DNA of 64,000 nt from Streptomyces sp. NBC_00708. GTDB taxonomy: Bacteria; Actinomycetota; Actinomycetes; Streptomycetales; Streptomycetaceae. The stretch lies in contig CP108997.1 of NCBI GenBank assembly GCA_036226585.1, positions 6,448,001-6,512,000 on the forward strand, read 5' to 3'. The notes beneath the pieces were generated by a model. That model ran no database searches. It was not told where the DNA came from and saw only the letters and a program-made list of their open reading frames with translations. The translations under genes were made by a program, and so were the position numbers. This document shows positions 1 through 64,000 of the stretch, one piece after another. How positions within the stretch are numbered: the stretch's first letter is position 1; every line of letters starts with the position of its first letter.

Positions 1-501
1 CAGGGTCACGTCCACGGCGAGCCCCGGGCCCGTGACGTGCTGGACGATCACGTCGTCGGCGCGCGAGACGAAGACCCGGCCGCACCGGCTCTCGCAGGCG
101 GCCGTGATCTGACCGGTGGCGAAGTCGACGGAGCGCCGGTAGTCCGCGAGCGGGTCCGGGGGCGCGTTGCCGGGGACGGGGCGGACGCGGGTCCGGAACG
201 CGGGGTGGAAGGGCTGCACCCACACCAGGGGCCGCCCCGCACCGAAGTGCTCCGCCGCCAGGGTGTCCCCGGACAACAGGGCGCTCTGCAACCGGTCCAG
301 CCGGTCCGCGAGTTCGGGCGGACGGACGTGCTCACTGCCGTTGGGCCGTACCAGGGTGTGGTGGGTGACGACCACCCGGTCGTCGGCCGGGTCGCCGTAC
401 ACCATGGCCCCGTGCCGGCCGTTGCCCGCGAGGAAGGCGTCCTCCCAGCGGGCGGCGGGGCGCGGCTCCCAGGTGCCGTCGATGTCCGTGCGTCCGGTCA
501 T
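1..501 (-). CDS. GH95-type alpha-L-fucosidase (N-terminal part; cut by window edge)
   Basis: Only the first 167 residues are visible; the gene continues beyond position 1. The start has the pattern of the GH95 / glycosyl-hydrolase-65N-like N-terminal domain: a tryptophan, then DAFLAGNGRHGAMVYG, then a VVTHHTL segment. In the family this beta-sandwich precedes an (alpha/alpha)6 catalytic barrel, which is not visible here. The ATG overlaps the stop codon of the GH42 gene by four bases (ATGA), so the two are translationally coupled at the distal end of the operon. No signal peptide is seen, so a cytoplasmic enzyme is likely. In the context of xyloglucanase, beta-galactosidase and alpha-xylosidase it would remove terminal alpha-1,2-fucose from xyloglucan oligosaccharides. 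That substrate is inferred; alpha-galactosidase activity is also known in the family. Confidence 0.75.
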   Translation of the reverse strand, partial: MTGRTDIDGTWEPRPAARWEDAFLAGNGRHGAMVYGDPADDRVVVTHHTLVRPNGSEHVRPPELADRLDRLQSALLSGDTLAAEHFGAGRPLVWVQPFHPAFRTRVRPVPGNAPPDPLADYRRSVDFATGQITAACESRCGRVFVSRADDVIVQHVTGPGLAVDVTL

Positions 502-2474
502 GGCGCGGTGCTCCGCAGCACGGCGACGCCGTAGCGGCCGAGCGCGATCCGGTCCGTCACCGACCGCCCGGTCAGCAGGTCCTCGTACGCGCCGGGGACG
601 GCCACGGTGACCATCTCCTGGCGGTGGTGCAGCAGGAACAGCAGCTCGCCCCGGCGCACCGCCTCCACACCCTCCGGCAGTCCGGGCAGCACCGGCTCCG
701 CACCGGCCTCCCGGACCACCTCGGCCAGGAGCGCCCGCAGCGCCCGGGGCTCCGGAAGCGTCGACACGTACACGGCCCGGCCCCTGCGCAGCACGGCCGG
801 CAGCCCGGCCAGCTCGCCGTCGCGGTAGGCCACGAGCACCTCGGCGTCGTCCGCCGCCTCCAGCTCCTCCGACCAGAGGGTGCCCCGGAAACCGTCGCAC
901 TCCACGGTGGCGTCCGCCTCCAGCGGCCACCACTCGTGCAGCGTGGCGATGCCGAACAGCTCGCGCAGCCGTGCGTCCATCCCGCCCGGCCTGATCCGGT
1001 CGTCCACGTCCGCGATACCGGTGAAGAAGCCGCACACCAGCCGCCCGCCGTCCCGCACGTACGCCACGAGGTTGTCGATGGCCGCGTCGCCGAGCAGATA
1101 GAGGTGCGGGACGACGACCGCCTTGAACCGGCTCAGGTCGGCGTCGGGGCGGGCGAAGTCGGTGGGCGTGCCGTTCTCCCACAGGGCGCGGTGCCAGCGC
1201 CCCACCACCTCGGCGTAGTCCAGCAGCCTGGAGGGGCTGCCTTCCTGGGCGCCCGCCCACCAGGCGTCCCAGTCGTGCAGGACCGCCACGTCGGCGCGCA
1301 CCTCGGTGCCGGCCACGGCCGGGCCGAGCGCGGCGAGTTCGGCCCCCAGGCGCCTCGTCTCGCGGAAGGAGCGGCCGTGCTCACCGGCGTGGCCGAGCAT
1401 CCCGGAGTGGAACTTCTCCGATCCCTGCCGGGACTGCCGCCACTGGAAGTAGCAGATCGCGTCGGCCCCGCGCGCCACCGACTGGAGCGACCAGAGCCGG
1501 TTCAGGCCCTCCGGCTTGGGGTGGTTGACGCCCCGCCAGTTCACCGCGCCCGCCGCCTGCTCCATCAGCATCCACGGGCCGGCGGCCTGCGAGCGCGTCA
1601 TGTCGGCGAGCATCGCGTTGTACTGCCCGCCCCACGGGTCGCGCGGGTCCGGGTAGACGTCGACCGAGACGATGTCCTCCTCGGCCGACCAGGCCCAGGC
1701 GTCCTGCCCCGACCACAGCGGCATGAAGTTCGTCGTCACCGGAATGTGCGGGGTGTGCCGGGCGACGATGTCCCGCTCCGCCACGAAGCACTCCAGCAGC
1801 GCGTCCGACGTGAAGCGCTTGAAGTCCAGCACCTGCGTCGGGTTCTTCATGTACTGCGCCTTGCGCGGCGGCAGGATCTCCGTCCACGCGTCGTAGCGCT
1901 GGCTCCAGAAGGCCGTGCCCCAGGCCTCGTTGAGGGCGTCGAGCGTCCCGTACCGGCTGCGCAGCCAGCGGCGGAAGTGGCCCGCCGTCTCGTCGCACCA
2001 GCAGTGCGTGCAGTACTCGTTGTTGATGTGCCACACGGTGAGCGCGGGGTGCTGCGCGTACCGGGCGGCGAGATCCTCGGTGAGCGCGGCGGCATAGCGG
2101 CGGTACACGGGTGAGCTGGCGCAGAACTGCTGCCGCGAGCCGTACCAGACCACCGACCCGTCCTCCGCGCGCGGCAGGGTCTCCGGGTGCCGGGCGCCCA
2201 TCCAGGGCGGCGGGGACGCGGTCGGGGTGGCGAGCACGACGCCGATGCCGTGCGCGTGCATCAGGTCCATCAGCCGGTCCAGCCAGCCGAACTCCCGCGC
2301 CCCCGGGCGGGGTTCGATCTTCGCCCAGGAGAAGACGCCGAGGGTGACCGAGTTGACGCCGGCCTCCTTCATCAGCCGGACGTCGTCCTCCCACACCTCC
2401 TCGGGCCACTGCTCGGGGTTGTAGTCGCCTCCGAAGAGGATGCGGCCACGTGCCGCGTCGCGCAGGGACGGCAT
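498..2474 (-). CDS. GH42 beta-galactosidase
   Basis: 658 residues, a normal GH42 length. The TIM barrel begins near residue 13 (LFGGDYNPEQWPE). The acid/base is probably E153 in HINNEYC, and the nucleophile E305 in MLMEQAAG. C155, C158 and C160 (CTHCWC) match the zinc-site cysteines of the family. A trimerisation domain (about 380-590) and a small C-terminal beta domain follow. There is no signal peptide, so it should be cytoplasmic. It lies 15 bp after the GH74 stop and overlaps the fucosidase start, inside a leftward operon with an ABC sugar importer. Expected reaction: removal of non-reducing beta-galactose, here plausibly from xyloglucan side chains taken up as oligosaccharides. Family assignment is strong; exact substrate is inferred. 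Confidence 0.93.
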   Translation of the reverse strand: MPSLRDAARGRILFGGDYNPEQWPEEVWEDDVRLMKEAGVNSVTLGVFSWAKIEPRPGAREFGWLDRLMDLMHAHGIGVVLATPTASPPPWMGARHPETLPRAEDGSVVWYGSRQQFCASSPVYRRYAAALTEDLAARYAQHPALTVWHINNEYCTHCWCDETAGHFRRWLRSRYGTLDALNEAWGTAFWSQRYDAWTEILPPRKAQYMKNPTQVLDFKRFTSDALLECFVAERDIVARHTPHIPVTTNFMPLWSGQDAWAWSAEEDIVSVDVYPDPRDPWGGQYNAMLADMTRSQAAGPWMLMEQAAGAVNWRGVNHPKPEGLNRLWSLQSVARGADAICYFQWRQSRQGSEKFHSGMLGHAGEHGRSFRETRRLGAELAALGPAVAGTEVRADVAVLHDWDAWWAGAQEGSPSRLLDYAEVVGRWHRALWENGTPTDFARPDADLSRFKAVVVPHLYLLGDAAIDNLVAYVRDGGRLVCGFFTGIADVDDRIRPGGMDARLRELFGIATLHEWWPLEADATVECDGFRGTLWSEELEAADDAEVLVAYRDGELAGLPAVLRRGRAVYVSTLPEPRALRALLAEVVREAGAEPVLPGLPEGVEAVRRGELLFLLHHRQEMVTVAVPGAYEDLLTGRSVTDRIALGRYGVAVLRSTAP

Positions 2475-2489
2475 GATGTCTCCCGTTCC

Positions 2490-4733
2490 TTACTGGGGGT
2501 CTGCGTACTGGATGCCGCGGCCGTTGGTGCCGAGGTAGACGCGGCCATGGACGCGGGGGTCACCGGTGATCACTTCGCCGGTCCAGCCCCACTGGTGGGA
2601 GTCGTCGTTGACGCGCACCCAGCTGCGGCCCGCGTCGTCGGAGCGCAGCACCGCCACACCGTCGTACGCCGCCGAGACCCGCCCGGTCTGGAAGACGGCC
2701 GGATAGCCCGCCCCGGCCCCGCGGCCCCGCACCGGCGCGGCCCTGCCGAAGCCCAGCGCGTGCGAGGCCTGGCAGCCGGGCACGGCCGTGAAGGTGAGCC
2801 CGCCGTCCGTGGACCGGAACAGGCCGTTGTCCTTCGCGGACAGCCACAGGTCACCGCTGCGGCCGGGCGCCGCCGCCACCTTGAACTGCGCGTCCCCGGA
2901 GGGGAGTCCGGTTGCGCCCCGGGTGAAGGTCGCGCCCCCGTCCCGGGAGAGGTGCACGGCACCCGTATCGGTGTCGTACACGTAGAAACGCCGCGGGTCG
3001 ACCGGGTCCGCGACCGGGGTGCCTCCCTTGGGGAAGGACGCCACCTCGGCCCAGCTCGCACCGCCGTCGGCGGACCGGTGGGCGGGGTACTTGGTGCCGT
3101 CCCAGTGGATGAACGACCACAGCAGGGTCGCACCGTCCGCCGAGACCGCGATCGGTCCCGGGGCGGAGGGCGCGATCGCGGGCTGGGCGGCGAACGGCTG
3201 CCAGCTCCGGCCGCCGTCGCGGGAGAAGGCCCCGGCCGCGTCGGAGCCGGACGGCCAGCCCGTGCGCACCACGTACGAGGGCTTCAGCGCGGCGAGGGCG
3301 AGGCCGGTGGCGGTGCCGGACACCGGGGAGGAGGCCATGCCCCGGGACGGGGACGAGGTCAGCGAGTCGTGGTACATCACCCCGATGTCGCCGAGGCCGC
3401 TCAGGAGCCGGGCGCCGTCCCGGCCGGGCGGGGCGACGAGGAAGCGCACCGAGGACTCCTCCAGGCCCCGGATCTCCGGCGCCCAGTGGACGAGGTCCCG
3501 CGTCCCGAAGACCGTCGCGCCGGTCCCGTACACGATGTGGTGCGAGTCGAACGGGTCGACGGCGACGGCCTGGATCCACCAGCCGAACTTGGCCGCGTCC
3601 CCGCCCCAGCGCAGATACGGGGTCTCCGAGACGTCCACCACGGCGGTGTCCTTGAGCGAGACCCAGCTCGCGCCGCCGTCGGTGGACCGGAACACCGTGT
3701 CGATCTGCCCCCACCGGTTGTTGGTGGTGACGACGAGCGTGCCGGTGCGGCGCGCGTCGACGGCCACCCCGCCGTAGCCGAAGCCGTCACCGGCGGCGGC
3801 GTCGGGCGCCACCGGGGTGACCTCGCTCCAGGCCCCCGTCACGGTGTCGAGCCGGTGCACCGAGCCGTCGGACTGCCCGTTGGGCCCCGGGGCGTCGGCG
3901 TAGGTGACGTACAGCGCCCGCCCCCGGGCGTCGTACGCGGCCCGCACCGGCACCTTCACCGACGCGCTCCCGGACGGCTGTCCGGGCACCGCCTCCCAGC
4001 CGCCCCTGCCGTCCGTACGGTAGAGCGCGCTGCCGCCGTCGCCCCAGCCCGCGTACACCGCGCGGCCCGCCGCGACCAGGAACATCACGCCCTGGCCGGT
4101 CTCCGACGGGGCGGCCGGGAAAGCGGCCGGCGCCCAGGTCGCGCCCCGGTCCGTGGAGCGCAGCAGCCCGTCGTGCCGGGTGCCCAGCCAGAGCGTCCCG
4201 CTGTCCCGGGGATCCACCAGCAGCCGTTCACCGGCGCCGCGCCCGTCCTCGTTCGCACCGAGCCGCACGGTCAGGTCGGCCCGCTTCCAGGTCGCGCCCC
4301 GGTCGTCGGAGCGCAGCACCGCTCCGGGGGACGCCCAGGACTGCGCGTACGTGCCGCAGGCCAGGTACAGGCGGTCCGGGTGGGACGGGTCGACGGCCAT
4401 CGCCTCGATGCCGAGGAGGTTCCAGTCGTCCCAGCCGATGTGGTCGGTGAGCGGGGTCCAGCGGGCCCGCGCCGCGTCCCAGCGGTAGGCGCCGCCGATG
4501 TCGGTACGGGCGTAGGCCAGGCCCTTCACCGACGGGTGGAACAGCAGGCCGGTGACGAACCCGGTGCCGCCGATCGCGGCCGTCCGCCAGCGGTGCGGCC
4601 GGTGCCGGCCGTCGGGGCGGTGGTCCCGGGCTACCGCGGTGCCCGCGGCCGGGAGGGCGGTGGCAGCGGCGGCGACGGCCGCCGTGGCGAGCACGGTTCT
4701 GCGACGGGGCGTGGGCGCGGACGAAGCGCGCAT
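2490..4733 (-). CDS. secreted GH74 endo-xyloglucanase
   Basis: 747 residues. A twin-arginine signal (RRRTVLA followed by an Ala-rich stretch ending near residue 35) predicts Tat export. The mature protein is a double seven-bladed propeller with repeated BNR/Asp-box motifs (RSDDRGATW, RSTDRGATW, RSTDGGASW). Classic GH74 segments are present: GFVTGLLFHP, LAYARTDIGGAYRWD and WNLLGIEAMAVDP. By family comparison, D78 (ARTDIGG) and D449 (SGLGDIG) are the probable catalytic pair. No carbohydrate-binding module is attached. I chose ATG at 4733 because GGAAGG lies seven bases upstream and the Tat motif follows at once. The gene is 47 bp after a permease gene, so the depolymerase is co-expressed with the importer of its products. 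Confidence 0.92.
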   Translation of the reverse strand: MRASSAPTPRRRTVLATAAVAAAATALPAAGTAVARDHRPDGRHRPHRWRTAAIGGTGFVTGLLFHPSVKGLAYARTDIGGAYRWDAARARWTPLTDHIGWDDWNLLGIEAMAVDPSHPDRLYLACGTYAQSWASPGAVLRSDDRGATWKRADLTVRLGANEDGRGAGERLLVDPRDSGTLWLGTRHDGLLRSTDRGATWAPAAFPAAPSETGQGVMFLVAAGRAVYAGWGDGGSALYRTDGRGGWEAVPGQPSGSASVKVPVRAAYDARGRALYVTYADAPGPNGQSDGSVHRLDTVTGAWSEVTPVAPDAAAGDGFGYGGVAVDARRTGTLVVTTNNRWGQIDTVFRSTDGGASWVSLKDTAVVDVSETPYLRWGGDAAKFGWWIQAVAVDPFDSHHIVYGTGATVFGTRDLVHWAPEIRGLEESSVRFLVAPPGRDGARLLSGLGDIGVMYHDSLTSSPSRGMASSPVSGTATGLALAALKPSYVVRTGWPSGSDAAGAFSRDGGRSWQPFAAQPAIAPSAPGPIAVSADGATLLWSFIHWDGTKYPAHRSADGGASWAEVASFPKGGTPVADPVDPRRFYVYDTDTGAVHLSRDGGATFTRGATGLPSGDAQFKVAAAPGRSGDLWLSAKDNGLFRSTDGGLTFTAVPGCQASHALGFGRAAPVRGRGAGAGYPAVFQTGRVSAAYDGVAVLRSDDAGRSWVRVNDDSHQWGWTGEVITGDPRVHGRVYLGTNGRGIQYADPQ

Positions 4734-4780
4734 GGCGAACACCTTCCGGACAGGGGGAGAGGGGGAGGAACGGCGCCGGG

Positions 4781-5743
4781 TCAGCCCTTCACGGCGCCGG
4801 TGAGCATGCCCTTCTGGAAGTGCTTCTGGACGAACGGCGACAGCACCGCGACCGGGATCAGCGCGAGGATCATGACGGCCATCTGCACGGCGAGGCTGTT
4901 GATCTGCCCGTTGCTGACGGCCGCGCCCATCGCCCCCGGCGGCACCTGGTGCTGGAGGACCAGCTGACGCAGGATCATCTGGAGCGGGTACTTGTCGCTG
5001 TCCTGGATGTAGAGCATCGCGTTGAACCACTGGCTCCAGTAGCCGACCGCGTAGAACAGCGAGATCACCGCGATCACCGCACGCGACAGCGGCATGATGA
5101 TCTGGAGCAGGATGCGCCACTCGCCGGCCCCGTCGATGCGGGCCGCGTCGATGAGTTCGGGCGCGGTGTCCATGAAGAAGCCGCGCAGGACGAGCACGTT
5201 GAACACGCTGATCGCGCTGGGCAGGATCATCGACCAGTAGCTGTCGCTCAGCCCGATCCCGGTGACGAGCAGATACGTCGGGATGAGACCGGCGCCGAAG
5301 AACATGGTCGCCATCAGCGTCATCAGCAGCGGCCGGTGCGCGTACGAGTCGCGGCGGCTGAGCCCGTACGCGCAGAGGATCGAGACGATCATGCTGACGG
5401 CCGTACCGACGACGGTGAGGCCGACGCTGACGGCGGCCGCACGGGTCACCGCGCCCCCGCTCAGCAGCTCCTTGTACGCCACGAACGTGATGTGCCGGGG
5501 CCAGACGACCAGGCCGCCGGCGTCGTTGATGGTCTTGGTGTCGGAGAGGCTGGTCACCAGCACCACCCAGATCGGGATGATGACGACCGCGCAGATCGCG
5601 ATCAGCCCGAAGCCCTTGAAGGCGAGTCCCGCCTTCGTCGGCTCCTCCTCCCACACCGGGCGCGGTTCGACGCGCAGGGCGCGCTGGAGGCGTGTCTCCG
5701 TGCGGGCGGCCGGGTCCGTCCTCTGGTCCAGGAGAGTTGTCAT
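4781..5743 (-). CDS. ABC sugar transporter permease, MalG/LplC type
   Basis: 320 residues with about six membrane segments, the first near residue 48 (GLIAICAVVIIPIWVVLV). The EAA-type cytoplasmic loop (DAARIDGAGEW, then IMPLSRAV) contacts the ATPase in this family. It ends with the typical LSPFVQKHFQKGMLTGAVKG. The start overlaps the stop of the upstream permease (ATGA), so the two membrane subunits are translated together. No ATPase gene is in the cluster; Streptomyces sugar importers of this class commonly share the multitasking ATPase MsiK, which I infer here. Likely cargo is xyloglucan oligosaccharide, judged from the flanking hydrolases. Confidence 0.92.
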   Translation of the reverse strand: MTTLLDQRTDPAARTETRLQRALRVEPRPVWEEEPTKAGLAFKGFGLIAICAVVIIPIWVVLVTSLSDTKTINDAGGLVVWPRHITFVAYKELLSGGAVTRAAAVSVGLTVVGTAVSMIVSILCAYGLSRRDSYAHRPLLMTLMATMFFGAGLIPTYLLVTGIGLSDSYWSMILPSAISVFNVLVLRGFFMDTAPELIDAARIDGAGEWRILLQIIMPLSRAVIAVISLFYAVGYWSQWFNAMLYIQDSDKYPLQMILRQLVLQHQVPPGAMGAAVSNGQINSLAVQMAVMILALIPVAVLSPFVQKHFQKGMLTGAVKG

Positions 5744-6831
5744 TTCTTGGAGTACACCCCCTGCTCGCCCAGCATGTGGGCGACCTTGTTGGCACCCAGC
5801 ACCATGGCGACGCTGAACAGCCCCTTGAAGATGCCGGCGGCGGCCGCGTAGCCGAAGTCGCCGGTCTTGATGCCTGTCCACCAGATGTAGGTGTCCAGGA
5901 TTTCCGAGGCCCCCGCGCCGACCTGGTCGCGCTGGAGCAGGATCTGCTCGAAGTCGAGGTTGAGCGCGCTGCCCACCCGCAGGACGAGCAGCAGGGCGAT
6001 GACCGGGCGCAGCGCGGGCAGCGTGACGTGCCACATGCGGCGCCAGCGGCCGGCCCCGTCGACGGCGGCGGCCTCGTACAGATCGGTGTTGACGGCGGCG
6101 AGCGCGGCCAGGAAGACGATGACGCCCCAGCCGGCGTCCTTCCACACGGCCTGCGCGCTGACCAGGAACTTGAAGAAGCCCGGGTCGGTCATCAGGTCGA
6201 AGCCCTCGTGGCCGTGCTCGCGCAGCCACTGGGCGACCAGTCCGGCGCCGCCGAACATCTGCTGGAAGACGGTGACGACCAGCACCCAGGAGAAGAAGTG
6301 CGGCAGGTAGACGACCGCCTGCACCCAGGCCCGCACCCGCGCGCTCATGATGGTGTTGAGCAGGAGCGCGACGGCGATGGGGATGGGGAAGAACAGGACG
6401 AGCTGGGTCACGAAGATGACCAGCGTGTTCACGAGGACTTCCCAGAAGCGGTAGTCCTCGAAGATCCGGGTGAAGTTGTCGAACCCGACGAACGGGCTGC
6501 CCGTGATGCCCAGGTCGTAGACGTCGTAGTCCTGGAAGGCCACGATGTTCCCGAGCAGCGGGATGTAGTTGAAGATCAGCAGCAGCGCGATGGCCGGCAG
6601 CGTCATCAGGATCAGCGTGCGGTCGCGCCGCAGCCGCTGACGCCAGGTGATGCCGCCCGCTTGGGGACCGCCCTGCTCCTTGCGGGGTCTGGGGACGCGG
6701 CCCGCCCGGGACCTGCCCGCGCTCCTCGTCTCCCCGCCGTCACCGTCCCCGGTGCCGCTCCCGCCGGCCGGGGCGCTCGCCCCGTCGGCGGTGCGGTCCG
6801 GGTCGGCCGCGACCGTGGCCCGTGCCTTCAC
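5740..6831 (-). CDS. ABC sugar transporter permease, LplB/MalF type
   Basis: 363 residues, longer than the usual ~310 because of a Gly/Arg/Ala-rich N-terminal extension of about 65 residues before the first membrane helix (LILMTLPAIALLLIFNYIPL). An EAA loop (YEAAAVDGAGRWRRMWHVTLP) marks the ATPase contact. It fits the LplB branch, which works with large lipoprotein binding proteins. The start is GTG at 6831 with GGGAG six bases upstream; a nearby ATG at about 6843 opens only a five-codon reading frame. It follows the binding-protein gene by 100 bp and overlaps the next permease by four bases. Confidence 0.9.
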   Translation of the reverse strand: MKARATVAADPDRTADGASAPAGGSGTGDGDGGETRSAGRSRAGRVPRPRKEQGGPQAGGITWRQRLRRDRTLILMTLPAIALLLIFNYIPLLGNIVAFQDYDVYDLGITGSPFVGFDNFTRIFEDYRFWEVLVNTLVIFVTQLVLFFPIPIAVALLLNTIMSARVRAWVQAVVYLPHFFSWVLVVTVFQQMFGGAGLVAQWLREHGHEGFDLMTDPGFFKFLVSAQAVWKDAGWGVIVFLAALAAVNTDLYEAAAVDGAGRWRRMWHVTLPALRPVIALLLVLRVGSALNLDFEQILLQRDQVGAGASEILDTYIWWTGIKTGDFGYAAAAGIFKGLFSVAMVLGANKVAHMLGEQGVYSKK

Positions 6832-6931
6832 CGTGTGCTCCCCATGTCGTGCTCCTGACCCCGGCCGCCGGGCTGTGTGTGCCCGGCGGCCCCTTCCTTC
6901 TCGTACGTACGTGTGGTGTGCCGCGTACGCG

Positions 6932-8605
6932 TCAGTTGCCGGAGCCGTTCTTGTCGAGAATGTCCTGGTACCAGTCGCGCAGCTTGTCGCCGCCGCTCTT
7001 CTTCCAGGTGTTCACCGCGTCGTCGATGTCGCTGACCTTCTTGCGGCCGCGGCGGATGTCCTTCTGGAGGTCGTCGAACGGGGTGTAGAGCGAGGCGTAG
7101 CGCTGCGGCTCGACGACCTGCATGCCGAAGAAGAGGGGCTTCTTGATGTGCGGGGCCTGGCGCGCCATCCAGCCGGCGTAGTCCTTGGCCAGCTGCGGCT
7201 GGTCGGGGTAGGCGATGGAGGTGGGCGGCGAGGCGACGAACAGGAACGTGGAGGGCTGGGCCTCCTCGACACCCTGCGGGGTGTACGTGGGGGAGCCGTC
7301 CTTGATCGTGTAGTGGGTGCCCTTGACGCCGTAGTTGGTGAGCATGAACTCCTCGGTGCCGAACGGCGCCGCGGCGTAGTCGGCTATCGCGAGGAACTCC
7401 TCGATCTTCTCCTTGGACAGCTTCTTGCTGAGGAAGGTGAAGATGCCCGCCGGGTCGTCCTGCCACAGCAGCGGCTCGCCGCCGTCGTGGCTGAAGAAGT
7501 CCAGCGCCTGCATGTCGAACTTCGGGTTGGCGGAGGCCTGTTCGGTGACCATGCCCTTCCAGCCGCCGGTGCCGTCGTTGTACATGACGACATGGCCGCT
7601 GGTGAAGCGGATCTTGGCGTCGGCGTCCTTGTTGGCCTCGGCGTCGGGGTGGACGTAACCGCCGTCGTGGAGCTTGCGGGCGAAGGCCAGCGCCTCGCGG
7701 TACTCCTTCGTCTCGATCTTGTGGACCAGCTTGCCGTTCTCCAGCTGCCAGTAGTGCGGCGCGTCCGGGAGCAGGCCGAAGATCTTCTGGATACAGGTCC
7801 ACAGGTCGTCGAAGGCCCAGACCTTCTTCTTGGGCGCCGTGTACTCCTTGCCGAAGGCCAGCAGGTCGTCCGCGCTCGCCGGGACGGCGCCGGAGCCGAT
7901 CAGGTCCTTGCGGTAGAAGATCGCGTTGCCGATGACCGGCGTCGGCATGGGCAGCCCGCGCAGCTTGCCGCCGAAGACCGAGTACTGCCAGGCGCCGGTC
8001 GGGATGTTGGCCAGGTTGGGGTACTTCTTGACGGCGTCGCCCGCCAGATACGGGGAGAGGTCGGCGAACTTGGCGGTGATGGCGTTGCGGATCTGCCCCT
8101 GCATGTTCCAGCCGGGGATCGTCATGACGTCCGGGATGTCCGAGCCGGCGAGGACCGCGCCGATCTTGTCCTGGTAGGTGTTGCCGTCCTGCGGGTCGAA
8201 GTTCAGCTTCGCGCCGACCGCCTTGTTCACGGCCGAGTAGTACGGGTTGTTCTTCTTCGGGACCGTGCCCCACAGCGGGGTCATCACCCGGAACTCCGAG
8301 CCCTTGCCCGGGACGGACTTGACCGAGACCACCAGCGGGTCCGGCAGCTTGGTGAAGCCGGGGCTCGAACCGTTGACGCCGGGGACATCGGGCTGGACCA
8401 GGTTCAGCGGGGCGTAGCTCGGTACGACCTTCTTCAGGGCCTTGCCCGTGGTCGTGCCCTCCTTGCTCCCGGCACCGGAGCCGGAACCGCCGCACGCGGC
8501 GAGCAGCGGCACCCCGCCGGCCACGGCGACGGCCGCGACCGCGCCGGTGGCGAGGAAGCTTCTCCGGCTCGGGGCCGTGGTGGAGGGGGAGGAATTCGGC
8601 GTCAT
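6932..8605 (-). CDS. ABC transporter substrate-binding lipoprotein (LplA-like, family 1)
   Basis: 557 residues. The N-terminus combines a twin-arginine motif (SRRSFLATG) with a lipobox (LLAACGGS, lipidated Cys at about 38), so it is probably exported by Tat and anchored as a lipoprotein. The rest is a family-1 extracellular solute-binding fold of the long LplA type, rich in aromatic residues. It is the first gene of the leftward operon; its promoter must lie in the 457-bp divergent region that holds two LacI-type palindromes. It should capture oligosaccharides released by the GH74 enzyme and deliver them to the permeases. Sugar specificity is inferred from neighbours only. Confidence 0.9.
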   Translation of the reverse strand: MTPNSSPSTTAPSRRSFLATGAVAAVAVAGGVPLLAACGGSGSGAGSKEGTTTGKALKKVVPSYAPLNLVQPDVPGVNGSSPGFTKLPDPLVVSVKSVPGKGSEFRVMTPLWGTVPKKNNPYYSAVNKAVGAKLNFDPQDGNTYQDKIGAVLAGSDIPDVMTIPGWNMQGQIRNAITAKFADLSPYLAGDAVKKYPNLANIPTGAWQYSVFGGKLRGLPMPTPVIGNAIFYRKDLIGSGAVPASADDLLAFGKEYTAPKKKVWAFDDLWTCIQKIFGLLPDAPHYWQLENGKLVHKIETKEYREALAFARKLHDGGYVHPDAEANKDADAKIRFTSGHVVMYNDGTGGWKGMVTEQASANPKFDMQALDFFSHDGGEPLLWQDDPAGIFTFLSKKLSKEKIEEFLAIADYAAAPFGTEEFMLTNYGVKGTHYTIKDGSPTYTPQGVEEAQPSTFLFVASPPTSIAYPDQPQLAKDYAGWMARQAPHIKKPLFFGMQVVEPQRYASLYTPFDDLQKDIRRGRKKVSDIDDAVNTWKKSGGDKLRDWYQDILDKNGSGN

Positions 8606-8797
8606 TGCGTCAACCCTTCGAGGCGCACCAGGACGACACGCGGCGGGGCGACCGCCGTTCGGTTCCTGTGTCTGAGGTGGAGCGTTGCTGGCTGAGCCGG
8701 TGTCACCGGCCCCAGGTGAAGCGGTTCAACTGGAAGGCGGCTGCACGTGTCGCCGTCCCGGGAAAGCAAGGGCGCCGGGCGCCCCATCGAAGCTTCG

Positions 8798-8811
8798 TCG
8801 AAGCGCTTCGA
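8798..8811. promoter_or_regulatory. LacI-type operator palindrome, copy 1
   Basis: TCGAAGCGCTTCGA is a perfect 14-bp palindrome with the central CG typical of LacI/GalR-family operators. It lies 192 bp ahead of the binding-protein gene. A shorter perfect palindrome, CGAAGCTTCG, lies immediately before it at 8788-8797, so two half-turn sites sit in tandem. Confidence 0.7.
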
Positions 8812-8968
8812 TGTTGCAGCGAGGTTAAGTGAAGGGTCTGTGCGGCACAAGAGTTCGTTGCCGGATTCCTCCGACGCGTTTCCGAACCGTTTCCTGGGAC
8901 GGGCAGGGCGTGCTGGGTGTGGAGTCCGGTCACCGCCCCTTGACACGCGCGGGGTTGGCCCTTGAGCA

Positions 8969-8982
8969 TCGAAGCGCTTCGA
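8969..8982. promoter_or_regulatory. LacI-type operator palindrome, copy 2
   Basis: Identical in all 14 bases to copy 1 (TCGAAGCGCTTCGA), 157 bp further right and 80 bp ahead of the GH3 start. The flanking CA before and GA-rich DNA after differ from copy 1, so only the palindrome itself is conserved. This supports one regulator acting on both divergent transcripts. Confidence 0.7.
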
Positions 8983-9062
8983 AAGATCGTCCGAGGCCTG
9001 ACCGAGGCCCGCACGATGCGCCGGCACCACCAGACCTCCCACCTTTGAAGAAGGACCCGCAC

Positions 9063-11927
9063 GTGACGGAACAACCGCAGCCCTTCCGCGACCCGCGGCT
9101 GCCCTTCGCCAAGCGCGTCGACGATCTGCTCCAGCGGCTCACGCCGGACGAGCGCGTCGCGATGCTGCACCAGTTCGCGCCGGCGGTCGGCCGGCTCGGG
9201 CTCGGCGCCTTCCGCACCGGCCAGGAGGCCCTGCACGGCGTCGCCTGGATGGGGGAGGCCACTGTCTTCCCGCAGGCCGTCGGCCTCGGCGCCACCTGGA
9301 ACGACGACCTGGTGCGCCGCATCGGCGAGGCCGTCGGCGACGAGGTCCGCGCCAAGCGCGCCCAGGACGACCGGGTCGGCCTCAACGTCTGGGCCCCCAC
9401 CGTCAACCTGCTGCGCCACCCGCTGTGGGGGCGCGGCGAGGAGGGGTACTCCGAGGACGCCGGGCTCACCTCCGCCATCGCGGTCGCCTACACCCGGGGC
9501 CTGCGCGGCGACCACCCGCACTACTGGCGCACCGCCCCGGTCCTCAAGCACTGGCTCGCCCACAACAACGAGACGGACCGCGACACCTCGTCCTCCTCGG
9601 TCCGCCCGAGGGTGCTGCACGAATACGACCTCCGGGCCTTCCGCGACGCCGTCCGCGCGGGCGCGGTGGCCGGAGTGATGCCCGCGTACAACCTGGTCAA
9701 CGGGCGCCCCAACCATGTGTCGCCGCTGCTCTCCCGGCACCTGCGGAGCTGGACCGAACAGCCCCTGGCCGTCTGCTCCGACGCGGGCGCGCCCACCAAC
9801 CTGGTCGACTCCGAGCACTACTTCGACACCCACGAGGAGGCGACCGCCGCCGCCCTGCGCGCCGGCGTCGACAGCTTCACCGACCACGGCCAGGACTCCT
9901 CCGTCATGACCGGCCGCATCCAGCGGGCCCTGGAACGCGGACTGCTCGACGAGCACGACATCGACACCGCCGTCCGCCGCCTGCTCCACATGCGCTTCGC
10001 GCTCGGCGAGTTCGACCCCGAACTGGACCCGTACGCGGACACCACCGCCCTCGACACCGAGGAGCACCGGGCGCTCGCCCTGGAGGCCGCCGAGCAGGCG
10101 GTCGTGCTGCTCAAGAACGACGGGCTGCTCCCGCTGGACCCCGCCGCCGGCAGAACCGTCGCCGTCGTCGGGCTCCTCGCCGACGCCTGCAAGCTCGACT
10201 GGTACAGCGGCACCCTGATCCACCGATCCACCCCGCTCGACGGACTGCGCGAGCGCTTCGGCGCCGACCGGGTGATCCACGCCGAGGGCGCCGACCTGGT
10301 CCGGATCAAGTGCGCCGACGGCTGGCTGCACATCCCCCAGGCCGACCCGGCCGGGGACGCGGCGCGCGGTGCGGAGGGCGCACTCGATCCCGCGCTCCTC
10401 GCCGGCCGCACCGACCTGCCCCCGCTGACCTGCTCCGACACCCCGTCCGAGCTGGCGCTCGTGGACTGGGGCAACGGCGTGATCACCCTGCGGGAACCGG
10501 GCGGACGCTATCTCTCCGTCGCCGAGGACGGCTATGTACGCGCCTCCGCGGACGAGCCGGGCGGCTGGATCGTCCAGGAGACCTTCCGGTGGGAAGCGGT
10601 GGAAGGCCATGCCGGCGGTCACCGCCTTCTGCACATCGGAACGGGTGGGTATGTCTCAGTCGCCGCCGACGGCGTAAAGGTTGCCGCCCCGGGCGAGGAA
10701 AATTCCGCGGCCACCGGGACCGTCTTCGAGACCGAGGTGACCGAGCGCGGTGAGGACGCCGTCGCCCGTGCCGCCGCAGCCGCCGACACCGTGATCGTGG
10801 TCGCCGGCAACGACCCGCACATCAACGGCCGCGAGACCGAGGACCGGGCCACCCTCGACCTGCCCGCCCAGCAGGAACGCCTCTGGCGCGCCGCCCACGC
10901 CGCCAACCCGCGCACGGTCCTGGCGGTCACCTCCGCCTACCCGTACGCCCTGACCGACGCCGCCGCCACCCTGCCCGCGCTGCTGTGGACCGCGCACGGC
11001 GGGCAGGCCGCGGGCACCGCGCTCGCCCGTGTTCTCGCCGGCGACGTCTCCCCGGCCGGGCGGCTGCCGCAGACCTGGTACGCCTCCGACGCGGAACTGC
11101 CCGGCCTGCTCGACTACGACATCATCGGCTCCCGGCAGACCTACCTCTACTACAAGGGCACCCCGCTCTACCCGTTCGGCCATGGGCTCACGTACAGCGA
11201 TTTCACCTACAGCGACCTGACCGCCGTACGCGAGGGCGAGCTGCTGCACGTCTCGCTGACCGTCACCAACACCGGCACCGTCGCCTCCGACGAGGTCGCC
11301 CAGCTGTACGTGCGGGCCGTGGCCCCGTCCGTCGCCCGGCCGCTGCGCCAGCTGGCCGGGCACCGCCGGCTGCACCTGGCACCCGGGGCCGCCGAGCGGG
11401 TGGCGTTCACCGTGCCGGCCGAGGAGCTCGGCCACTGGGACGTGGCGCACGGCCGCTGGACCGTCGAGCCCGGCGCGTACGAGATCCAGGCGGGCGCCTC
11501 CAGCGCGGACATCCGGACCGTCACGGTCGTCACCGTGGACGGCGAACCGGCCGGGCCGCGCCCGCTCCTGGCCCGTGGTCTGGAGGCGGCCGACTACGAC
11601 GAGCAGCTGGGCACCGGGATCGTCGACCGGGCGAAGACGGACGGGGACGCGGTCACCGCCACCGCCGAGGCCAACGAACTCCTCTACCGACACTGCGACT
11701 TCGGTGCGGGCGTAAGCGGCGTCGAGGTATCCGCCTCGGGGGAGGGGGCCGTTCTGCTCACCGTGGACGGCACCACCGTCACCGTCCCGGTGCCCGCCAC
11801 CGACGGGCCCTACGACTACCGCACCCTCCGGGCCGGGCTGACCGCCGCCGGCGTGGGCGACCTGCGGATCGCCCTGCGCGGCACGGTCCGGCTGGCCCGG
11901 CTCGGCTTCACCGGAGCCGGCGAGTGA
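9063..11927 (+). CDS. GH3 beta-glucosidase with an inserted beta-trefoil-like segment
   Basis: 954 residues from the GTG at 9063, chosen because AAGGA lies just upstream and the open frame before it is not protein-like. The catalytic nucleophile is D240 (AVCSDAGAP). The second domain begins near residue 330 (AEQAVVLLKNDGLLPL) and a fibronectin-III-like domain occupies about 710-800. Between about 420 and 560 there is an extra segment rich in Gly, Tyr and Trp (GGRYLSVAEDGY, GTGGYVSVAADG), where some GH3 enzymes carry PA14. It looks fascin/beta-trefoil-like and may bind carbohydrate. No signal peptide, so an intracellular exo-enzyme is likely. It is the first gene of the rightward unit, 61 bp before the alpha-xylosidase, with which it could strip xyloglucan oligosaccharides stepwise. 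Beta-xylosidase activity is the alternative. Confidence 0.88.
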   Translation: MTEQPQPFRDPRLPFAKRVDDLLQRLTPDERVAMLHQFAPAVGRLGLGAFRTGQEALHGVAWMGEATVFPQAVGLGATWNDDLVRRIGEAVGDEVRAKRAQDDRVGLNVWAPTVNLLRHPLWGRGEEGYSEDAGLTSAIAVAYTRGLRGDHPHYWRTAPVLKHWLAHNNETDRDTSSSSVRPRVLHEYDLRAFRDAVRAGAVAGVMPAYNLVNGRPNHVSPLLSRHLRSWTEQPLAVCSDAGAPTNLVDSEHYFDTHEEATAAALRAGVDSFTDHGQDSSVMTGRIQRALERGLLDEHDIDTAVRRLLHMRFALGEFDPELDPYADTTALDTEEHRALALEAAEQAVVLLKNDGLLPLDPAAGRTVAVVGLLADACKLDWYSGTLIHRSTPLDGLRERFGADRVIHAEGADLVRIKCADGWLHIPQADPAGDAARGAEGALDPALLAGRTDLPPLTCSDTPSELALVDWGNGVITLREPGGRYLSVAEDGYVRASADEPGGWIVQETFRWEAVEGHAGGHRLLHIGTGGYVSVAADGVKVAAPGEENSAATGTVFETEVTERGEDAVARAAAAADTVIVVAGNDPHINGRETEDRATLDLPAQQERLWRAAHAANPRTVLAVTSAYPYALTDAAATLPALLWTAHGGQAAGTALARVLAGDVSPAGRLPQTWYASDAELPGLLDYDIIGSRQTYLYYKGTPLYPFGHGLTYSDFTYSDLTAVREGELLHVSLTVTNTGTVASDEVAQLYVRAVAPSVARPLRQLAGHRRLHLAPGAAERVAFTVPAEELGHWDVAHGRWTVEPGAYEIQAGASSADIRTVTVVTVDGEPAGPRPLLARGLEAADYDEQLGTGIVDRAKTDGDAVTATAEANELLYRHCDFGAGVSGVEVSASGEGAVLLTVDGTTVTVPVPATDGPYDYRTLRAGLTAAGVGDLRIALRGTVRLARLGFTGAGE

Positions 11928-11988
11928 ACCCCTCCCTCGCGCGTCTCCCCGTTCCTCCTCCTCCGGCTGCCCCAGGCAAGGAGTCCGC

Positions 11989-14268
11989 ATGAAGTTCACC
12001 GACGGCTTCTGGCTCATGCGTGAGGGCGTACGCGCCTCCTACGCGACCGAGATCCGTGATCTGCGCGTCAGCGCCGACCAGTTCACCGCGTACGCGGCGG
12101 TGAAACGGGTGGCCGCGCGCGGTGACACCCTCAACACCCCGCTCCTCACCGTCGACTGCTTCTCCCCGGCCGAGGGCATCATCGGCGTCCGCACCACGCA
12201 TCACGCCGGAAAGGCCCGGCGGGGTCCGGACTTCGTCCTCCCCGGGCTGGACCCGGCGGCCTCCGGGGCCCGCACCCGGCAGGACGGTGATGTCACCGAA
12301 CTCACCAGCGGGCCGCTGACCCTGCGGCTGGACCGCGACGGTCCGTACGGTCTGACCTTTCTCGACGCCGACGGCCGCCGCCTGACGGGCGTCGACACCA
12401 AGGGCACCGCCTTCGCCACCACCCCCGACGGGGTTCACCACATGGTCGCCCAACTCGCCCTGGACGTGGGCGAGAACGTCTACGGGCTCGGTGAGCGCTT
12501 CACCCCGTACGTCAAGAACGGGCAGAGCGTCGACATCTGGCAGGCGGACGGCGGCACCAGCAGCGAACTCGCCTACAAGAACATTCCGTTCTACCTCTCC
12601 TCGCGCGGCTACGGCGTCTTCGTCAACCACCCCGGCAAGGTCTCCTTCGAGATCGGCTCCGAGTCGGTCGGGCAGGTGCAGTTCAGCGTCGAGGACCAGT
12701 CGCTGGAGTACTACATCGTCGCCGGGCCGACGCCCAAGGAGGTGCTGGCCCGCTACACCGCGCTCACCGGCCGCCCCGCGCTCCCGCCGGCCTGGTCGTT
12801 CGGCCTGTGGCTGACGACGTCCTTCTGTACCTCGTACGACGAGGCGACCGTCACCTCGTTCGTCGACGGCATGGCGGAGCGCGACATCCCGCTCTCCGTC
12901 TTCCACTTCGACTGCTTCTGGATGCGCGAGTACCAGTGGTCGGACTTTTTGTGGGACCCGGACGTCTTCCCCGACCCGAAGGGCATGCTTGCCCGGCTCA
13001 AGGAACGCGGGCTCCGCATCAGCATGTGGATCAACCCGTACATCGCCCAGAAATCAGCCCTGTTCGCGGAGGGCGCCGAGCTCGGTCATCTCGTCCGCCG
13101 CCCCAACGGCGACGTGTGGCAGTGGGACCTGTGGCAGCCGGGCATGGCCCTCGTCGACTTCACCAGCCCCGCCGCCCGCGCGTGGTACACCGCCAAACTC
13201 CGTGTGCTGCTGGACCAGGGAGTCGACTGCTTCAAGACCGACTTCGGCGAGCGCATCCCCACCGACGTCGTCTGGCGCGACGGCTCCGACCCCGAGCGGA
13301 TGCACAACTACTACGCACAGATCTACAACAAGACGGTCTTCGACCTGCTGGAGAAGGAGCGCGGCCACGGCGAGGCGGTCCTCTTCGCCCGGTCCGCCAC
13401 GGCCGGCGGCCAGCAGTTCCCGGTGCACTGGGGCGGGGACTGCTTCGCCTCCTTCACGGCGATGGCCGAGTCCCTGCGCGGCGGCCTGTCCCTCTCGCTC
13501 TCCGGGTTCGGCTTCTGGAGCCACGACATCGGCGGCTTCGAGGGCACTCCGGACCCGGCCGTCTTCAAGCGCTGGCTCGCCTTCGGCCTGCTCTCCTCGC
13601 ACAGCCGGCTGCACGGCAACGTGTCCTACCGGGTGCCGTGGGAGTTCGGCGAGGAGGCGGTCGACGTCGCCCGGAAGTTCACCCTGCTCAAGCACCGGCT
13701 GATGCCGTACCTGTACGGGGCCGCCGCCACCGCCCACCGCACGGGCGTCCCGATGATGCGGCCCATGCTCCTCGAATTCCCGGGCGACCCGACCACCCGC
13801 GTGTTGGACCGGCAGTACATGCTCGGCCCCGACCTGCTGGTGGCCCCGGTCTTCACGGAGGACGGGCAGGTCGAGTACTACGTCCCCGAGGGGACCTGGA
13901 CCCACCTGCTCACCGGCGAGACGGTCACCGGACCCGTCTGGCGCCACGAGACCCACGGCTTCGACAGCCTGCCGGTCCTCGTCCGCCCCGGAGCGGTCCT
14001 GCTCTGGGGCGGCGACGACCGGCGCCCGGACGGCGACTGGCTCGACGGGCTCACGCTGCGGGTGTTCGGCGGGGGTCCCGAGGGGAGCGGTACGACCGTC
14101 ACCGTGCCGGACCACGCGGGCGCCACGGCCGCCACCTTCCGGGTGGTGCGCGAGGGGGACACCCTCACGGTCACCTCCGAGCGCATCGACCGTCCGTACC
14201 GCGTGGTCGACGAGGCGACGGGGGCCACGGGGCAGGGGGCGGGCACGGTGACGGTGCGGGGGGCGTGA
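11989..14268 (+). CDS. yicI: GH31 alpha-xylosidase (YicI type)
   Basis: 759 residues, close to E. coli YicI in length. The nucleophile is D418 in CFKTDFGERIPTD and the acid is D484 in HWGGD, almost the same spacing as D416/D482 of YicI. The KTDFGE sequence, rather than the motif of alpha-glucosidases, favours alpha-xylosidase. AAGGAG six bases before the ATG is a strong ribosome site. No signal peptide. Expected reaction: release of alpha-1,6-linked xylose from the non-reducing end of xyloglucan oligosaccharides such as isoprimeverose. The xylose would feed xylA/xylB found 5 kb to the right. Confidence 0.92.
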   Translation: MKFTDGFWLMREGVRASYATEIRDLRVSADQFTAYAAVKRVAARGDTLNTPLLTVDCFSPAEGIIGVRTTHHAGKARRGPDFVLPGLDPAASGARTRQDGDVTELTSGPLTLRLDRDGPYGLTFLDADGRRLTGVDTKGTAFATTPDGVHHMVAQLALDVGENVYGLGERFTPYVKNGQSVDIWQADGGTSSELAYKNIPFYLSSRGYGVFVNHPGKVSFEIGSESVGQVQFSVEDQSLEYYIVAGPTPKEVLARYTALTGRPALPPAWSFGLWLTTSFCTSYDEATVTSFVDGMAERDIPLSVFHFDCFWMREYQWSDFLWDPDVFPDPKGMLARLKERGLRISMWINPYIAQKSALFAEGAELGHLVRRPNGDVWQWDLWQPGMALVDFTSPAARAWYTAKLRVLLDQGVDCFKTDFGERIPTDVVWRDGSDPERMHNYYAQIYNKTVFDLLEKERGHGEAVLFARSATAGGQQFPVHWGGDCFASFTAMAESLRGGLSLSLSGFGFWSHDIGGFEGTPDPAVFKRWLAFGLLSSHSRLHGNVSYRVPWEFGEEAVDVARKFTLLKHRLMPYLYGAAATAHRTGVPMMRPMLLEFPGDPTTRVLDRQYMLGPDLLVAPVFTEDGQVEYYVPEGTWTHLLTGETVTGPVWRHETHGFDSLPVLVRPGAVLLWGGDDRRPDGDWLDGLTLRVFGGGPEGSGTTVTVPDHAGATAATFRVVREGDTLTVTSERIDRPYRVVDEATGATGQGAGTVTVRGA

Positions 14269-14274
14269 ACGAGG

Positions 14275-14302
14275 ACGGGGCGGTCCGGGGGGACCGCCCC
14301 GT
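14275..14302. terminator. hairpin terminator after the GH31 gene
   Basis: A perfect 12-bp stem (ACGGGGCGGTCC / GGACCGCCCCGT) with a GGGG loop starts 7 bp after the alpha-xylosidase stop. The next gene runs in the opposite direction and ends at 14308, so the hairpin can serve both transcripts. Confidence 0.8.
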
Positions 14303-14307
14303 TTCCC

Positions 14308-14841
14308 TCAGCCCGTGCCCGCCGCGAGTGCCCGGTCCGCCGCGCCCCGCGAGGCGTGCCAGAGCGTCGTCACCGGCTCCCACACCCTGATCCCGTCCGC
14401 CATGCCGACGGCCGCCGCCCCGAACGTCACCCCGTAGTGCGCGGGGTCCGCCGCCACGGAGAGACTGCGCACGACATGGCCCTCGGCCGTCCCCGGAGCG
14501 GCCGTGCGCACCGCCGCGTACCCGTGCTCGCCCGGCGACAGCACATACGGCCCGCTCGTCGCCGGCGGTACGGGCTGCGCCGAGCCGTCCAGGCCCCGGA
14601 ACGTGATGGTCGGGATGCGGTCCACGGCGCAGGCCCGGCCGCCCGCGTTGACCACGGAGATACGGGCGGTGTTCTGTCCTGCCCCCGGCCCGGCGGAGAT
14701 ACGGAGGTCCTTCTCCTGGCAGGGCGCGGTCGCGCGGGCCGGCGCCGGGGCGGCGGTCGTGGCCGAGGCGGCGGGGGCGGCCAGGGCTGCCGTGGCGGCG
14801 GCGACACTGACGGCGGCGGTGAGAACGGTGCACAGACGCAT
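14308..14841 (-). CDS. secreted DUF4232 protein
   Basis: 177 residues with a Sec-type signal peptide cleaved near residue 27 (PAASA). The mature part fits DUF4232, a small beta-sandwich common in streptomycete secreted proteins and lipoproteins: a cysteine near CQEKDL, a SVVNAGGRACAVD segment, and FRGLDGSAQPV. Two cysteines (about 41 and 69) are placed for a disulfide. There is no lipobox, so it is probably released. Function is unknown. It is convergent with the alpha-xylosidase gene and divergent from the TetR gene, so it probably does not belong to the sugar cluster. Confidence 0.8.
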   Translation of the reverse strand: MRLCTVLTAAVSVAAATAALAAPAASATTAAPAPARATAPCQEKDLRISAGPGAGQNTARISVVNAGGRACAVDRIPTITFRGLDGSAQPVPPATSGPYVLSPGEHGYAAVRTAAPGTAEGHVVRSLSVAADPAHYGVTFGAAAVGMADGIRVWEPVTTLWHASRGAADRALAAGTG

Positions 14842-14977
14842 GGTGTTTCTCCCCTTGAGGCCGGTGGGAACCAGTCTCCGACAGTCTGAACCGTTTGCCG
14901 GATGTGCGGCGATAAATCAGACATATCGATCCGGCAACGTGTCGCCGGCCGATGAATTCCTTGAGGTATACAGGATT

Positions 14978-14996
14978 TGCCTAAAGCTCTTAGGCA
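14978..14996. promoter_or_regulatory. TetR-type operator candidate
   Basis: TGCCTAAAGCTCTTAGGCA has perfect 7-bp arms around a 5-bp centre. It lies 36 bp before the TetR gene in the 191-bp divergent space with the DUF4232 gene. Position and symmetry suggest an autoregulatory site of the adjacent TetR protein; this is inference. Confidence 0.6.
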
Positions 14997-15032
14997 GGCG
15001 CATGATGGCCGTCATCGGACGAGGAGGCGACC

Positions 15033-15611
15033 ATGGTGCGTGCGGGCCTGACCGCGGAACGCCTGACCCGGGCCGGCGCCGAGCTGGCCGACGAGGTCGG
15101 CTTCGAGCAGGTGACCGTGTCGGCGCTGGCGCGGCGGTTCGACGTCAAGGTCGCGAGCCTCTACTCGCACCTGAAGAACTCCCACGACCTGAAGACCCGG
15201 ATCGCCCTGCTCGCCCTGGAGGAGATGGCCGACCGCGGCGCCGCCGCGCTCGCGGGCCGGGCCGGCCGGGACGCGCTGAGCGCCTTCGCCGATGTGTACC
15301 GGGACTACGCCCGCGAGCACCCCGGCCGTTACGCGGCGGCCCAGTTGAAGCTGGACCCCGAAGCGGCGGCGGCCAGTGCGGGCGGCCGGCACGCGCGGAT
15401 GACCCGGGCCATCCTGCGCGGCTACGACCTGACCGAGCCGGACCAGACGCACGCGGTGCGGCTGCTCGGCAGTGTCTTCCACGGGTTCGTCAGCCTGGAG
15501 GCCCAGGGCGGGTTCAGCCACAGCGCCCCCGGCTCGCAGGAGTCCTGGGACCGGACCCTGGACGCGCTGGACGCCCTCCTCCGCAACTGGCCGGCGCCCC
15601 GGCCCTCGTAA
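15033..15611 (+). CDS. TetR/AcrR family regulator with WHG-type C-terminal domain
   Basis: 192 residues. The N-terminal helix-turn-helix lies at about 8-55 (VTVSALARRFDVKVASLYSHLKN). The C-terminal ligand domain resembles the TetR_C_33 / WHG class (AFADVYRDYAREHPGRYA, ending LLGSVFHGFVSLEAQGGF). GAGGAGG precedes the ATG. An SGNH hydrolase gene follows 51 bp later in the same direction and may be its target along with its own promoter, which carries a clear 19-bp inverted repeat. The ligand is unknown. Confidence 0.88.
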   Translation: MVRAGLTAERLTRAGAELADEVGFEQVTVSALARRFDVKVASLYSHLKNSHDLKTRIALLALEEMADRGAAALAGRAGRDALSAFADVYRDYAREHPGRYAAAQLKLDPEAAAASAGGRHARMTRAILRGYDLTEPDQTHAVRLLGSVFHGFVSLEAQGGFSHSAPGSQESWDRTLDALDALLRNWPAPRPS

Positions 15612-15662
15612 CCCCGGACCCCGAGCCCCGGCCCTTGTCACCCCGCGACCCCAGGTGGAGCC

Positions 15663-16850
15663 ATGAACACCGACACCCCCGTACCCCTCTCCTTCACCAC
15701 CCCCGTCACCACGGACCTCCTGCGCGGCGCGCTCGACGTGGAGGGCACCGAGGCCGGCCTTCTCCCGCACCGCCTGCCCGCCGAGGCCCGTGCCCAGGCC
15801 CCGGACGGCCAGATCGCCCTGGCCGAGGCCCAGCCGTCCGGCGTGCGCCTGGTCTTCCGGACCCGGGCCACCGTCGTCGAGCTGACGGCCCGGCGCACCC
15901 GCACCGCGTACCAGGGCGTCCCGCCGAGGCCCGACGGCCTGTACGACCTCCTCGTGGACGGTGCCCTCGCCGCCCAGGGCTCGGTGAGCGGGGGCAACGT
16001 CCTCGATGTCGACATGTCCACCGGCTCGACCGAATTCCGCACCGGGCCGGTCGGGACCGTACGGTTCGACGGCCTCGCGGACCGCGACAAGGACGTGGAG
16101 ATCTGGCTGCCGTACAACGAGCGGACCGAACTGGTCGCCCTGCGCACCGACGCGCCCGTCACGCCCGCCCCGGACCGGGGGCGCAAGGTGTGGCTGCACC
16201 ACGGCAGTTCCATCAGCCACGGCTCCGACGCCGCGAGCCCGACGGCCACCTGGCCCGCGCGCGCCGCCCTGCTCGGCGGTGTCGAACTGGTCAACCTGGG
16301 CCTGGGCGGCAGCGCCCTGCTCGACCCGTTCATGGCCCGCACGATGCGGGACACCCCCGCGGACCTCATCAGCGTCAAGATCGGCATCAACCTGGTCAAC
16401 GCCGACGTGATGCGGCTGCGCGCCTTCGCCCCGGCGGTGCACGGCTTCCTCGACACCATCCGCGAGGGCCACCCGGACACCCCGCTCCTGGTGATCTCGC
16501 CCGTGCTGTGCCCCATCCACGAGGACACTCCCGGACCCAGCATCCCCGACTTCAGCCGCCTCGGTGAGGGCAAGGTCAGCTTCGCGGCGGCCGGTGACCC
16601 CGACGAGCGCGCCGCCGGAAAACTGACGCTCCGCGTCATCCGCGACGAGCTGGCCCGCCTGGTGGAGGAGCGATCCGCCGACGACCCGCACCTGCACTAC
16701 CTGGACGGCCGCGAACTGTACGGCGAGGCCGACGCGTCCGAACTCCCGCTCCCCGACGCCCTCCACCCGGACGCCGCCACCCATCTCCGCATGGGCGACC
16801 GCTTCGCGGCGCTGGCCTTCGGGGAGGACGGCACGTTCACGGGCTCGTGA
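15663..16850 (+). CDS. SGNH/GDSL-family esterase
   Basis: 395 residues with an N-terminal beta-sandwich (about 1-165) and a C-terminal SGNH hydrolase domain. Block I is HHGSSISHGSDA (nucleophile Ser near 182), block II is NLGLGGSALLDP, block III is KIGINLVN, and block V is PDALHPDA with the Asp and His. No signal peptide is seen, so it is probably intracellular. The arrangement resembles carbohydrate esterases that deacetylate plant polysaccharides; since xyloglucan is often O-acetylated, a role in the nearby sugar pathway is possible but unproven. It follows a TetR gene in the same direction. Confidence 0.8.
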   Translation: MNTDTPVPLSFTTPVTTDLLRGALDVEGTEAGLLPHRLPAEARAQAPDGQIALAEAQPSGVRLVFRTRATVVELTARRTRTAYQGVPPRPDGLYDLLVDGALAAQGSVSGGNVLDVDMSTGSTEFRTGPVGTVRFDGLADRDKDVEIWLPYNERTELVALRTDAPVTPAPDRGRKVWLHHGSSISHGSDAASPTATWPARAALLGGVELVNLGLGGSALLDPFMARTMRDTPADLISVKIGINLVNADVMRLRAFAPAVHGFLDTIREGHPDTPLLVISPVLCPIHEDTPGPSIPDFSRLGEGKVSFAAAGDPDERAAGKLTLRVIRDELARLVEERSADDPHLHYLDGRELYGEADASELPLPDALHPDAATHLRMGDRFAALAFGEDGTFTGS

Positions 16851-16928
16851 CGGTGCTCGGCACCGGCCGGCTGAGCGGGCCCGTGCGCAGCCGCGTAACG
16901 CCGACTGCCCGCACTCAGCCCCCGTAAC

Positions 16929-16970
16929 GCAGCCGGACCGGCACCCCGGGCAGGGTGCCGGTCCGGCTGC
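16929..16970. terminator. bidirectional hairpin terminator
   Basis: A perfect 18-bp stem (left arm 16929-16946, right arm 16953-16970) with a 6-nt loop CGGGCA lies between the convergent SGNH esterase and membrane-protein genes. Confidence 0.85.
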
Positions 16971-16980
16971 GGGCCCTGCG

Positions 16981-17814
16981 TCAGACGCCCGGCGGCACGT
17001 GGGACGGGCGGCCGCGGCCGCGGGTCACCGAGTAGCCGAAGACGGCGGCCAGCGCGGCGAGTACGCCGCCGCCGGCCGTCCACAGCCAGCGGCTCGTCCA
17101 CCAGCCCGAGGACCAGCCGTCCTCCGGCTCACCGGCGAGCGCCACCGGCTCGGCGGAGGCGTCCGTGCTGTCGTCCGACGCCTGCTCGGCCGAGGACACC
17201 CCGGGCACTAGCGGCTTCGACAGGCTGCCGTCCACGTCGGCGGACCCGCCCTGGTCCTTCGAATTGACCTCGACCTCGGTGTGCACCGGCAGACCGAGGT
17301 CGGCCTGGGCCAGGCCGACGACCGTGAGGCGCACGTAGTAGCTGCCCGGCAGCGGGTCGTTGGCCCACGGCTCGGCGTTGGCCCGGACGGTGCGCAGCAC
17401 ACACGTCAGCTCGACGGTGGCGGCGTCGGGCGCGGCGGTGCCGGTCTGCTTGCCGTACATGCAGGCCTGGCGGCGGCGCAGTCCGTCGTACACGTCGACC
17501 TGCCAGGTCTGCGCCCCGTGCCGGGCGGCGCTCTCGGGCAGGGTGACCTTCGCCGTCACCGTGGCGCGCTGCCCGGCGTCGGCCGGGAAGACCCAGTACA
17601 GGTAGTCGCCGGTGGAGGCCCCGGCGGTGGCGGTCTCGCCCTGCTGGATCGCCGTGGCGGTACGGAAGGTGGTGCCCGCCTCCGTGGGGCCCGAGCCGTC
17701 GCCGGAGGCGCTGGGGCTCGGCGAGGCGTCGTCGGCCGCGGCGGCCGAGGCCCCCGTCAGCAGGGCGAGGCCGGTCAGCAGCGCGCCCGCGAGCACGCGT
17801 CTCGTACGGGACAT
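16981..17814 (-). CDS. secreted, C-terminally membrane-anchored protein, partner of the VWA protein
   Basis: 277 residues. Signal peptide to about residue 28 (ASAAAA), an exported beta-rich domain, an acidic Ser-rich linker, then one membrane helix (WLWTAGGGVLAALAAVFGYSV) and a short basic tail. This is type-I membrane topology with the body outside. Two cysteines fall at the CMYGKQTG and LTCVLRT segments. Its ATG shares one base with the stop codon of the VWA gene (TGATG) and GGAGG precedes it, so the two are co-translated. No family is recognised with certainty. The pair probably forms an extracytoplasmic complex. Confidence 0.7.
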   Translation of the reverse strand: MSRTRRVLAGALLTGLALLTGASAAAADDASPSPSASGDGSGPTEAGTTFRTATAIQQGETATAGASTGDYLYWVFPADAGQRATVTAKVTLPESAARHGAQTWQVDVYDGLRRRQACMYGKQTGTAAPDAATVELTCVLRTVRANAEPWANDPLPGSYYVRLTVVGLAQADLGLPVHTEVEVNSKDQGGSADVDGSLSKPLVPGVSSAEQASDDSTDASAEPVALAGEPEDGWSSGWWTSRWLWTAGGGVLAALAAVFGYSVTRGRGRPSHVPPGV

Positions 17815-19082
17815 CAGTTGGTCCTCCAGACAGCGACGCGCCAGCGCGAGATCCAGCCGAAGAGCAGGCCCGCGATCAGACCGGTCAGGGCGAGCAGACC
17901 CAGCAGCCACCAGCCGTGGCCGAGGCCGAACGCGGCGACGTCCGCCGCCTCGTCGGGGCCGTCCACCAGGTCGACGGTCAGCTCGATCGGCATGCCGGGG
18001 GAGGTCTTCACCGAGGCCGGGGCCGAGAACGAGTTGCTGACCTGGAGACAGACGGTCTCCGCGGCCGGCTTGTTGTCGTCCTCCAGTTCGGCCTTCGGGT
18101 AGCGCAGTCCGGACGAGATGGCGTCGGTGCGCCCCGTCCCGGACTCGGAGCCCCGGACGATCTCGCGGCCGTGCGTGGTCACCGCGCGCAGCAGCATCCC
18201 GTAGTCGTTGTTGACGGCACGGTCGGCGAACACGCTGACCGAGGCGCGGAGTTCCTGGCCGGGCAGCACCTCGACCTTGTACCAGCGGTGCTCGGCGAAC
18301 TTCTCGCGGTCCGTGTAGAGGCCGGGCTTCAGCTCGGGCGCGTCCGTGCAGCTGTCGGCGCCCTTCGTGGCGACCGGGGTGACGACGGGCTCCGCGGCCC
18401 GGTCCACCAACTGTTTCACACGGCCCGAGAGTTCATCGGTGTGCTGCACGGCGGTGTAGGTGCCGCCGGTCGCCTCGGCGATGCAGGTCAGCTGCTGGCG
18501 GATCTTGGCGTTCGGCACCAGGCCGAGCGTGTCGATGACCAGGTGGATGCCGCGCGCCGCGATGTCGCGGGCGACCTCGCACGGGTCGAGCGGGCCGCAG
18601 GTGTCCTCGCCGTCGCTGATGAGCACGATCCGGCGGGTGGAGTCGCCGCCCTCCAGGTCGTCGGCGGCGCCGAGCAGCGCGGGGCCGATCGGGGTCCAGC
18701 CGGTGGGGGCGAGCGTGGCGACGGCGGTCTTCGCCTCGGTGCGGTCCAGCGGGCCGACCGGGTACAGCTGCTTGGTGTCCTTGCAGCCCACCTTGCGGTC
18801 GTCGCCCGGGTAGTCGGCGCCGAGGGTGCGGATGCCGAGCTGCACCTGCTCCGGCACCGCGTCCAGGACCTCGTTGAACGCTTGCTTCGCCGCACTCATC
18901 CGGGACTGGCCGTCGATGTCGCGCGTCCGCATGGAACCGCTGACGTCGAGGACCAGTTCGACCTTGGGGGAGGCTTTCGTGGGGGTTTCGTCGGCCGATG
19001 CGGGGAGCGCCGAGCCGAGTCCGGCGGTCAAGGTGGCGAGCAGGATGCCCACCCCGACCGTCAGCCTTCTTCTTATGATCAT
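17814..19082 (-). CDS. secreted VWA-domain membrane protein
   Basis: 422 residues. Signal peptide to about residue 30 (ALPASA). A von Willebrand A domain follows with an intact MIDAS motif, D46-x-S48-x-S50 (LDVSGSM), and the later metal ligands (GWTPIGPAL, ISDGEDTCG). After about residue 230 comes a second beta-rich domain, then a C-terminal membrane helix (WWLLGLLALTGLIAGLLFGW). The metal-binding VWA domain should therefore face outwards and bind a protein or polymer. It is translationally coupled to the following single-pass protein. Ligand unknown; ribosome site in front of the ATG is weak. Confidence 0.85.
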   Translation of the reverse strand: MIIRRRLTVGVGILLATLTAGLGSALPASADETPTKASPKVELVLDVSGSMRTRDIDGQSRMSAAKQAFNEVLDAVPEQVQLGIRTLGADYPGDDRKVGCKDTKQLYPVGPLDRTEAKTAVATLAPTGWTPIGPALLGAADDLEGGDSTRRIVLISDGEDTCGPLDPCEVARDIAARGIHLVIDTLGLVPNAKIRQQLTCIAEATGGTYTAVQHTDELSGRVKQLVDRAAEPVVTPVATKGADSCTDAPELKPGLYTDREKFAEHRWYKVEVLPGQELRASVSVFADRAVNNDYGMLLRAVTTHGREIVRGSESGTGRTDAISSGLRYPKAELEDDNKPAAETVCLQVSNSFSAPASVKTSPGMPIELTVDLVDGPDEAADVAAFGLGHGWWLLGLLALTGLIAGLLFGWISRWRVAVWRTN

Positions 19083-19127
19083 CGCCGGATAGTAGTGAAC
19101 ATCAGTTCGCTATCCAAAACGGCTGGT

Positions 19128-19164
19128 GGCCGCTGTACGCGCACACGCCCCACGTACAGCGGCC
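19128..19164 (-). terminator. terminator of xylB
   Basis: A 12-bp stem (GGCCGCTGTACG / CGTACAGCGGCC) lies 12 bp beyond the xylB stop in the direction of its transcription. A short T run follows on that strand. Confidence 0.65.
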
Positions 19165-19176
19165 CTTGATGACGGA

Positions 19177-20667
19177 TCAGGCGTGACGGTCCCCGCCGAG
19201 CAGCGGACCCGCCGCCCGCTCCAGTACGGAGCCGATCCGGTCCCACGCCGTCAGATCCCGTTCCACGGCCTCTAGAAGCAGGTCCTCACCGGTGTCCCAG
19301 CCGGCGGCGACGGCGACCGGGTCCGCTCCCGTGGCCGCCGCGGCGGCGAGCGCCGCCGCGCCGAGGGCGACCAGCTCCCCGGCCCCCGGCACGATCACCG
19401 GCCGCCCCGAGAGCCGCCGTACGGTCTCCACCCAGACGCGCCCCTGCGCCCCGCCGCCGATCAGCCGCAGCGGACGGCCCGCCACCTCGGGGTCGGCCGG
19501 GTCGAGTCCGCACGCCCGCAGCAGCTCGTCGAGCGCCCGCAGCACGGTGAACACAGCGCCCTCGTAGGCGGCACCGAGCAGTTGCCGCGGGGTCGTGTCG
19601 TGCCGCAGTCCGGTGAGGAGACCGGCGGCCGTGGGCAGGTCCGGGGTGCGCTCGCCGTCCAGGTAGGGCAGCAGCACGGCCTCGCCGCCGGGCGCCGCGT
19701 CCGCGCGGTCCAGGCCCAGCAGGGCGGCGACCCGGTCCACGGCGAGCGTGCAGTTGAGGGTGCAGGCCAGCGGGAGATACGTACCGTCCGCCGCCGCGAA
19801 GCCCGAGAGCGCGGCGGAGGCCGGCCGGGTCGCGGACGCGGCGAAGACCGTGCCCGAGGTGCCCAGGCTCAGCACCGGGTGGTCGAGCAGCCCGGCGCCG
19901 CCCAGGCCCAGCCCGACGGCGGCGCTCATGTTGTCCCCGGTGCCCGCCGCGACGGCGATCCCGGCGGGCAGGCCCAGCGCCTCGGCGGCCGTCTCCGTCA
20001 GGGAGCCCACCCGGGCCGCGCCGCTTTCCGCGACCTCGGGCAGCAGCGCCGGGTCGAGACCGATGAGCGCGAGCAGCTCTGGGTCGTAGGCGCCGGTCGC
20101 GGTGGAGTACCAGCAGGTGCCCGACGCGTCGCCCGGGTCGGTGACGGCCCGGCCGGACAGCCGCTCGGTCAGGAAGTCGTGCGGGAGGCGCACGGCAGCC
20201 GCCGCCTCGGCGGTCTCCGGCTCGTTCTCGCGCAGCCACTGCCACTTGGACGCGGTCATCGCGGCCACCGGGACCGAACCGGTGCGCGCGGTCCAGGCGT
20301 CGGGGCCGCCGAGCGCGGCGGTGAGGGCCGCGGCCTGCGGGGCGGAGCGGGTGTCGTTCCACAGCAGGGCCGGGCGCAGCGGGCGGCCCTCGGCGTCCAG
20401 GACGACCAGGCCGTGCTGCTGGCCGGCGACCGCGATCCCCACCACGTCCGCCGCCGCGATCCCGGACTCCTTCAGTCCGGCCGCGACCGCGTCGCGCAGG
20501 GCCTGCCACCAGATCTCGGGGTCGCTCTCGCGCGCGCCGCCCTCTCCCGTGACGACGTGGGGGGCGCGGCCGACGGCGAGCAGCCGGCCGGTGGCGGTGT
20601 CGGTGAACGCCGCCTTGGTGGACTGGGTGGAGCTGTCCACACCGATGACGACGGTATGCGGCGGCAT
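19177..20667 (-). CDS. xylB: xylulokinase
   Basis: 496 residues, FGGY carbohydrate-kinase fold. The N-terminal phosphate loop is VIGVDSSTQSTKAA, followed by the substrate segment WNDTRSAPQA. The second domain carries AAGTGDNMSAAVGLG and the ATP-site RLIGGGAQGRVW. I chose ATG at 20667 because GAGGT lies six bases upstream and the phosphate loop follows at once. It phosphorylates D-xylulose with ATP in the cytoplasm, after xylose isomerase. It is transcribed divergently from xylA across a 229-bp control region. Confidence 0.95.
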   Translation of the reverse strand: MPPHTVVIGVDSSTQSTKAAFTDTATGRLLAVGRAPHVVTGEGGARESDPEIWWQALRDAVAAGLKESGIAAADVVGIAVAGQQHGLVVLDAEGRPLRPALLWNDTRSAPQAAALTAALGGPDAWTARTGSVPVAAMTASKWQWLRENEPETAEAAAAVRLPHDFLTERLSGRAVTDPGDASGTCWYSTATGAYDPELLALIGLDPALLPEVAESGAARVGSLTETAAEALGLPAGIAVAAGTGDNMSAAVGLGLGGAGLLDHPVLSLGTSGTVFAASATRPASAALSGFAAADGTYLPLACTLNCTLAVDRVAALLGLDRADAAPGGEAVLLPYLDGERTPDLPTAAGLLTGLRHDTTPRQLLGAAYEGAVFTVLRALDELLRACGLDPADPEVAGRPLRLIGGGAQGRVWVETVRRLSGRPVIVPGAGELVALGAAALAAAAATGADPVAVAAGWDTGEDLLLEAVERDLTAWDRIGSVLERAAGPLLGGDRHA

Positions 20668-20896
20668 GGCTGACCTCATTCGCTCGTGTATTTGATCGTG
20701 CGCAAAACAAATTACGCGATCGGGTCCGCCCGGAACAGGCCCTGTTCCGGGCGCCCGGCGGCGACGGGTGGGCGTCTCCGCTCCGGGGGCTTTACGTCGC
20801 ACGGGCTGTCCGTGCATGATTAGTCATGACAGTGAACAAATAGAGGTTCGGCCGCCCGACCGGCTGCGGAACCCCGGCCCCTAAGGCGGCACCACC
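20668..20896. promoter_or_regulatory. xylB/xylA divergent control region
   Basis: The region is AT-rich for this genome and holds three symmetric elements: a 23-bp inverted repeat (20729-20751), CATGATTAGTCATG (5-bp arms CATGA/TCATG) near xylA, and two copies of AACAAAT (near 20707 and 20836). These are candidate sites for the ROK regulator encoded after xylA. Confidence 0.6.
20729..20751. promoter_or_regulatory. 23-bp perfect inverted repeat, operator candidate
   Basis: CCCGGAACAGG, one C, then CCTGTTCCGGG: 11-bp arms with no mismatch. It lies about 60 bp before xylB and 145 bp before xylA, so a bound protein could affect both. The two-fold symmetry with a single central base suits a dimeric regulator; a hairpin in the xylB leader is the alternative. 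Confidence 0.55.
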
Positions 20897-22066
20897 ATGA
20901 CGGAACGCTTCGCACCGACCCCCGAGGACAAGTTCACCTTCGGTCTGTGGACCGTGGGCTGGCAGGGCCGCGACCCGTTCGGTGACGCGACGCGCACGGC
21001 GATCGACCCGGTCGACTCCGTCAAGCGGCTCGCGGAGCTGGGCGCCTACGGAGTGACCTTCCACGACGACGACCTGATCCCGTTCGGCTCCACGGACACC
21101 GAGCGCGAGAGCGTCGTCAAGCGCTTCCGCCAGGCGCTCGACGCGGCCGGTCTCGTCGTCCCCATGGCCACGACGAACCTCTTCACGCACCCCGTCTTCA
21201 AGGACGGCGCCTTCACCGCCAACGACCGGGACGTCCGCCGCTACGCCCTGCGCAAGACGATCCGGAACATCGACCTGGCCGTCGAGCTCGGCGCCACCAC
21301 CTACGTCGCCTGGGGTGGCCGCGAGGGCTCCGAGTCCGGCGCCGCCAAGGACATCCGCGTCGCGCTCGACCGGATGAAGGAGGCCTTCGACCTGTTGGGC
21401 GACTACGTCACCGAGCAGGGCTACGACCTCAAGTTCGCCATCGAGCCCAAGCCGAACGAGCCGCGCGGCGACATCCTGCTCCCCACCATCGGCCACGCCC
21501 TCGCCTTCATCGAGCGCCTGGAGCGCCCCGAGATGGTGGGCGTCAACCCGGAGGTCGGGCACGAGCAGATGGCCGGGCTGAACTTCCCGCACGGCATCGC
21601 GCAGGCCCTGTGGGCGGGCAAGCTCTTCCACATCGACCTCAACGGCCAGTCCGGCATCAAGTACGACCAGGACCTCCGCTTCGGCGCCGGCGACCTGCGC
21701 CAGGCCTTCTGGCTCGTCGACCTCCTGGAGAACTCGGACTACGCCGGCCCGCGCCACTTCGACTTCAAGCCGCCGCGCACCGAGGACTACGACGGCGTCT
21801 GGGCCTCCGCCGCCGGCTGCATGCGCAACTACCTCATCCTCAAGGAGCGCGCCGCCGCCTTCCGCGCCGACCCGGCGGTCCAGGAGGCCCTGCGCGCCTC
21901 CCGCCTGGACGAGCTGGCGCAGCGCACCGCCGAGGACGGCGTGGCCGGGCTGCTCGCCGACCGCTCCGCCTTCGAGGAGTTCGACGTGGACGCGGCTGCC
22001 GCACGCGGCATGGCGTTCGAGGCCCTGGACCAGCTGGCAATGGACCACCTGCTCGGCGTCCGCTGA
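20897..22066 (+). CDS. xylA: xylose isomerase
   Basis: 389 residues, the standard actinomycete class I length. Family signatures are intact: [15 protein letters not shown] at the start, the catalytic His in [12 protein letters not shown], metal ligands E and K in [11 protein letters not shown], then [32 protein letters not shown] and the [10 protein letters not shown] segment. It converts D-xylose to D-xylulose in the cytoplasm. Divergent from xylB and convergent with the ROK regulator, it completes the entry of xylose into the pentose phosphate pathway. Confidence 0.97.
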
Positions 22067-22073
22067 CACCACG

Positions 22074-22116
22074 GGCGAAGGGGGGGGAGGGGCGGACACC
22101 CCTCCCCCCTTTCGCC
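22074..22116. terminator. strong bidirectional terminator between xylA and the ROK gene
   Basis: An unusually long GC/G-tract hairpin. The left arm (22074-22092) GGCGAA-G8-A-GGGG pairs with the right arm (22099-22116) CCCC-T-C6-TTT-CGCC, with one bulge and a 6-nt loop CGGACA. It lies between convergent genes. Confidence 0.85.
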
Positions 22117-22125
22117 TTCTACGTC

Positions 22126-23370
22126 TCAGGCCATCGCCGGACGCGCGTACGCCACCGGGTCGGCCAGTACGTCCGTCATCACCAGCGCCGCCGCGCCCCG
22201 TGCCGCGTCACCCGCCACGGACGAGGCGCGCAGCCGGCCCCCGCGCGGAGCCCAGAGCCCGGACACGACCCGGCCCGTCAGCTCCTCGTCGGCCGGCGGC
22301 GACAGCCACGGCATCAGGTTCCGGTAGATCCCGCCGAGCACCACCGCGTCCGGGTCCAGCAGGTTGACCGCCCCCGACAGCACCCGCCCCAGCATCCGCC
22401 CGGCCTCCGCGACCGCGCCGACGGCCCGCTCGTCGCCCGCCCGCACCCGCTTCTCCAGCTCCGCGACCCCGAGCCCGCCGCCGCCCCCGTCGATCCCGGC
22501 CGCCCGCAGCAGCGCGGCCTGTCCGGCGTACTGCTCCAGGCAGCCCCGCGAACCGCAGCGGCACTGCGGACCCTGCGCGTCCACCACCACATGCCCGATC
22601 TCGCCGGCGAAGCCGTGCGCCCCGCGCAGCAGCTCGCCGTCGATGACCACCGCGCCGCCCACGCCGATCTCGCCGGTCAGATAAAGGAAGCTGCGGATGC
22701 GCTCCAGGCCGCCGAACCACAGCTCGGCCAGGGCCGCCAGATTCGCCTCGTTCTCCGAGCGGACCGGCAGCGCCGGGTGGTCCGGGTGCTCGGCGGCCAG
22801 CGCGGCGGCGAACAGCTCCTCGGCCGGGACCTGGTTCCAGCCCAGGTTCGGCGCCTGGCGGACCGCGCCGCCCGAGACCAGGCCCGGCAGCGCCAGCGCC
22901 ACACCGACCGGGTACAGCTCCTGCTCCCGCGCCGAGTCGAGGGTGCGCGCGGCGATCCGGGCCGCGCGCGCGAGCACCTCGTCGGGCGGGGTGCCCCGGT
23001 TGTCGAGGTGCTCGGTGAGGCGGACCCGGCCGGTGCCGGCCAGATCGACGACGCACACCGAGACGTAGTCGATGTTGACCTCGACCCCGAGCCCGGCCGG
23101 CCCCGTGCGGGCCGTCTTCAGCGCGGTCCCGGGGCGGCCGGCCTGCCCGCTGAACGTCTTGCCGGACTCGGTGAGGAAGCCGCTCTCCAGCAGCTGCTCG
23201 ACCAGCGAGGAGACGGCGGCCCGGGTCAGCCCCACGCGCGCGGCGACACCGGCCCGGGTCGCCTCCCCCTCGCCCTCGTCGCGGACGGCCCGCAGCACGA
23301 GGCTCAGATTGCTGCGCCGGACGGTGTCCTTGTCGGCCTTGGGCCCCAACGGTGTGAGGTTGCTCTTCAT
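22126..23370 (-). CDS. ROK-family transcriptional regulator (XylR-like)
   Basis: 414 residues. A MarR-like winged helix at about 15-75 (DTVRRSNLSLVLRAV, VGLTRAAVSSLVEQLL) precedes a ROK sugar-kinase-like domain. The ROK zinc motif is CRCGSRGCLEQ (about 273-283) and the sugar-site segment is ENEANLAALAELWFG followed by GEIGVGGAVVIDG. The presence of the DNA-binding domain separates it from ROK glucokinases. Placed convergently after xylA, it probably represses xylA/xylB and responds to xylose, like Bacillus and Streptomyces XylR/Rok proteins; it may also affect carbon control more widely. Confidence 0.9.
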   Translation of the reverse strand: MKSNLTPLGPKADKDTVRRSNLSLVLRAVRDEGEGEATRAGVAARVGLTRAAVSSLVEQLLESGFLTESGKTFSGQAGRPGTALKTARTGPAGLGVEVNIDYVSVCVVDLAGTGRVRLTEHLDNRGTPPDEVLARAARIAARTLDSAREQELYPVGVALALPGLVSGGAVRQAPNLGWNQVPAEELFAAALAAEHPDHPALPVRSENEANLAALAELWFGGLERIRSFLYLTGEIGVGGAVVIDGELLRGAHGFAGEIGHVVVDAQGPQCRCGSRGCLEQYAGQAALLRAAGIDGGGGGLGVAELEKRVRAGDERAVGAVAEAGRMLGRVLSGAVNLLDPDAVVLGGIYRNLMPWLSPPADEELTGRVVSGLWAPRGGRLRASSVAGDAARGAAALVMTDVLADPVAYARPAMA

Positions 23371-23451
23371 ATCGGTCCTGAGCCTATGCGATTCCGTACG
23401 CCAGTACGGTCGTGTCGGGCCGGGGCCACCGGCGGGCGGCCCCGGCCCGTC

Positions 23452-24102
23452 TCAGGAAGCGGACGCCCCGCGCTCCTTGAGCATGTCCGCCATGAGCGCG
23501 ATCTCCGACTTCTGGGCCAGGGCCATGCCCGACGCCAGATTCCGGATCTCCTCCGTCTTCGCCGCTGAGGCCGCCGCCTGAGCCATCTCGGCGCCGGACT
23601 TGTGGTGTGCGGTCATCAGCTTCAGGAAGAGGATCTCGGCGTCCCTCCCCTTGGCCGCCCGCAGTTCGTCCAGTTCGGCGTCGGTCGCCATGCCGGGCAT
23701 CAGCGCGCCGTCACCGCGCGGGGTGAACGAGTGCCCCATCCACGCCATGGGCGGCCCGGGGGAACTCTTCGCCCGCCCCCACATCTCCAGCCACCCCAGC
23801 AGCATGCCCCGCTGGTTGGCCTGGGTGTTGATGATGTCGAACGCGAGCCGGCGCACCGCCTCGTCCGAGGTGCGGTCCCGGACGATGAACGACATCTCGA
23901 CCGCCTGCTGGTGGTGGACCGCCATGTCGCGGGCGAACCCCACATCGGCCGACGACTCGGCCGGCGCGGACGCGGACGCCGGCGCGGCGGGTGCCGACGT
24001 CGACGGGCGTACGAATGTCAGCGCGATCAGCGCGAGTGCCAGCAGCAGCACCGCACCGCCGGCCAGCACCAGGGGCCGCGAGGTGCGCGGGGCGGACGTC
24101 AC
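23452..24102 (-). CDS. DUF305 (ferritin-like four-helix) secreted or anchored protein
   Basis: 216 residues. A signal-anchor helix spans about 9-29 (LVLAGGAVLLLALALIALTF), followed by an Ala/Ser linker. DUF305 is clear: FARDMAVHHQQAVEMS, then LMTAHHKSGAEMAQ, each with paired His and Met residues as in copper-associated members. It starts with GTG at 24102, overlapping the DUF3105 stop by four bases (GTGA). It is probably extracytoplasmic and metal-binding; its exact role is unknown. Confidence 0.88.
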   Translation of the reverse strand: MTSAPRTSRPLVLAGGAVLLLALALIALTFVRPSTSAPAAPASASAPAESSADVGFARDMAVHHQQAVEMSFIVRDRTSDEAVRRLAFDIINTQANQRGMLLGWLEMWGRAKSSPGPPMAWMGHSFTPRGDGALMPGMATDAELDELRAAKGRDAEILFLKLMTAHHKSGAEMAQAAASAAKTEEIRNLASGMALAQKSEIALMADMLKERGASAS

Positions 24103-24749
24103 TTGGCGATCCCGCCGGTGCAGGCGGCGCCCGGCTCGGGGGTCTGCGGGCCCTGCACGTACTTCGTGAAGAACTGCGCGACGCGGGCGTCGGTGGCGCT
24201 CTTCACGGTGAGCTGCTTCCCCCAGGCGCTGAGCATCAACGGGGCCTCCTGGTCCTCGACCGGGCTCATCAGCGAGTACGGCGTGGACGACACCCGCTCG
24301 TTCAGCTTCTTCACATCGGCGGGCTTCGCCTTGCCGGTGTACGTGACCCACACCGCGCCGTGCTCCAGCGAGTGGACGGCGTTCTCCTTCGGTATGGCCT
24401 GGGTGTAGACGTCGCCGTCGCAGTTCATCCACACCGGGTTGTGGTCGCCGCCGACCGGCGGGTTCATCGGGTAGTCGACGGTCTTCTCCACATGGTTCTG
24501 CGTGAGCTTGTCCCAGCTCTTCTCGCCGGTGACGGGCGAGATCTTGGCCTGGGCCTCGGCCTTGTCCTGCTCGTCGGCGGCGTTCATCAGATAACCACCC
24601 CCGGCGACGAGGCCGGCGACCACCAGGACGCCGACGGTCAGCGTGATGATGCGGGAGCGGCGCTCACGGGCCCGCTCCTGACGGCGCGCCTCCTCCAGCT
24701 TGGCGCGGCGGGCGGCGGCAGGGGTGTTCTGCTTCTTGGTGGAAGCCAT
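24099..24749 (-). CDS. DUF3105 membrane-anchored protein
   Basis: 216 residues. A highly charged cytoplasmic N-terminus (EEARRQERARERRSR) leads into one membrane helix (about 34-56). The extracytoplasmic DUF3105 domain has conserved NPPVGGDHNPVWMNCDG and HSLEHGAVWVTY segments with His and Cys residues suited to metal binding, and a final Cys near CTGGIAK. It is co-translated with the DUF305 gene; the two families often occur together in actinobacteria. Function is not established. Confidence 0.9.
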   Translation of the reverse strand: MASTKKQNTPAAARRAKLEEARRQERARERRSRIITLTVGVLVVAGLVAGGGYLMNAADEQDKAEAQAKISPVTGEKSWDKLTQNHVEKTVDYPMNPPVGGDHNPVWMNCDGDVYTQAIPKENAVHSLEHGAVWVTYTGKAKPADVKKLNERVSSTPYSLMSPVEDQEAPLMLSAWGKQLTVKSATDARVAQFFTKYVQGPQTPEPGAACTGGIAK

Positions 24750-24844
24750 GACGGGTCCTTCGGTTCATCGGATCGGCAAGACGGACTGCGTACGGCGGGA
24801 GGAGCCGGCGTCCCGGAAGCGGGTACGCGGCATCCCCGGCCGTC

Positions 24845-25264
24845 CTAGATCCGTTGAACCTGAAGGCGCAGGGGGTCGACCTCGCCGACCGCGTCGTGGG
24901 AGGGCCCCCGGATCGAGGCACCGCAGGTGAGGGGCCGGGCCGGGAGGAGCGCCACGGCGGCCGTGGGGACGGCGGCCGGTCCCGCCCGGCCGGGCAGCAC
25001 GACGGGCGCGGAGTGCTCCGAGGCGTCATGGCAGGAGTCGCCCACGCCCCGGTCGCCGGGGGCGTCGGCCACCACGACCCGGACCACCGTGAGGTCGGTC
25101 AGCGTCGCGAGGGCGGACGCGGGGGCGAACTCGGGGGAGGAGTGGGGCCGTACGGACTGCGGCGAGCAGCACACGACGAGCGCGACGAGGACGAACACCC
25201 AGGTGAGCACGAGGGACGCACCGGTGCCGCGCACCCGTCCCGCACCCTGGCTCAGCCTGTTCAT
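24845..25264 (-). CDS. small single-pass protein with Cys/His motif (DUF6153-like)
   Basis: 139 residues from the ATG at 25264 (another ATG lies at 25273). Neither start has a ribosome site, but TACGAT lies seven bases before the 25264 ATG, so a leaderless message is plausible. One membrane helix (about 14-35, SLVLTWVFVLVALVVCC) precedes an exported tail with GDSCHDASEHSAP, a Cys/His cluster that may bind metal. It resembles the small DUF6153 proteins that I recall near DUF305/DUF3105 genes, but the match is by eye. It is 95 bp upstream of the DUF3105 gene. Confidence 0.55.
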   Translation of the reverse strand: MNRLSQGAGRVRGTGASLVLTWVFVLVALVVCCSPQSVRPHSSPEFAPASALATLTDLTVVRVVVADAPGDRGVGDSCHDASEHSAPVVLPGRAGPAAVPTAAVALLPARPLTCGASIRGPSHDAVGEVDPLRLQVQRI

Positions 25265-25285
25265 CCCGCACATCGTACTGGTGCG

Positions 25286-25297
25286 TTGAAGATTCAA
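25286..25297. promoter_or_regulatory. TTGAA-TTCAA inverted repeat at the small-protein promoter
   Basis: TTGAAGATTCAA has 5-bp arms around GA, 22 bp before the chosen start of the Cys/His protein. Similar TTGAA/TTCAA elements are typical of ArsR/SmtB-type metal-sensor operators, which would suit the metal-binding look of the three genes. The element is short and may be chance. Confidence 0.35.
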
Positions 25298-25379
25298 GCA
25301 GTGCGGGACGCAATCCGGTGAACCTGTGGATCCATGGACGAGCGATCCCGTTTCGGCCATGGCGAGATAGTGTGCCCCG

Positions 25380-26207
25380 GTGACAACGCACTCGAACGTA
25401 TCTGCGGGCTGGTATCCCGATCCGCACGGCGCCCCCCAGCTGCTGCGCTACTGGGACGGCTCCCAGTGGACCGAGCACACGAACCCGGCCGGCGGCGACC
25501 AGGCCCAGGCCCCCGCCCAGGTTCCGGCGCAGCCGCAGGCCCCCGCGCAGGCCCAGCTGCCGCAGCAGCCGGCGGCCGTCCCCCAGCAGGGCGGCGTCCC
25601 CGGCGGCGGCTCGCTCTTCAACCAGCAGGTCCTGGTCGTGAACCAGAAGGCCAAGCTGATCGAGCTGACGAACGAGTACAGCGTCTTCGACCAGCACGGC
25701 AACACCGTCGGCTCGGTCGTCCAGGTCGGCCAGGGCGCCCTGCGCAAGGTGCTGCGGTTCCTCACCAGCATCGACCAGTACCTGACCCACCGGCTGGAGA
25801 TCCGCGACGCCTACGGCCAGCCGCAGCTGCTGCTGACCCGCCCGGCGAAGTTCATCAAGTCCCGGGTCATCGTGCAGCGCCCGGACGGTCAGCCGGTCGG
25901 CGAGATCATCCAGCAGAACGCCATCGGCAAGATCAACTTCGCGATCATGGCCAACGGTCAGCAGATCGGCGCCATCAAGGCCGAGAACTGGCGCGCCTGG
26001 AACTTCGCGATCGTCGACCACAACGACCAGGAGGTCGCCCGGATCACCAAGACCTGGGAAGGGCTCGCGAAGACGCTGTTCACGACGGCGGACAACTACG
26101 TCCTCCAGATCCACTACCAGCTGCCCGAGCCGCTGCTGAGCCTGGTGGTGGCGACGGCCCTGACCGTGGACACCGCCCTGAAGCAGGACGCCCGGGGCCT
26201 GGGCTGA
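25380..26207 (+). CDS. DUF2510 / phospholipid-scramblase-like (LURP-fold) protein
   Basis: 275 residues. An N-terminal DUF2510 motif (AGWYPDPHGAPQLLRYWDGSQWTEH, shown here only as family pattern) is followed by a Gln/Ala/Pro-rich linker to about residue 75. The rest is a tubby/LURP-one-like beta barrel of the scramblase family, beginning near FNQQVLVVNQ and ending with a hydrophobic helix. No signal peptide. Such proteins probably bind membranes or lipids from the cytoplasmic side; scrambling activity is not shown in bacteria. The start is GTG without a strong ribosome site. It is divergent from the small Cys/His protein. Confidence 0.85.
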   Translation: MTTHSNVSAGWYPDPHGAPQLLRYWDGSQWTEHTNPAGGDQAQAPAQVPAQPQAPAQAQLPQQPAAVPQQGGVPGGGSLFNQQVLVVNQKAKLIELTNEYSVFDQHGNTVGSVVQVGQGALRKVLRFLTSIDQYLTHRLEIRDAYGQPQLLLTRPAKFIKSRVIVQRPDGQPVGEIIQQNAIGKINFAIMANGQQIGAIKAENWRAWNFAIVDHNDQEVARITKTWEGLAKTLFTTADNYVLQIHYQLPEPLLSLVVATALTVDTALKQDARGLG

Positions 26208-26231
26208 GCAAGCCCCGTCCCACACGCCCGG

Positions 26232-26265
26232 CCGCCCGCGCCCCTCACCCGAGGAGCGCGGGCGG
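26232..26265 (+). terminator. hairpin after the scramblase-like gene
   Basis: 10-bp GC stem (CCGCCCGCGC / GCGCGGGCGG) with a 14-nt loop that can itself pair partly (CCTC/GAGG), 24 bp after the stop. There is no U tract. Confidence 0.5.
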
Positions 26266-26301
26266 TTCCATGTCCGGGGCCGGTCTCGCTCCAAGTGTTT
26301 T

Positions 26302-26313
26302 ACTTGTGTAATA
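26302..26313. promoter_or_regulatory. MarR-type operator candidate before the FUSC/MarR operon
   Basis: TTAC-TTGT-GTAA is an inverted repeat in a markedly AT-rich stretch, 18 bp before the FUSC start. Such TTAC/GTAA elements at the promoter of a MarR-containing operon suggest autorepression by the MarR protein. Inferred from position and symmetry only. Confidence 0.5.
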
Positions 26314-26330
26314 CCTGTTAAAGTATATGA

Positions 26331-28007
26331 GTGAGCGATACCACCATCAGGTCCCCCAGGCCCGCCGTCCGCAGACTCCCGCTGACCGGCCCGCTGCGCC
26401 TGGCCCGGCCCTCCGACATGTGGTTCAAGCCCGCCACCAGCGTGGTCGTGGCCACCGCCATACCCAACCTGGTGCTGCTGGCCCTGGGCCGGCTCGACCT
26501 GGTGATGTACACGATGGCCGGCTCGCTCTGCGCGCTGTACGGCCACAACCTCCCGTACGCCCGCCGTGCCGGCACCGTCGCCGGGGTGGTGCTCGGCATG
26601 ACCGCGGGCCTCGGCGCCGCCCTCGTCGTCGCCTCGCTCACCGGATCGGCCGCCGTGCTGATCGCCGTCGGCGCGCTCCTGGCCGCCACGCAGAAGCTGC
26701 TCTGCGACGCGACCCGGATCGGCCCGCCCGGACCGGTGATCTTCACCTTCGTCAGCTCCGCCGCCCTCTTCGTCCCCCAGACGCCCGGCCAGGTCCCCGG
26801 CCATCTCGCCCTCACGCTCGGCGCGGGCGCGGTCGCCTGGCTCGTCGCCGTCGTCGCCCCCGCGCTCGTCCGCCGCGACGGACCCGAACGCCGCGCCACC
26901 GCCCGCGCCCTGAACGCCGCCGCCGCGCATGCCGCCGACCCCGGCCACGCCACCCGGCGCGCCGCCGTCACCGCCGTGCACGCCGCCTGGCAGATCCTCC
27001 TCGCCGCCGGCCGCCCCACCCCGGCACGCCGCGCCCTGGAACGCCTGGTCGTCCACGCCGAGACCTCGGTCCTGGGCAGCGCGGCGGACCCCGCCGACGC
27101 CGGCCGGCTGCGCGAGTGGGCCCGGCTCACCCGGGCGCGGGGCCCCGTCCCCACCCCGCCGCCCGCCACCGGCACCACCGCGGAACTCTTCGGCCTCGAC
27201 GCCGAGCGTGCCGCCCGCGGCAGCGCGTTCCGTACGCTGCTGCGCGGCCTGGCCCCCGGCTCCCCGTTGCTCCCGGTCGCCGCACGCACGCTCGTCGGAT
27301 GCGCCCTGGCCGGTTATGTCTGTTCTGCCGTGGGGGTCGGCCGCCCCTACTGGGCGATCGTCACCGCCGCCTCGCTCTACCAGGCCAACGTCACGCTCTC
27401 CTGGAACCGGACGCTCCAGCGCACCCTGGGCAACCTCATCGGCGTCCTGGTCTTCGCCGCCGTCCTCCCGGCCGCCCGGACCGCGCCGCTCGCCCTCATC
27501 GGCTTCTGCCTCCTCTTCGCCTTCTCGGCCGAGGCGCTGATCACCCGCAACTACTGGCTCGGCTCCGTCGCCGTGACCCCGATGGCGCTGCTCGTCCTGG
27601 AGTACGCGGGCAGCCACCCGGCCGGTGAGCTGATCGGCGACCGGGTCCTGGACACCGTCATCGGCGCCGCCGTCGGCTTCCTTGCCGCCGTGCTCGTCAC
27701 CAACCGCCGCGCCACCGGCCGCGTCGAGCGCGCGCTGGCCGCCGCCGAACGGGCCCGCGCCCACGCCGTGCGGACCCTCGCCGCGCCCGAGCCCGCACCG
27801 GCCGCCCTGGACGCGGCCCGCCGCCGGCTCACCGGCTCCCTGGTCGAGCTGCGCGAGGCGGACGACACCGCGGCGGGGGAGTGGTGGCAGCCCGCCCTGT
27901 CCCAGGAGGCGGTGCTCGCGGCCGAGCAGGCCGGACACCGTACGCTCGCGGCGACAGCGAAACGGCAGGGGCTGCTCGTCCCCGCCCAGGAGAACGGAGC
28001 GGTGTGA
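26331..28007 (+). CDS. FUSC-family membrane protein (aromatic-acid/efflux type)
   Basis: 558 residues. Two groups of membrane helices flank a cytoplasmic region: an N-terminal block at about 35-170 (VVVATAIPNLVLLAL and following) and a C-terminal FUSC block at about 320-450 (LVGCALAGYVCSAVGVGRPYWAIVTAA, then LIGVLVFAAVLPAARTAPLALI). A soluble helical tail follows. The family includes AaeB-like efflux proteins and YccS. I use GTG at 26331; the ATG at 26327 is in another frame. It overlaps a MarR gene by four bases, a pairing typical of substrate-induced efflux. The substrate is not visible. Confidence 0.88.
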   Translation: MSDTTIRSPRPAVRRLPLTGPLRLARPSDMWFKPATSVVVATAIPNLVLLALGRLDLVMYTMAGSLCALYGHNLPYARRAGTVAGVVLGMTAGLGAALVVASLTGSAAVLIAVGALLAATQKLLCDATRIGPPGPVIFTFVSSAALFVPQTPGQVPGHLALTLGAGAVAWLVAVVAPALVRRDGPERRATARALNAAAAHAADPGHATRRAAVTAVHAAWQILLAAGRPTPARRALERLVVHAETSVLGSAADPADAGRLREWARLTRARGPVPTPPPATGTTAELFGLDAERAARGSAFRTLLRGLAPGSPLLPVAARTLVGCALAGYVCSAVGVGRPYWAIVTAASLYQANVTLSWNRTLQRTLGNLIGVLVFAAVLPAARTAPLALIGFCLLFAFSAEALITRNYWLGSVAVTPMALLVLEYAGSHPAGELIGDRVLDTVIGAAVGFLAAVLVTNRRATGRVERALAAAERARAHAVRTLAAPEPAPAALDAARRRLTGSLVELREADDTAAGEWWQPALSQEAVLAAEQAGHRTLAATAKRQGLLVPAQENGAV

Positions 28008-28510
28008 CCGACGACATCGTCGCCTCGGTGGTCCGGCAGTGGCAGGCCGTGAACCCGGAACTCGACACCGGGCCCATGGAGCTCATCGGCCGGATCAACC
28101 GCTGCTCCGCCCTGCTCCAGCAGGCCGAGGACGCCCCGCTGCGGGCGGCCGGGCTGACCCGCCCCGAGTTCGACCTGCTGGGGGCCGTGCGCCGTACGGA
28201 CCGTGAACTGACCCCCGGCGAACTCGCCAGGGAGACGTTCTCCTCCGGAGCCGCCGTCACCAAGCGCCTCAAGGTCCTCCAGGAGCGCGGCCTGATCGCC
28301 CGGCGCGGCGACGAGCGGGACCGCAGGGTCGCCTTCGTACGCCTCACCGACGAGGGCCGCGACCTGGTCGACGGACTGCTGCCCCGGCAGCTGGCGTACG
28401 AACGCGCGGTGCTCTCCGGGCTCGACGCCGCATCCCGCGACCGGCTCAGCGCCCAGCTCAGCGAGCTGCTGGTGCAGCTGGAGGGGCGCATCGGCGGCGC
28501 CCGCCGCTGA
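28004..28510 (+). CDS. MarR-family regulator
   Basis: 168 residues from GTG at 28004, overlapping the FUSC stop (GTGTGA). The winged helix is at about 45-125: LTRPEFDLLGAVRR, TPGELARETFSSGAAVTKRLKVL, and the wing RGDERDRRVAFVRLTDEG. Placed as the second gene of a transporter operon, it probably represses that operon and is released by the exported compound. Confidence 0.9.
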   Translation: MTDDIVASVVRQWQAVNPELDTGPMELIGRINRCSALLQQAEDAPLRAAGLTRPEFDLLGAVRRTDRELTPGELARETFSSGAAVTKRLKVLQERGLIARRGDERDRRVAFVRLTDEGRDLVDGLLPRQLAYERAVLSGLDAASRDRLSAQLSELLVQLEGRIGGARR

Positions 28511-28830
28511 GGGGGTCCGCCCCGCATCACTCGTACGAGCGTCTTCGCTCATATGTGCCCATGCATGGCTCCGCAGGGCGATTCTTCCTCATTCCTCCGC
28601 CTCGTCACTCCCCGCGCACGCATGAAGGCGCTGCGTGCAAAAACTCGTGAGCGTACTACCGCGGAAGCGCTCGCGCAGGGGGTTGGAGGAATGTGTGAAA
28701 GCGCTGATTCGATCTGACTAAGCTCACGCACAGTGAAGCCGAGTTGAGATGAATTCGCGCGCTTGTTCCCTTCGTTCATACAAGCGCCGAATCTCCGGAA
28801 TACAGCCCGAATCAACCGCCAGAGGTTCAG
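28511..28830. other. 320-bp gene-free region ahead of the conservon
   Basis: No convincing gene on either strand. It is less GC-rich than its surroundings, especially after 28620, as expected for a promoter region, and presumably drives cvnA. I see no long inverted repeat. Confidence 0.55.
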
Positions 28831-30447
28831 ATGGCCCGTGTTGAATCACCGCAGGCCGGCCGGGAAGCCCCCGTCGCCCGCGCCCTGTTGCTGCCCGTCG
28901 TCGTGATGGCGGGCGCAACCGCCGCCGCGGCGGCGCTGGTTGCCGAGCCCGCGCGGATACCAGTCGTCTGGTGCGGAGCATTCGCCACCGTCGTGGTGGC
29001 CGCGCTCGCCGTGGAGATCTCCCGCCGCGGCCGGACGATCCGCCGCCGAAGCACCGAGTACCAACAGCGCGTCACCGCCCTGGAGCGGCGCATCGCGGAG
29101 TACGACGAAGAGACCGTGCGCATCAGCAAGGAGCTGCTGCCCGCCGCCATCCACCGTCTGCGTGTGGGCAATTCGCCCGACGAGGTGCTGCGCGACGTGG
29201 TGGACTCCGACCCGGTCTACCGCCACCTTCCCGACTCCCAGCGCTCCCTCGTCTACACCGTCCTCGACATCATCGACAACGAGGAGGCGACCCGCGACTC
29301 CGCTCAGCGCGCCTTCGTCAACGTCGCCCGGCGCGTGCAGGCGATCGTCCACCGACAGGCCAGTGAGCTGCGGGAGATGGAGGAGCACCACGGGCGCAAC
29401 CCCGACGTCTTCGACGACCTGCTCCGCATCGACCACGGCACCGCGCTGATCGGCCGGCTCGCCGACTCCATCGCGGTCCTCGGCGGCGCCCGCCCCAGCC
29501 GCCAGTGGCCCAAGCCCGTACCGCTGTTCAGCGTGCTGCGCGGTGCCATGTCGCGCATCCTGGAGTACCCGCGCGTCGATCTGCACTCGATCGCCAAGGT
29601 CGCCATCATCGGCACCGCCGTCGAACCGCTCATCCACGCCTGCGCCGAACTCCTCGACAACGCCACCCGCTACTCGCCGCCCCAGACCCGGGTGCACGTC
29701 ACCGCGGTCGAGGTGCAGACGGGTATCGCCATCGAGATCGAGGACGGCGGCGTCAGCCTCAGCGAGGAGGCCCGCGCCCGCGCCGAGAACATGCTCGCCA
29801 GGGCCCAGGCCGGGTCCAGCATGAACGACCTCGGCGAGTCCCCGCGCCTCGGCATGGCCGTCGTCGGCCGCCTCGCGCGGATGTACGACCTCCAGGTCTC
29901 CCTGCGGCAGTCCGCGTACGGCGGCGTGCGCGCCGTGCTCATCGTGCCCCGCGCCATGATCACCACCGGTCCTGCGCCCGGCATCGCCCACGGAATCGGC
30001 GCCACCTCGCGGCCGACGAGCGACATCGACCTCGCCGACATGCAGCACGTCGTGCCGGCCCGCGGCAAGCGCCGCAAGCCCAGCCCCGTGGCCGCCCGCC
30101 CCGTGACCGGCCCGGTCGCCTCCGAGCCCCGTCCGGTCGCCCCGGCCGTCGCCATGGAGGACGACCTGCCCGTCGTGACCGAGTGGACCGCCGGCGGACT
30201 TCCGCAGCGCCGCAGCCGCGGCCGCGCACCGCTGGGCTCGCACAACCTTCCCGCACAGGCCGCCGACCCCACGGCCGGCCGCACCAACGGCCACGGCCAC
30301 AGCTACGGGCCCGGCCAGGACAACAGCAAGGAACCGCCCCCCGGTATCTGGCTGGAGGCATTCACCAAGGCCGCCAACGGTGTGCCCCACGAGCCCAGGC
30401 CGGACGAAGACTCTGACGACGCGTGGGACAAGGGAGATCTGCAGTGA
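28831..30447 (+). CDS. cvnA: conservon sensor-like ATPase CvnA
   Basis: 538 residues. Two N-terminal membrane helices (about 9-28 and 33-50, with RVESPQAGREAPVA before them) leave a very short external loop, so the sensor may read the membrane or a partner. A coiled coil and a dimerisation-like region follow. The HATPase_c domain at about 260-400 has an N-box HACAELLDNATRYSPP, G1 EDGGVSLSEE and G2 LGMAVVGRLA. There is no obvious phosphorylatable His H-box, as usual for conservon kinases. The C-terminal ~150 residues are Pro/Arg/Ala-rich and unstructured. It is the first gene of a five-gene conservon. Confidence 0.92.
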   Translation: MARVESPQAGREAPVARALLLPVVVMAGATAAAAALVAEPARIPVVWCGAFATVVVAALAVEISRRGRTIRRRSTEYQQRVTALERRIAEYDEETVRISKELLPAAIHRLRVGNSPDEVLRDVVDSDPVYRHLPDSQRSLVYTVLDIIDNEEATRDSAQRAFVNVARRVQAIVHRQASELREMEEHHGRNPDVFDDLLRIDHGTALIGRLADSIAVLGGARPSRQWPKPVPLFSVLRGAMSRILEYPRVDLHSIAKVAIIGTAVEPLIHACAELLDNATRYSPPQTRVHVTAVEVQTGIAIEIEDGGVSLSEEARARAENMLARAQAGSSMNDLGESPRLGMAVVGRLARMYDLQVSLRQSAYGGVRAVLIVPRAMITTGPAPGIAHGIGATSRPTSDIDLADMQHVVPARGKRRKPSPVAARPVTGPVASEPRPVAPAVAMEDDLPVVTEWTAGGLPQRRSRGRAPLGSHNLPAQAADPTAGRTNGHGHSYGPGQDNSKEPPPGIWLEAFTKAANGVPHEPRPDEDSDDAWDKGDLQ

Positions 30448-30851
30448 TCCAGCAGCGGGGCAACATGGACTGGATGCTCAAGGAACTCGCCGACGACGTC
30501 CCGGACATCCACCAGATCGTGGTGCTCTCCGCGGACGGGCTGCGCATCGCCCGGCACGGAGGAGACCCCGATGTCGCCGACCGGCTCGCGGCGGCGTGCG
30601 CCGGTCTGCAGAGCCTGGCGGCGGCCGTCGCCTCCGAGATCCCGTACAGCGACGGCCGGATGAGGCTCGTCGTCATCGAGGTCACCGGCGGCTTCTTCTA
30701 CCTGATGGCCGCAGGGGCCGGCGCCTACCTCGCGGTCCTCGCCGGGGAGACGGTGGACGCCGGACTCGTCGGGGCGCGGATGCGCGACATGGTCGTACGC
30801 ATCGGCGGCCATCTCACGAGTCCGCCCCGCCACGACGGGCAGGCCGTATGA
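30444..30851 (+). CDS. cvnB: roadblock/LC7 protein CvnB
   Basis: 135 residues, the usual size. Roadblock/LC7 fold: MDWMLKELADDVPDIHQIVVLSADGLRIA, followed by LAAACAGLQSLAAAVASE and a C-terminal helix. The GTG start overlaps the cvnA stop by four bases and has GGGAGA upstream, chosen over an in-frame ATG at 30423 inside cvnA. In conservons this protein forms a complex with the CvnA, CvnC and CvnD products, resembling a eukaryotic G-protein-coupled module. Confidence 0.93.
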   Translation: MIQQRGNMDWMLKELADDVPDIHQIVVLSADGLRIARHGGDPDVADRLAAACAGLQSLAAAVASEIPYSDGRMRLVVIEVTGGFFYLMAAGAGAYLAVLAGETVDAGLVGARMRDMVVRIGGHLTSPPRHDGQAV

Positions 30852-31219
30852 GTGCTCCCCGACGAGAACGCCGCAAGGCCGACCCGGCACTGAGCGACCC
30901 GGAGCGGCTCTACGTCATCACCGGCGATCCCGACGGCAGCGAGCGGGCAGCGCTCGACCTGGTCACGATGATTGTCTCGAAGTCCGAGCCGTCCCCCACG
31001 GTCCAGCCCGAGCAGGCCGTGATCCTGCGGCTCTGCCAGGCACCGTTATCCGTCGCGGAACTCTCCGCCTACCTCAGCCTGCCGTTCAGCGTGGTGACCT
31101 CGCTCCTCACCGAACTCCTCGCAACCGGACTGATCGAATCGCGCGCGCCGATCGTCCGCGCGACCCTCCCGGACCGGTCCCTCCTCGAAGCGGTGATGCA
31201 TGGACTTCAGAAACTCTGA
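30848..31219 (+). CDS. cvnC: DUF742 protein CvnC, with a TTA codon
   Basis: 123 residues, DUF742. The N-terminal YVITGDPDGS segment is followed by a winged-helix-like region (EQAVILRLCQAPLSVAELSAYLSLPFSVVTSLLTELLATGLI). It overlaps cvnB by four bases (ATGA) and cvnD by 20. Codon 67 (31046-31048) is TTA, a codon almost absent from Streptomyces genes and decoded only by the bldA tRNA. Translation should therefore depend on developmental stage, and could influence coupled cvnD as well. Confidence 0.92.
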   Translation: MSAPRRERRKADPALSDPERLYVITGDPDGSERAALDLVTMIVSKSEPSPTVQPEQAVILRLCQAPLSVAELSAYLSLPFSVVTSLLTELLATGLIESRAPIVRATLPDRSLLEAVMHGLQKL

Positions 31220-31814
31220 CACGATCACGGGCCCCCGCAGCGAGGACGTCCTGCCCACCACGGCCACCGCCGCGGTGAAGGTCGTGATCGTCGGAGGGTT
31301 CGGGGTCGGCAAGACGACCATGGTCGGCTCGGTGAGCGAGATCCGGCCGCTGACCACCGAAGAGACGATGACGCAGGCCGGCGTCGGCGTGGACGACAAC
31401 TTCGGGGTGGAGAGCAAGACCGCCACCACCGTCGCCATGGACTTCGGCCGGATCAGCATCAGTGAGGAGCTGATCCTCTACCTCTTCGGCACCCCCGGCC
31501 AGGAACGCTTCTGGTTCCTGTGGAACGGCCTGTTCGAAGGCGCGCTCGGCGCCGTCGTCCTCGTCGACACCCGCCGGCTCGAAGTCAGCTTCGACGTCAT
31601 CGGACGCCTGGAGGAGCGCGGGGTGCCGTTCGTCGTCGCCATCAACACCTTCCCCGAGGCGCCCCACCACCCCGTCGAGGCGCTGCGCAGCGCCCTGGAC
31701 CTCCCCGAGGAGGTCCCGATAATCGACTGCGACGCCCGGCTGCGCGTCTCCAGCCGCGATGTGCTGATGACCCTGATGCGCTACCTGCACAGCCTGGCCC
31801 TCCCACTCGGCTGA
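31200..31814 (+). CDS. cvnD: conservon small GTPase-like protein CvnD
   Basis: 204 residues. P-loop GGFGVGKTTMVGSV (about 31-44), a switch II-like FGTPGQERFWFLW, and an AINTFPEAP base-recognition segment in place of canonical NKxD. The first codons lie within the end of cvnC. Conservon GTPases bind and hydrolyse GTP and switch the membrane-bound CvnA-B-C complex. Confidence 0.93.
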   Translation: MDFRNSDTITGPRSEDVLPTTATAAVKVVIVGGFGVGKTTMVGSVSEIRPLTTEETMTQAGVGVDDNFGVESKTATTVAMDFGRISISEELILYLFGTPGQERFWFLWNGLFEGALGAVVLVDTRRLEVSFDVIGRLEERGVPFVVAINTFPEAPHHPVEALRSALDLPEEVPIIDCDARLRVSSRDVLMTLMRYLHSLALPLG

Positions 31815-31902
31815 CCCCCGCGCCCCCTTCCCGAACCCGTTCCGCGCGTCCCCACCGCGCCCCCGACCGTCCGGCCCCCGCGGCCCGACCCCTGGAGCGA
31901 TC

Positions 31903-33462
31903 GTGACAAGCCCCTTCCCCTACGAGCACGGCCAGGTCCCGCCCCCCGAATGCCCGGCCCACGGCCTGGGCGTCGGCCCCGGCGGACTGCGCCGGCTCTA
32001 CGGCCCCGAGGCCGAGCAGGACCCGCACGGCCTGTACGAGAAACTGCGCGCCGAACACGGCACGGTGGCCCCCGTCCTGCTGCACGGCGACGTACCCGCC
32101 TGGCTGGTCCTCGGCCACAGCGAGAACCTGCACATGACCCGTACGCCCTCGCAGTTCTCCCGCGACTCCCGGCGCTGGCGGGCCCTGCAGGACGGCAGCG
32201 TCGCGCCGGACCACCCGCTGGCCCCGATCTTCACCTGGCAGCCGATCTGCGTCTTCGCCGACGGCGCCACCCACGAGCGCCAGCGCGGTGCCGTCACCGA
32301 CTCCATGGCCCGCATCGACACCCGCGGCGTGCGGCGCCACGTCAACCGGTACAGCAACCGCCTCGTCAACGGCTTCTGCCGCGAGGGCCGCACCGACCTC
32401 GTCGCCGACTTCGCCGAACGGCTGCCCATGATGGTCATGTGCGCCATCCTCGGCATGCCGGAGGAGTACAACGACCGGATGGTCGAAGCCGCCCGCGACA
32501 TGATCAAGGGCACCGCCACCGCAGTCCAGAGCAACGCCTACGTGGTGGGAGCGCTCACCCGCCTCGTCGAGCGCCGCCGCCGCGAACCCGCGGACGACTT
32601 CGCCACCTGGCTGGTCGAGCACCCCGCGGACATGAACGACCAGGAGGTGGCCGAGCACCTGCGGCTCATCCTCATCGCCTCCTACGAGGCCACCACCAAC
32701 CTGATCGCCAACGTCCTGCGCATGGTCCTCACCGACCCGCGCTTCCGGGCCCGGCTCAGCGGCGGCCACATGACCGTCCCCGAGGCGGTCGAGCAGACCC
32801 TCTGGGACGAGCCCCCGTTCACCGCCGTCTTCGGCCGCTGGGCCGTCGGCGACACCGAACTGGGCGGCCAGCACATCAAGGCCGGTGACGCCCTGATCGT
32901 CGGCATCGCACCGGCCAACACCGACCCGGTGGTCCGCCCCGACCTGAACGCCAACATGGAGGGCAACCGCTCGCACCTCGCGTTCAGCGGCGGCCCCCAC
33001 GAGTGCCCGGGACAGGACATCGGCCGCGCCATCGCCGACGTCGGCGTCGACGCCCTCCTGATGCGGCTGCCCGACCTGGAACTCGCGGTGGACGAGAGCC
33101 GACTGCGCTGGGTGGGCAACATCATGAGCCGTCACCTGGTCGAACTGCCCGCCGAGTTCGCCCCCCGCTCCCCGCAGGACGACCGGGAACCCCCGTCCAT
33201 GGGCAGGCCCGGCGCGGCCCGCCAGGACTGGGAGGTCCAGTCCTCCGTCCGGCACACGGCGCCGACCCCGGTCCGCGTCCCCGCCCCCTCGTCCCCGTCC
33301 CACGCCGCGCCGGCCGCGGCCCCGGCCGGGGCGACCGCGACCGTCGACGGCTCGGCGGACGCACTGGCCGGTGCGGCCACCGGAAGGGTGCCGCGCCAGC
33401 GCAGGCCCGGCGCGCCCGCCCGGCTCTGGCGCGTCGTGACCCGCTGGTGGAACGGCGACTGA
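31903..33462 (+). CDS. cvnE: conservon cytochrome P450, CYP157-like, lacking the ExxR motif
   Basis: 519 residues, about 110 longer than usual. The heme-binding Cys is in FSGGPHECPGQD and the I-helix reads ASYEATT. At the K helix, where P450s have ExxR, the sequence is E297-Q-T-L-W301 before DEPPF, so both the Glu and Arg are gone. Loss of ExxR with EQ-x-LW is the known hallmark of the CYP157 family of conservons. After about residue 415 there is a Pro/Ala-rich tail that ends in an aromatic/basic segment (RLWRVVTRWWNGD), possibly membrane- or partner-binding. The GTG start has GGAG upstream. Substrate unknown; no adjacent ferredoxin. Confidence 0.92.
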   Translation: MTSPFPYEHGQVPPPECPAHGLGVGPGGLRRLYGPEAEQDPHGLYEKLRAEHGTVAPVLLHGDVPAWLVLGHSENLHMTRTPSQFSRDSRRWRALQDGSVAPDHPLAPIFTWQPICVFADGATHERQRGAVTDSMARIDTRGVRRHVNRYSNRLVNGFCREGRTDLVADFAERLPMMVMCAILGMPEEYNDRMVEAARDMIKGTATAVQSNAYVVGALTRLVERRRREPADDFATWLVEHPADMNDQEVAEHLRLILIASYEATTNLIANVLRMVLTDPRFRARLSGGHMTVPEAVEQTLWDEPPFTAVFGRWAVGDTELGGQHIKAGDALIVGIAPANTDPVVRPDLNANMEGNRSHLAFSGGPHECPGQDIGRAIADVGVDALLMRLPDLELAVDESRLRWVGNIMSRHLVELPAEFAPRSPQDDREPPSMGRPGAARQDWEVQSSVRHTAPTPVRVPAPSSPSHAAPAAAPAGATATVDGSADALAGAATGRVPRQRRPGAPARLWRVVTRWWNGD

Positions 33463-33597
33463 GGTCCGCGGCGGTTCCGGAGCGGCCCGGGACGGGGCGG
33501 ACGCGCTGCCCCCGCCGCCGGGCCGCCCCACGCCGGGCGTCGCGGACCGGCGGGGATCCACCGGGCCGGCCCCGGGCTCCACGTACCATGCGGAAGC

Positions 33598-34938
33598 GTG
33601 AAGCTGACAATTCTGGGCGGCGGCGGATTCCGGGTTCCACTGGTGTACGGGGCGCTGCTCGCCGACCACGCCGAGGGCCGGGTCACGGCCGTCACCCTCC
33701 ACGACACGGACACCGACCGGCTCTCCGCCGTCGCCCGGGTCCTCGCCGAGCAGGCCGAGTCCATCCCGGACGCGCCCGCCGTCCGCGCCACGACCGACCT
33801 GGACGAGGCCCTGCGCGGCGCCGACTTCGTCTTCTCCGCGATCCGCGTCGGCGGCCTCGCGGGCCGGGCGGCCGATGAACGCGTCGCGCTCGACGAAGGC
33901 GTCCTCGGCCAGGAGACCGTCGGCGCCGGCGGTATCGCGTACGGGCTGCGCACCGTGCCGGTCGCCGACGACCTGGCGCGGCGCATCGCCCGGCTCGCAC
34001 CGGACGCCTGGGTCATCAACTTCACCAACCCGGCCGGTCTGGTCACCGAGGCCATGTCCCGGCATCTCGGCGACCGGGTCATCGGCATCTGCGACTCACC
34101 GGTGGGCCTCGGCCGCCGCATCGCCCGGGTCCTCGGCGCCGACCCGGACCTGGCCCGCGTCGACTACGTCGGTCTCAACCACCTCGGCTGGGTGCGCGCG
34201 CTCCACGTGGCCGGCCGGGACGAACTCCCGCGCCTGTTCGCCGATCCCGAGCTGCTGGGCTCCTTCGAGGAGGGCCGGCTGTTCGGTGCCGACTGGCTGC
34301 GCTCGCTGGGCTCGATCCCCAACGAGTATCTGCACTACTACTACTTCAACCGTGAGGCCGTCCGCGCCTACCAGGAGGCCGCCCAGACCCGGGGCGCCTT
34401 CCTCCGCGAGCAGCAGGAGGGCTTCTACGGCCGGATGAAGGACTCGGCGACTCCCGCGCTGGCCACCTGGGACCGCACCCGCGCCGAGCGCGAGGCCACG
34501 TACATGGCGGAGAACCGGGACGTGGCCGGGGCGGGCGAGCGCGAGGAGAGCGATCTGGACTCCGGCGGCTACGAACAGGTCGCGCTCGCCCTCATGCGGG
34601 CGATCGCCCGCGACGAGCGGACCACCCTGATCCTCAACGTCCGCAACCGGTCCACCCTCTCGGTGCTCGACGCGGACGCCGTGATCGAGGTGCCCTGCCT
34701 GGTCGATGCCAACGGTGCCCGGCCCGTCGCCGTGGACCCGCTGCCGTACCACGCCGTCGGCCTGGTCACCTCGGTGAAGGCCGTCGAGCGCGCGGTGCTG
34801 GACGCGGCGGCGAGCGGGTCCCGCGCGGACGCCGTCCGGGCCTTCGCCCTGCACCCGCTGGTCGACTCGGTCTCCGTCGCCCGCCGCCTGGTCGACGGCT
34901 ACGCGAAGGCGCACCCGGAGCTGGCGCACCTGGCCTAA
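33598..34938 (+). CDS. GH4-family NAD-dependent 6-phospho-glycosidase
   Basis: 446 residues. N-terminal Rossmann motif LTILGGGGFRVPLV, then the Asp near HDTD for NAD ribose and GH4 segments NFTNPAGLVTEA, ICDSPVGLG (Cys is a metal ligand) and GLNHLGWVRAL (His metal ligand). The family uses NAD+ and Mn2+ in an oxidation-elimination mechanism and most members act on 6-phospho-beta-glucosides. No PTS gene lies nearby, so the phosphorylated substrate, if any, is made elsewhere; a non-phosphorylated substrate is possible. GTG start. It stands alone. Confidence 0.88.
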   Translation: MKLTILGGGGFRVPLVYGALLADHAEGRVTAVTLHDTDTDRLSAVARVLAEQAESIPDAPAVRATTDLDEALRGADFVFSAIRVGGLAGRAADERVALDEGVLGQETVGAGGIAYGLRTVPVADDLARRIARLAPDAWVINFTNPAGLVTEAMSRHLGDRVIGICDSPVGLGRRIARVLGADPDLARVDYVGLNHLGWVRALHVAGRDELPRLFADPELLGSFEEGRLFGADWLRSLGSIPNEYLHYYYFNREAVRAYQEAAQTRGAFLREQQEGFYGRMKDSATPALATWDRTRAEREATYMAENRDVAGAGEREESDLDSGGYEQVALALMRAIARDERTTLILNVRNRSTLSVLDADAVIEVPCLVDANGARPVAVDPLPYHAVGLVTSVKAVERAVLDAAASGSRADAVRAFALHPLVDSVSVARRLVDGYAKAHPELAHLA

Positions 34939-34958
34939 GGGCGGTTGTACGGCCCCCG

Positions 34959-34993
34959 AAGGAGTGGCCCCCACCCCCTGGGGGCCACTCCTT
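34959..34993. terminator. bidirectional hairpin terminator
   Basis: A perfect 15-bp stem (left 34959-34973, right 34979-34993) with a CCCCC loop lies between the convergent GH4 and DUF4132 genes. Confidence 0.85.
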
Positions 34994-35001
34994 CCGTACG
35001 G

Positions 35002-38000
35002 TCATGACACGGCGCCCCCGGTGAGCGCCGTCAGGTCGGCGAGCAGTTCGGACGCGGTCACCGTGTCCAGCCCGGCGAACCGCAGGTCGTGGGGGCGGTG
35101 GTGCCAGTAGTCGGACGGCTCGACGTCGAGCCAGACGGTCTCCAGGGTCTGCTCGGGGTACACGTCGACCGCACCGACCGCGATGCCCCCGTCGAGGGCG
35201 ATCACCAGATGGCAGCTGTCTCCGAGGCGCTTGGAGATCCAGCGCTCCACGCCGTTGTCCTCCGGGTTCCCGCGCTGCCAGCCGTACCGCTCCAGGCCGA
35301 GGACCTTGCCCGTGGGCACCTTGATCCCCTCGAAGCGGCTCAGCCGGTGGCCGGCGGACTCCTCCTCGGTCAGGGCGAACACCGGACGTCCGAGCTGCGG
35401 GAACGGCTGCGTGATCGCCTGGTCCGCGAACATCTCCGACCAGGCGGTCACCGCCTCGCCCAGGTGCAGGGGGTGGGGGAGCCGCACGGTCGCCCCGCCG
35501 GGCAGGCCGAAGGCGGCACCCCCGACGTCGGTGAACGTCCGGTCCTCCGCCACCCGGAACGCCGTGGCCGCCCCGTCCGTCTCGCTCAGCCACACCAGCC
35601 GGCGCACCAGGTGCCCTGTCAGCGGATGGGCGACGAACAGCTCGGTGAACTCCTGCGCCGTCCAGGAGCGGTCCGCCACCATGGCGGCCTCCAGCCGGTG
35701 CACCTGGTCGGAGGCGATCGCCCGGACCTCCCTCTTCAGGGCCATGAACCGCTTGCGCTCGGCCGGCGCCAGCTCCGCGTCGTCCTTCGCGCCGGGCTTC
35801 GGCAGGTCCTTGAGGCGTGTGCCGCCGCCGTCCCGGACGTAGGGGCGCAACTGCTCGTCGAAGCCCACCGTGAACGTCCGGCTGCCGTAGTCGACGACCG
35901 TGGAACCGTCCGCGTCCAGACCCAGGTCGGGCACCAGCCGGTCCGAGAGCTGTTCGCCCGTCAGCCCGAGGCCCGCCGCCACTTCGGCGATCTTCTCCGC
36001 GGCCCGCACCTTCAGGGCCTTGAACTTCACCCGCTGGGCGATCGAGTGCAGGTGAAGGAGCGCCGCGTCGGTGCCGATCGCCGCCAGCACGTCCAGCCCC
36101 TCCACCGCCCGGTGATGGGCGTTCTCGCCGGGCCAGGCCCGGATGACCGGCGTCAGCCTGAGCACCGTCCCGTCGTTGCCCAGCACACCCAGGGCGTGCA
36201 GCGCCCACGCCTCCTTGGCGGGCAGGAGGGCCAGGCGCCACTGTTCGAAGAGCGCCCAGGCGAACTCGGCCGCCGAGGCCGGGTCCACGATGCGCACCGC
36301 GTCGGCGAGGCCCGGATACGGCTCGCCCGGCTTGGACAGGGCCAGCATGGTCACGAGATGGCGGACCGACTCCTCGGGCAGCGCACCGCCCGAGGTGACC
36401 CCGATCTGTGGCAGCAGCGCCGGGTCCGCCCACGCCGGCGACTCGGGCATGGCGGCGGGCAGCGCCCGCTCCAGCGGATCGGCGGCCAGCAGCCCGGCCA
36501 CCGCCTCCACCGCTTTCTTTCCGTACCCCTCGGCGGCCTCGCGCACCACCGCGTCGCCGTGCAGCGCGGCGATCAGGAGCAACGCCTGCTCGGCGGCCCG
36601 CCGCGCCTTACCGGCCCTGCCGACGGCGCCCGGCACGAGCAGCGGCGCGGCCCGCACACCGTGCCGCTCGAACCAGGAACGGGCCACCGAGGCCGTGGAC
36701 TTGAGCCGCACCGCCCAGTCGGCCATGTGACACGCGACCCGGGTGTCGACGAACGGCAGCAGCAACGGGGCGAGCTCGCTGGGCCGGCGCGGCACCACGC
36801 GCAGCAGCAGGGGCAGGGCGGCGAGACCGAAGCGGGCTGCCACCGGCTTCAGTGTGTCCGCGCCGTCCCACACATCGGTCGGGTCCCAGGTGTCGAGCAG
36901 GGGCGCGACCCGCTCCTCGGGCCCGTGGACGTAGATCCAGGCCGGTCGCAGGTCCGACGCGTCGAGCCCGTAGCGCAGCGAGTCGAGGGTCTGTTCCCAG
37001 TCGTCCACCGCCTCCCGCCGGGTGTACCAGCTGCTCGTCGCCGCCCACTGCTCGCGCTCCCCGTCCCGCCACTCCGCGGCGGGCTCGCCGTCCGCCGTCA
37101 GGCCGGGGACGACGACGGGCCGCGCCGTGGTCCGTTCCCGGGTCCACAGCGGGGCCGTCAGCACGGCGGGAAGGGCGTCGGCGGGAGCGTCCGCGATGCG
37201 CTCGCCCCGGTTGAGCAGGGGCTCGACGATCTCCGCCGGTCCGGCGTCCAGCGTCGGCAGCACCCGCTCCGCGAGCGCGCGGTGGGTGGCGACGTGCGTG
37301 GCAAGCAGTCCTGATGCCGAGGCCGTGTCGCGGGCGTCCGCGGCGAGCAGCCGCAGCGCACGGGCCGGGTAACGGCGCATCGCCTCCAGAAGAGCCGGAC
37401 GGACCTGCTTGTCGTCGGCCTGGGCGAGCAGGGCGCCGAAGGCCTCGTCCGTCGGGAACTCGACGAGCGCGTCGGCGAGCTGCCGTTTCGCGTCCGCGTA
37501 GAAGTACCCCTTCTCCAGCTCCATGGCGAGCATCGGAACGATCGCCGTCCCGATGCCCTCGGCGGCCGTGGCGATCGCGCTCATGCTCCGGTCGTAACCG
37601 GAGGTGTTCGTGAACAGCCCGGCCTGCTCGGGCGAACCGAGCGAGCAGAGGATCAGGGAGAGGAGCCCGGGATCGGCCGTCCCGGTCGTCTCCGGGTCGG
37701 CGCAGAGTTCCGCGACCCAGTCGGACTCGCTCGGCGCCAGGTACGTCGTGACGACCCGTCGGTGGGCGTCGGTGCGGCAGGCGGACAGCGCCTCGACGGC
37801 GGCCCGGTACGTCGCGTCGTCCGCGGCGGCGAGCAGGGCCCGCACCCGGTCGGCGGCCACCCGGCTGTAGTGGGACGACCGGGTCTCCTGGGCCTCGGAC
37901 CGCGCCTCCAGCCACGCGTCGTAACGGCGCGCCCCGCTCTGCATCCAGTGCGGCTCGACCATGAACAGCTCCACCGCGGCGCGGGCCGCGAAGGGCAGCC

Positions 38001-38370
38001 CGTGCAGCCGCACCCAGCTGTCCGCCCAGGCGCTCCCGGGTGGTGCGTACATCCCGACGATCCGCGCCAGTGCCGCCGCCCCGACCGGCGAGGGCTCCCC
38101 GTCCAGATGCCGCCGGACCTCGGCGACGAGGGCCGCGTCACTGCGCGGCGCCTCCAGGAACTCCTGGATCCACGCCTGTTCCTCGGCCGTCCGCTCCGCG
38201 ACCGCGTCGGTCAGCTTCCTGTCCGCTCCGGCGGGCGTCCGCACGATGCCGCCGCGCCGGGGATGGACCAGGCGCCGCCAGCCGTCCGGCAGGACGAACG
38301 TGTCCTCGTCATCGCCCGTGGTCCCCCCGAACCGCGACGCACCGTCCTCGACAGCCTCCACAGCACGCAT
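35002..38370 (-). CDS. large DUF4132 protein
   Basis: 1122 residues, cytoplasmic, no membrane helix. Most of it is helical with HEAT-like repeats (runs of LALLDALGV-like helices through about 200-850). The C-terminal ~230 residues match DUF4132 (LTGHLVRRLVW, RLSRFEGIKVPTGKVLGLERYGWQRG), the domain found in MolR-like proteins of E. coli. I chose ATG at 38370, after a GGGTGAAGG stretch; a longer frame to 38454 lacks protein-like sequence. Function is unknown; MolR's role as a molybdate regulator is itself doubtful. Confidence 0.85.
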   Translation of the reverse strand: MRAVEAVEDGASRFGGTTGDDEDTFVLPDGWRRLVHPRRGGIVRTPAGADRKLTDAVAERTAEEQAWIQEFLEAPRSDAALVAEVRRHLDGEPSPVGAAALARIVGMYAPPGSAWADSWVRLHGLPFAARAAVELFMVEPHWMQSGARRYDAWLEARSEAQETRSSHYSRVAADRVRALLAAADDATYRAAVEALSACRTDAHRRVVTTYLAPSESDWVAELCADPETTGTADPGLLSLILCSLGSPEQAGLFTNTSGYDRSMSAIATAAEGIGTAIVPMLAMELEKGYFYADAKRQLADALVEFPTDEAFGALLAQADDKQVRPALLEAMRRYPARALRLLAADARDTASASGLLATHVATHRALAERVLPTLDAGPAEIVEPLLNRGERIADAPADALPAVLTAPLWTRERTTARPVVVPGLTADGEPAAEWRDGEREQWAATSSWYTRREAVDDWEQTLDSLRYGLDASDLRPAWIYVHGPEERVAPLLDTWDPTDVWDGADTLKPVAARFGLAALPLLLRVVPRRPSELAPLLLPFVDTRVACHMADWAVRLKSTASVARSWFERHGVRAAPLLVPGAVGRAGKARRAAEQALLLIAALHGDAVVREAAEGYGKKAVEAVAGLLAADPLERALPAAMPESPAWADPALLPQIGVTSGGALPEESVRHLVTMLALSKPGEPYPGLADAVRIVDPASAAEFAWALFEQWRLALLPAKEAWALHALGVLGNDGTVLRLTPVIRAWPGENAHHRAVEGLDVLAAIGTDAALLHLHSIAQRVKFKALKVRAAEKIAEVAAGLGLTGEQLSDRLVPDLGLDADGSTVVDYGSRTFTVGFDEQLRPYVRDGGGTRLKDLPKPGAKDDAELAPAERKRFMALKREVRAIASDQVHRLEAAMVADRSWTAQEFTELFVAHPLTGHLVRRLVWLSETDGAATAFRVAEDRTFTDVGGAAFGLPGGATVRLPHPLHLGEAVTAWSEMFADQAITQPFPQLGRPVFALTEEESAGHRLSRFEGIKVPTGKVLGLERYGWQRGNPEDNGVERWISKRLGDSCHLVIALDGGIAVGAVDVYPEQTLETVWLDVEPSDYWHHRPHDLRFAGLDTVTASELLADLTALTGGAVS

Positions 38371-38478
38371 GGGCCCGCCCCCTTCACCCCTGGTGACCCC
38401 GTATGTCACGGGTCGTTCGATCAGTGGTTCCACAGTAGAACCGACCACTGACAACGCAGGGTGACCGGGGCGGTCCGG

Positions 38479-38919
38479 TCAGGGCGCGGAGACGGCCCGG
38501 GGCCCGTAGGCCTGGGTCCACGACGGCGTCACGCCGGTCACCTGGCAGACCATCAGGAACAGCGGAATCGGCGGGGTGTACGGCGTGCGGCTGTCGGGCT
38601 GGTGGATCAGCCGGGGCCGCACGGCGGGCACGCACGTCCCGCGCGCGTAGGCGACCTGCTCGGGCCAGTCCAGATCGAGGTCGGAGCCGGCCGGGACGAT
38701 CCACCACCAGCGCTCGGCGTCCGCGAAGACGCAGCCGGTGCGCGGCAGATGGGACATCAGCCGGAAGCCGTGGCGGGCGGGCACTCCGACCGCGTCGCAG
38801 CCCAGGCTCGCCGAAAGGGTCGTGGGCAGCGGCAGCTGGACCCGGCCGGGGCGCGAGGAGCCGGCCGGCTCGCGGGAGCGGCGCTGTCCGAGGAAGTGGT
38901 TCATGGCGTTCTTCAGCAT
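38479..38919 (-). CDS. conserved Streptomyces hypothetical protein
   Basis: 146 residues, soluble. A Trp-rich core (FADAERWWWIVPAGSDLDLDWP) is followed by IHQPDSRTPYTPPIPLFLMVCQVTG. I have the impression that this type recurs next to ATP-binding regulatory genes in Streptomyces, but know no domain name. Its ATG lies 7 bp inside the end of the upstream ATP-binding gene, so the two are probably coupled. It may be a partner in that regulatory module. Confidence 0.7.
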   Translation of the reverse strand: MLKNAMNHFLGQRRSREPAGSSRPGRVQLPLPTTLSASLGCDAVGVPARHGFRLMSHLPRTGCVFADAERWWWIVPAGSDLDLDWPEQVAYARGTCVPAVRPRLIHQPDSRTPYTPPIPLFLMVCQVTGVTPSWTQAYGPRAVSAP

Positions 38920-39371
38920 GAGTGCTCCGAGCCGTGCGGCAGTTCTGCCCAGACGATGCGGCCCGAGCCGTCGCCGGCGTCGCGCGATCCCCAGGCGCCG
39001 GCCAGTGAGTCGACGAGCAGCAGGCCGCGTCCGTGCTCGTCGTCCGCGCCTCTGCCCAGGCGCGGTCCGCCGGGCTGGTGTCCCTGGTCCTGCACGGATA
39101 TGCGCAGCCGGCCGTCCAGGCACCGCAGTTCGCACAGGACCCGCGAACTCGCGGTGTGCACCACCGCGTTGGTCACCAGCTCGGACACGATCAGGACCGC
39201 GGCCTCGCGCGCGTCGTCACCCGTGTGCCATTCGTCGAGCCGGGTCTTCGTCAGACGCCGGGCGGCGGCGACCGATTCGGGGTGCGCGGGCAGCGCGAAG
39301 CAGTACCGGAGCGCTTCGGCCCCCGGGCGGAGATCCACGAGCCGGGGGATGAGCGCACTGCCAGGTGCCAC
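38913..39371 (-). CDS. ATP-binding protein, anti-sigma-factor kinase-like (HATPase_c_2)
   Basis: 152 residues. A stand-alone GHKL ATPase: N-box VSELVTNAVVHT, G1 VQDQGHQPG, G2 GRGLLLVDSLAGAWG. It resembles the SpoIIAB/RsbW-like proteins that streptomycetes carry in many copies. It is divergent from an XRE/DUF397 pair, the standard arrangement of WhiJ-like and AbaA-like modules in development. Target sigma factor, if any, is unknown. Confidence 0.9.
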   Translation of the reverse strand: MAPGSALIPRLVDLRPGAEALRYCFALPAHPESVAAARRLTKTRLDEWHTGDDAREAAVLIVSELVTNAVVHTASSRVLCELRCLDGRLRISVQDQGHQPGGPRLGRGADDEHGRGLLLVDSLAGAWGSRDAGDGSGRIVWAELPHGSEHSC

Positions 39372-39492
39372 GACCGAATCCTCACAGTGGGGGCTGCGTC
39401 ACGCTTCGCGATCTTCGAAAAGACCGCGGGCACAACAGGTCAACTGATTTCGCACTCCAACTCTCCCTCTGTCGCGAACACTTGGCAAGGGG

Positions 39493-39513
39493 CACTCTGA
39501 AAATTCCAGAGTG
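39493..39513. promoter_or_regulatory. inverted repeat ahead of the XRE regulator
   Basis: CACTCTG and CAGAGTG flank a 7-nt AT-rich centre, 64 bp before the XRE start and within the 205-bp divergent region. It is a plausible site for the XRE repressor. Confidence 0.45.
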
Positions 39514-39576
39514 GCTGTGTCTTTGGCGGCAGGCACATGGCACACTGCACCCATACAGCGCATGGGGAGGTCTGAA

Positions 39577-40437
39577 GTGAGCGAACCGCGGTCCGCCCCG
39601 ACCGTGGGCCAGGTCGTTCTCGGCAAGCGTCTGCAGGACCTGCGGGAGCGTGTCGGCATGAGCCGGGACCAGGCCGCCAAGGTGCTGCACGTCGCCCCGG
39701 CGACCGTCCGCAGGATGGAGACCGCCGAGGTCGCTCTCAAGATCCCCTATGTACAGGTGCTGCTGAAGGCCTACGGGATCTCGGACGAGGAGGCGGACGC
39801 CTTCGTCGACCTCGCGGAGGAGGCCAACAGGCCGGGCTGGTGGCAGCGGTTCCACGATGTGCTGCCCGACTGGTTCAGCATGTACGTCAGCCTGGAGGGC
39901 GCCGCGAGCCTGCTGCGCATGTACGAACCGCACTTCGTCCCCGGACTGCTCCAGACCGAGGACTACGCGCGGACGGTGATGCGCACCGGGGCCGTCGGCC
40001 AGACCAGGCCGGAGGACATCGAGCGCCATGTGGCGCTGCGGATGGAACGGCAGTCCCTGCTCACCAAGCCGGACGCCCCACGCCTGTGGGTGGTGATGGA
40101 CGAAACCGTTCTGCGCCGTCCGGTGGGCAGCACCGAGATCATGCGCGCCCAGGTGGACAAGCTGCTGGAAGCCACGGCGATGCCGAACGTGACCCTGCAG
40201 ATCGCGGAGTTCTCCACCGGCCATCACCCGGGGACGTACGGGCCGTTCGTGCTCTTCCGGTTCGCCGTCCCCGAACTGCCCGACATGGTCTTCAGTGAAT
40301 ATCTGACCGGAGCCGTCTACTTCGACGCGCGCCCGGAGGTGGCCTCCTACCTCGAGGTCATGGACCGCATGGCGGCCCAGGCCGCGACTGCACAACGCAC
40401 GAAGGAACTCCTCCGGGACTTCCGCAAGGAGCTGTGA
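39577..40437 (+). CDS. XRE-family regulator with DUF5753 domain (WhiJ-like)
   Basis: 286 residues from GTG at 39577, preceded by GGGGAGG; an in-frame ATG at 39562 is less well placed. The helix-turn-helix is at about 10-65 (LGKRLQDLRERVGMSRDQAAKVLHVAPATVRRME). DUF5753 fills the rest (EPHFVPGLLQTEDYART, TLQIAEFSTGHHPGTYGPFVLFRF). WhiJ-type proteins repress developmental genes and are relieved by a small partner, here the overlapping DUF397 product. Confidence 0.92.
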   Translation: MSEPRSAPTVGQVVLGKRLQDLRERVGMSRDQAAKVLHVAPATVRRMETAEVALKIPYVQVLLKAYGISDEEADAFVDLAEEANRPGWWQRFHDVLPDWFSMYVSLEGAASLLRMYEPHFVPGLLQTEDYARTVMRTGAVGQTRPEDIERHVALRMERQSLLTKPDAPRLWVVMDETVLRRPVGSTEIMRAQVDKLLEATAMPNVTLQIAEFSTGHHPGTYGPFVLFRFAVPELPDMVFSEYLTGAVYFDARPEVASYLEVMDRMAAQAATAQRTKELLRDFRKEL

Positions 40438-40673
40438 TGACACCCATATACAACGGCATGCCGGCCGCTGACCTCGGCTCCGAAGGCTGGTACAAGCCCT
40501 GGAGCGGTGGCAACGGCGGCAACTGCGTCGAGGCCATGAAACTGGCCGACGGGAGAATCGCCATGCGCCAGTCAGCGGACCCCGACGGTCCGGCCCTGAT
40601 CTACACCCACCGCGAGATCGCCGCGTTCATCCAGGGCGCCAAGGCCGGCCAGGCCGACTTCCTGCTGACCTGA
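40434..40673 (+). CDS. DUF397 protein
   Basis: 79 residues from GTG 40434, or 78 from the ATG at 40437; both overlap the XRE stop. The DUF397 core is present: W-YKPW-SGGNGGNCVEAM, VAMR-like IAMRQSADPDGPALIYT, then FIQGAKAGQADF. These small proteins pair with WhiJ-like XRE regulators and are thought to relieve their repression. Confidence 0.93.
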   Translation: MMTPIYNGMPAADLGSEGWYKPWSGGNGGNCVEAMKLADGRIAMRQSADPDGPALIYTHREIAAFIQGAKAGQADFLLT

Positions 40674-40718
40674 CCCCGTCCGTCGGGCGCGGATCTCCCC
40701 GCACGTCACAATGGACGC

Positions 40719-41174
40719 ATGTCCCGACGCACCTCCCGCTCCCGGCGCCCGTCCGCCGCGAGCCCCCGCAGCACCCCTGCCCCCGGAATCACCTCGGCTT
40801 CGCCGTGCCCCTGCGGGCTGCCCGCCGCCTACGCCGAGTGCTGCGGCCGGCTGCACGCGGGGGCTCCGGCGCCGACCTGCGAGGCACTGATGCGTTCGCG
40901 GTACGCCGCCTTCGTCGTCCGGGACGCCGGGTATCTGCTGCGCACCTGGCACCCGGACCACCGCCCCGACGCGCTCGATCTCGACCCCGGGCAGCGCTGG
41001 CAGGGCCTGGAGGTCCTGGAGACCACGGAGGGCAGCGCCTTCCACACCACCGGCACCGTCACCTTCCGCGCCCACTACACGGCGGGCGGCCGGGCCGGCT
41101 CCCTCCACGAGAAGAGCCGCTTCGTCCGGCACGAGGGTGCCTGGGTCTACGAGACCGCCGTCTTCGCCGACTGA
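40719..41174 (+). CDS. YchJ-family (UPF0225) protein with SEC-C motif
   Basis: 151 residues. A SEC-C zinc motif (PCPCG...YAECCGRLHAG) is followed by the NTF2-like YchJ domain (EALMRSRYAAFVV, YLLRTWHP, VTFRAHY, HEKSRFVR). The first ~28 residues are Ser/Arg/Pro-rich. Role unknown; SEC-C motifs bind zinc and often contact the translocase or ribosome. Confidence 0.9.
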   Translation: MSRRTSRSRRPSAASPRSTPAPGITSASPCPCGLPAAYAECCGRLHAGAPAPTCEALMRSRYAAFVVRDAGYLLRTWHPDHRPDALDLDPGQRWQGLEVLETTEGSAFHTTGTVTFRAHYTAGGRAGSLHEKSRFVRHEGAWVYETAVFAD

Positions 41175-41195
41175 CGGCTCGATCGCGGCAGGCCG

Positions 41196-43268
41196 TCAGA
41201 CCGGCGCGCCCGCCGGTGCCACCGGGGCCAGCTCCTGCGTGAGGTCCTCCGCCAGCAGCCGCTTGGCGATCACGTCGACCGCGGCGCGCAGCCGGGTGTC
41301 GTCCGGGCGCTCGCCGTCGTCGCCCAGCTGTTCGTGGAGCCAGCGGGCCCAGGCGTCGTTGATGGTCCGGGCCTCGCGGCTGCCGGCGGCGGTGTGCTGG
41401 AACAGGTGACCGTCCCCGGTGAGGAAGCCCTCCTCGATCATGCGGTCGAAGACCGGGACCAGAACCTCCGGTGGAATCCGGTGCCGCGCGGCGATCAGCC
41501 GGAGCCCCGCGTGGCCGACCATCCGTGTGAACAGCTCCACCTGCATCACCGCCCAGGCGCCCGCCATGTCCAGCCGGGTGTCCGAATCGACGACGATCCG
41601 CCGTGCCGTCTCCGGGTCCACCCGCCGCAGCACCTTGGCCACCGAGAACTCCAGCAGCTGGGCCGGGTCCTGGGTGTTCGGCGAGGCGAAGCCCTCACCC
41701 ATGTCCGTCGACCCGGCCCGTACGGTGTCCCGCAGCTTCACCTGCTTGAGGAACAGCGCGACGACGAACCCGAGCAGCGCCACGGGCACCGTCCACAGGA
41801 ACACGGTGTGGAGGGTGTCGGCGTAGGCCTGGGCCAGCGGTTCCGACTGGGCGGCGGGCAGCGCGTGCAGCCCTTCGGGGCTCTGGGAGGCCTTCGCCAG
41901 GACGGCCGGATCGCCGCCCGCCCGCGCGGCCTCGGTGATCCCGTCCTCGAGGTGCGGGCCGAGCGCGTTGGCGTAGATCGTCCCGAAGACGGCGGTGCCG
42001 AAGGAGCTGCCGAGCGTACGGAAGAAGGTGACGCCCGAGGTCGCCGTGCCCAGGTCCGCGTAGTCGACGGTGTTCTGCACGGCGATCGTCAGGACCTGCA
42101 TGGAGAGCCCGATGCCGATGCCGAGCACCAGCATGTACAGCGACTCCAGCCAGACCCCGCTGTCCGGGCCCATCCGGGAGAGCAGGAACAGACCGGCCGC
42201 CATGACCAGCGACCCGATGATGGGGAAGATCCGGTAACGCCCGGTCTTGCTGACCACGTTGCCGCTGAAGATCGACGCCGCGAGCAGACCGACGACCATC
42301 GGCAGCGTCCGCACGCCGGACAGGGTCGCCGAGTCGCCGTCCACGTACTGGAGATACGTCGGCAGGAAGATCATCGCGCCGAGCATCGCGAAGCCCACGA
42401 TGAAGCTGAGGATCGAGCAGACCGTGAAGACCGGGTTGCCGAAGAGCCGCATCGGCAGCATCGGTTCCTTCGCCCGGAACTCGACCAGGCAGAACAGCGC
42501 GAGCGCCACCAGACCGAGGACGAACAGGCCGATGATGACGCCGGAGCCCCAGGCGTACTCGTTGCCGCCCCAGCTGGTGGCCAGGATCAGGGCGCTGGCC
42601 CCGACCGTGACCAGCGCGATGCCCAGGTAGTCGATGACCGGCCGCCCGGCCGCCTTGACGGACGGGATCGTCCGGGCCGCCGCGATGACCACCACGATCG
42701 CGATCGGCACATTGACGTAGAACGCCCAGCGCCAGGTCAGATGGTCGGTGAACAGCCCGCCGAGCAGGGGGCCGATCACCGTCGACACACCGAAGACGGC
42801 ACCGATCGCGCCCTGGTACTTGCCCCGGTCGCGCAGCGGGATGACGTCGGCGATGAGCGCCATCGAGGTGACCATCAGACCGCCGGCGCCGATGCCCTGG
42901 AGGCCGCGCCACACGATCAGCAGCGTCATGTTCGTCGCGAGCCCGCAGAGGAACGAGCCGGTGATGAAGATGACCGCGGACAGCTGGAAGACGATCTTCC
43001 GCCCGAACAGGTCGCCGAACTTGCCGACCAGGACCGTCGCCACCGTCTCCGCGAGCAGATAGGCGGTGACCACCCACGACATGTGCGCGGCGCCCCCGAG
43101 GTCCGAGACGATCGTCGGCAGCGCGGTGCCCACGATCGTCTGGTCCAGCGCGGCCAGCAGGATGCCCAGCACGATCGTGGCGAAGACGATGTTGCGGCGG
43201 CGTGGGTCGAGCACGGGCGGCGCTGCGGCACTCTGCGTGGCGGGGGCGGTCTCGCTGGCAGTGGTCAC
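41196..43268 (-). CDS. MFS multidrug exporter (DHA2, 14 TM) with fused C-terminal domain
   Basis: 690 residues. The first ~510 form a DHA2/EmrB-QacA transporter: motif D1 LDQTIVGTALPTI, motif A GKFGDLFGRK, motif B RGLQGIGAGG, motif C GPLLGGLF. The remaining ~180 residues are soluble and helical (VAKVLRRVDPETARRIV, HRIPPEVLVPVFDRMIEEGFL, ARTINDAWARWLHEQL). They look like a winged-helix or regulatory module facing the cytoplasm. GTG start with GAGGG upstream. No adjacent TetR/MarR gene; expected to export drugs or a metabolite by proton antiport. Confidence 0.9.
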   Translation of the reverse strand: MTTASETAPATQSAAAPPVLDPRRRNIVFATIVLGILLAALDQTIVGTALPTIVSDLGGAAHMSWVVTAYLLAETVATVLVGKFGDLFGRKIVFQLSAVIFITGSFLCGLATNMTLLIVWRGLQGIGAGGLMVTSMALIADVIPLRDRGKYQGAIGAVFGVSTVIGPLLGGLFTDHLTWRWAFYVNVPIAIVVVIAAARTIPSVKAAGRPVIDYLGIALVTVGASALILATSWGGNEYAWGSGVIIGLFVLGLVALALFCLVEFRAKEPMLPMRLFGNPVFTVCSILSFIVGFAMLGAMIFLPTYLQYVDGDSATLSGVRTLPMVVGLLAASIFSGNVVSKTGRYRIFPIIGSLVMAAGLFLLSRMGPDSGVWLESLYMLVLGIGIGLSMQVLTIAVQNTVDYADLGTATSGVTFFRTLGSSFGTAVFGTIYANALGPHLEDGITEAARAGGDPAVLAKASQSPEGLHALPAAQSEPLAQAYADTLHTVFLWTVPVALLGFVVALFLKQVKLRDTVRAGSTDMGEGFASPNTQDPAQLLEFSVAKVLRRVDPETARRIVVDSDTRLDMAGAWAVMQVELFTRMVGHAGLRLIAARHRIPPEVLVPVFDRMIEEGFLTGDGHLFQHTAAGSREARTINDAWARWLHEQLGDDGERPDDTRLRAAVDVIAKRLLAEDLTQELAPVAPAGAPV

Positions 43269-43323
43269 CTTTGCACCCTCACATCGCTCGGTGTCACCCG
43301 CATGCGGGGTACGTCCGGATGTG

Positions 43324-44151
43324 TCAGTCGAGCAGATCCCGCAGCGAGGCCGTCATACGGGTGGCGAATGCCTCCCGTACGGGTGCGGCTACCCGGTCCA
43401 GCGAGAGATACGGGTTGAGGTCCTCCAGTTCTACGAGGAGCAGCCCGCCGTCCGCCGTCCGGCAGGCGTCCACGCGCTGGATGCCGTGGTCCAGGGTGTT
43501 CCACTCCACGAAGGACCGGGCGAAGGCCAGGTCCGCCGCGCTCGCCGCGTACGGCTCCAGCACCCACCGCCGCTCCGGGTCCGGGGCGTGCAGCGCGTAC
43601 TGGAAGTCATGGTCGACGTAGTAGAAGGACACCTCGTAGCGGAAGTCGATCCGGGGCTGGACGAGCAGGGTGCCGTCGGCGCCCGGATCGAGCTCCGGCG
43701 TCGTCACGAAGGTGAGGCCCACCGAGTCCGCGCCCAGCTTCGGCTTGACCACATAGCCCGCTGCCGCCGGAAGCAGCCCGAGGTCCGCCGCCCGGTCCAC
43801 GGTGGGGATGACCGGGTATCCGGCGTGGCTCAGGTCGACGAGGTACTGCTTGCCCGCCATGTCCCCGCGCCCCGTCAGCGGGTTGTACACGCGGGTGCCC
43901 AGCTCCAGGGCCCGTGCCCGGAACGCGTCGTACGCCTCCTGGTAGTGCAGGACCGGGCCGCTGTTGCGTACGACGACGGCGTCGAAGCGGTCGAGCAGGG
44001 CGGCGGCGTCGCGCGGGTGGCACAGCGCCAGGTCGAAGTCTTCGCGCAGCCGCGACGTCAGGCGGATGTCCTCGTCGCAGTAGCGCCGGCCGCGCGCCTC
44101 GTAGGCGAGGTCGGTGACGAAGAGGACGGACGGGCGCGGGACGGCGGGCAT
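43324..44151 (-). CDS. ATP-grasp domain protein
   Basis: 275 residues from ATG 44151 (GGGGGA upstream); an in-frame ATG at 44193 would add 14 residues. The core resembles RimK/glutathione-synthetase ATP-grasp enzymes: YVVKPKLGADSVGLTFV (ATP-binding Lys and Gly loop), LLVQPRIDFRYEVSFYYV, and LLLVELEDLNPYLSLD with acidic/Asn metal ligands. Such enzymes join a carboxylate to an amine or thiol with ATP. Substrates are unknown and no biosynthetic neighbours are visible. It is downstream of the acyl-CoA dehydrogenase gene by 83 bp on the same strand. Confidence 0.75.
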   Translation of the reverse strand: MPAVPRPSVLFVTDLAYEARGRRYCDEDIRLTSRLREDFDLALCHPRDAAALLDRFDAVVVRNSGPVLHYQEAYDAFRARALELGTRVYNPLTGRGDMAGKQYLVDLSHAGYPVIPTVDRAADLGLLPAAAGYVVKPKLGADSVGLTFVTTPELDPGADGTLLVQPRIDFRYEVSFYYVDHDFQYALHAPDPERRWVLEPYAASAADLAFARSFVEWNTLDHGIQRVDACRTADGGLLLVELEDLNPYLSLDRVAAPVREAFATRMTASLRDLLD

Positions 44152-44234
44152 GGCGTTTCCCCCGGGTGCGGCGGTGGTTCCGGACCCGCTCATCCTCGCT
44201 GGCCCGGTTCCGCGCCCGCCCGCCGCCCCCGCGT

Positions 44235-45449
<1,215 letters not shown>

Positions 45450-45453
45450 CGGC

Positions 45454-45927
45454 TCACGCCTTCGGGATGTCGAAGTAGCGCGTGAGGCCCGAGGCCAGGC
45501 CGACGTCACCGGCCACCTTCAGCTTGCGCATCATGAACATGGTGATGGGGTTGCCGTTGCCGGAGACCAGCTTCAGGAACTCCGCGTCCGCCATGATCAG
45601 CGTCGTACGCGGCTCGGCGTCCGAGCGGCCCTCGCTGATGGCGCAGGTGCCGTCCGCGATCGAGGTCTCGTAGACCACCTCCGTGTCACCGGTGATCTTC
45701 CAGCGGATCAGCGCCGTGAGCGCCCCCGCCGCCTCCGGGCGGAACTGCTGCTTCATCCGGCCGAAGACCTCACCGAGCACCCGGGTGCGCAGCTCGCCGT
45801 GCATGACCTCGCCGAGCTGCTTGGCGGAGAGGCCCTTCACGATCCGCGCGAACTCCTCGGGGGAGACGGCCGCGAAGTCGAGGGCGGCCAGTTCGTCGGT
45901 GACATTGCCGCTGCTGTTGTCGGCCAC
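45454..45927 (-). CDS. SCP2 sterol-carrier-domain protein
   Basis: 157 residues, soluble. SCP2 fold: EVFGRMKQQFRPEAAG, IRWKITGDTEVVYETSIADG, PRTTLIMADAEFLKLVSGNGNPITMFMMRKLKVAGDVGLA (family pattern, shown in pieces). The hydrophobic cavity of this family carries sterols or acyl-CoAs. GTG start with AAGGA upstream. It leads a two-gene unit with acyl-CoA dehydrogenase, and two adjacent inverted repeats overlap its promoter and ribosome site region. Confidence 0.92.
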   Translation of the reverse strand: MADNSSGNVTDELAALDFAAVSPEEFARIVKGLSAKQLGEVMHGELRTRVLGEVFGRMKQQFRPEAAGALTALIRWKITGDTEVVYETSIADGTCAISEGRSDAEPRTTLIMADAEFLKLVSGNGNPITMFMMRKLKVAGDVGLASGLTRYFDIPKA

Positions 45928-45936
45928 GCCAGTTCC

Positions 45937-45950
45937 TTACTCTGGAGTAA
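45937..45950. promoter_or_regulatory. TTACTC-N2-GAGTAA-type operator, site 1
   Basis: TTACTCTGGAGTAA, a 14-bp inverted repeat ten bases ahead of the SCP2 start and overlapping its ribosome site. With site 2 it forms a tandem pair, as bound by TetR-family regulators of lipid catabolism. The regulator is not adjacent. Confidence 0.6.
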
Positions 45951-45952
45951 AC

Positions 45953-45966
45953 TTACTTTTGAGTAA
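45953..45966. promoter_or_regulatory. TTACTY-type operator, site 2
   Basis: TTACTTTTGAGTAA repeats the pattern of site 1 with a 16-bp centre-to-centre spacing, about one and a half helical turns. A third partial TTAC (reverse strand) follows at 45966-45970. Confidence 0.55.
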
Positions 45967-46020
45967 GGTAAGCGTGCGGCGGTCTCTTCGCAAGGTGCGG
46001 GGGCGGGTCGCTCCAGGGGG

Positions 46021-46284
46021 TCACCAGGCGGAACCGGGGCGCACCACCAGCCGGGGGTGATGGGCGGCGAGCACCTTGTTGGCGCGCGCCAGCTCCGACA
46101 GGGCCTGCTCGCGGTCGGCCTGGTCCTCGATGCCGAGGCGGGGCCCGCGGAACCTGCGGACCTCGCGCGCGGCGCAGTCGGCGTCGAACTCGGCCTGGAG
46201 GATGTGTGCGGGGGTGCAGGCGCCGATGAGCGCGGCGATGCGGTCCGGGATCGGGACGGGGACGAGCAGGTGCGAGGCGGTCAT
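46021..46284 (-). CDS. small hypothetical protein
   Basis: 87 residues, soluble and charged, ending LARANKVLAAHHPRLVVRPGSAW. It has GAGAGGG ahead of the ATG and a helical look with clustered Cys/Arg (DADCAAREVRRFRGPR). I do not recognise a family. It sits alone between the SCP2 promoter and the PucR gene on the same strand. Confidence 0.6.
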   Translation of the reverse strand: MTASHLLVPVPIPDRIAALIGACTPAHILQAEFDADCAAREVRRFRGPRLGIEDQADREQALSELARANKVLAAHHPRLVVRPGSAW

Positions 46285-46499
46285 GGGGTGGTTCCCTCTC
46301 GATGGTGGCCAGGAGGTCGGGCGTCGGGCCGCCGGGTGGGCGGACCGACTCCCCTCCATATAACGGGACGCGGTTCCGGGTTTCGCGTTGAGTACGTCTC
46401 CGTGTGGCAACCGTTTGGGAATGACCGGCTATTTCCCCTTACCAGCAAGTAGGTTGACTTCGCGTGAGGTGCTCGTTCGGATCGAGGACGCGTCGCTGT

Positions 46500-47714
46500 T
46501 CAGATGGGTGAGTCGTTGCTGCGAGCGCGCAGCTGCATGGCGCGGAGCACGGTCTCGGTCGAGAACCGCGCCTCCGGATCGACCAGTTGATCGCCGAAGA
46601 TCGATTCCAGATTGCGCATCCGGTAGCGGACGGTCTGGGGGTGCACGTCGAGCAGCTCGCCCATCTGAGCTGCCGTGCCACGGGTGTCGAGCCAGATCCG
46701 CAGCGTTTCGATGAGCCGTTCGCGCCGGTTGACGCTGATATTGGCCATCGGGGCGAGTTCGCGGCGCGCGAGCTGGTCCAGGAGGACCGGATCGGAGAGC
46801 AGCCACAGGGTGATGAGGTGGTCGTCGCAGAGGATGGCGGGCGCGTCGTCGATGACGCCGGCGTCCACGAGTTCCAGCACCCGCCGGGCCCAGCGGATCG
46901 AGTCCGAGGCCAGGGAGGCGGGGACGGTCAGGCCGATGGCGGCACGGACCCCTGGGAGCGCGTGCTCCAGCATGCGTCTTCGCATGTCGTCGAAGGGGCC
47001 CGGGATCAGTAAGTGCGGCTGCGGGTCGGTGAAGTCGACGAGTACGTCACGGTCGATCGCCAGCCGGTCCAGATCGGGGGAGGGGCGCACGGCGACGAGC
47101 GTCACCTCGTCCGGCAGCGTCCAGCCGGTCTGCTCGCACAGCTCCGCGATGGCCACGCGGGGCACCGGCCGCCCGGCGAGGATCAGGTGCAGCAGCCGGC
47201 GCCGCAAGGTGTCCGTGTGGTCGTCGGAGGCCGACCTCACCTCCAAGTACCCCTCGCGCGACAGGGCTTCCAGCTCGTCCACGTAACTGAACAGCGCGTC
47301 CGCGAACGTCAGCATCATCGTGGGGGACAGGTTGTAGCGCCTGCCGATCTTCTTCGCCCGGCGGAGAGCTACGCGGGCGCCCAGCCGGTACGCCCCCTGC
47401 AACTGGTCCAGGCTGCGCCCCTCGTACGCCTCGAACCGGCCGAACCTGCGGCACATCTCGTCACGCAGCGCGGAGGGGGCGGCGGGTTCAGCCACCTGGT
47501 CCACGAACACGGAGATGCTCTGCTCGACGCCGACCCGGATGCCCTGGCCGTACGGGCCGTCGAGGAGCCGCGCGTACTCGGGGTAGGCGCGGGTGACCTC
47601 AAGGCCGATCTCCTTGATGAGGCTGGGCAGTTCGGGCCGCACGATCGTGGCGAACTCCTGCGGCAGCGGCCCCAGCGGCTCTCCCAGCTCCGAGGGTTGC
47701 GCAACTCCCGGCAT
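46500..47714 (-). CDS. PucR/CdaR-family transcriptional regulator, with a TTA codon
   Basis: 404 residues from ATG 47714, preceded by AAGGGG. The C-terminal PucR helix-turn-helix is at about 345-395 (RLIETLRIWLDTRGTAAQMGELLDVHPQTVRYRMRNLESIFG). The central region is a degenerate GGDEF-like sensor domain (TLVAVRPSPDLDRL onward); the N-terminal ~180 residues are helical. Codon 235 (47012-47010 on this strand) is TTA, so synthesis should need bldA tRNA. It is divergent from the secreted-protein genes and the Mce operon across 745 bp, so it is a candidate activator of them. Confidence 0.9.
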   Translation of the reverse strand: MPGVAQPSELGEPLGPLPQEFATIVRPELPSLIKEIGLEVTRAYPEYARLLDGPYGQGIRVGVEQSISVFVDQVAEPAAPSALRDEMCRRFGRFEAYEGRSLDQLQGAYRLGARVALRRAKKIGRRYNLSPTMMLTFADALFSYVDELEALSREGYLEVRSASDDHTDTLRRRLLHLILAGRPVPRVAIAELCEQTGWTLPDEVTLVAVRPSPDLDRLAIDRDVLVDFTDPQPHLLIPGPFDDMRRRMLEHALPGVRAAIGLTVPASLASDSIRWARRVLELVDAGVIDDAPAILCDDHLITLWLLSDPVLLDQLARRELAPMANISVNRRERLIETLRIWLDTRGTAAQMGELLDVHPQTVRYRMRNLESIFGDQLVDPEARFSTETVLRAMQLRARSNDSPI

Positions 47715-49077
<1,363 letters not shown>

Positions 49078-49097
49078 GGCCGCTGGCAGACAGGTTC

Positions 49098-49130
49098 GGG
49101 CCGGCCGCGGAGCCTCTCCGCGGCCGGCCC
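49098..49130 (+). terminator. hairpin between the two paralogues
   Basis: A perfect 14-bp stem (GGGCCGGCCGCGGA / TCCGCGGCCGGCCC) with a 5-nt loop starts 20 bp after the stop of the first secreted-protein gene. It may end or attenuate transcription into the next gene. Confidence 0.75.
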
Positions 49131-49175
49131 GGCCTTCTCGTTGGGGGCGTCGTACGTACGGTGTCCCGACTGTGA

Positions 49176-49736
<561 letters not shown>

Positions 49737-49786
49737 CCGCAACCCGGTACGAACCACTGCTCGCACCCGTGGAGGGCACCCCCGAT

Positions 49787-51301
49787 ATGCACACCCAGAC
49801 ACCTGTGACCCGCGCGGGGCGTTCCGTGAAGGTCGCCTCCGTCGCCGGACTGGCCCTGCTCGCCGGGCTGTTGTCCGGCGGAGGCTCGGCGGCCGACGAG
49901 AGCCCCGGGCCCCTCGGCCTGACCGTCGGCTGCGGAACCGAGGACAGTGGTGAGGCGGCCGTGGCGGCCACCGTGGCCCTGTCGGTGGACGTCCCGGAGA
50001 CCGGTGAAACAGGCCGCCCCGTACAGCCGGGACCCGTGTCGCTCACCCTCACGCTCTCACGCGCCGATCTCGCCGGACTGTTGCCGGAGGGCGCCGAAGC
50101 CGTCGTGAGCCGGGCCGCGCTCAAGGTGAAGGTCGCCCAGAACGGCGAGTCGGCCGAGGCTTCATGGGGGCTCAACGCACCGAGCACGGCCCTTCCCGCC
50201 GACGGAGACGTGGTGCTCGTCCACACCGGTGAGGTTCCCTACGTGACGTTCGGGTCCGCGGGAGATGCCGACTTCTCGGTGGGGGAGTTCACGGTCGAGC
50301 TGCGCTCCGCCACTGCGGCGCCCGAAGAGAGTGCACCGGCTCTGGCCACGCTGACGTGCCGATTGAAGGAGGGCGAGAGCGGACATCTCGCGACCACGCA
50401 GGTGACCGACGTCAACGGCGATGAGCCGTCCGGAAGCCCCGCGACGCCCTCCACTCCGGCCGGCGGTTCCGCCACAGCGGATCGCAAGGACATCACGGTG
50501 GAACCGCCGGCCGCTGAGGACGAGGACCCCGACTACTGTCCCGTTGACCCGCCGGTGGGGGAAATGGACGCGAGTGAGGCACCGCAGCTGCCGCCGGGCG
50601 ACCCGGCGAGGATCGCGGAGAACCCGAAGGCGCCGCCGAGTTGTGCCAACGCGGCAGGTCTGGCCAACGTGTGGAAGCTGAACGGGGCCATGATCATCAA
50701 CGATCCCGCTGACCCGGCGCTGATCAGCGTGATCACAGCGAAGAGAACAGTTATCCGAACGGCCCAGTCGCCGGGCGGCTACTACTTCCGGATTGATTCG
50801 CTTGCGAACCTGAAGCTTCCGGATGCCGATTCAACCTTTCTCACCTTCGGCTTCCAGCCGGTGACAGCGAAGGTTTCGTTCGAGAACGGCCCCATGACCA
50901 TCTCAACGGGCACATCCGGATCCGGCTCGGACAAGATCGTGTTCTCCACGGCCTACTTTCAGCAGTCTTTGCGCCTTCACGACGTCAAGGTCAACGGCAC
51001 ACCACTCGACGTAGGAAGTAACTGCAGGACGTCGACGCCGTTCAAGGTAGTGCTCAACGGGGGCGACAAGTACACGAACGTCGGTGTGGGCGGTCTCTTG
51101 GAGGGCGACGTCAACATTTCGTCGTTCACCGGCTGTGGCACAGGCGGTGAGGACCTGAACCCGCTTTTCACCGCCTCCCTCTCGGGACCCGGGAACCGGG
51201 TCTTCATGAATCAGGCTTCGACCTGTGTTCCGAGCAACCCCACCAGGTCCTACTGCCCGCCCCCTCCGGCGGTCCTTCCCGGAACGGAGCCCGCCACCTA
51301 G
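49787..51301 (+). CDS. two-domain secreted protein
   Basis: 504 residues from ATG 49787 (GGAGGG upstream; an in-frame GTG is at 49769). Signal peptide to about residue 36. An N-terminal beta domain (about 40-200), similar in style to the DUF6801-type domains of streptomycete secreted proteins, is joined by a Pro/Thr/Ala-rich acidic linker (about 205-275) to a C-terminal beta domain (VWKLNGAMIIND to the end) with several cysteines (NCRTST, GCGTGG, TCVPSN, YCPPPP). It lacks a membrane anchor or sortase signal. It follows the two small secreted proteins by 50 bp and may be in their operon. Confidence 0.7.
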   Translation: MHTQTPVTRAGRSVKVASVAGLALLAGLLSGGGSAADESPGPLGLTVGCGTEDSGEAAVAATVALSVDVPETGETGRPVQPGPVSLTLTLSRADLAGLLPEGAEAVVSRAALKVKVAQNGESAEASWGLNAPSTALPADGDVVLVHTGEVPYVTFGSAGDADFSVGEFTVELRSATAAPEESAPALATLTCRLKEGESGHLATTQVTDVNGDEPSGSPATPSTPAGGSATADRKDITVEPPAAEDEDPDYCPVDPPVGEMDASEAPQLPPGDPARIAENPKAPPSCANAAGLANVWKLNGAMIINDPADPALISVITAKRTVIRTAQSPGGYYFRIDSLANLKLPDADSTFLTFGFQPVTAKVSFENGPMTISTGTSGSGSDKIVFSTAYFQQSLRLHDVKVNGTPLDVGSNCRTSTPFKVVLNGGDKYTNVGVGGLLEGDVNISSFTGCGTGGEDLNPLFTASLSGPGNRVFMNQASTCVPSNPTRSYCPPPPAVLPGTEPAT

Positions 51302-51316
51302 CCGGGCCCGCACACT

Positions 51317-51347
51317 GAAGGGGCCGCCTCCACGAGGCGGCCCCTTC
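51317..51347. terminator. strong bidirectional terminator
   Basis: A perfect 14-bp stem (GAAGGGGCCGCCTC / GAGGCGGCCCCTTC) with a CAC loop lies between the convergent secreted-protein genes ending at 51301 and 51370. Confidence 0.9.
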
Positions 51348-51369
51348 GGGCTTCACGGCGCGGCAGCGG

Positions 51370-52305
51370 CTACCGCACCGCGGAGTGCCAGTACTGCGCC
51401 AGCAGCTTGCCCGCATTGGGCGCCTGGTCGCGCGGCTTGTTCATCGTCGCCACGTACGTCTGCGCGCCGTCCAGCGTGACGTTGTTGTTGCCGGAGGCCG
51501 ACGGCAGGCCCGTCTTCAGGTTGACGGCCCAGTTCAGCGCGCCGAGCAGACCACAGCCGTTGGTGCCGGGCACCGCGTACGTGGTGTCGGTCTGGTTGGC
51601 GCCCAGGAGGTTGAGCCGGTTCATCTGGCCGGCCGTGTCCGGAGTGCCGTCGCCGGCGAACTTCTCGCTGGAGATGGCCGGCTGGGTGAGGTTCTGCGGC
51701 TTGAGCAGGATCGGGTCCGAGGCGGAGCCGATGTAGCACTTGTCGCCGAGGATCGGGTTCTGGAGGTGGATCCGGACCGGGAGGGTGAGGATCGGCTTGC
51801 CGGTCGTCGTGCCCGCCACGAGCTGGAAGCCGGTCGGGGTGTTGACCGACTCGATGGTCGCCGTCACCCGGTTGAGGCTCACGTCGGTGAGGGTGTTGCA
51901 GATGCCGCTGATGACGGGCACGTCGTTCGGGCACATCAGCCCGAGCAGGCCGCCCGGCACCTTCGCGGAGTCGGCGATGAGCGCGCCGCCCGCCGGGGAG
52001 ACCACGGTGGACGTGCCGCCCGGGTGGTTGACCACGCCGACCTGGAGGTCGCTCACGCCGACCGGGACCTCGGTGTTGCCGAGCTTGATGGAGCCGCTCG
52101 TCGAGTGGGAGGACACACAGATCGCGGTGTCCGTCGCCCCGTCGGCCGCCAGCATCGCCGGGTCGTCGACCGGGCACCGGCTGAACGGCGACCAGCTTCC
52201 GTTCAGCGTCGGCGTGGCGGCCGTGGCCGTGCCCATCGACGCGACGGCGGCGAGCGCGGTGAAGGAGGCCAGCAGCCCCACACGTACCCGGTTCGAGGTT
52301 CTCAT
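51370..52305 (-). CDS. secreted protein with several cysteines
   Basis: 311 residues. ATG at 52305 has AAGGGGAAG upstream. Signal peptide cleaved near residue 29 (MGTATA). The mature protein is beta-rich with about six cysteines (SRCPVDD, AICVSS, LMCPND, GICNTL, DKCYIG, NGCGLL), enough for three disulfides, and ends without an anchor. It is transcribed away from the Mce operon across 856 bp of shared upstream DNA. Family not recognised; the SRCPVDDPAM opening and LPVRIHLQNP segment could seed a search. Confidence 0.75.
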   Translation of the reverse strand: MRTSNRVRVGLLASFTALAAVASMGTATAATPTLNGSWSPFSRCPVDDPAMLAADGATDTAICVSSHSTSGSIKLGNTEVPVGVSDLQVGVVNHPGGTSTVVSPAGGALIADSAKVPGGLLGLMCPNDVPVISGICNTLTDVSLNRVTATIESVNTPTGFQLVAGTTTGKPILTLPVRIHLQNPILGDKCYIGSASDPILLKPQNLTQPAISSEKFAGDGTPDTAGQMNRLNLLGANQTDTTYAVPGTNGCGLLGALNWAVNLKTGLPSASGNNNVTLDGAQTYVATMNKPRDQAPNAGKLLAQYWHSAVR

Positions 52306-53161
52306 GTCTTCCCCTTGTTTCCGAAGTGCGCAGCGAATTGAGCACGGAATGCGGAATGCGGGTGCCGGGACGGCGTCGGACGGATCCGGTACGAAATCCC
52401 ATTCACCGAGCCGTGAGGTTACTGGCGGGAAACACCGGGACACAATCCCGGCGTATGAGAATCTATGGAGGGGACGTACATCTCCGTCAGGGATGAGTAC
52501 GAGATCCGGCCTTCTTGTCACTTCGTGCGCAGACCCTCGCCGGCGCCGTGGCGGCGAGGGTGGTCCGCATATGCGGAATCCCTTCTGCCACTTGTGCATT
52601 CGAGCCGGTCCCGAGCGGGTCCCGGTGCGCGGTGCACTGTACGAGACCCCGCCGGTCGGCCCCGGAACTTATCACCAGGAGACAGTTTTTCCGGCCGCTC
52701 TGCTCAGTCGATGCGAAAGAACGCACCCCTTTGTGCTCTCGCGTGAAAACTTGATGACCTGGTATTGCGGGGCAGGTTACTCACCCGTAGCGTCGCCTCC
52801 GTCAGCAACTCCTCCGGCGCGTCCGGGGATTGCTCACCCGCCGGCAGGGAGCCCGGACGCATCCCCAGTGTCCGGGACCCCGTTCCAGGAGGGCATCGCC
52901 CTCGGAATCTTCACACCGGCGGAGCTCTTCCTCCGGAACCCCACGGCGCAGGCCCCCCTGGGCCGCGGGGTTCCGGCCTGCACCGACGGACGGCAGTGCG
53001 CAGTACTTCACAAGATCGGAACCGGAATTTGTCATCCGATGACAAGCGGGCCGGATCTTTGCGAATGGGCTGTTCAAGGGCTTGTCCTGGCGGTGCCGGT
53101 GAACTTAACGTGCGCCCCTCGGCGCATTTCTGTCACTTCGTGAGCGCATGCAGGAGGTGGG
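52306..53161. other. 856-bp gene-free divergent region ahead of the Mce operon
   Basis: No believable gene on either strand. It holds promoter box B (52765-52793), giving the Mce message a leader of roughly 360 nt. On the other strand TTGTGT, 18 nt and TAACCT (about 52450-52421) is a candidate promoter for the secreted-protein gene at 52305. A 12-mer TGTCACTTCGTG occurs twice (52516 and 53131). Confidence 0.65.
52765..52793 (+). promoter_or_regulatory. promoter box B, ahead of the Mce operon
   Basis: -35 TTGCGG, a 17-nt spacer and -10 TAGCGT. The spacer carries TTACTCACCCGTAG (52777-52790). The region from TTACTC to AGCGTC differs from box A in one base only, although the two lie 4.5 kb apart, pointing to a common regulator. 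Confidence 0.65.
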
Positions 53162-54157
53162 ATGGGAATCGAAGTAGTGGTCGAAGGGCTCACCAAGTCA
53201 TTCGGCAAGCAGAACATCTGGCAGGATGTGTCGCTCACGCTTCCCGCAGGCGAGGTCAGTGTCATGCTCGGCCCGTCCGGGACGGGAAAGACGGTGTTCC
53301 TCAAATCCATCATCGGCCTGCTCAAACCCGAACGCGGGCGCGTTCTCGTCAATGGCGTCGACATGGTGAACGGCGCCGAGCGGGACATCATGGAGGCACG
53401 CAAGCTCTTCGGCCTCATGTTCCAGGACGGCGCCCTATTCGGGTCGATGTCGCTTTTCGACAACATCGCGTTCCCGCTCCGGGAGCACACCCGCAAGAAG
53501 GAATCCGAGATCCGCCGCATCGTCATGGAGCGGATCGACGTCGTAGGTCTCCTCGGCGCCGAGAACAAACTGCCCGGCGAGATATCCGGCGGTATGCGCA
53601 AGCGCGCCGGCCTCGCCCGCGCCCTCGTCCTGGACCCCCAGATCATCCTCTGCGACGAACCCGACTCCGGCCTCGACCCGGTCCGCACCGCGTACATCTC
53701 CCAGCTCCTCGTCGACCTCAACGCACAGATCGACGCGACGATGCTCATCGTCACCCACAACCTCGACATCGCCTCCACCGTGCCGGACAACATGGGGATG
53801 CTGTTCTGCCGCAACCTCGTCACCTTCGGGCCGCGCGAGGTGCTGCTCACCAGCGACCTGCCCGTCGTGAACCAGTTCCTCGCCGGCCGCTGCGAGGGGC
53901 CCATCGGCATGTCCGAGGAGAAGGACGCCGCTACCCTCGCCGCCGAGGAGCTGAACGGCTACGGCCAGGGCATCAGCTCGGCCAACGCCCCGCGCACCGT
54001 CGTCCCCCAGCTGGAGCCCTCCCCGGGCCTGCCGGTGCGTCAGGGCGCCCTGCGCCGCCGGGAGCGGGTGATGTCGATGCTGGGCGAGCTGCCGGAGGCG
54101 GCCCGTACCGCCATCCTGAACAGCTACAGCCCGGCCGTGGGCGGTGGACGCCTGTGA
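53162..54157 (+). CDS. Mce-type ABC transporter ATPase (MceG/Mkl-like)
   Basis: 331 residues. Walker A is GPSGTGKT (about 37-44), the Q-loop FQDGALFGSMS, the signature SGGMRKRAG and Walker B ILCDEPDSGLD. The GALFGS and SGGMRKR sequences are typical of Mkl/MlaF-type ATPases. A C-terminal extension of ~85 residues after DLPVVNQFLAG is like that of actinobacterial MceG. AGGAGG precedes the ATG. Here the ATPase heads the operon, whereas in mycobacteria MceG is encoded apart. It energises lipid import through the YrbE pair. Confidence 0.95.
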   Translation: MGIEVVVEGLTKSFGKQNIWQDVSLTLPAGEVSVMLGPSGTGKTVFLKSIIGLLKPERGRVLVNGVDMVNGAERDIMEARKLFGLMFQDGALFGSMSLFDNIAFPLREHTRKKESEIRRIVMERIDVVGLLGAENKLPGEISGGMRKRAGLARALVLDPQIILCDEPDSGLDPVRTAYISQLLVDLNAQIDATMLIVTHNLDIASTVPDNMGMLFCRNLVTFGPREVLLTSDLPVVNQFLAGRCEGPIGMSEEKDAATLAAEELNGYGQGISSANAPRTVVPQLEPSPGLPVRQGALRRRERVMSMLGELPEAARTAILNSYSPAVGGGRL

Positions 54158-55014
54158 CCGCCCCCATGCCCGTGCGCCCCCCCGACGAACCGGAGCCGAT
54201 GGACCGGGCCCCGGAGCCCGCGAAGGCGCCCGAGGCCCCGCGCCCCAGCAGGCTCGCCGCGCCGCTGCGCGAGACCGGGCGGCTGTTCGCGCTGGCCGGC
54301 ACCGTGGCCCGGGAGACCTTCCGCCGGCCGTTCCAGGTGCGGGAGTTCATCGAGCAGTTCTGGTTCGTCGCCAGCGTCACCATCCTGCCCGCCGCCCTTG
54401 TCTCCATCCCGTTCGGCGCGGTCATCGCCCTCCAGGTCGGCTCGCTCACCCAGCAGCTCGGCGCCCAGTCCTTCACCGGCGGCGCCAGCGTCCTCGCCGT
54501 CATCCAGCAGGCCAGCCCGATCATCGTGGCCCTGCTGGTCTCCGGGGCCGCCGGCTCCGCGATCTGCGCGGACCTCGGCTCCCGGAAGATCCGCGAGGAG
54601 CTGGACGCCATGGAGGTCATGGGTGTCTCGCCCGTGCAGCGCCTGGTCGTCCCGCGCGTGCTCGCCACGATGCTCGTCGCCGTCATGCTCAACGGCCTCG
54701 TCTCGGTCGTCGGCACCCTCGGCGGCTACTTCTTCAACGTGATCCTTCAGCACGGCACCCCGGGCGCGTACCTCTCCAGCTTCTCCGCCCTCGCCCAGCT
54801 GCCCGACCTCTACGTCAGCGAGGTCAAGGCACTGATCTTCGGCTTCATCGCCGGCATCGTCGCCGCCTACCGCGGCCTCAACCCGCGCGGCGGCCCGAAG
54901 GGGGTGGGCGACGCGGTCAACCAGTCCGTCGTCATCACCTTCATGCTGCTGTTCTTCGTGAACATGGTCCTCACGGCGATCTACCTCCAGATCGTCCCCG
55001 CGAAGGGGAGCTGA
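54154..55014 (+). CDS. YrbE/MlaE-family permease A of the Mce system
   Basis: 286 residues from GTG 54154, overlapping the ATPase stop by four bases. A Pro-rich N-terminus (~35 residues) is followed by the MlaE fold: FIEQFWFVASVTILPAALVSIPFGAVIALQ (in pieces), the cytoplasmic coupling helix segment REELDAMEVMGVSPVQRLVVPRVLA, then further helices ending MVLTAIYLQIVP. It forms the membrane channel with permease B. Confidence 0.95.
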   Translation: MTAPMPVRPPDEPEPMDRAPEPAKAPEAPRPSRLAAPLRETGRLFALAGTVARETFRRPFQVREFIEQFWFVASVTILPAALVSIPFGAVIALQVGSLTQQLGAQSFTGGASVLAVIQQASPIIVALLVSGAAGSAICADLGSRKIREELDAMEVMGVSPVQRLVVPRVLATMLVAVMLNGLVSVVGTLGGYFFNVILQHGTPGAYLSSFSALAQLPDLYVSEVKALIFGFIAGIVAAYRGLNPRGGPKGVGDAVNQSVVITFMLLFFVNMVLTAIYLQIVPAKGS

Positions 55015-55017
55015 CCC

Positions 55018-55821
55018 ATGTCAATGCTCGGCTGGCTCGACCGGTCCGGTGACCAACTCACCTTCTACGTACGGGCACTGATCTGGATCCCGCGCACCCT
55101 GCGCCGCTACCTCAAGGAGATCCAGCGCCTGCTGGCCGAGGTCGCCTTCGGCAGCGGCGGCCTCGGGGTCGTCGGCGGCACCATCGGCGTGATGATCGCG
55201 ATGACCCTGGCCACCGGCACGGTCGTCGGACTCCAGGGCTACGCGGCCCTCAACCAGATCGGCACCGCCGCGTTCACCGGCTTCATCTCCGCGTACTTCA
55301 ACACCCGCGAGATCGCCCCGCTCGTCGCCGGTCTCGCCCTCTCCGCGACCGTCGGGGCCGGCTTCACCGCGCAGCTCGGCGCCATGCGCATCAACGAGGA
55401 GGTCGACGGCCTCGAATCGATGGGCGTGCGCTCCATGCCCTACCTCGTCACCACGCGCATCATCGCCGGCGTCGTCGCGATCATCCCGCTGTACGCGATC
55501 GGCCTGCTCTCCTCGTACGTCGCCTCCCGCTACGTCACCGTCCTGTTCAACGGACAGTCGGCGGGCACGTACGACCACTACTTCAATCTCTTCCTGTCCC
55601 CGGCGGACGTGCTGCTGTCGGTGCTCAAGGTGCTGATCTTCAGCGTGATGGTGATCCTCGCCCACTGCTACTACGGCTTCCACGCCACCGGCGGTCCCGC
55701 CGGGGTCGGTGTGGCCGTGGGCCGGTCCGTGCGGAACGCGATCGTGCTGATCAGCGTCACCGACTTCTTCCTCTCGCTCGCGATCTGGGGCGCCACGACG
55801 ACGGTGAAGGTGGCCGGCTGA
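55018..55821 (+). CDS. YrbE/MlaE-family permease B of the Mce system
   Basis: 267 residues. MlaE fold with the coupling segment RINEEVDGLESMGVRSMPYLVTTRIIAG and a final helix VTDFFLSLAIWGATT. It starts 3 bp after permease A and its stop shares one base with the next start (TGATG). Heterodimer with permease A is expected. Confidence 0.95.
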   Translation: MSMLGWLDRSGDQLTFYVRALIWIPRTLRRYLKEIQRLLAEVAFGSGGLGVVGGTIGVMIAMTLATGTVVGLQGYAALNQIGTAAFTGFISAYFNTREIAPLVAGLALSATVGAGFTAQLGAMRINEEVDGLESMGVRSMPYLVTTRIIAGVVAIIPLYAIGLLSSYVASRYVTVLFNGQSAGTYDHYFNLFLSPADVLLSVLKVLIFSVMVILAHCYYGFHATGGPAGVGVAVGRSVRNAIVLISVTDFFLSLAIWGATTTVKVAG

Positions 55822-57131
55822 TGACATCCCGCGCCACCAGGACCACCACCCGCAGAACCGCCGGAGTCGCCTTCTTCCTCGTGCCCGCCGTCCTCATCTG
55901 GGTCTCGGTCTCGGTGTACGAGAAGGACTTCACCGACGACGCGACGGTCACCGTACGCACGTCGAGCGTCGGCAACGAGATGCACGAGAACGCCGATGTG
56001 AAGCTGCGCGGCGTCGTCGTCGGCCAGGTCCGGAACATCGCGGCCGACGGCGAAGGGGCCCGGCTCACCCTCGCGATCAAGCCGGACAAGCTCGACCGCA
56101 TCCCGGCCGACGTCACCGCCCAGATGCTGCCGACCACCCTCTTCGGGGAACGGTTCGTCGCCCTCGTACCGCCCGCCGTGCCCTCCACGAAGACCCTCGG
56201 CGCCGGCGACGTCATCCCGCAGGACCGCTCCAGCAACGCCATCGAACTGGAAGAGGTCCTCGACAACGTCCTGCCGCTGCTGACCGCCGTGAAGCCGGAG
56301 AAGCTGTCCGCGACCCTCAACGCGGTCTCCACCGCACTCGAGGGCCGGGGCGAGAAGCTGGGCGACACCCTCGTGAAGCTCGACGCCCACCTCCAGAAGT
56401 TCAACCCCCAACTCCCCACGCTCAACGAGGACATCAAGGAACTCGTCAAGGTCAGCCGGCTCTACGCGGACTCCGCCCCCGAGGTCCTGGACGCCCTCAC
56501 CGACTTCACCACCACGAGCGGCACCCTCGCCGAACAGCAGGCGAACCTCGCGAACGTCTACGGCTCCACCACCGCGTCCGCCCGCGACGTCACCGCCTTC
56601 CTCCAGCGGAACAAGGACAACCTCATCCGGCTCGCCGCCAGCGGCAGGCCCACCCTGGAGACCCTGGCGAAGTACTCCTCGGAATTCCCCTGCACCCTGC
56701 GCACCGTCGCCAACTTCGTACCGGCCATGGACAAGGCGCTCGGCAAGGGCACCGACCAGCCCGGACTGCACGTCACCCTCAAGACCGTGCCGTCCAAGGG
56801 CAAGTACGTCGCCGGCAAGGACACCCCGGTCTACAACGCCACCGGCGGACCGCACTGCTACTCCGTCCCGTACGTCGGCGCGACCGTGCCGACCGCCGAC
56901 GCCAGGACCGCCGCCGACAACACCCCGGCGGACCCCGGCCCGGACCCGGCCACCCCGGTGGAGGTCCCGGCCGCGAATCCGTCGCTCGGCATGCCCAACT
57001 CCCCGCAGGAGAGCCGGCTCGTCAACGAACTGGTCGCTCCCTCACTGAAAGTCCGGCCGCAGGCCCTGCCCGAGTGGAGCAGCGTGCTCATCGGTCCGGC
57101 CTTCCGCGGTGTGGAGGTGAAGCTCAAGTGA
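55821..57131 (+). CDS. MCE protein 1 (MceA position)
   Basis: 436 residues. One N-terminal helix (VAFFLVPAVLIWVSVSVY), then the MCE domain at about 40-120 (VRTSSVGNEMHENADVKLRGVVVGQVRNI) and a long helical region (about 140-300) that in this family forms part of a tube for lipid transfer. A Pro/Asp-rich tail follows. The MCE hexamer formed by the six paralogues would carry lipid from the cell surface to the YrbE channel. Confidence 0.93.
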   Translation: MTSRATRTTTRRTAGVAFFLVPAVLIWVSVSVYEKDFTDDATVTVRTSSVGNEMHENADVKLRGVVVGQVRNIAADGEGARLTLAIKPDKLDRIPADVTAQMLPTTLFGERFVALVPPAVPSTKTLGAGDVIPQDRSSNAIELEEVLDNVLPLLTAVKPEKLSATLNAVSTALEGRGEKLGDTLVKLDAHLQKFNPQLPTLNEDIKELVKVSRLYADSAPEVLDALTDFTTTSGTLAEQQANLANVYGSTTASARDVTAFLQRNKDNLIRLAASGRPTLETLAKYSSEFPCTLRTVANFVPAMDKALGKGTDQPGLHVTLKTVPSKGKYVAGKDTPVYNATGGPHCYSVPYVGATVPTADARTAADNTPADPGPDPATPVEVPAANPSLGMPNSPQESRLVNELVAPSLKVRPQALPEWSSVLIGPAFRGVEVKLK

Positions 57132-58159
57132 AGCGCCGCTCCCTCGCGGGACCGCTCGCGAAATCGATCGTCTTCATCGTGGTGACGAGCCTGGCCACCA
57201 CGGTCCTGGCCCTGTCCATCGCCAACACCGGTGTGGGCGACACCCGTTCGTACAAGGCCCGGTTCACCGACGCGACCGGCCTCATCGCCGGAGACAGCGT
57301 CCGCGTCGCCGGCGTCAAGGTCGGCCAGGTCGAGTCCATCAAGGTCGCGGACCGCCGGGTCGCCGAGGTCCGCTTCAGCGTCCGCAAGAGCAAGAAGCTG
57401 CCGGCGTCGGTCACCGCGTCGATCAAGTACCTCAACATGGTCGGCCAGCGCTACATCGACCTGGACCAGGGCGCCGGACCCGTCGGGGAGAGCTTCACCC
57501 CGGGCTCCACCATCCCGCTGTCGCGCACCACCCCGGCGCTCGACCTCACCCAGCTGTTCAACGGCTTTCAGCCCCTCTTCGAAGGGCTCTCGCCGCCGGA
57601 CGTCAACGAGCTGGCCGGCTCCATCGTCCAGGTGCTCCAGGGCGAGGGCGGCACCGTCGACTCCATCCTCCAGCACGTCGGCTCGCTGACCGGCACGGTC
57701 GCCGCCAAGGACAAGGTGATCGGCGAGGTGATCAAGAACCTCAACACGGTCCTGGAGACCGTCAACGACCGGGAAGCCGGCTTCAACGACCTCGTCGACA
57801 CCCTCCAGGCCCTCGTCACCGGCTTCGCGGGCGACCGCAAGCCCCTCGGTGAGGCCGTCACCGCGATGGGCGCGCTCACCACGGTCACCGCGGACCTCTT
57901 CGAGGACGGCCGCAAGCCCCTCAAGGACGACATCAAGCAGCTCGGCCGGCTCTCCGGGAACCTGGCCGACAACACCCCGAAGATCGAGAACTTCCTGCAG
58001 AAGACCCCGGCCAAGATGGCGGCCATCAGCCGTCTCACCTCGTACGGCTCCTGGCTCAACCTCTATCTCTGCGAGGCCAGGGTCAGCGGCGTGACGACCA
58101 GCGACGGCAGCACCCCGCCGACCGGCATCGAGATCACCCAGCCGAGGTGCCTGTCATGA
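57128..58159 (+). CDS. MCE protein 2 (MceB position)
   Basis: 343 residues from GTG 57128, overlapping the previous stop (GTGA). N-terminal helix (IVFIVVTSLATTVLALSI), MCE domain (YKARFTDATGLIAGDSVRVAGVKVGQVESI), then helical tube segment and a short C-terminus with two cysteines (LYLCEAR, QPRCLS). Confidence 0.94.
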   Translation: MKRRSLAGPLAKSIVFIVVTSLATTVLALSIANTGVGDTRSYKARFTDATGLIAGDSVRVAGVKVGQVESIKVADRRVAEVRFSVRKSKKLPASVTASIKYLNMVGQRYIDLDQGAGPVGESFTPGSTIPLSRTTPALDLTQLFNGFQPLFEGLSPPDVNELAGSIVQVLQGEGGTVDSILQHVGSLTGTVAAKDKVIGEVIKNLNTVLETVNDREAGFNDLVDTLQALVTGFAGDRKPLGEAVTAMGALTTVTADLFEDGRKPLKDDIKQLGRLSGNLADNTPKIENFLQKTPAKMAAISRLTSYGSWLNLYLCEARVSGVTTSDGSTPPTGIEITQPRCLS

Positions 58160-59172
58160 TCAAGCCGATACGCCACCGCAATCCCGTCGCCGTCGGCATC
58201 GTGGGACTCCTCCTGCTGGCCCTCATCGGGTTCGGCGCCTACCGGGCCGACTCGCTCCCCTTCATCGGGGGCGGCACCACCTACAGCGCCGACTTCACCG
58301 AGTCCGCCGGACTCGGCGCGGGCGACGAGGTCCGCATCGCCGGCGTCAAGGTCGGCAAGGTCACCGGCGTCTCCCTGGACGGCGCCAAGGTGAAGGTCAC
58401 CTTCAAGGTCAAGGACGCCTGGATCGGCAACGCCAGCACCGTCGGCATCGCCATCAAGACGCTCCTCGGCGAGAAGTACCTCGCCGTCGACCCGCTGGGC
58501 GACTCCCCGCAGGACCCGGACGAGCGCATCACCGCCTCCCGCACCACCTCCCCGTACGACGTCACCCAGGCGTTCAACGGACTGGGCGAGACCATCGGGG
58601 AGATCGACACCGAGCAGCTCGCCAAGAGCTTCGAGACGATCTCCGCCACCTTCAAGGACTCCCCGCCCGACGTGAAGAGCGCAGCCAAGGGACTCTCCGC
58701 GCTGTCGAAGACCGTCTCCGAACGCGACGCGCAGCTGGCGACCCTGCTCAAGGGCAGCAAGAAGCTCACCAAGACCCTCGCCAACAAGAAGAGCGGCTTC
58801 GAAACCCTCCTGGAGGACGGCAACCTGCTCCTCGGCGAGATCCAGGCCCGCCGCGACTCCATCCATCTGCTGCTCACCGGCACCCGCGACCTGGGCACCC
58901 AGCTCACCGGTCTCGTCTCCGACAACAACAAGCAGCTGAAGCCGACGCTCAAGGCGCTCGGCCGGGTCACCACCGTCCTGAAGAAGAACCGCAAGAGCCT
59001 CGACCAGGTCCTCGCGCTCGCCGGCTCCTACAACCGGCTGGTCGGCAACACCCTGGGCAACGGCCGCTGGTTCGACAACTACGTCTGCGGTGTCGTCCCG
59101 AAGAACTACCTGCCCGCGAACACACCCCCGGCGACCGGCTGCATGCCTCCGAAGCAGGAAGGCGGGCACTGA
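58156..59172 (+). CDS. MCE protein 3 (MceC position)
   Basis: 338 residues; ATG overlaps the previous stop (ATGA). N-terminal helix (VGIVGLLLLALIGFGAY), MCE domain (YSADFTESAGLGAGDEVRIAGVKVGKVTGV) and a helical region with repeated Lys-rich heptads. Two cysteines near the end (YVCGVVP, TGCMPP) parallel those of MCE protein 2. Confidence 0.94.
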   Translation: MIKPIRHRNPVAVGIVGLLLLALIGFGAYRADSLPFIGGGTTYSADFTESAGLGAGDEVRIAGVKVGKVTGVSLDGAKVKVTFKVKDAWIGNASTVGIAIKTLLGEKYLAVDPLGDSPQDPDERITASRTTSPYDVTQAFNGLGETIGEIDTEQLAKSFETISATFKDSPPDVKSAAKGLSALSKTVSERDAQLATLLKGSKKLTKTLANKKSGFETLLEDGNLLLGEIQARRDSIHLLLTGTRDLGTQLTGLVSDNNKQLKPTLKALGRVTTVLKKNRKSLDQVLALAGSYNRLVGNTLGNGRWFDNYVCGVVPKNYLPANTPPATGCMPPKQEGGH

Positions 59173-59173
59173 G

Positions 59174-60313
59174 ATGAGACTCACCCGCGTCATCGGCATC
59201 GGCGCCGGCCTCCTTGTCGTGGCCGTCGCCGCCACCTCCGGCGTGATGGCCCTGGAGGAGGAGGAAGGCACCACCGTCACGGCCTACTTCGACCAGGTCA
59301 CCGGCGTCTACGCCGGGTCCGACCTGCGCATACTCGGCGTACGCGTCGGCCGCGTCGAATCCGTGGAACCGCGCGGCAAGGACGTCAAGGTGGTCCTGCG
59401 CATCGACAAGGGCGTCCAGGTCCCCCAGGACGCGCACGCCGTCGTCGTCGCCCCCAGCCTGGTCGCCGACCGGTACGTCCAGCTCGCCCCCGCCTACACG
59501 GGGGGAGCGGTCATGAAGGAAGGCGCCCAGCTGCCCGCCGCGAACAACGCGACCCCGGTGGAGGTCGACCAGCTCTACGCGTCGATCACCGAACTGTCCA
59601 CCGCGCTCGGTCCGGACGGGGCGAACGCCGACGGCGCCTTCGCCGGCCTCCTGGACACCGGGGCCAAGAATCTCAAGGGCAACGGCAAGGACATCGGCGA
59701 CTCCATCGAGCAGTTCGGCAAGGCGACGAAGACCCTGGACAAGTCCAGCGGCAACCTCTTCGACACGCTGTCCTACCTGCAGACCTTCACCACCATGCTG
59801 AAGGACAACGACGGCAACGTCCGCGCCGCCGAGGACCAGCTCAACTCCGTCACCGGCTTCCTCGCCGACGACAAGAAGAACCTCGGCGCCGCCCTCAAGG
59901 AACTCGGCACCGCCCTCGGCCAGGTCAAGACCTTCATCAAGGACAACCGGGGCGAGCTCAAGAAGAACGTGGACGCCCTCGTGCCGATCACCCAGGCCCT
60001 CGTCGACCAGCGCGCCTCGCTGGCCGAGTCGATGGACGTCCTGCCGCTCTCGGCGGGCAACGTTCTCAACGCGTACGACCCCGAGCACCGCACGCTCAAC
60101 GGCCGGACCAACCTCAACGAGCTCAGCATGGGCGGCCCGCTCCTGGACTCCACCCTCGCCCTCCAGGGGCTCTCGCCGGTGGACGCCGAACGGCAACAGG
60201 CGCTCCCCGTGCTGCCGTTGCCGGCCGTGGGCACGGTCTACGGGACCCCGAAGGACGCCAAGTCCGGCAAGGACACCAAGGCCGCCAAGGACGCCAAGGG
60301 GGCGAAGCAATGA
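59174..60313 (+). CDS. MCE protein 4 (MceD position)
   Basis: 379 residues. N-terminal helix (IGIGAGLLVVAVAATSGVMA), MCE domain (TAYFDQVTGVYAGSDLRILGVRVGRVESV), a long helical segment, and a C-terminal tail ending in Lys/Asp/Ala repeats (KDTKAAKDAKGAKQ), unusual among the six. It starts 1 bp after the preceding stop. Confidence 0.93.
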   Translation: MRLTRVIGIGAGLLVVAVAATSGVMALEEEEGTTVTAYFDQVTGVYAGSDLRILGVRVGRVESVEPRGKDVKVVLRIDKGVQVPQDAHAVVVAPSLVADRYVQLAPAYTGGAVMKEGAQLPAANNATPVEVDQLYASITELSTALGPDGANADGAFAGLLDTGAKNLKGNGKDIGDSIEQFGKATKTLDKSSGNLFDTLSYLQTFTTMLKDNDGNVRAAEDQLNSVTGFLADDKKNLGAALKELGTALGQVKTFIKDNRGELKKNVDALVPITQALVDQRASLAESMDVLPLSAGNVLNAYDPEHRTLNGRTNLNELSMGGPLLDSTLALQGLSPVDAERQQALPVLPLPAVGTVYGTPKDAKSGKDTKAAKDAKGAKQ

Positions 60314-61482
60314 GCCGCACACCGCGCAGACCCGCGGCCCTCGGGACCACGAGCGGGACGGTACTGGTCGCGTTCGGCCTGTGCTGCACCCTCTTCGTCA
60401 CCGGATGCGGAGTCCCGCACTTCTCGGGCATCGAGGACGTGCCGCTGCCCGGCGGCGCGGACCTCGGCGACCACCCGTACCAGATCACCGCGGACTTCGG
60501 AGACGTGCTCAGCCTCGCCCCGCAGTCCTCGGTCAAGGTCAACGACGTCGCCGTCGGCCGCGTCACCAAGATCTCGCTCGCCCCGGACGGCTGGCGGGCC
60601 CGGGTCACCATGAAGGTCAACGGGAAGATCGACCTGCCCGCCAACGCGTACGCCCACCTGGAGCAGTCCAGCCTGCTCGGCGAGAAGTACATCCAGCTCG
60701 CACCGCCCGCCAAGGGCAAGGAGCAGGGCACCCTCGCCGACGGCGACCGCATCCCGCTCACCCGTACCAACCGCAACCCCGAGGTCGAAGAGGTCTTCGG
60801 CGCCCTGTCCATGCTCCTCAACGGCGGCGGCGTCCAGCAGCTCAAGACCATCACCACCGAGCTGAACAAGGCACTGGCCGGGCAGGAACCCCAGGTCAAG
60901 TCCATGCTTCACCGGGTCGACAAGCTCGTCACCAACCTCGACGACCACCGGGGCGACATCACCGCGGCGCTCGACGGCGTCAACCGGCTCTCCAGCACGC
61001 TCGCCGGCCGTAAGCAGCAGGTCGGCACCGTCCTCACCAAGCTCAGCCCCGGCATGAAGGTCCTGGAGAAGCAGCGCGGCTCGCTCATGACGATGCTGCG
61101 GTCCCTGGACACCCTCTCGGACGTCGCCGTCACCACCATCAACAAGGGCAAGGCGGACACCATCGCCGACCTCAAGGCCATCGCCCCCACCCTGCGGGCC
61201 CTGGCCGACTCCGGCAACGACCTGCCCGACTCCCTCCAGGTGCTCCTCACCTACCCGTTCACGGACGAGGTGCTGCGCGGCGTGAAGGGCGACTACCTCA
61301 ATGTGTACCTCGACCTGACGGCCGAACCCGGCACCCAGATCATTCCCGCCTACAACCCCGACCCGGAGACCGGGACGCCCGCGCAGGGCAAGGCGGTCGC
61401 CGGTGCCGGACTGCCGCTGCCCCTTCCCGCGACCTCGGCGCCCACGACGAGCCGGCCCACGGACTCGAAGGGGAGCAACTGA
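60310..61482 (+). CDS. MCE lipoprotein (MceE position)
   Basis: 390 residues; overlaps the previous gene by four bases. Type II signal with lipobox LFVTGCGVP (Cys near 33), so it is the one lipid-anchored MCE subunit, as MceE is in mycobacteria. MCE domain (ITADFGDVLSLAPQSSVKVNDVAVGRVTKI) and helical tube region follow; Pro/Thr/Ser-rich tail. Confidence 0.95.
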   Translation: MSRTPRRPAALGTTSGTVLVAFGLCCTLFVTGCGVPHFSGIEDVPLPGGADLGDHPYQITADFGDVLSLAPQSSVKVNDVAVGRVTKISLAPDGWRARVTMKVNGKIDLPANAYAHLEQSSLLGEKYIQLAPPAKGKEQGTLADGDRIPLTRTNRNPEVEEVFGALSMLLNGGGVQQLKTITTELNKALAGQEPQVKSMLHRVDKLVTNLDDHRGDITAALDGVNRLSSTLAGRKQQVGTVLTKLSPGMKVLEKQRGSLMTMLRSLDTLSDVAVTTINKGKADTIADLKAIAPTLRALADSGNDLPDSLQVLLTYPFTDEVLRGVKGDYLNVYLDLTAEPGTQIIPAYNPDPETGTPAQGKAVAGAGLPLPLPATSAPTTSRPTDSKGSN

Positions 61483-62741
61483 TGATCACCCTCGCCATCC
61501 GGCTCAAGAACATCGCCTTCCTGATCATCGCCGTGCTGGTCCTCGGCTTCCTCGGCGTCCGCTACGCCGACCTCGGCCACTACATCGGCATGCGCGACTA
61601 CTACACCGTCACCATGCAACTCCCGCGCACCGGCGGCCTCTTCACCCACTCCAACGTCACCTACCGGGGCGTCTCGGTGGGCCGGGTCGGGCCCATCGAA
61701 CTCACCGACGACGGCGTCGAGGCCGAGCTGCGGATCGACAAGTCCGCACCCCGCATCCCCGACGACCTCAAGGCCGTCGTGGCCAACCTCTCCGCCGTCG
61801 GCGAGCAGTACGTCGACCTGCGGCCGGCCCGTACCGAGGGCCCCTACCTCGCGAACGGCTCGGTCATCGACGAGGCCGAGACCACCGTCCCGGCGCCCGT
61901 CACCGACGTGCTCACCAGCGTCAACGACCTCACCTCCTCGGTCGACCTGGAGTCGCTGCGCACCGTGGTCGACGAGTTCGGCACCGCCTTCAGCGGGCGC
62001 GGCGACGACCTCCAGGTCCTCCTGGACACCGGCAGCGAGTTCGTCGACGCGGCCGACGACGCCCTGCCCGTCACCACCAAGCTGATGGAGGACGGCAAGA
62101 CGGTCCTGCGTACCCAGGTCGAACAGGGCGAAGCGCTCAAGGGGTTCGCCTCCGGCGCCAAGGAACTGGCCGCCCAGCTCAAGGGCTCCGACACCGACCT
62201 GCGCAAGCTGATCGCCGCCGCCCCCGACGCGACCAGCCAGATCAGCGGACTGCTCCGGGACGTCGAACCCAGCTTCGGCGTCGTCGTCGCCAACCTCCTC
62301 ACCACCTCCGATGTCGCCGTCACCCGCCAGCGCGGCCTGGAGGAACTGCTCGTGAAGCTCCCCGCCGTCGCGGCGGCCGGGTCCAGCGCGGTCGACGAGG
62401 ACGGCGCACGCTTCGGTATGTCGATCACCTTCTTCGAGCCGCTGCCCTGCACCGCCGGCTACGAAGGCACGACCTACCGCAACGGCCTCGACCTCTCGCC
62501 CGCCCCCGAGCCCAACACCAAGGCCCGCTGCGCCGCCTCGCCCGGCACCGGCATCGACGTACGGGGCAGCGCCAACGCCCCCAAGGGCGGCCCGCTCCCC
62601 GAACCGGCGAAGGCCGGCGCGCTGCACCTCGGGGACACCGACGACGACCCGCTGCCCGGAGTGCTCGGCGCCAGGTCCGACGCGGCACCGGTGCGCGGCA
62701 TGGCCGGGCTGCTCGGCCTGGGACAGGAGGACGGCGAGTGA
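61482..62741 (+). CDS. MCE protein 6 (MceF position)
   Basis: 419 residues; ATG shares one base with the previous stop. N-terminal helix (IAFLIIAVLVLGFLGVRYA), MCE domain (VTMQLPRTGGLFTHSNVTYRGVSVGRVGPI), helical region, and a C-terminal domain with two cysteines (PLPCTAG, ARCAAS). It completes the set of six different MCE subunits. Confidence 0.94.
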   Translation: MITLAIRLKNIAFLIIAVLVLGFLGVRYADLGHYIGMRDYYTVTMQLPRTGGLFTHSNVTYRGVSVGRVGPIELTDDGVEAELRIDKSAPRIPDDLKAVVANLSAVGEQYVDLRPARTEGPYLANGSVIDEAETTVPAPVTDVLTSVNDLTSSVDLESLRTVVDEFGTAFSGRGDDLQVLLDTGSEFVDAADDALPVTTKLMEDGKTVLRTQVEQGEALKGFASGAKELAAQLKGSDTDLRKLIAAAPDATSQISGLLRDVEPSFGVVVANLLTTSDVAVTRQRGLEELLVKLPAVAAAGSSAVDEDGARFGMSITFFEPLPCTAGYEGTTYRNGLDLSPAPEPNTKARCAASPGTGIDVRGSANAPKGGPLPEPAKAGALHLGDTDDDPLPGVLGARSDAAPVRGMAGLLGLGQEDGE

Positions 62742-63259
62742 ACCCCCGCAACCGGACCCTCGGCGGCTGGGCCGTCCTGCTGATCGCGGCGCTCGTCTGC
62801 GCCCTGGGCGGCTGGTCGTACGCCCAGGCACGCGGTGACGACGACCTGTCCTACGCCAAGAGCCGGGACGCCGCCCTCGCGGACGGCCGGCAGGCGCTGG
62901 CCCGGCTCAACAGCCTGGACGGCAAGGACGCGACGAGCGTGGACGCCGGTCTCTCCGGCTGGCTGGACTCCGCCACCGGGCCCCTGTACGACCAGCTGAA
63001 GCGGACCCGCAAGAAGGACGCCGCCGACCTCTCACAGGCCGGCGCCACCGCGCGCGGCAAGGTCACCGACGCCGCGCTCACCGAACTCGACGACCGCACC
63101 GGCACCGCGCTGATGATCGCGACCGTCGACGTCGAGGTCACCCCGCGCACCGGCAAGGCCGGCACCGAGCGCAAACGCTTCGAGGCCACGCTCGCCCGGA
63201 CCGGGGACGGCTGGAAGATCAAGGCGCTCACGGCGCTCGGCATAGGGAGCGGCGCATGA
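62738..63259 (+). CDS. Mce-associated membrane protein 1 (Mas-like)
   Basis: 173 residues from GTG 62738, overlapping the last MCE gene by four bases. One N-terminal helix (LGGWAVLLIAALVCALGGWSYA) and an NTF2-like exported domain (ending FEATLARTGDGWKIKALTALG). Mas proteins in mycobacteria stabilise or assist the Mce complex. Confidence 0.87.
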   Translation: MNPRNRTLGGWAVLLIAALVCALGGWSYAQARGDDDLSYAKSRDAALADGRQALARLNSLDGKDATSVDAGLSGWLDSATGPLYDQLKRTRKKDAADLSQAGATARGKVTDAALTELDDRTGTALMIATVDVEVTPRTGKAGTERKRFEATLARTGDGWKIKALTALGIGSGA

Positions 63260-63864
63260 CCACGGATGTCGAGGACAACGAGGACACCGCGACGGCGGCC
63301 GACGAGGAGCCGGAGGCCGCACCGGAGGCGCCCGAGCCCACGGACGACAACGGCAGGCGCCCCGCGCGGCGTTGGCCGCGCGTGCTCGCCGGGGTGCTCG
63401 TCGTCGCGCTGCTCGCCGCCGGGGCCGTGATGTACGCGGCGGGCCGGCAGCTGCGGGACACGCCCGCCACCTCCAACCGGGCGCTCACCGACAGCGCGGC
63501 GACCGCCCAGGTGGCCGGCGAGGTCACCAACGCCCTCGGCAAGGTGTTCTCGTACAGCCCCGACGGCACCGCCGCCACCAAGGCGTCCGCGCAGAAGCTC
63601 CTCGCGGGCAAGGCACTTCAGCAGTACGCGGCACTGTTCGGCCAGGTCGAGAAGCAGTCGGCCGACCAGAAGCTCACCCTCACCACCCATGTCGTGCGCG
63701 CCGGGGTCACCCGGCTGACGCCCGACAGCGCCCATCTGCTCGTCTTCCTCGACCAGGTCTACGAGCGCAAGGGCAAGGCCGCGAGCAAGGCGGCGGCGCA
63801 GCTCTCCGTCACGGCCCAACTGCGTGAAGGCCACTGGACGATCGTGGAGATCACCTCCCGGTAG
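63256..63864 (+). CDS. Mce-associated membrane protein 2 (Mas-like)
   Basis: 202 residues; overlaps the previous gene by four bases. An acidic cytoplasmic tail of ~38 residues, one helix (VLAGVLVVALLAAGAVMYAAG), and an NTF2-like exported domain ending LREGHWTIVEITSR. Same architecture as its neighbour; likely a paralogue. Confidence 0.87.
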   Translation: MTTDVEDNEDTATAADEEPEAAPEAPEPTDDNGRRPARRWPRVLAGVLVVALLAAGAVMYAAGRQLRDTPATSNRALTDSAATAQVAGEVTNALGKVFSYSPDGTAATKASAQKLLAGKALQQYAALFGQVEKQSADQKLTLTTHVVRAGVTRLTPDSAHLLVFLDQVYERKGKAASKAAAQLSVTAQLREGHWTIVEITSR

Positions 63865-63940
63865 CGCGTCGACGGGCACCACCGCACCACCGAGCACGGA
63901 CAGCACAGCACGGCGGGACCGCCGGCAGGGAGAGGCAGCG

Positions 63941-64000
63941 ATGGCACGGGTAGCGATGACGAGGAATCCGCTGGTGGCGGCGGCGATCGTGCTGACGGTC
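63941..64000 (+). CDS. start of a third Mce-associated gene (cut by window edge)
   Basis: Only 20 codons are visible. GGGAGAGG precedes the ATG, and the first residues (RNPLVAAAIVLTV) look like the beginning of an N-terminal membrane helix, as in the two preceding proteins. Position and layout suggest another Mas-type gene of the operon. The 76-bp gap before it is wider than elsewhere in the operon. Confidence 0.6.
   Translation, partial: MARVAMTRNPLVAAAIVLTV

Follow-up and report, generated by a model that had tools for sequence, protein, structure and literature searches.

A gene cluster of Streptomyces sp. NBC_00708 is very probably a xyloglucan-utilization system under the control of a LacI-family regulator, of the Gram-positive kind that relies on an ABC importer, and probably forms the center of a larger regulon. 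We read the cluster in this way because its synteny is conserved, a regulator and an operator are tied to the locus, and operator-linked enzymes for side chains and backbone occur elsewhere; the proposal of a first-pass annotation that this is a xyloglucan locus is thus supported. The window, i.e., the whole 64,000-nt stretch of DNA that was analyzed, covers positions 6,448,001 to 6,512,000 of contig CP108997.1, to which coordinates marked C1 refer (Table 1).

Gene content and predicted enzymes

The window contains genes coding for GH74, GH42, GH3, a YicI-type GH31, and an ABC importer made up of a binding protein and two permeases, and domain matches placed these families where the first-pass annotation had put them. 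The cluster is truncated by the window edge, with most of GH95, a secreted GH12, and the LacI regulator located to the left of base 1. The genes form two divergent operons, the binding-protein side on the minus strand and the GH3/GH31 side on the plus strand. On the minus strand, the importer genes are followed by GH74, GH12, and GH95, and the secreted GH12 is the last gene of the operon. Together, the GH74, GH42, GH95, GH31, and GH3 families take apart every linkage of fucogalacto-xyloglucan.

Table 1. Features of the locus. Positions are those of the window unless marked C1 (contig).
Feature	Position	Strand	Remarks
LacI regulator	C1:6444459-6445463	+	Convergent to GH12; PF00356 1.5e-17, PF13377 1e-26
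Secreted GH12 glucanase (predicted)	C1:6445516-6446229	-	Left of window
GH95, whole gene, 746 aa	C1:6446261-6448501	-	PF22124 5e-60; no signal peptide seen
GH95, 5' part (first 167 codons; 501 bases in window)	1..501	-	Cut by window edge
GH42 beta-galactosidase (predicted), cytoplasmic	498..2474	-	PF02449 3e-149; E153/E305 in place; no signal peptide seen
GH74 endo-xyloglucanase (predicted)	2490..4733	-	Tat-like signal peptide; solved-chain matches
ABC importer permease	4781..5743	-	PF00528; NCBIfam sugar-permease models below cut-off
ABC importer permease	5740..6831	-	PF00528; NCBIfam sugar-permease models below cut-off
Oligosaccharide-binding lipoprotein (predicted), 557 aa	6932..8605	-	PF13416
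Predicted LacI operator TCGAAGCGCTTCGA, binding-protein side	8798..8811	.	Palindrome; kept across loci
Predicted LacI operator TCGAAGCGCTTCGA, GH3 side	8969..8982	.	171 bp from first copy
GH3 exo-beta-glycosidase (predicted), cytoplasmic	9063..11927	+	D240 in place; no signal peptide seen
YicI-type GH31 alpha-xylosidase (predicted), cytoplasmic	11989..14268	+	NF007940; D418/D484; no signal peptide seen

Synteny was checked in 60 loci of other Streptomyces, from which three duplicates had been removed. The order and orientation of GH42, both permeases, the binding protein, and the divergent GH3 were conserved in 56 of them; in the remaining 4, one or more of these genes were missing within the stretch covered. 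With the same arrangement kept in 56 of 60 loci, the grouping of the genes is not due to chance. Two neighboring genes considered as members of the system, an SGNH esterase (15663-16850) and a TetR-like gene (15033-15611), were not adopted: they have no adjoining operator within 2 mismatches, and the esterase neighbors the locus in close relatives only.

Judging by family and signal peptide, GH74 and GH12 would act as extracellular endo-xyloglucanases. The best solved chain for GH74 is 5jwz (E 2.8e-140), the match to 2cn2, a named xyloglucan hydrolase, has an E value of 2.8e-136, and several of its best solved relatives carry the names xyloglucanase or xyloglucan hydrolase. Residues D78 and D449, which we take to be catalytic, are located at the conserved TDIGG/GDIG sites, and no CBM was found in this GH74. 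Among solved chains, the closest to GH12 is NopAA, presumably a xyloglucanase. The genome also encodes a second GH74 that bears a CBM2 and is preceded by a perfect CebR box. The first-pass annotation had assumed one depolymerase outside the cell, which is too few given the secreted GH12 and the second GH74.

Alternatively, the cluster may handle a broader mixture of beta-glucans, xylosides, and galactosides from plants, in the form of cello-, xylo-, and galacto-oligosaccharides, xyloglucan being one of several substrates. GH42 and GH3 are broad families, the best NCBIfam scores of GH3, below cut-off, belong to beta-xylosidase and mixed models, and GH9, GH12, and GH74 are classed together as endoglucanases in excerpts of PMC4898821. 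The names of the solved GH74 relatives argue against such a broad role, as does the lack of a CebR box (TGGGAGCGCTCCCA) within 2 mismatches in the cluster (a single site with 3 mismatches is found at 1246), the CBM2-bearing GH74 of the same genome having the perfect CebR box instead. Furthermore, YicI-type alpha-xylosidases and GH95 enzymes are not known to take part in the breakdown of cellulose or plain xylan. We therefore consider a mixed-glycan cluster highly improbable, and we reject CebR control of the cluster for lack of a box within 2 mismatches.

The catalytic residues that the first-pass annotation had named for GH42, GH31, and GH3 are all present at the numbers it gave. GH31 matches the NCBIfam alpha-xylosidase model NF007940 over its full length with 1210.8 bits (cut-off, 606); its catalytic Asp pair is kept, the first Asp aligning with D416 of YicI. 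GH3 has an insert in the C-terminal catalytic domain, an Fn3-like domain, and a CBM6. For GH95, annotated at first as a GH95-type fucosidase, the family assignment holds (Table 1), but the fucosidase label is less certain, since L-galactose may also be the sugar removed. The protein is divergent, with only 179 bits to the closest solved chain; in an alignment to solved GH95 chains, N348, N350, E537, and D640, to which we ascribe active-site roles, are kept. Thr346 is shared with the aligned solved chains 7kmq, 4ufc, and 2rdy. This position is occupied by His in the Bifidobacterium bifidum fucosidase AfcA and by Thr in the alpha-L-galactosidase BACOVA_03438, which would agree with an alpha-L-galactosidase-type or dual enzyme whose substrates include L-galactosylated xyloglucan. 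However, 7kmq, a fucosidase of the Xanthomonas xyloglucan cluster, has the same Thr, and the residue therefore settles neither preference; we regard an alpha-L-galactosidase-type or dual enzyme as unlikely.

The binding protein has a Tat-like signal and a lipobox with C38, both read by eye. A profile of 18 binding-protein sequences gave weak matches to AlgQ1 (E 0.0075) and, with E values of 0.045-0.091, to three sequences of solute-binding proteins, among them 5gx8. The structure model of this protein had a mean pLDDT of 39.6 and so was not used for fold search. The start of the first permease in Table 1 was chosen in this analysis. No SusC/SusD pair, the mark of a Bacteroidetes-type polysaccharide utilization locus, was present among the scanned cluster proteins, the transport genes being ABC permeases and a binding lipoprotein.

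The LacI regulator, its predicted operator, and the regulon

The LacI protein contains an HTH and a periplasmic-binding-like domain, as the LacI family requires. Its presumed target, TCGAAGCGCTTCGA, has five exact sites in the 7.65-Mb genome, three of which are in the cluster, while the reversed control yielded 0. The pair listed in Table 1 is located between the divergent operons, and a predicted operator is also found upstream of the LacI gene. Exactly two predicted operators (one mismatch allowed) were present in all 116 loci whose divergent promoter was covered by sequence, and 230 of the 232 sites were exact. The locus itself was found in 71 of 150 Streptomyces genomes. Each of these also encodes the LacI orthologue and has two or more exact palindromes, a number reached in 7 of the 79 genomes without the locus. 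Every one of the 85 genomes that encode the LacI orthologue has one exact palindrome or more, versus 9 of the 65 that do not encode it. The predicted palindromic operators co-occur with the LacI regulator and are located at the promoters presumed to be regulated, and the palindrome is best read as an operator predicted to be bound by the LacI protein. It is not exclusive to the LacI orthologue of this locus, as follows from the exact site in nine genomes that lack this orthologue, five of which have LacI paralogues of 50-57%.

The spacings of paired operators group at 159-161, 168-172, and 179-184 bp. When helical phasing was assessed in 59 loci, p was about 0.005 for clusters with a period of 10.5 bp named beforehand and 0.34-0.38 if the period was scanned. 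With 116 loci, the cluster-level R was 0.20 (p 0.46), and looping is therefore not claimed; distinct spacing values in the same set gave p 0.003 with a best period of 11.3. When the region between the divergent operons was scanned for sigma-70 promoters, no match was returned.

In this genome, the unlinked genes marked by TCGAAGCGCTTCGA are a GH43 and a second YicI-type GH31 (GH31b) that faces a second importer. In other Streptomyces, operator-linked genes include GH74, GH5-CBM46, GH43/GH51, a GH36-like gene, and SGNH esterases. Such genes are in keeping with the side chains and the backbone of xyloglucan. At 11 of 20 operator places from relatives, the genes are of other or unclear use or are LacI paralogues without a recognizable xyloglucan gene.

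The presence of GH31b, 78% identical to GH31 and facing a second, smaller binding protein (409 aa), raises the possibility that GH3 is an isoprimeverose-releasing oligoxyloglucan hydrolase, that GH31 then splits isoprimeverose, and that the second importer and GH31b handle isoprimeverose directly. Solved isoprimeverose-producing enzymes are indeed among the GH3 matches; however, they score 159-177 bits versus 250 for the best match, and GH3 of Ruminiclostridium cellulolyticum leaves XXXG untouched until the xylosidase has acted (excerpts of PMC4780118). Such a route appears to us rather unlikely, and we prefer alternating removal of xylose and glucose by GH31 and GH3.

The system would then work as follows. 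Secreted GH74 and GH12 would cut xyloglucan outside the cell to oligosaccharides, and the lipid-anchored binding protein and two permeases, energized by an ATPase encoded elsewhere, would import them. In the cytoplasm, GH95 would take off terminal alpha-1,2-L-fucose (or L-galactose), GH42 would remove galactose, and the YicI-type GH31 and GH3 would alternate from the non-reducing end, releasing xylose and glucose. The LacI protein would occupy the paired operators between the divergent operons and the one upstream of its own gene, and would be released by a bound inducer, either an imported oligosaccharide or a degradation product. The same operator may recruit the unlinked GH43 and GH31b with its importer.

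Comparison with known systems

The Bacteroides ovatus XyGUL and the Xanthomonas xyloglucan cluster are compact family sets for every xyloglucan linkage and, in these Gram-negative bacteria, depend on outer-membrane TonB-type transport. The Streptomyces locus likewise has a compact set, with the ABC importer of a Gram-positive cell instead. A scheme with GH42, GH31, GH3, and an importer has been experimentally proven for the R. cellulolyticum cluster (Xyl31A, Glu3A, Gal42A, and the SBP2458 importer), in which GH42 strips galactose and Xyl31A and Glu3A then act in turn; the Kd of the binding protein for XXXG is 3.65 nM (excerpts of PMC4780118). The Streptomyces importer is likewise clustered with GH42, GH31, and GH3 genes whose products lack signal peptides (N-termini read by eye), and, as in R. 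cellulolyticum, the backbone would be cut outside and galactose, then xylose and glucose, removed inside. In contrast, R. cellulolyticum uses cellulosomal depolymerases, its cluster includes an AraC-like regulator as part of a two-component system, and the excerpts of PMC4780118 name GH95 genes for the genome but not for the cluster. In NBC_00708, the importer genes are followed in a single row by GH74, GH12, and GH95, and LacI and paired palindromic operators are present; the locus is best read as a regulon like that of R. cellulolyticum but under another regulator, with GH12 and GH95 as additional members.

The Anaerocellum bescii importer Athe_2052-2054 is similar in having a 551-aa binding protein, two permeases, an ATPase encoded elsewhere, and a GH31 in the locus, and the structural neighbors of its binding protein, AlgQ1 and 5GX8, are among those weakly matched by the Streptomyces profile (excerpts of the preprint PMC12710961). 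Unlike in Streptomyces, GH74 (CelF) and a putative GH42 are encoded at separate loci in A. bescii (excerpts of PMC12710961). Binding has been measured for its importer and is predicted for that of Streptomyces.

The CebR cellulose regulon also has a LacI/GalR-family repressor, a 14-bp palindrome with the shared core AGCGCT, and carbohydrate-active enzymes (excerpts of PMC4898821), but its box differs from TCGAAGCGCTTCGA. In NBC_00708, the CebR box is at the CBM2-bearing GH74 and the new operator is at the operon with the CBM-less GH74, which suggests separate control on the cellulose and xyloglucan sides. The split is not general, since excerpts of PMC5332605 report no CebR site detected for the CBM2-bearing GH74 of S. 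scabies.

Gain and loss across Streptomyces

The GH74 of the locus comes and goes, with 22 changes over 119 loci on a tree; in five loci, GH74 remnants indicate loss. The locus of Streptomyces SirexAA-E, a strain in which gene deletions have been made (excerpts of PMC4898821), also has no GH74. The importer and trimming genes are mostly retained while GH74 varies, though not always: one locus (L060) has no importer and another (L173) has mere fragments of GH74, the permeases, and the binding protein. In Streptomyces sp. NBC_01669, a broken remnant is what is left of the locus GH74, and searches of the genome revealed neither an intact GH74 nor a GH12, a GH9, or anything resembling a GH5-CBM46. 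The GH5-CBM46 search yielded no match in nine genomes, but there was no positive control among the nine and so this proves little. We tentatively propose, as a possibility rather than an expectation, that across Streptomyces the locus has come apart into a private half, largely retained and comprising LacI with its two operators, the importer, and the trimming enzymes, and a dispensable public half, to which the secreted GH74 and in part GH12 belong, and that some lineages are oligosaccharide scavengers using xyloglucan cut by neighbors or by their own other GH74. NBC_01669 would be the extreme candidate; for another locus (L014), this reading is weakened by a GH9 retained in the genome.

Streptomyces rank among the main decomposers of plant litter, and the control of cellulose use by CebR is well studied in them. 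As the first-pass annotation had supposed, the part of the literature searched contained no account of a locus or regulon dedicated to xyloglucan in Streptomyces. Growth on xyloglucan differs among six soil strains, of which 4 grow (excerpts of PMC11475409). Should the operator and regulator be confirmed experimentally, the regulon would be predictable in other Streptomyces genomes. The repeated loss of a secreted enzyme while the importer is mostly kept offers a case in which public-goods loss among soil bacteria can be tested.

Layout and enzymes of the locus

The probable xyloglucan-utilization cluster occupies the left end of the window (C1:6448001-6512000 of a 7.65-Mb genome whose close relatives are Streptomyces), and its genes form two rows diverging from a common promoter, with the LacI regulator gene convergent to the end of the longer row. 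The window edge cuts GH95 and leaves GH12 and LacI outside, so both of the latter were invisible to the first-pass annotation. GH12 was revealed by translating the LacI-GH95 interval and was confirmed as PF01670 (2.8e-19). No ABC adenosine triphosphatase (ATPase) was found among the cluster proteins in the domain scan. MsiK is an ATPase common to Streptomyces importers. The ATPase of the A. bescii xyloglucan importer is likewise encoded elsewhere (PMC12710961, excerpt).

Features of the locus and of accessory genes (coordinates without a prefix count from window base 1)
Feature	Location	Strand	Remark
LacI regulator gene	C1:6444459-6445463	+	left of window
Binding protein, two permeases, GH74, GH42, GH95, GH12		-	outward from promoter
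Divergent promoter	8606-9062		
GH3, GH31		+	outward from promoter
TetR-like gene, then SsfX3-like SGNH esterase	15033-16850		TetR-like by eye
GH51-type arabinofuranosidase and GH36-like gene	L055 361-3105; L051 735-2990		other species, by the locus
Rhamnogalacturonan-lyase-type genes	L056 2966-5725; L044 1637-3139		adjoin GH12; GH95-less loci

The first-pass annotation had proposed a probable complete xyloglucan locus and named catalytic residues in GH42 (E153/E305), GH31 (D418/D484), and GH3 (D240); all of these were in place. GH31 resembles YicI over its full length (935 bits) and scored 1210.8 bits against the alpha-xylosidase model (cut-off, 606). The C-terminal catalytic domain of GH3 carries an insert, 200 profile positions being spread over residues 347 to 711, and the protein additionally has Fn3-like and CBM6 domains. 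GH95 is divergent and keeps its active-site residues. The best solved relative of GH12 is NopAA (6sdu, 1.8e-45), a xyloglucanase. Judged from N-termini read by eye, export looks likely for GH74 and the binding protein, both with a Tat-like signal (joined by a lipobox in the latter), and for GH12, with a Sec-like signal; no signal peptide was seen in GH42, GH95, GH3, or GH31.

A predicted LacI operator and its wider distribution

The divergent promoter contains two exact copies of the 14-bp palindrome TCGAAGCGCTTCGA, 171 bp apart. Upstream of LacI are two more copies, one exact and the other with a single mismatch. With two mismatches allowed, the excess in the window was modest: two matches compared to a shuffle mean of 0.37, with 2 reached in 4 of 100 shuffles. 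The case for an operator is carried instead by genome-wide and cross-species counts. The genome holds five exact palindromes, compared to none for the reversed control. Across 150 evenly drawn Streptomyces genomes, at least two exact palindromes were present in all 71 genomes with the locus versus 7 of the 79 others (Fisher 3.8e-35; such values overstate independence, since the genomes are related). A LacI orthologue (≥69% identity) was present in 71/71 locus genomes. An exact palindrome occurred in 85/85 genomes with the orthologue versus 9/65 without it, and five of these nine hold a LacI paralogue of 50 to 57%. At the divergent promoter, exactly two palindromes (one mismatch allowed) were found in 116/116 loci, 230 of the 232 being exact; 122 loci had been examined, and six with no GH3 start in the fetched stretch were left out. 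Exact palindromes are also paired, 100 to 113 bp apart, in three genomes from another family of the order (G173, G174, and G176).

The fourth exact palindrome of the genome lies directly upstream of a GH43 gene, overlapped by a one-mismatch copy. The fifth separates the gene for a second sugar-binding protein from that for another YicI-type GH31, which shares 78% identity with the first. The GH43 has a counterpart (71% identical) in L065, from a distant Streptomyces; that gene falls within the locus region, and upstream of it are two palindromes, one with a single mismatch and the other with two. We fetched and tallied 20 operator places from relatives (2 + 5 + 2 + 11).

Genes at 20 operator places in relatives
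Gene	Loci	Remark
Locus LacI itself	L109, L114	
GH74	L113	two sites, one a mismatch
GH5 with CBM_X2 and CBM46	L120	
GH43 and GH51-type gene	L122	two sites 167 bp apart
GH36-like and GH43 pair facing SGNH esterase	L110	
SGNH esterase	L119	GH74 further off
YicI-type GH31 genes with LacI paralogues	L111, L123	
Other type of binding protein	L107, L116, L117, L121, L126	family tested for L107; rest by like N-termini
DHDPS-like gene or GntR neighbor	L112, L115, L124	by or inside the gene; family tested for L115
LacI paralogues of 48%	L108, L125	
Unscanned gene	L118	

Five of the 20 places are near enzymes that fit the xyloglucan reading, and 11 allow no such simple fit; the palindrome is therefore common to other LacI-family regulators. 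The genes for the other type of sugar-binding protein, with the palindrome upstream or near (the five loci tabulated and L130), are probably under a LacI paralogue.

Conservation, gain, and loss across Streptomyces

A binding-protein search yielded 23 named Streptomyces loci, to which we added 20 picked for a near GH74 and 20 picked for lacking one; removal of three duplicates of named loci left 60. GH42, both permeases, the binding protein, and the divergent GH3 kept the same order and orientation in 56 of them. Three exceptions (L017, L070, and L071) lack some genes in the stretch fetched; the fourth, L060, has no importer and no GH74 and retains both operators between GH3 and GH42. Defined by GH42 at ≥65% identity, the locus was present in 71/150 Streptomyces genomes, our own counted. 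GH42 matches at E 1e-230 or better were found in 47/119 genomes drawn from the order, in one of the five genera searched.

Locus-type GH74 matched in 48 of the 71 locus genomes (truncated in G049, cut by a contig end in G139), and 20 of the 23 without it have another GH74. On a quick GH42 tree with 120 loci, of which 119 entered the count, GH74 presence changed 22 times, at least 17 changes being forced by starred branches; this is not a rate, since GH74 state had guided part of the choice of loci. The locus left out, L173 (from G049), is wrecked, its binding protein, permeases, and GH74 all being fragments. Remnants of GH74 between permease and GH42 are direct evidence of its loss in L012, L013, L014, L028, and L030. 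The agreement between GH74 and GH42 distances (Mantel r 0.854, p 0.001, n 73) favors descent with losses over repeated import.

In 22 genomes behind the named loci (L033 left out), no GH74 match was found in those of L014 (G153) and L019 (G158); the former also lacks GH12, and the latter has it. The L028 genome (G167) has GH74 fragments only and no GH12. A GH9 search of nine genomes found none in those of L028 and L030 and one in that of L014. GH95 is absent in 9/58 loci and GH12 in 13/58, some of the GH12 absences being cut ends (L021, for example, whose genome has GH12 on another contig). The importer occurs in two types, with binding proteins ~50% identical and at least five changes on the tree. 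GH31 adjoins GH3 in 31/58 loci, and in some of the others (L053, L057, and L059) a different GH31 lies near GH12 or LacI.

Among accessory genes, the TetR-like/esterase pair, at which no regulon operator was found, accompanies the locus only in close relatives. The GH36-like gene was found where GH95 is absent; it and the GH51-type gene are possibly fitted to other side chains.

Two GH74 genes and known systems

A second GH74 in the genome (910 amino acids, with CBM2, ~45% identical to the locus GH74) has an exact box for the cellulose repressor CebR, TGGGAGCGCTCCCA, 72 bp ahead of the gene start; a locus-type operator was absent even with 3 mismatches allowed. Streptomyces cellulases are under CebR control (PMC4898821, excerpt). 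On our reading, these sites suggest a genome with one cellulose-side and one xyloglucan-side GH74. No CebR site was detected at the CBM2-bearing GH74 of S. scabies (PMC5332605, excerpt), which counts against generalizing this split.

The experimentally proven R. cellulolyticum cluster has the same working steps as those proposed here (PMC4780118, excerpt), and a comparable A. bescii importer was shown in a 2025 preprint (PMC12710961, excerpt). Some, not all, soil Streptomyces tested grew on xyloglucan (PMC11475409, excerpt). A tomato rhizosphere study that ties bacterial genes to host loci lists a xyloglucanase, Xgh74A, and an alpha-xylosidase among those genes, where it deals with Cellvibrio and Streptomyces (PMC9203511, excerpt). 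No Streptomyces regulator for xyloglucan came up in the part covered of a review on how hemicellulase genes are controlled (PMC10766802), and a search of titles and abstract openings in open-licence literature yielded no prior description of the Streptomyces locus, a weak negative. What is new here is a LacI regulator and its predicted operators, an importer row that includes GH74, GH12, and GH95, and a locus distributed in modular fashion across Streptomyces.
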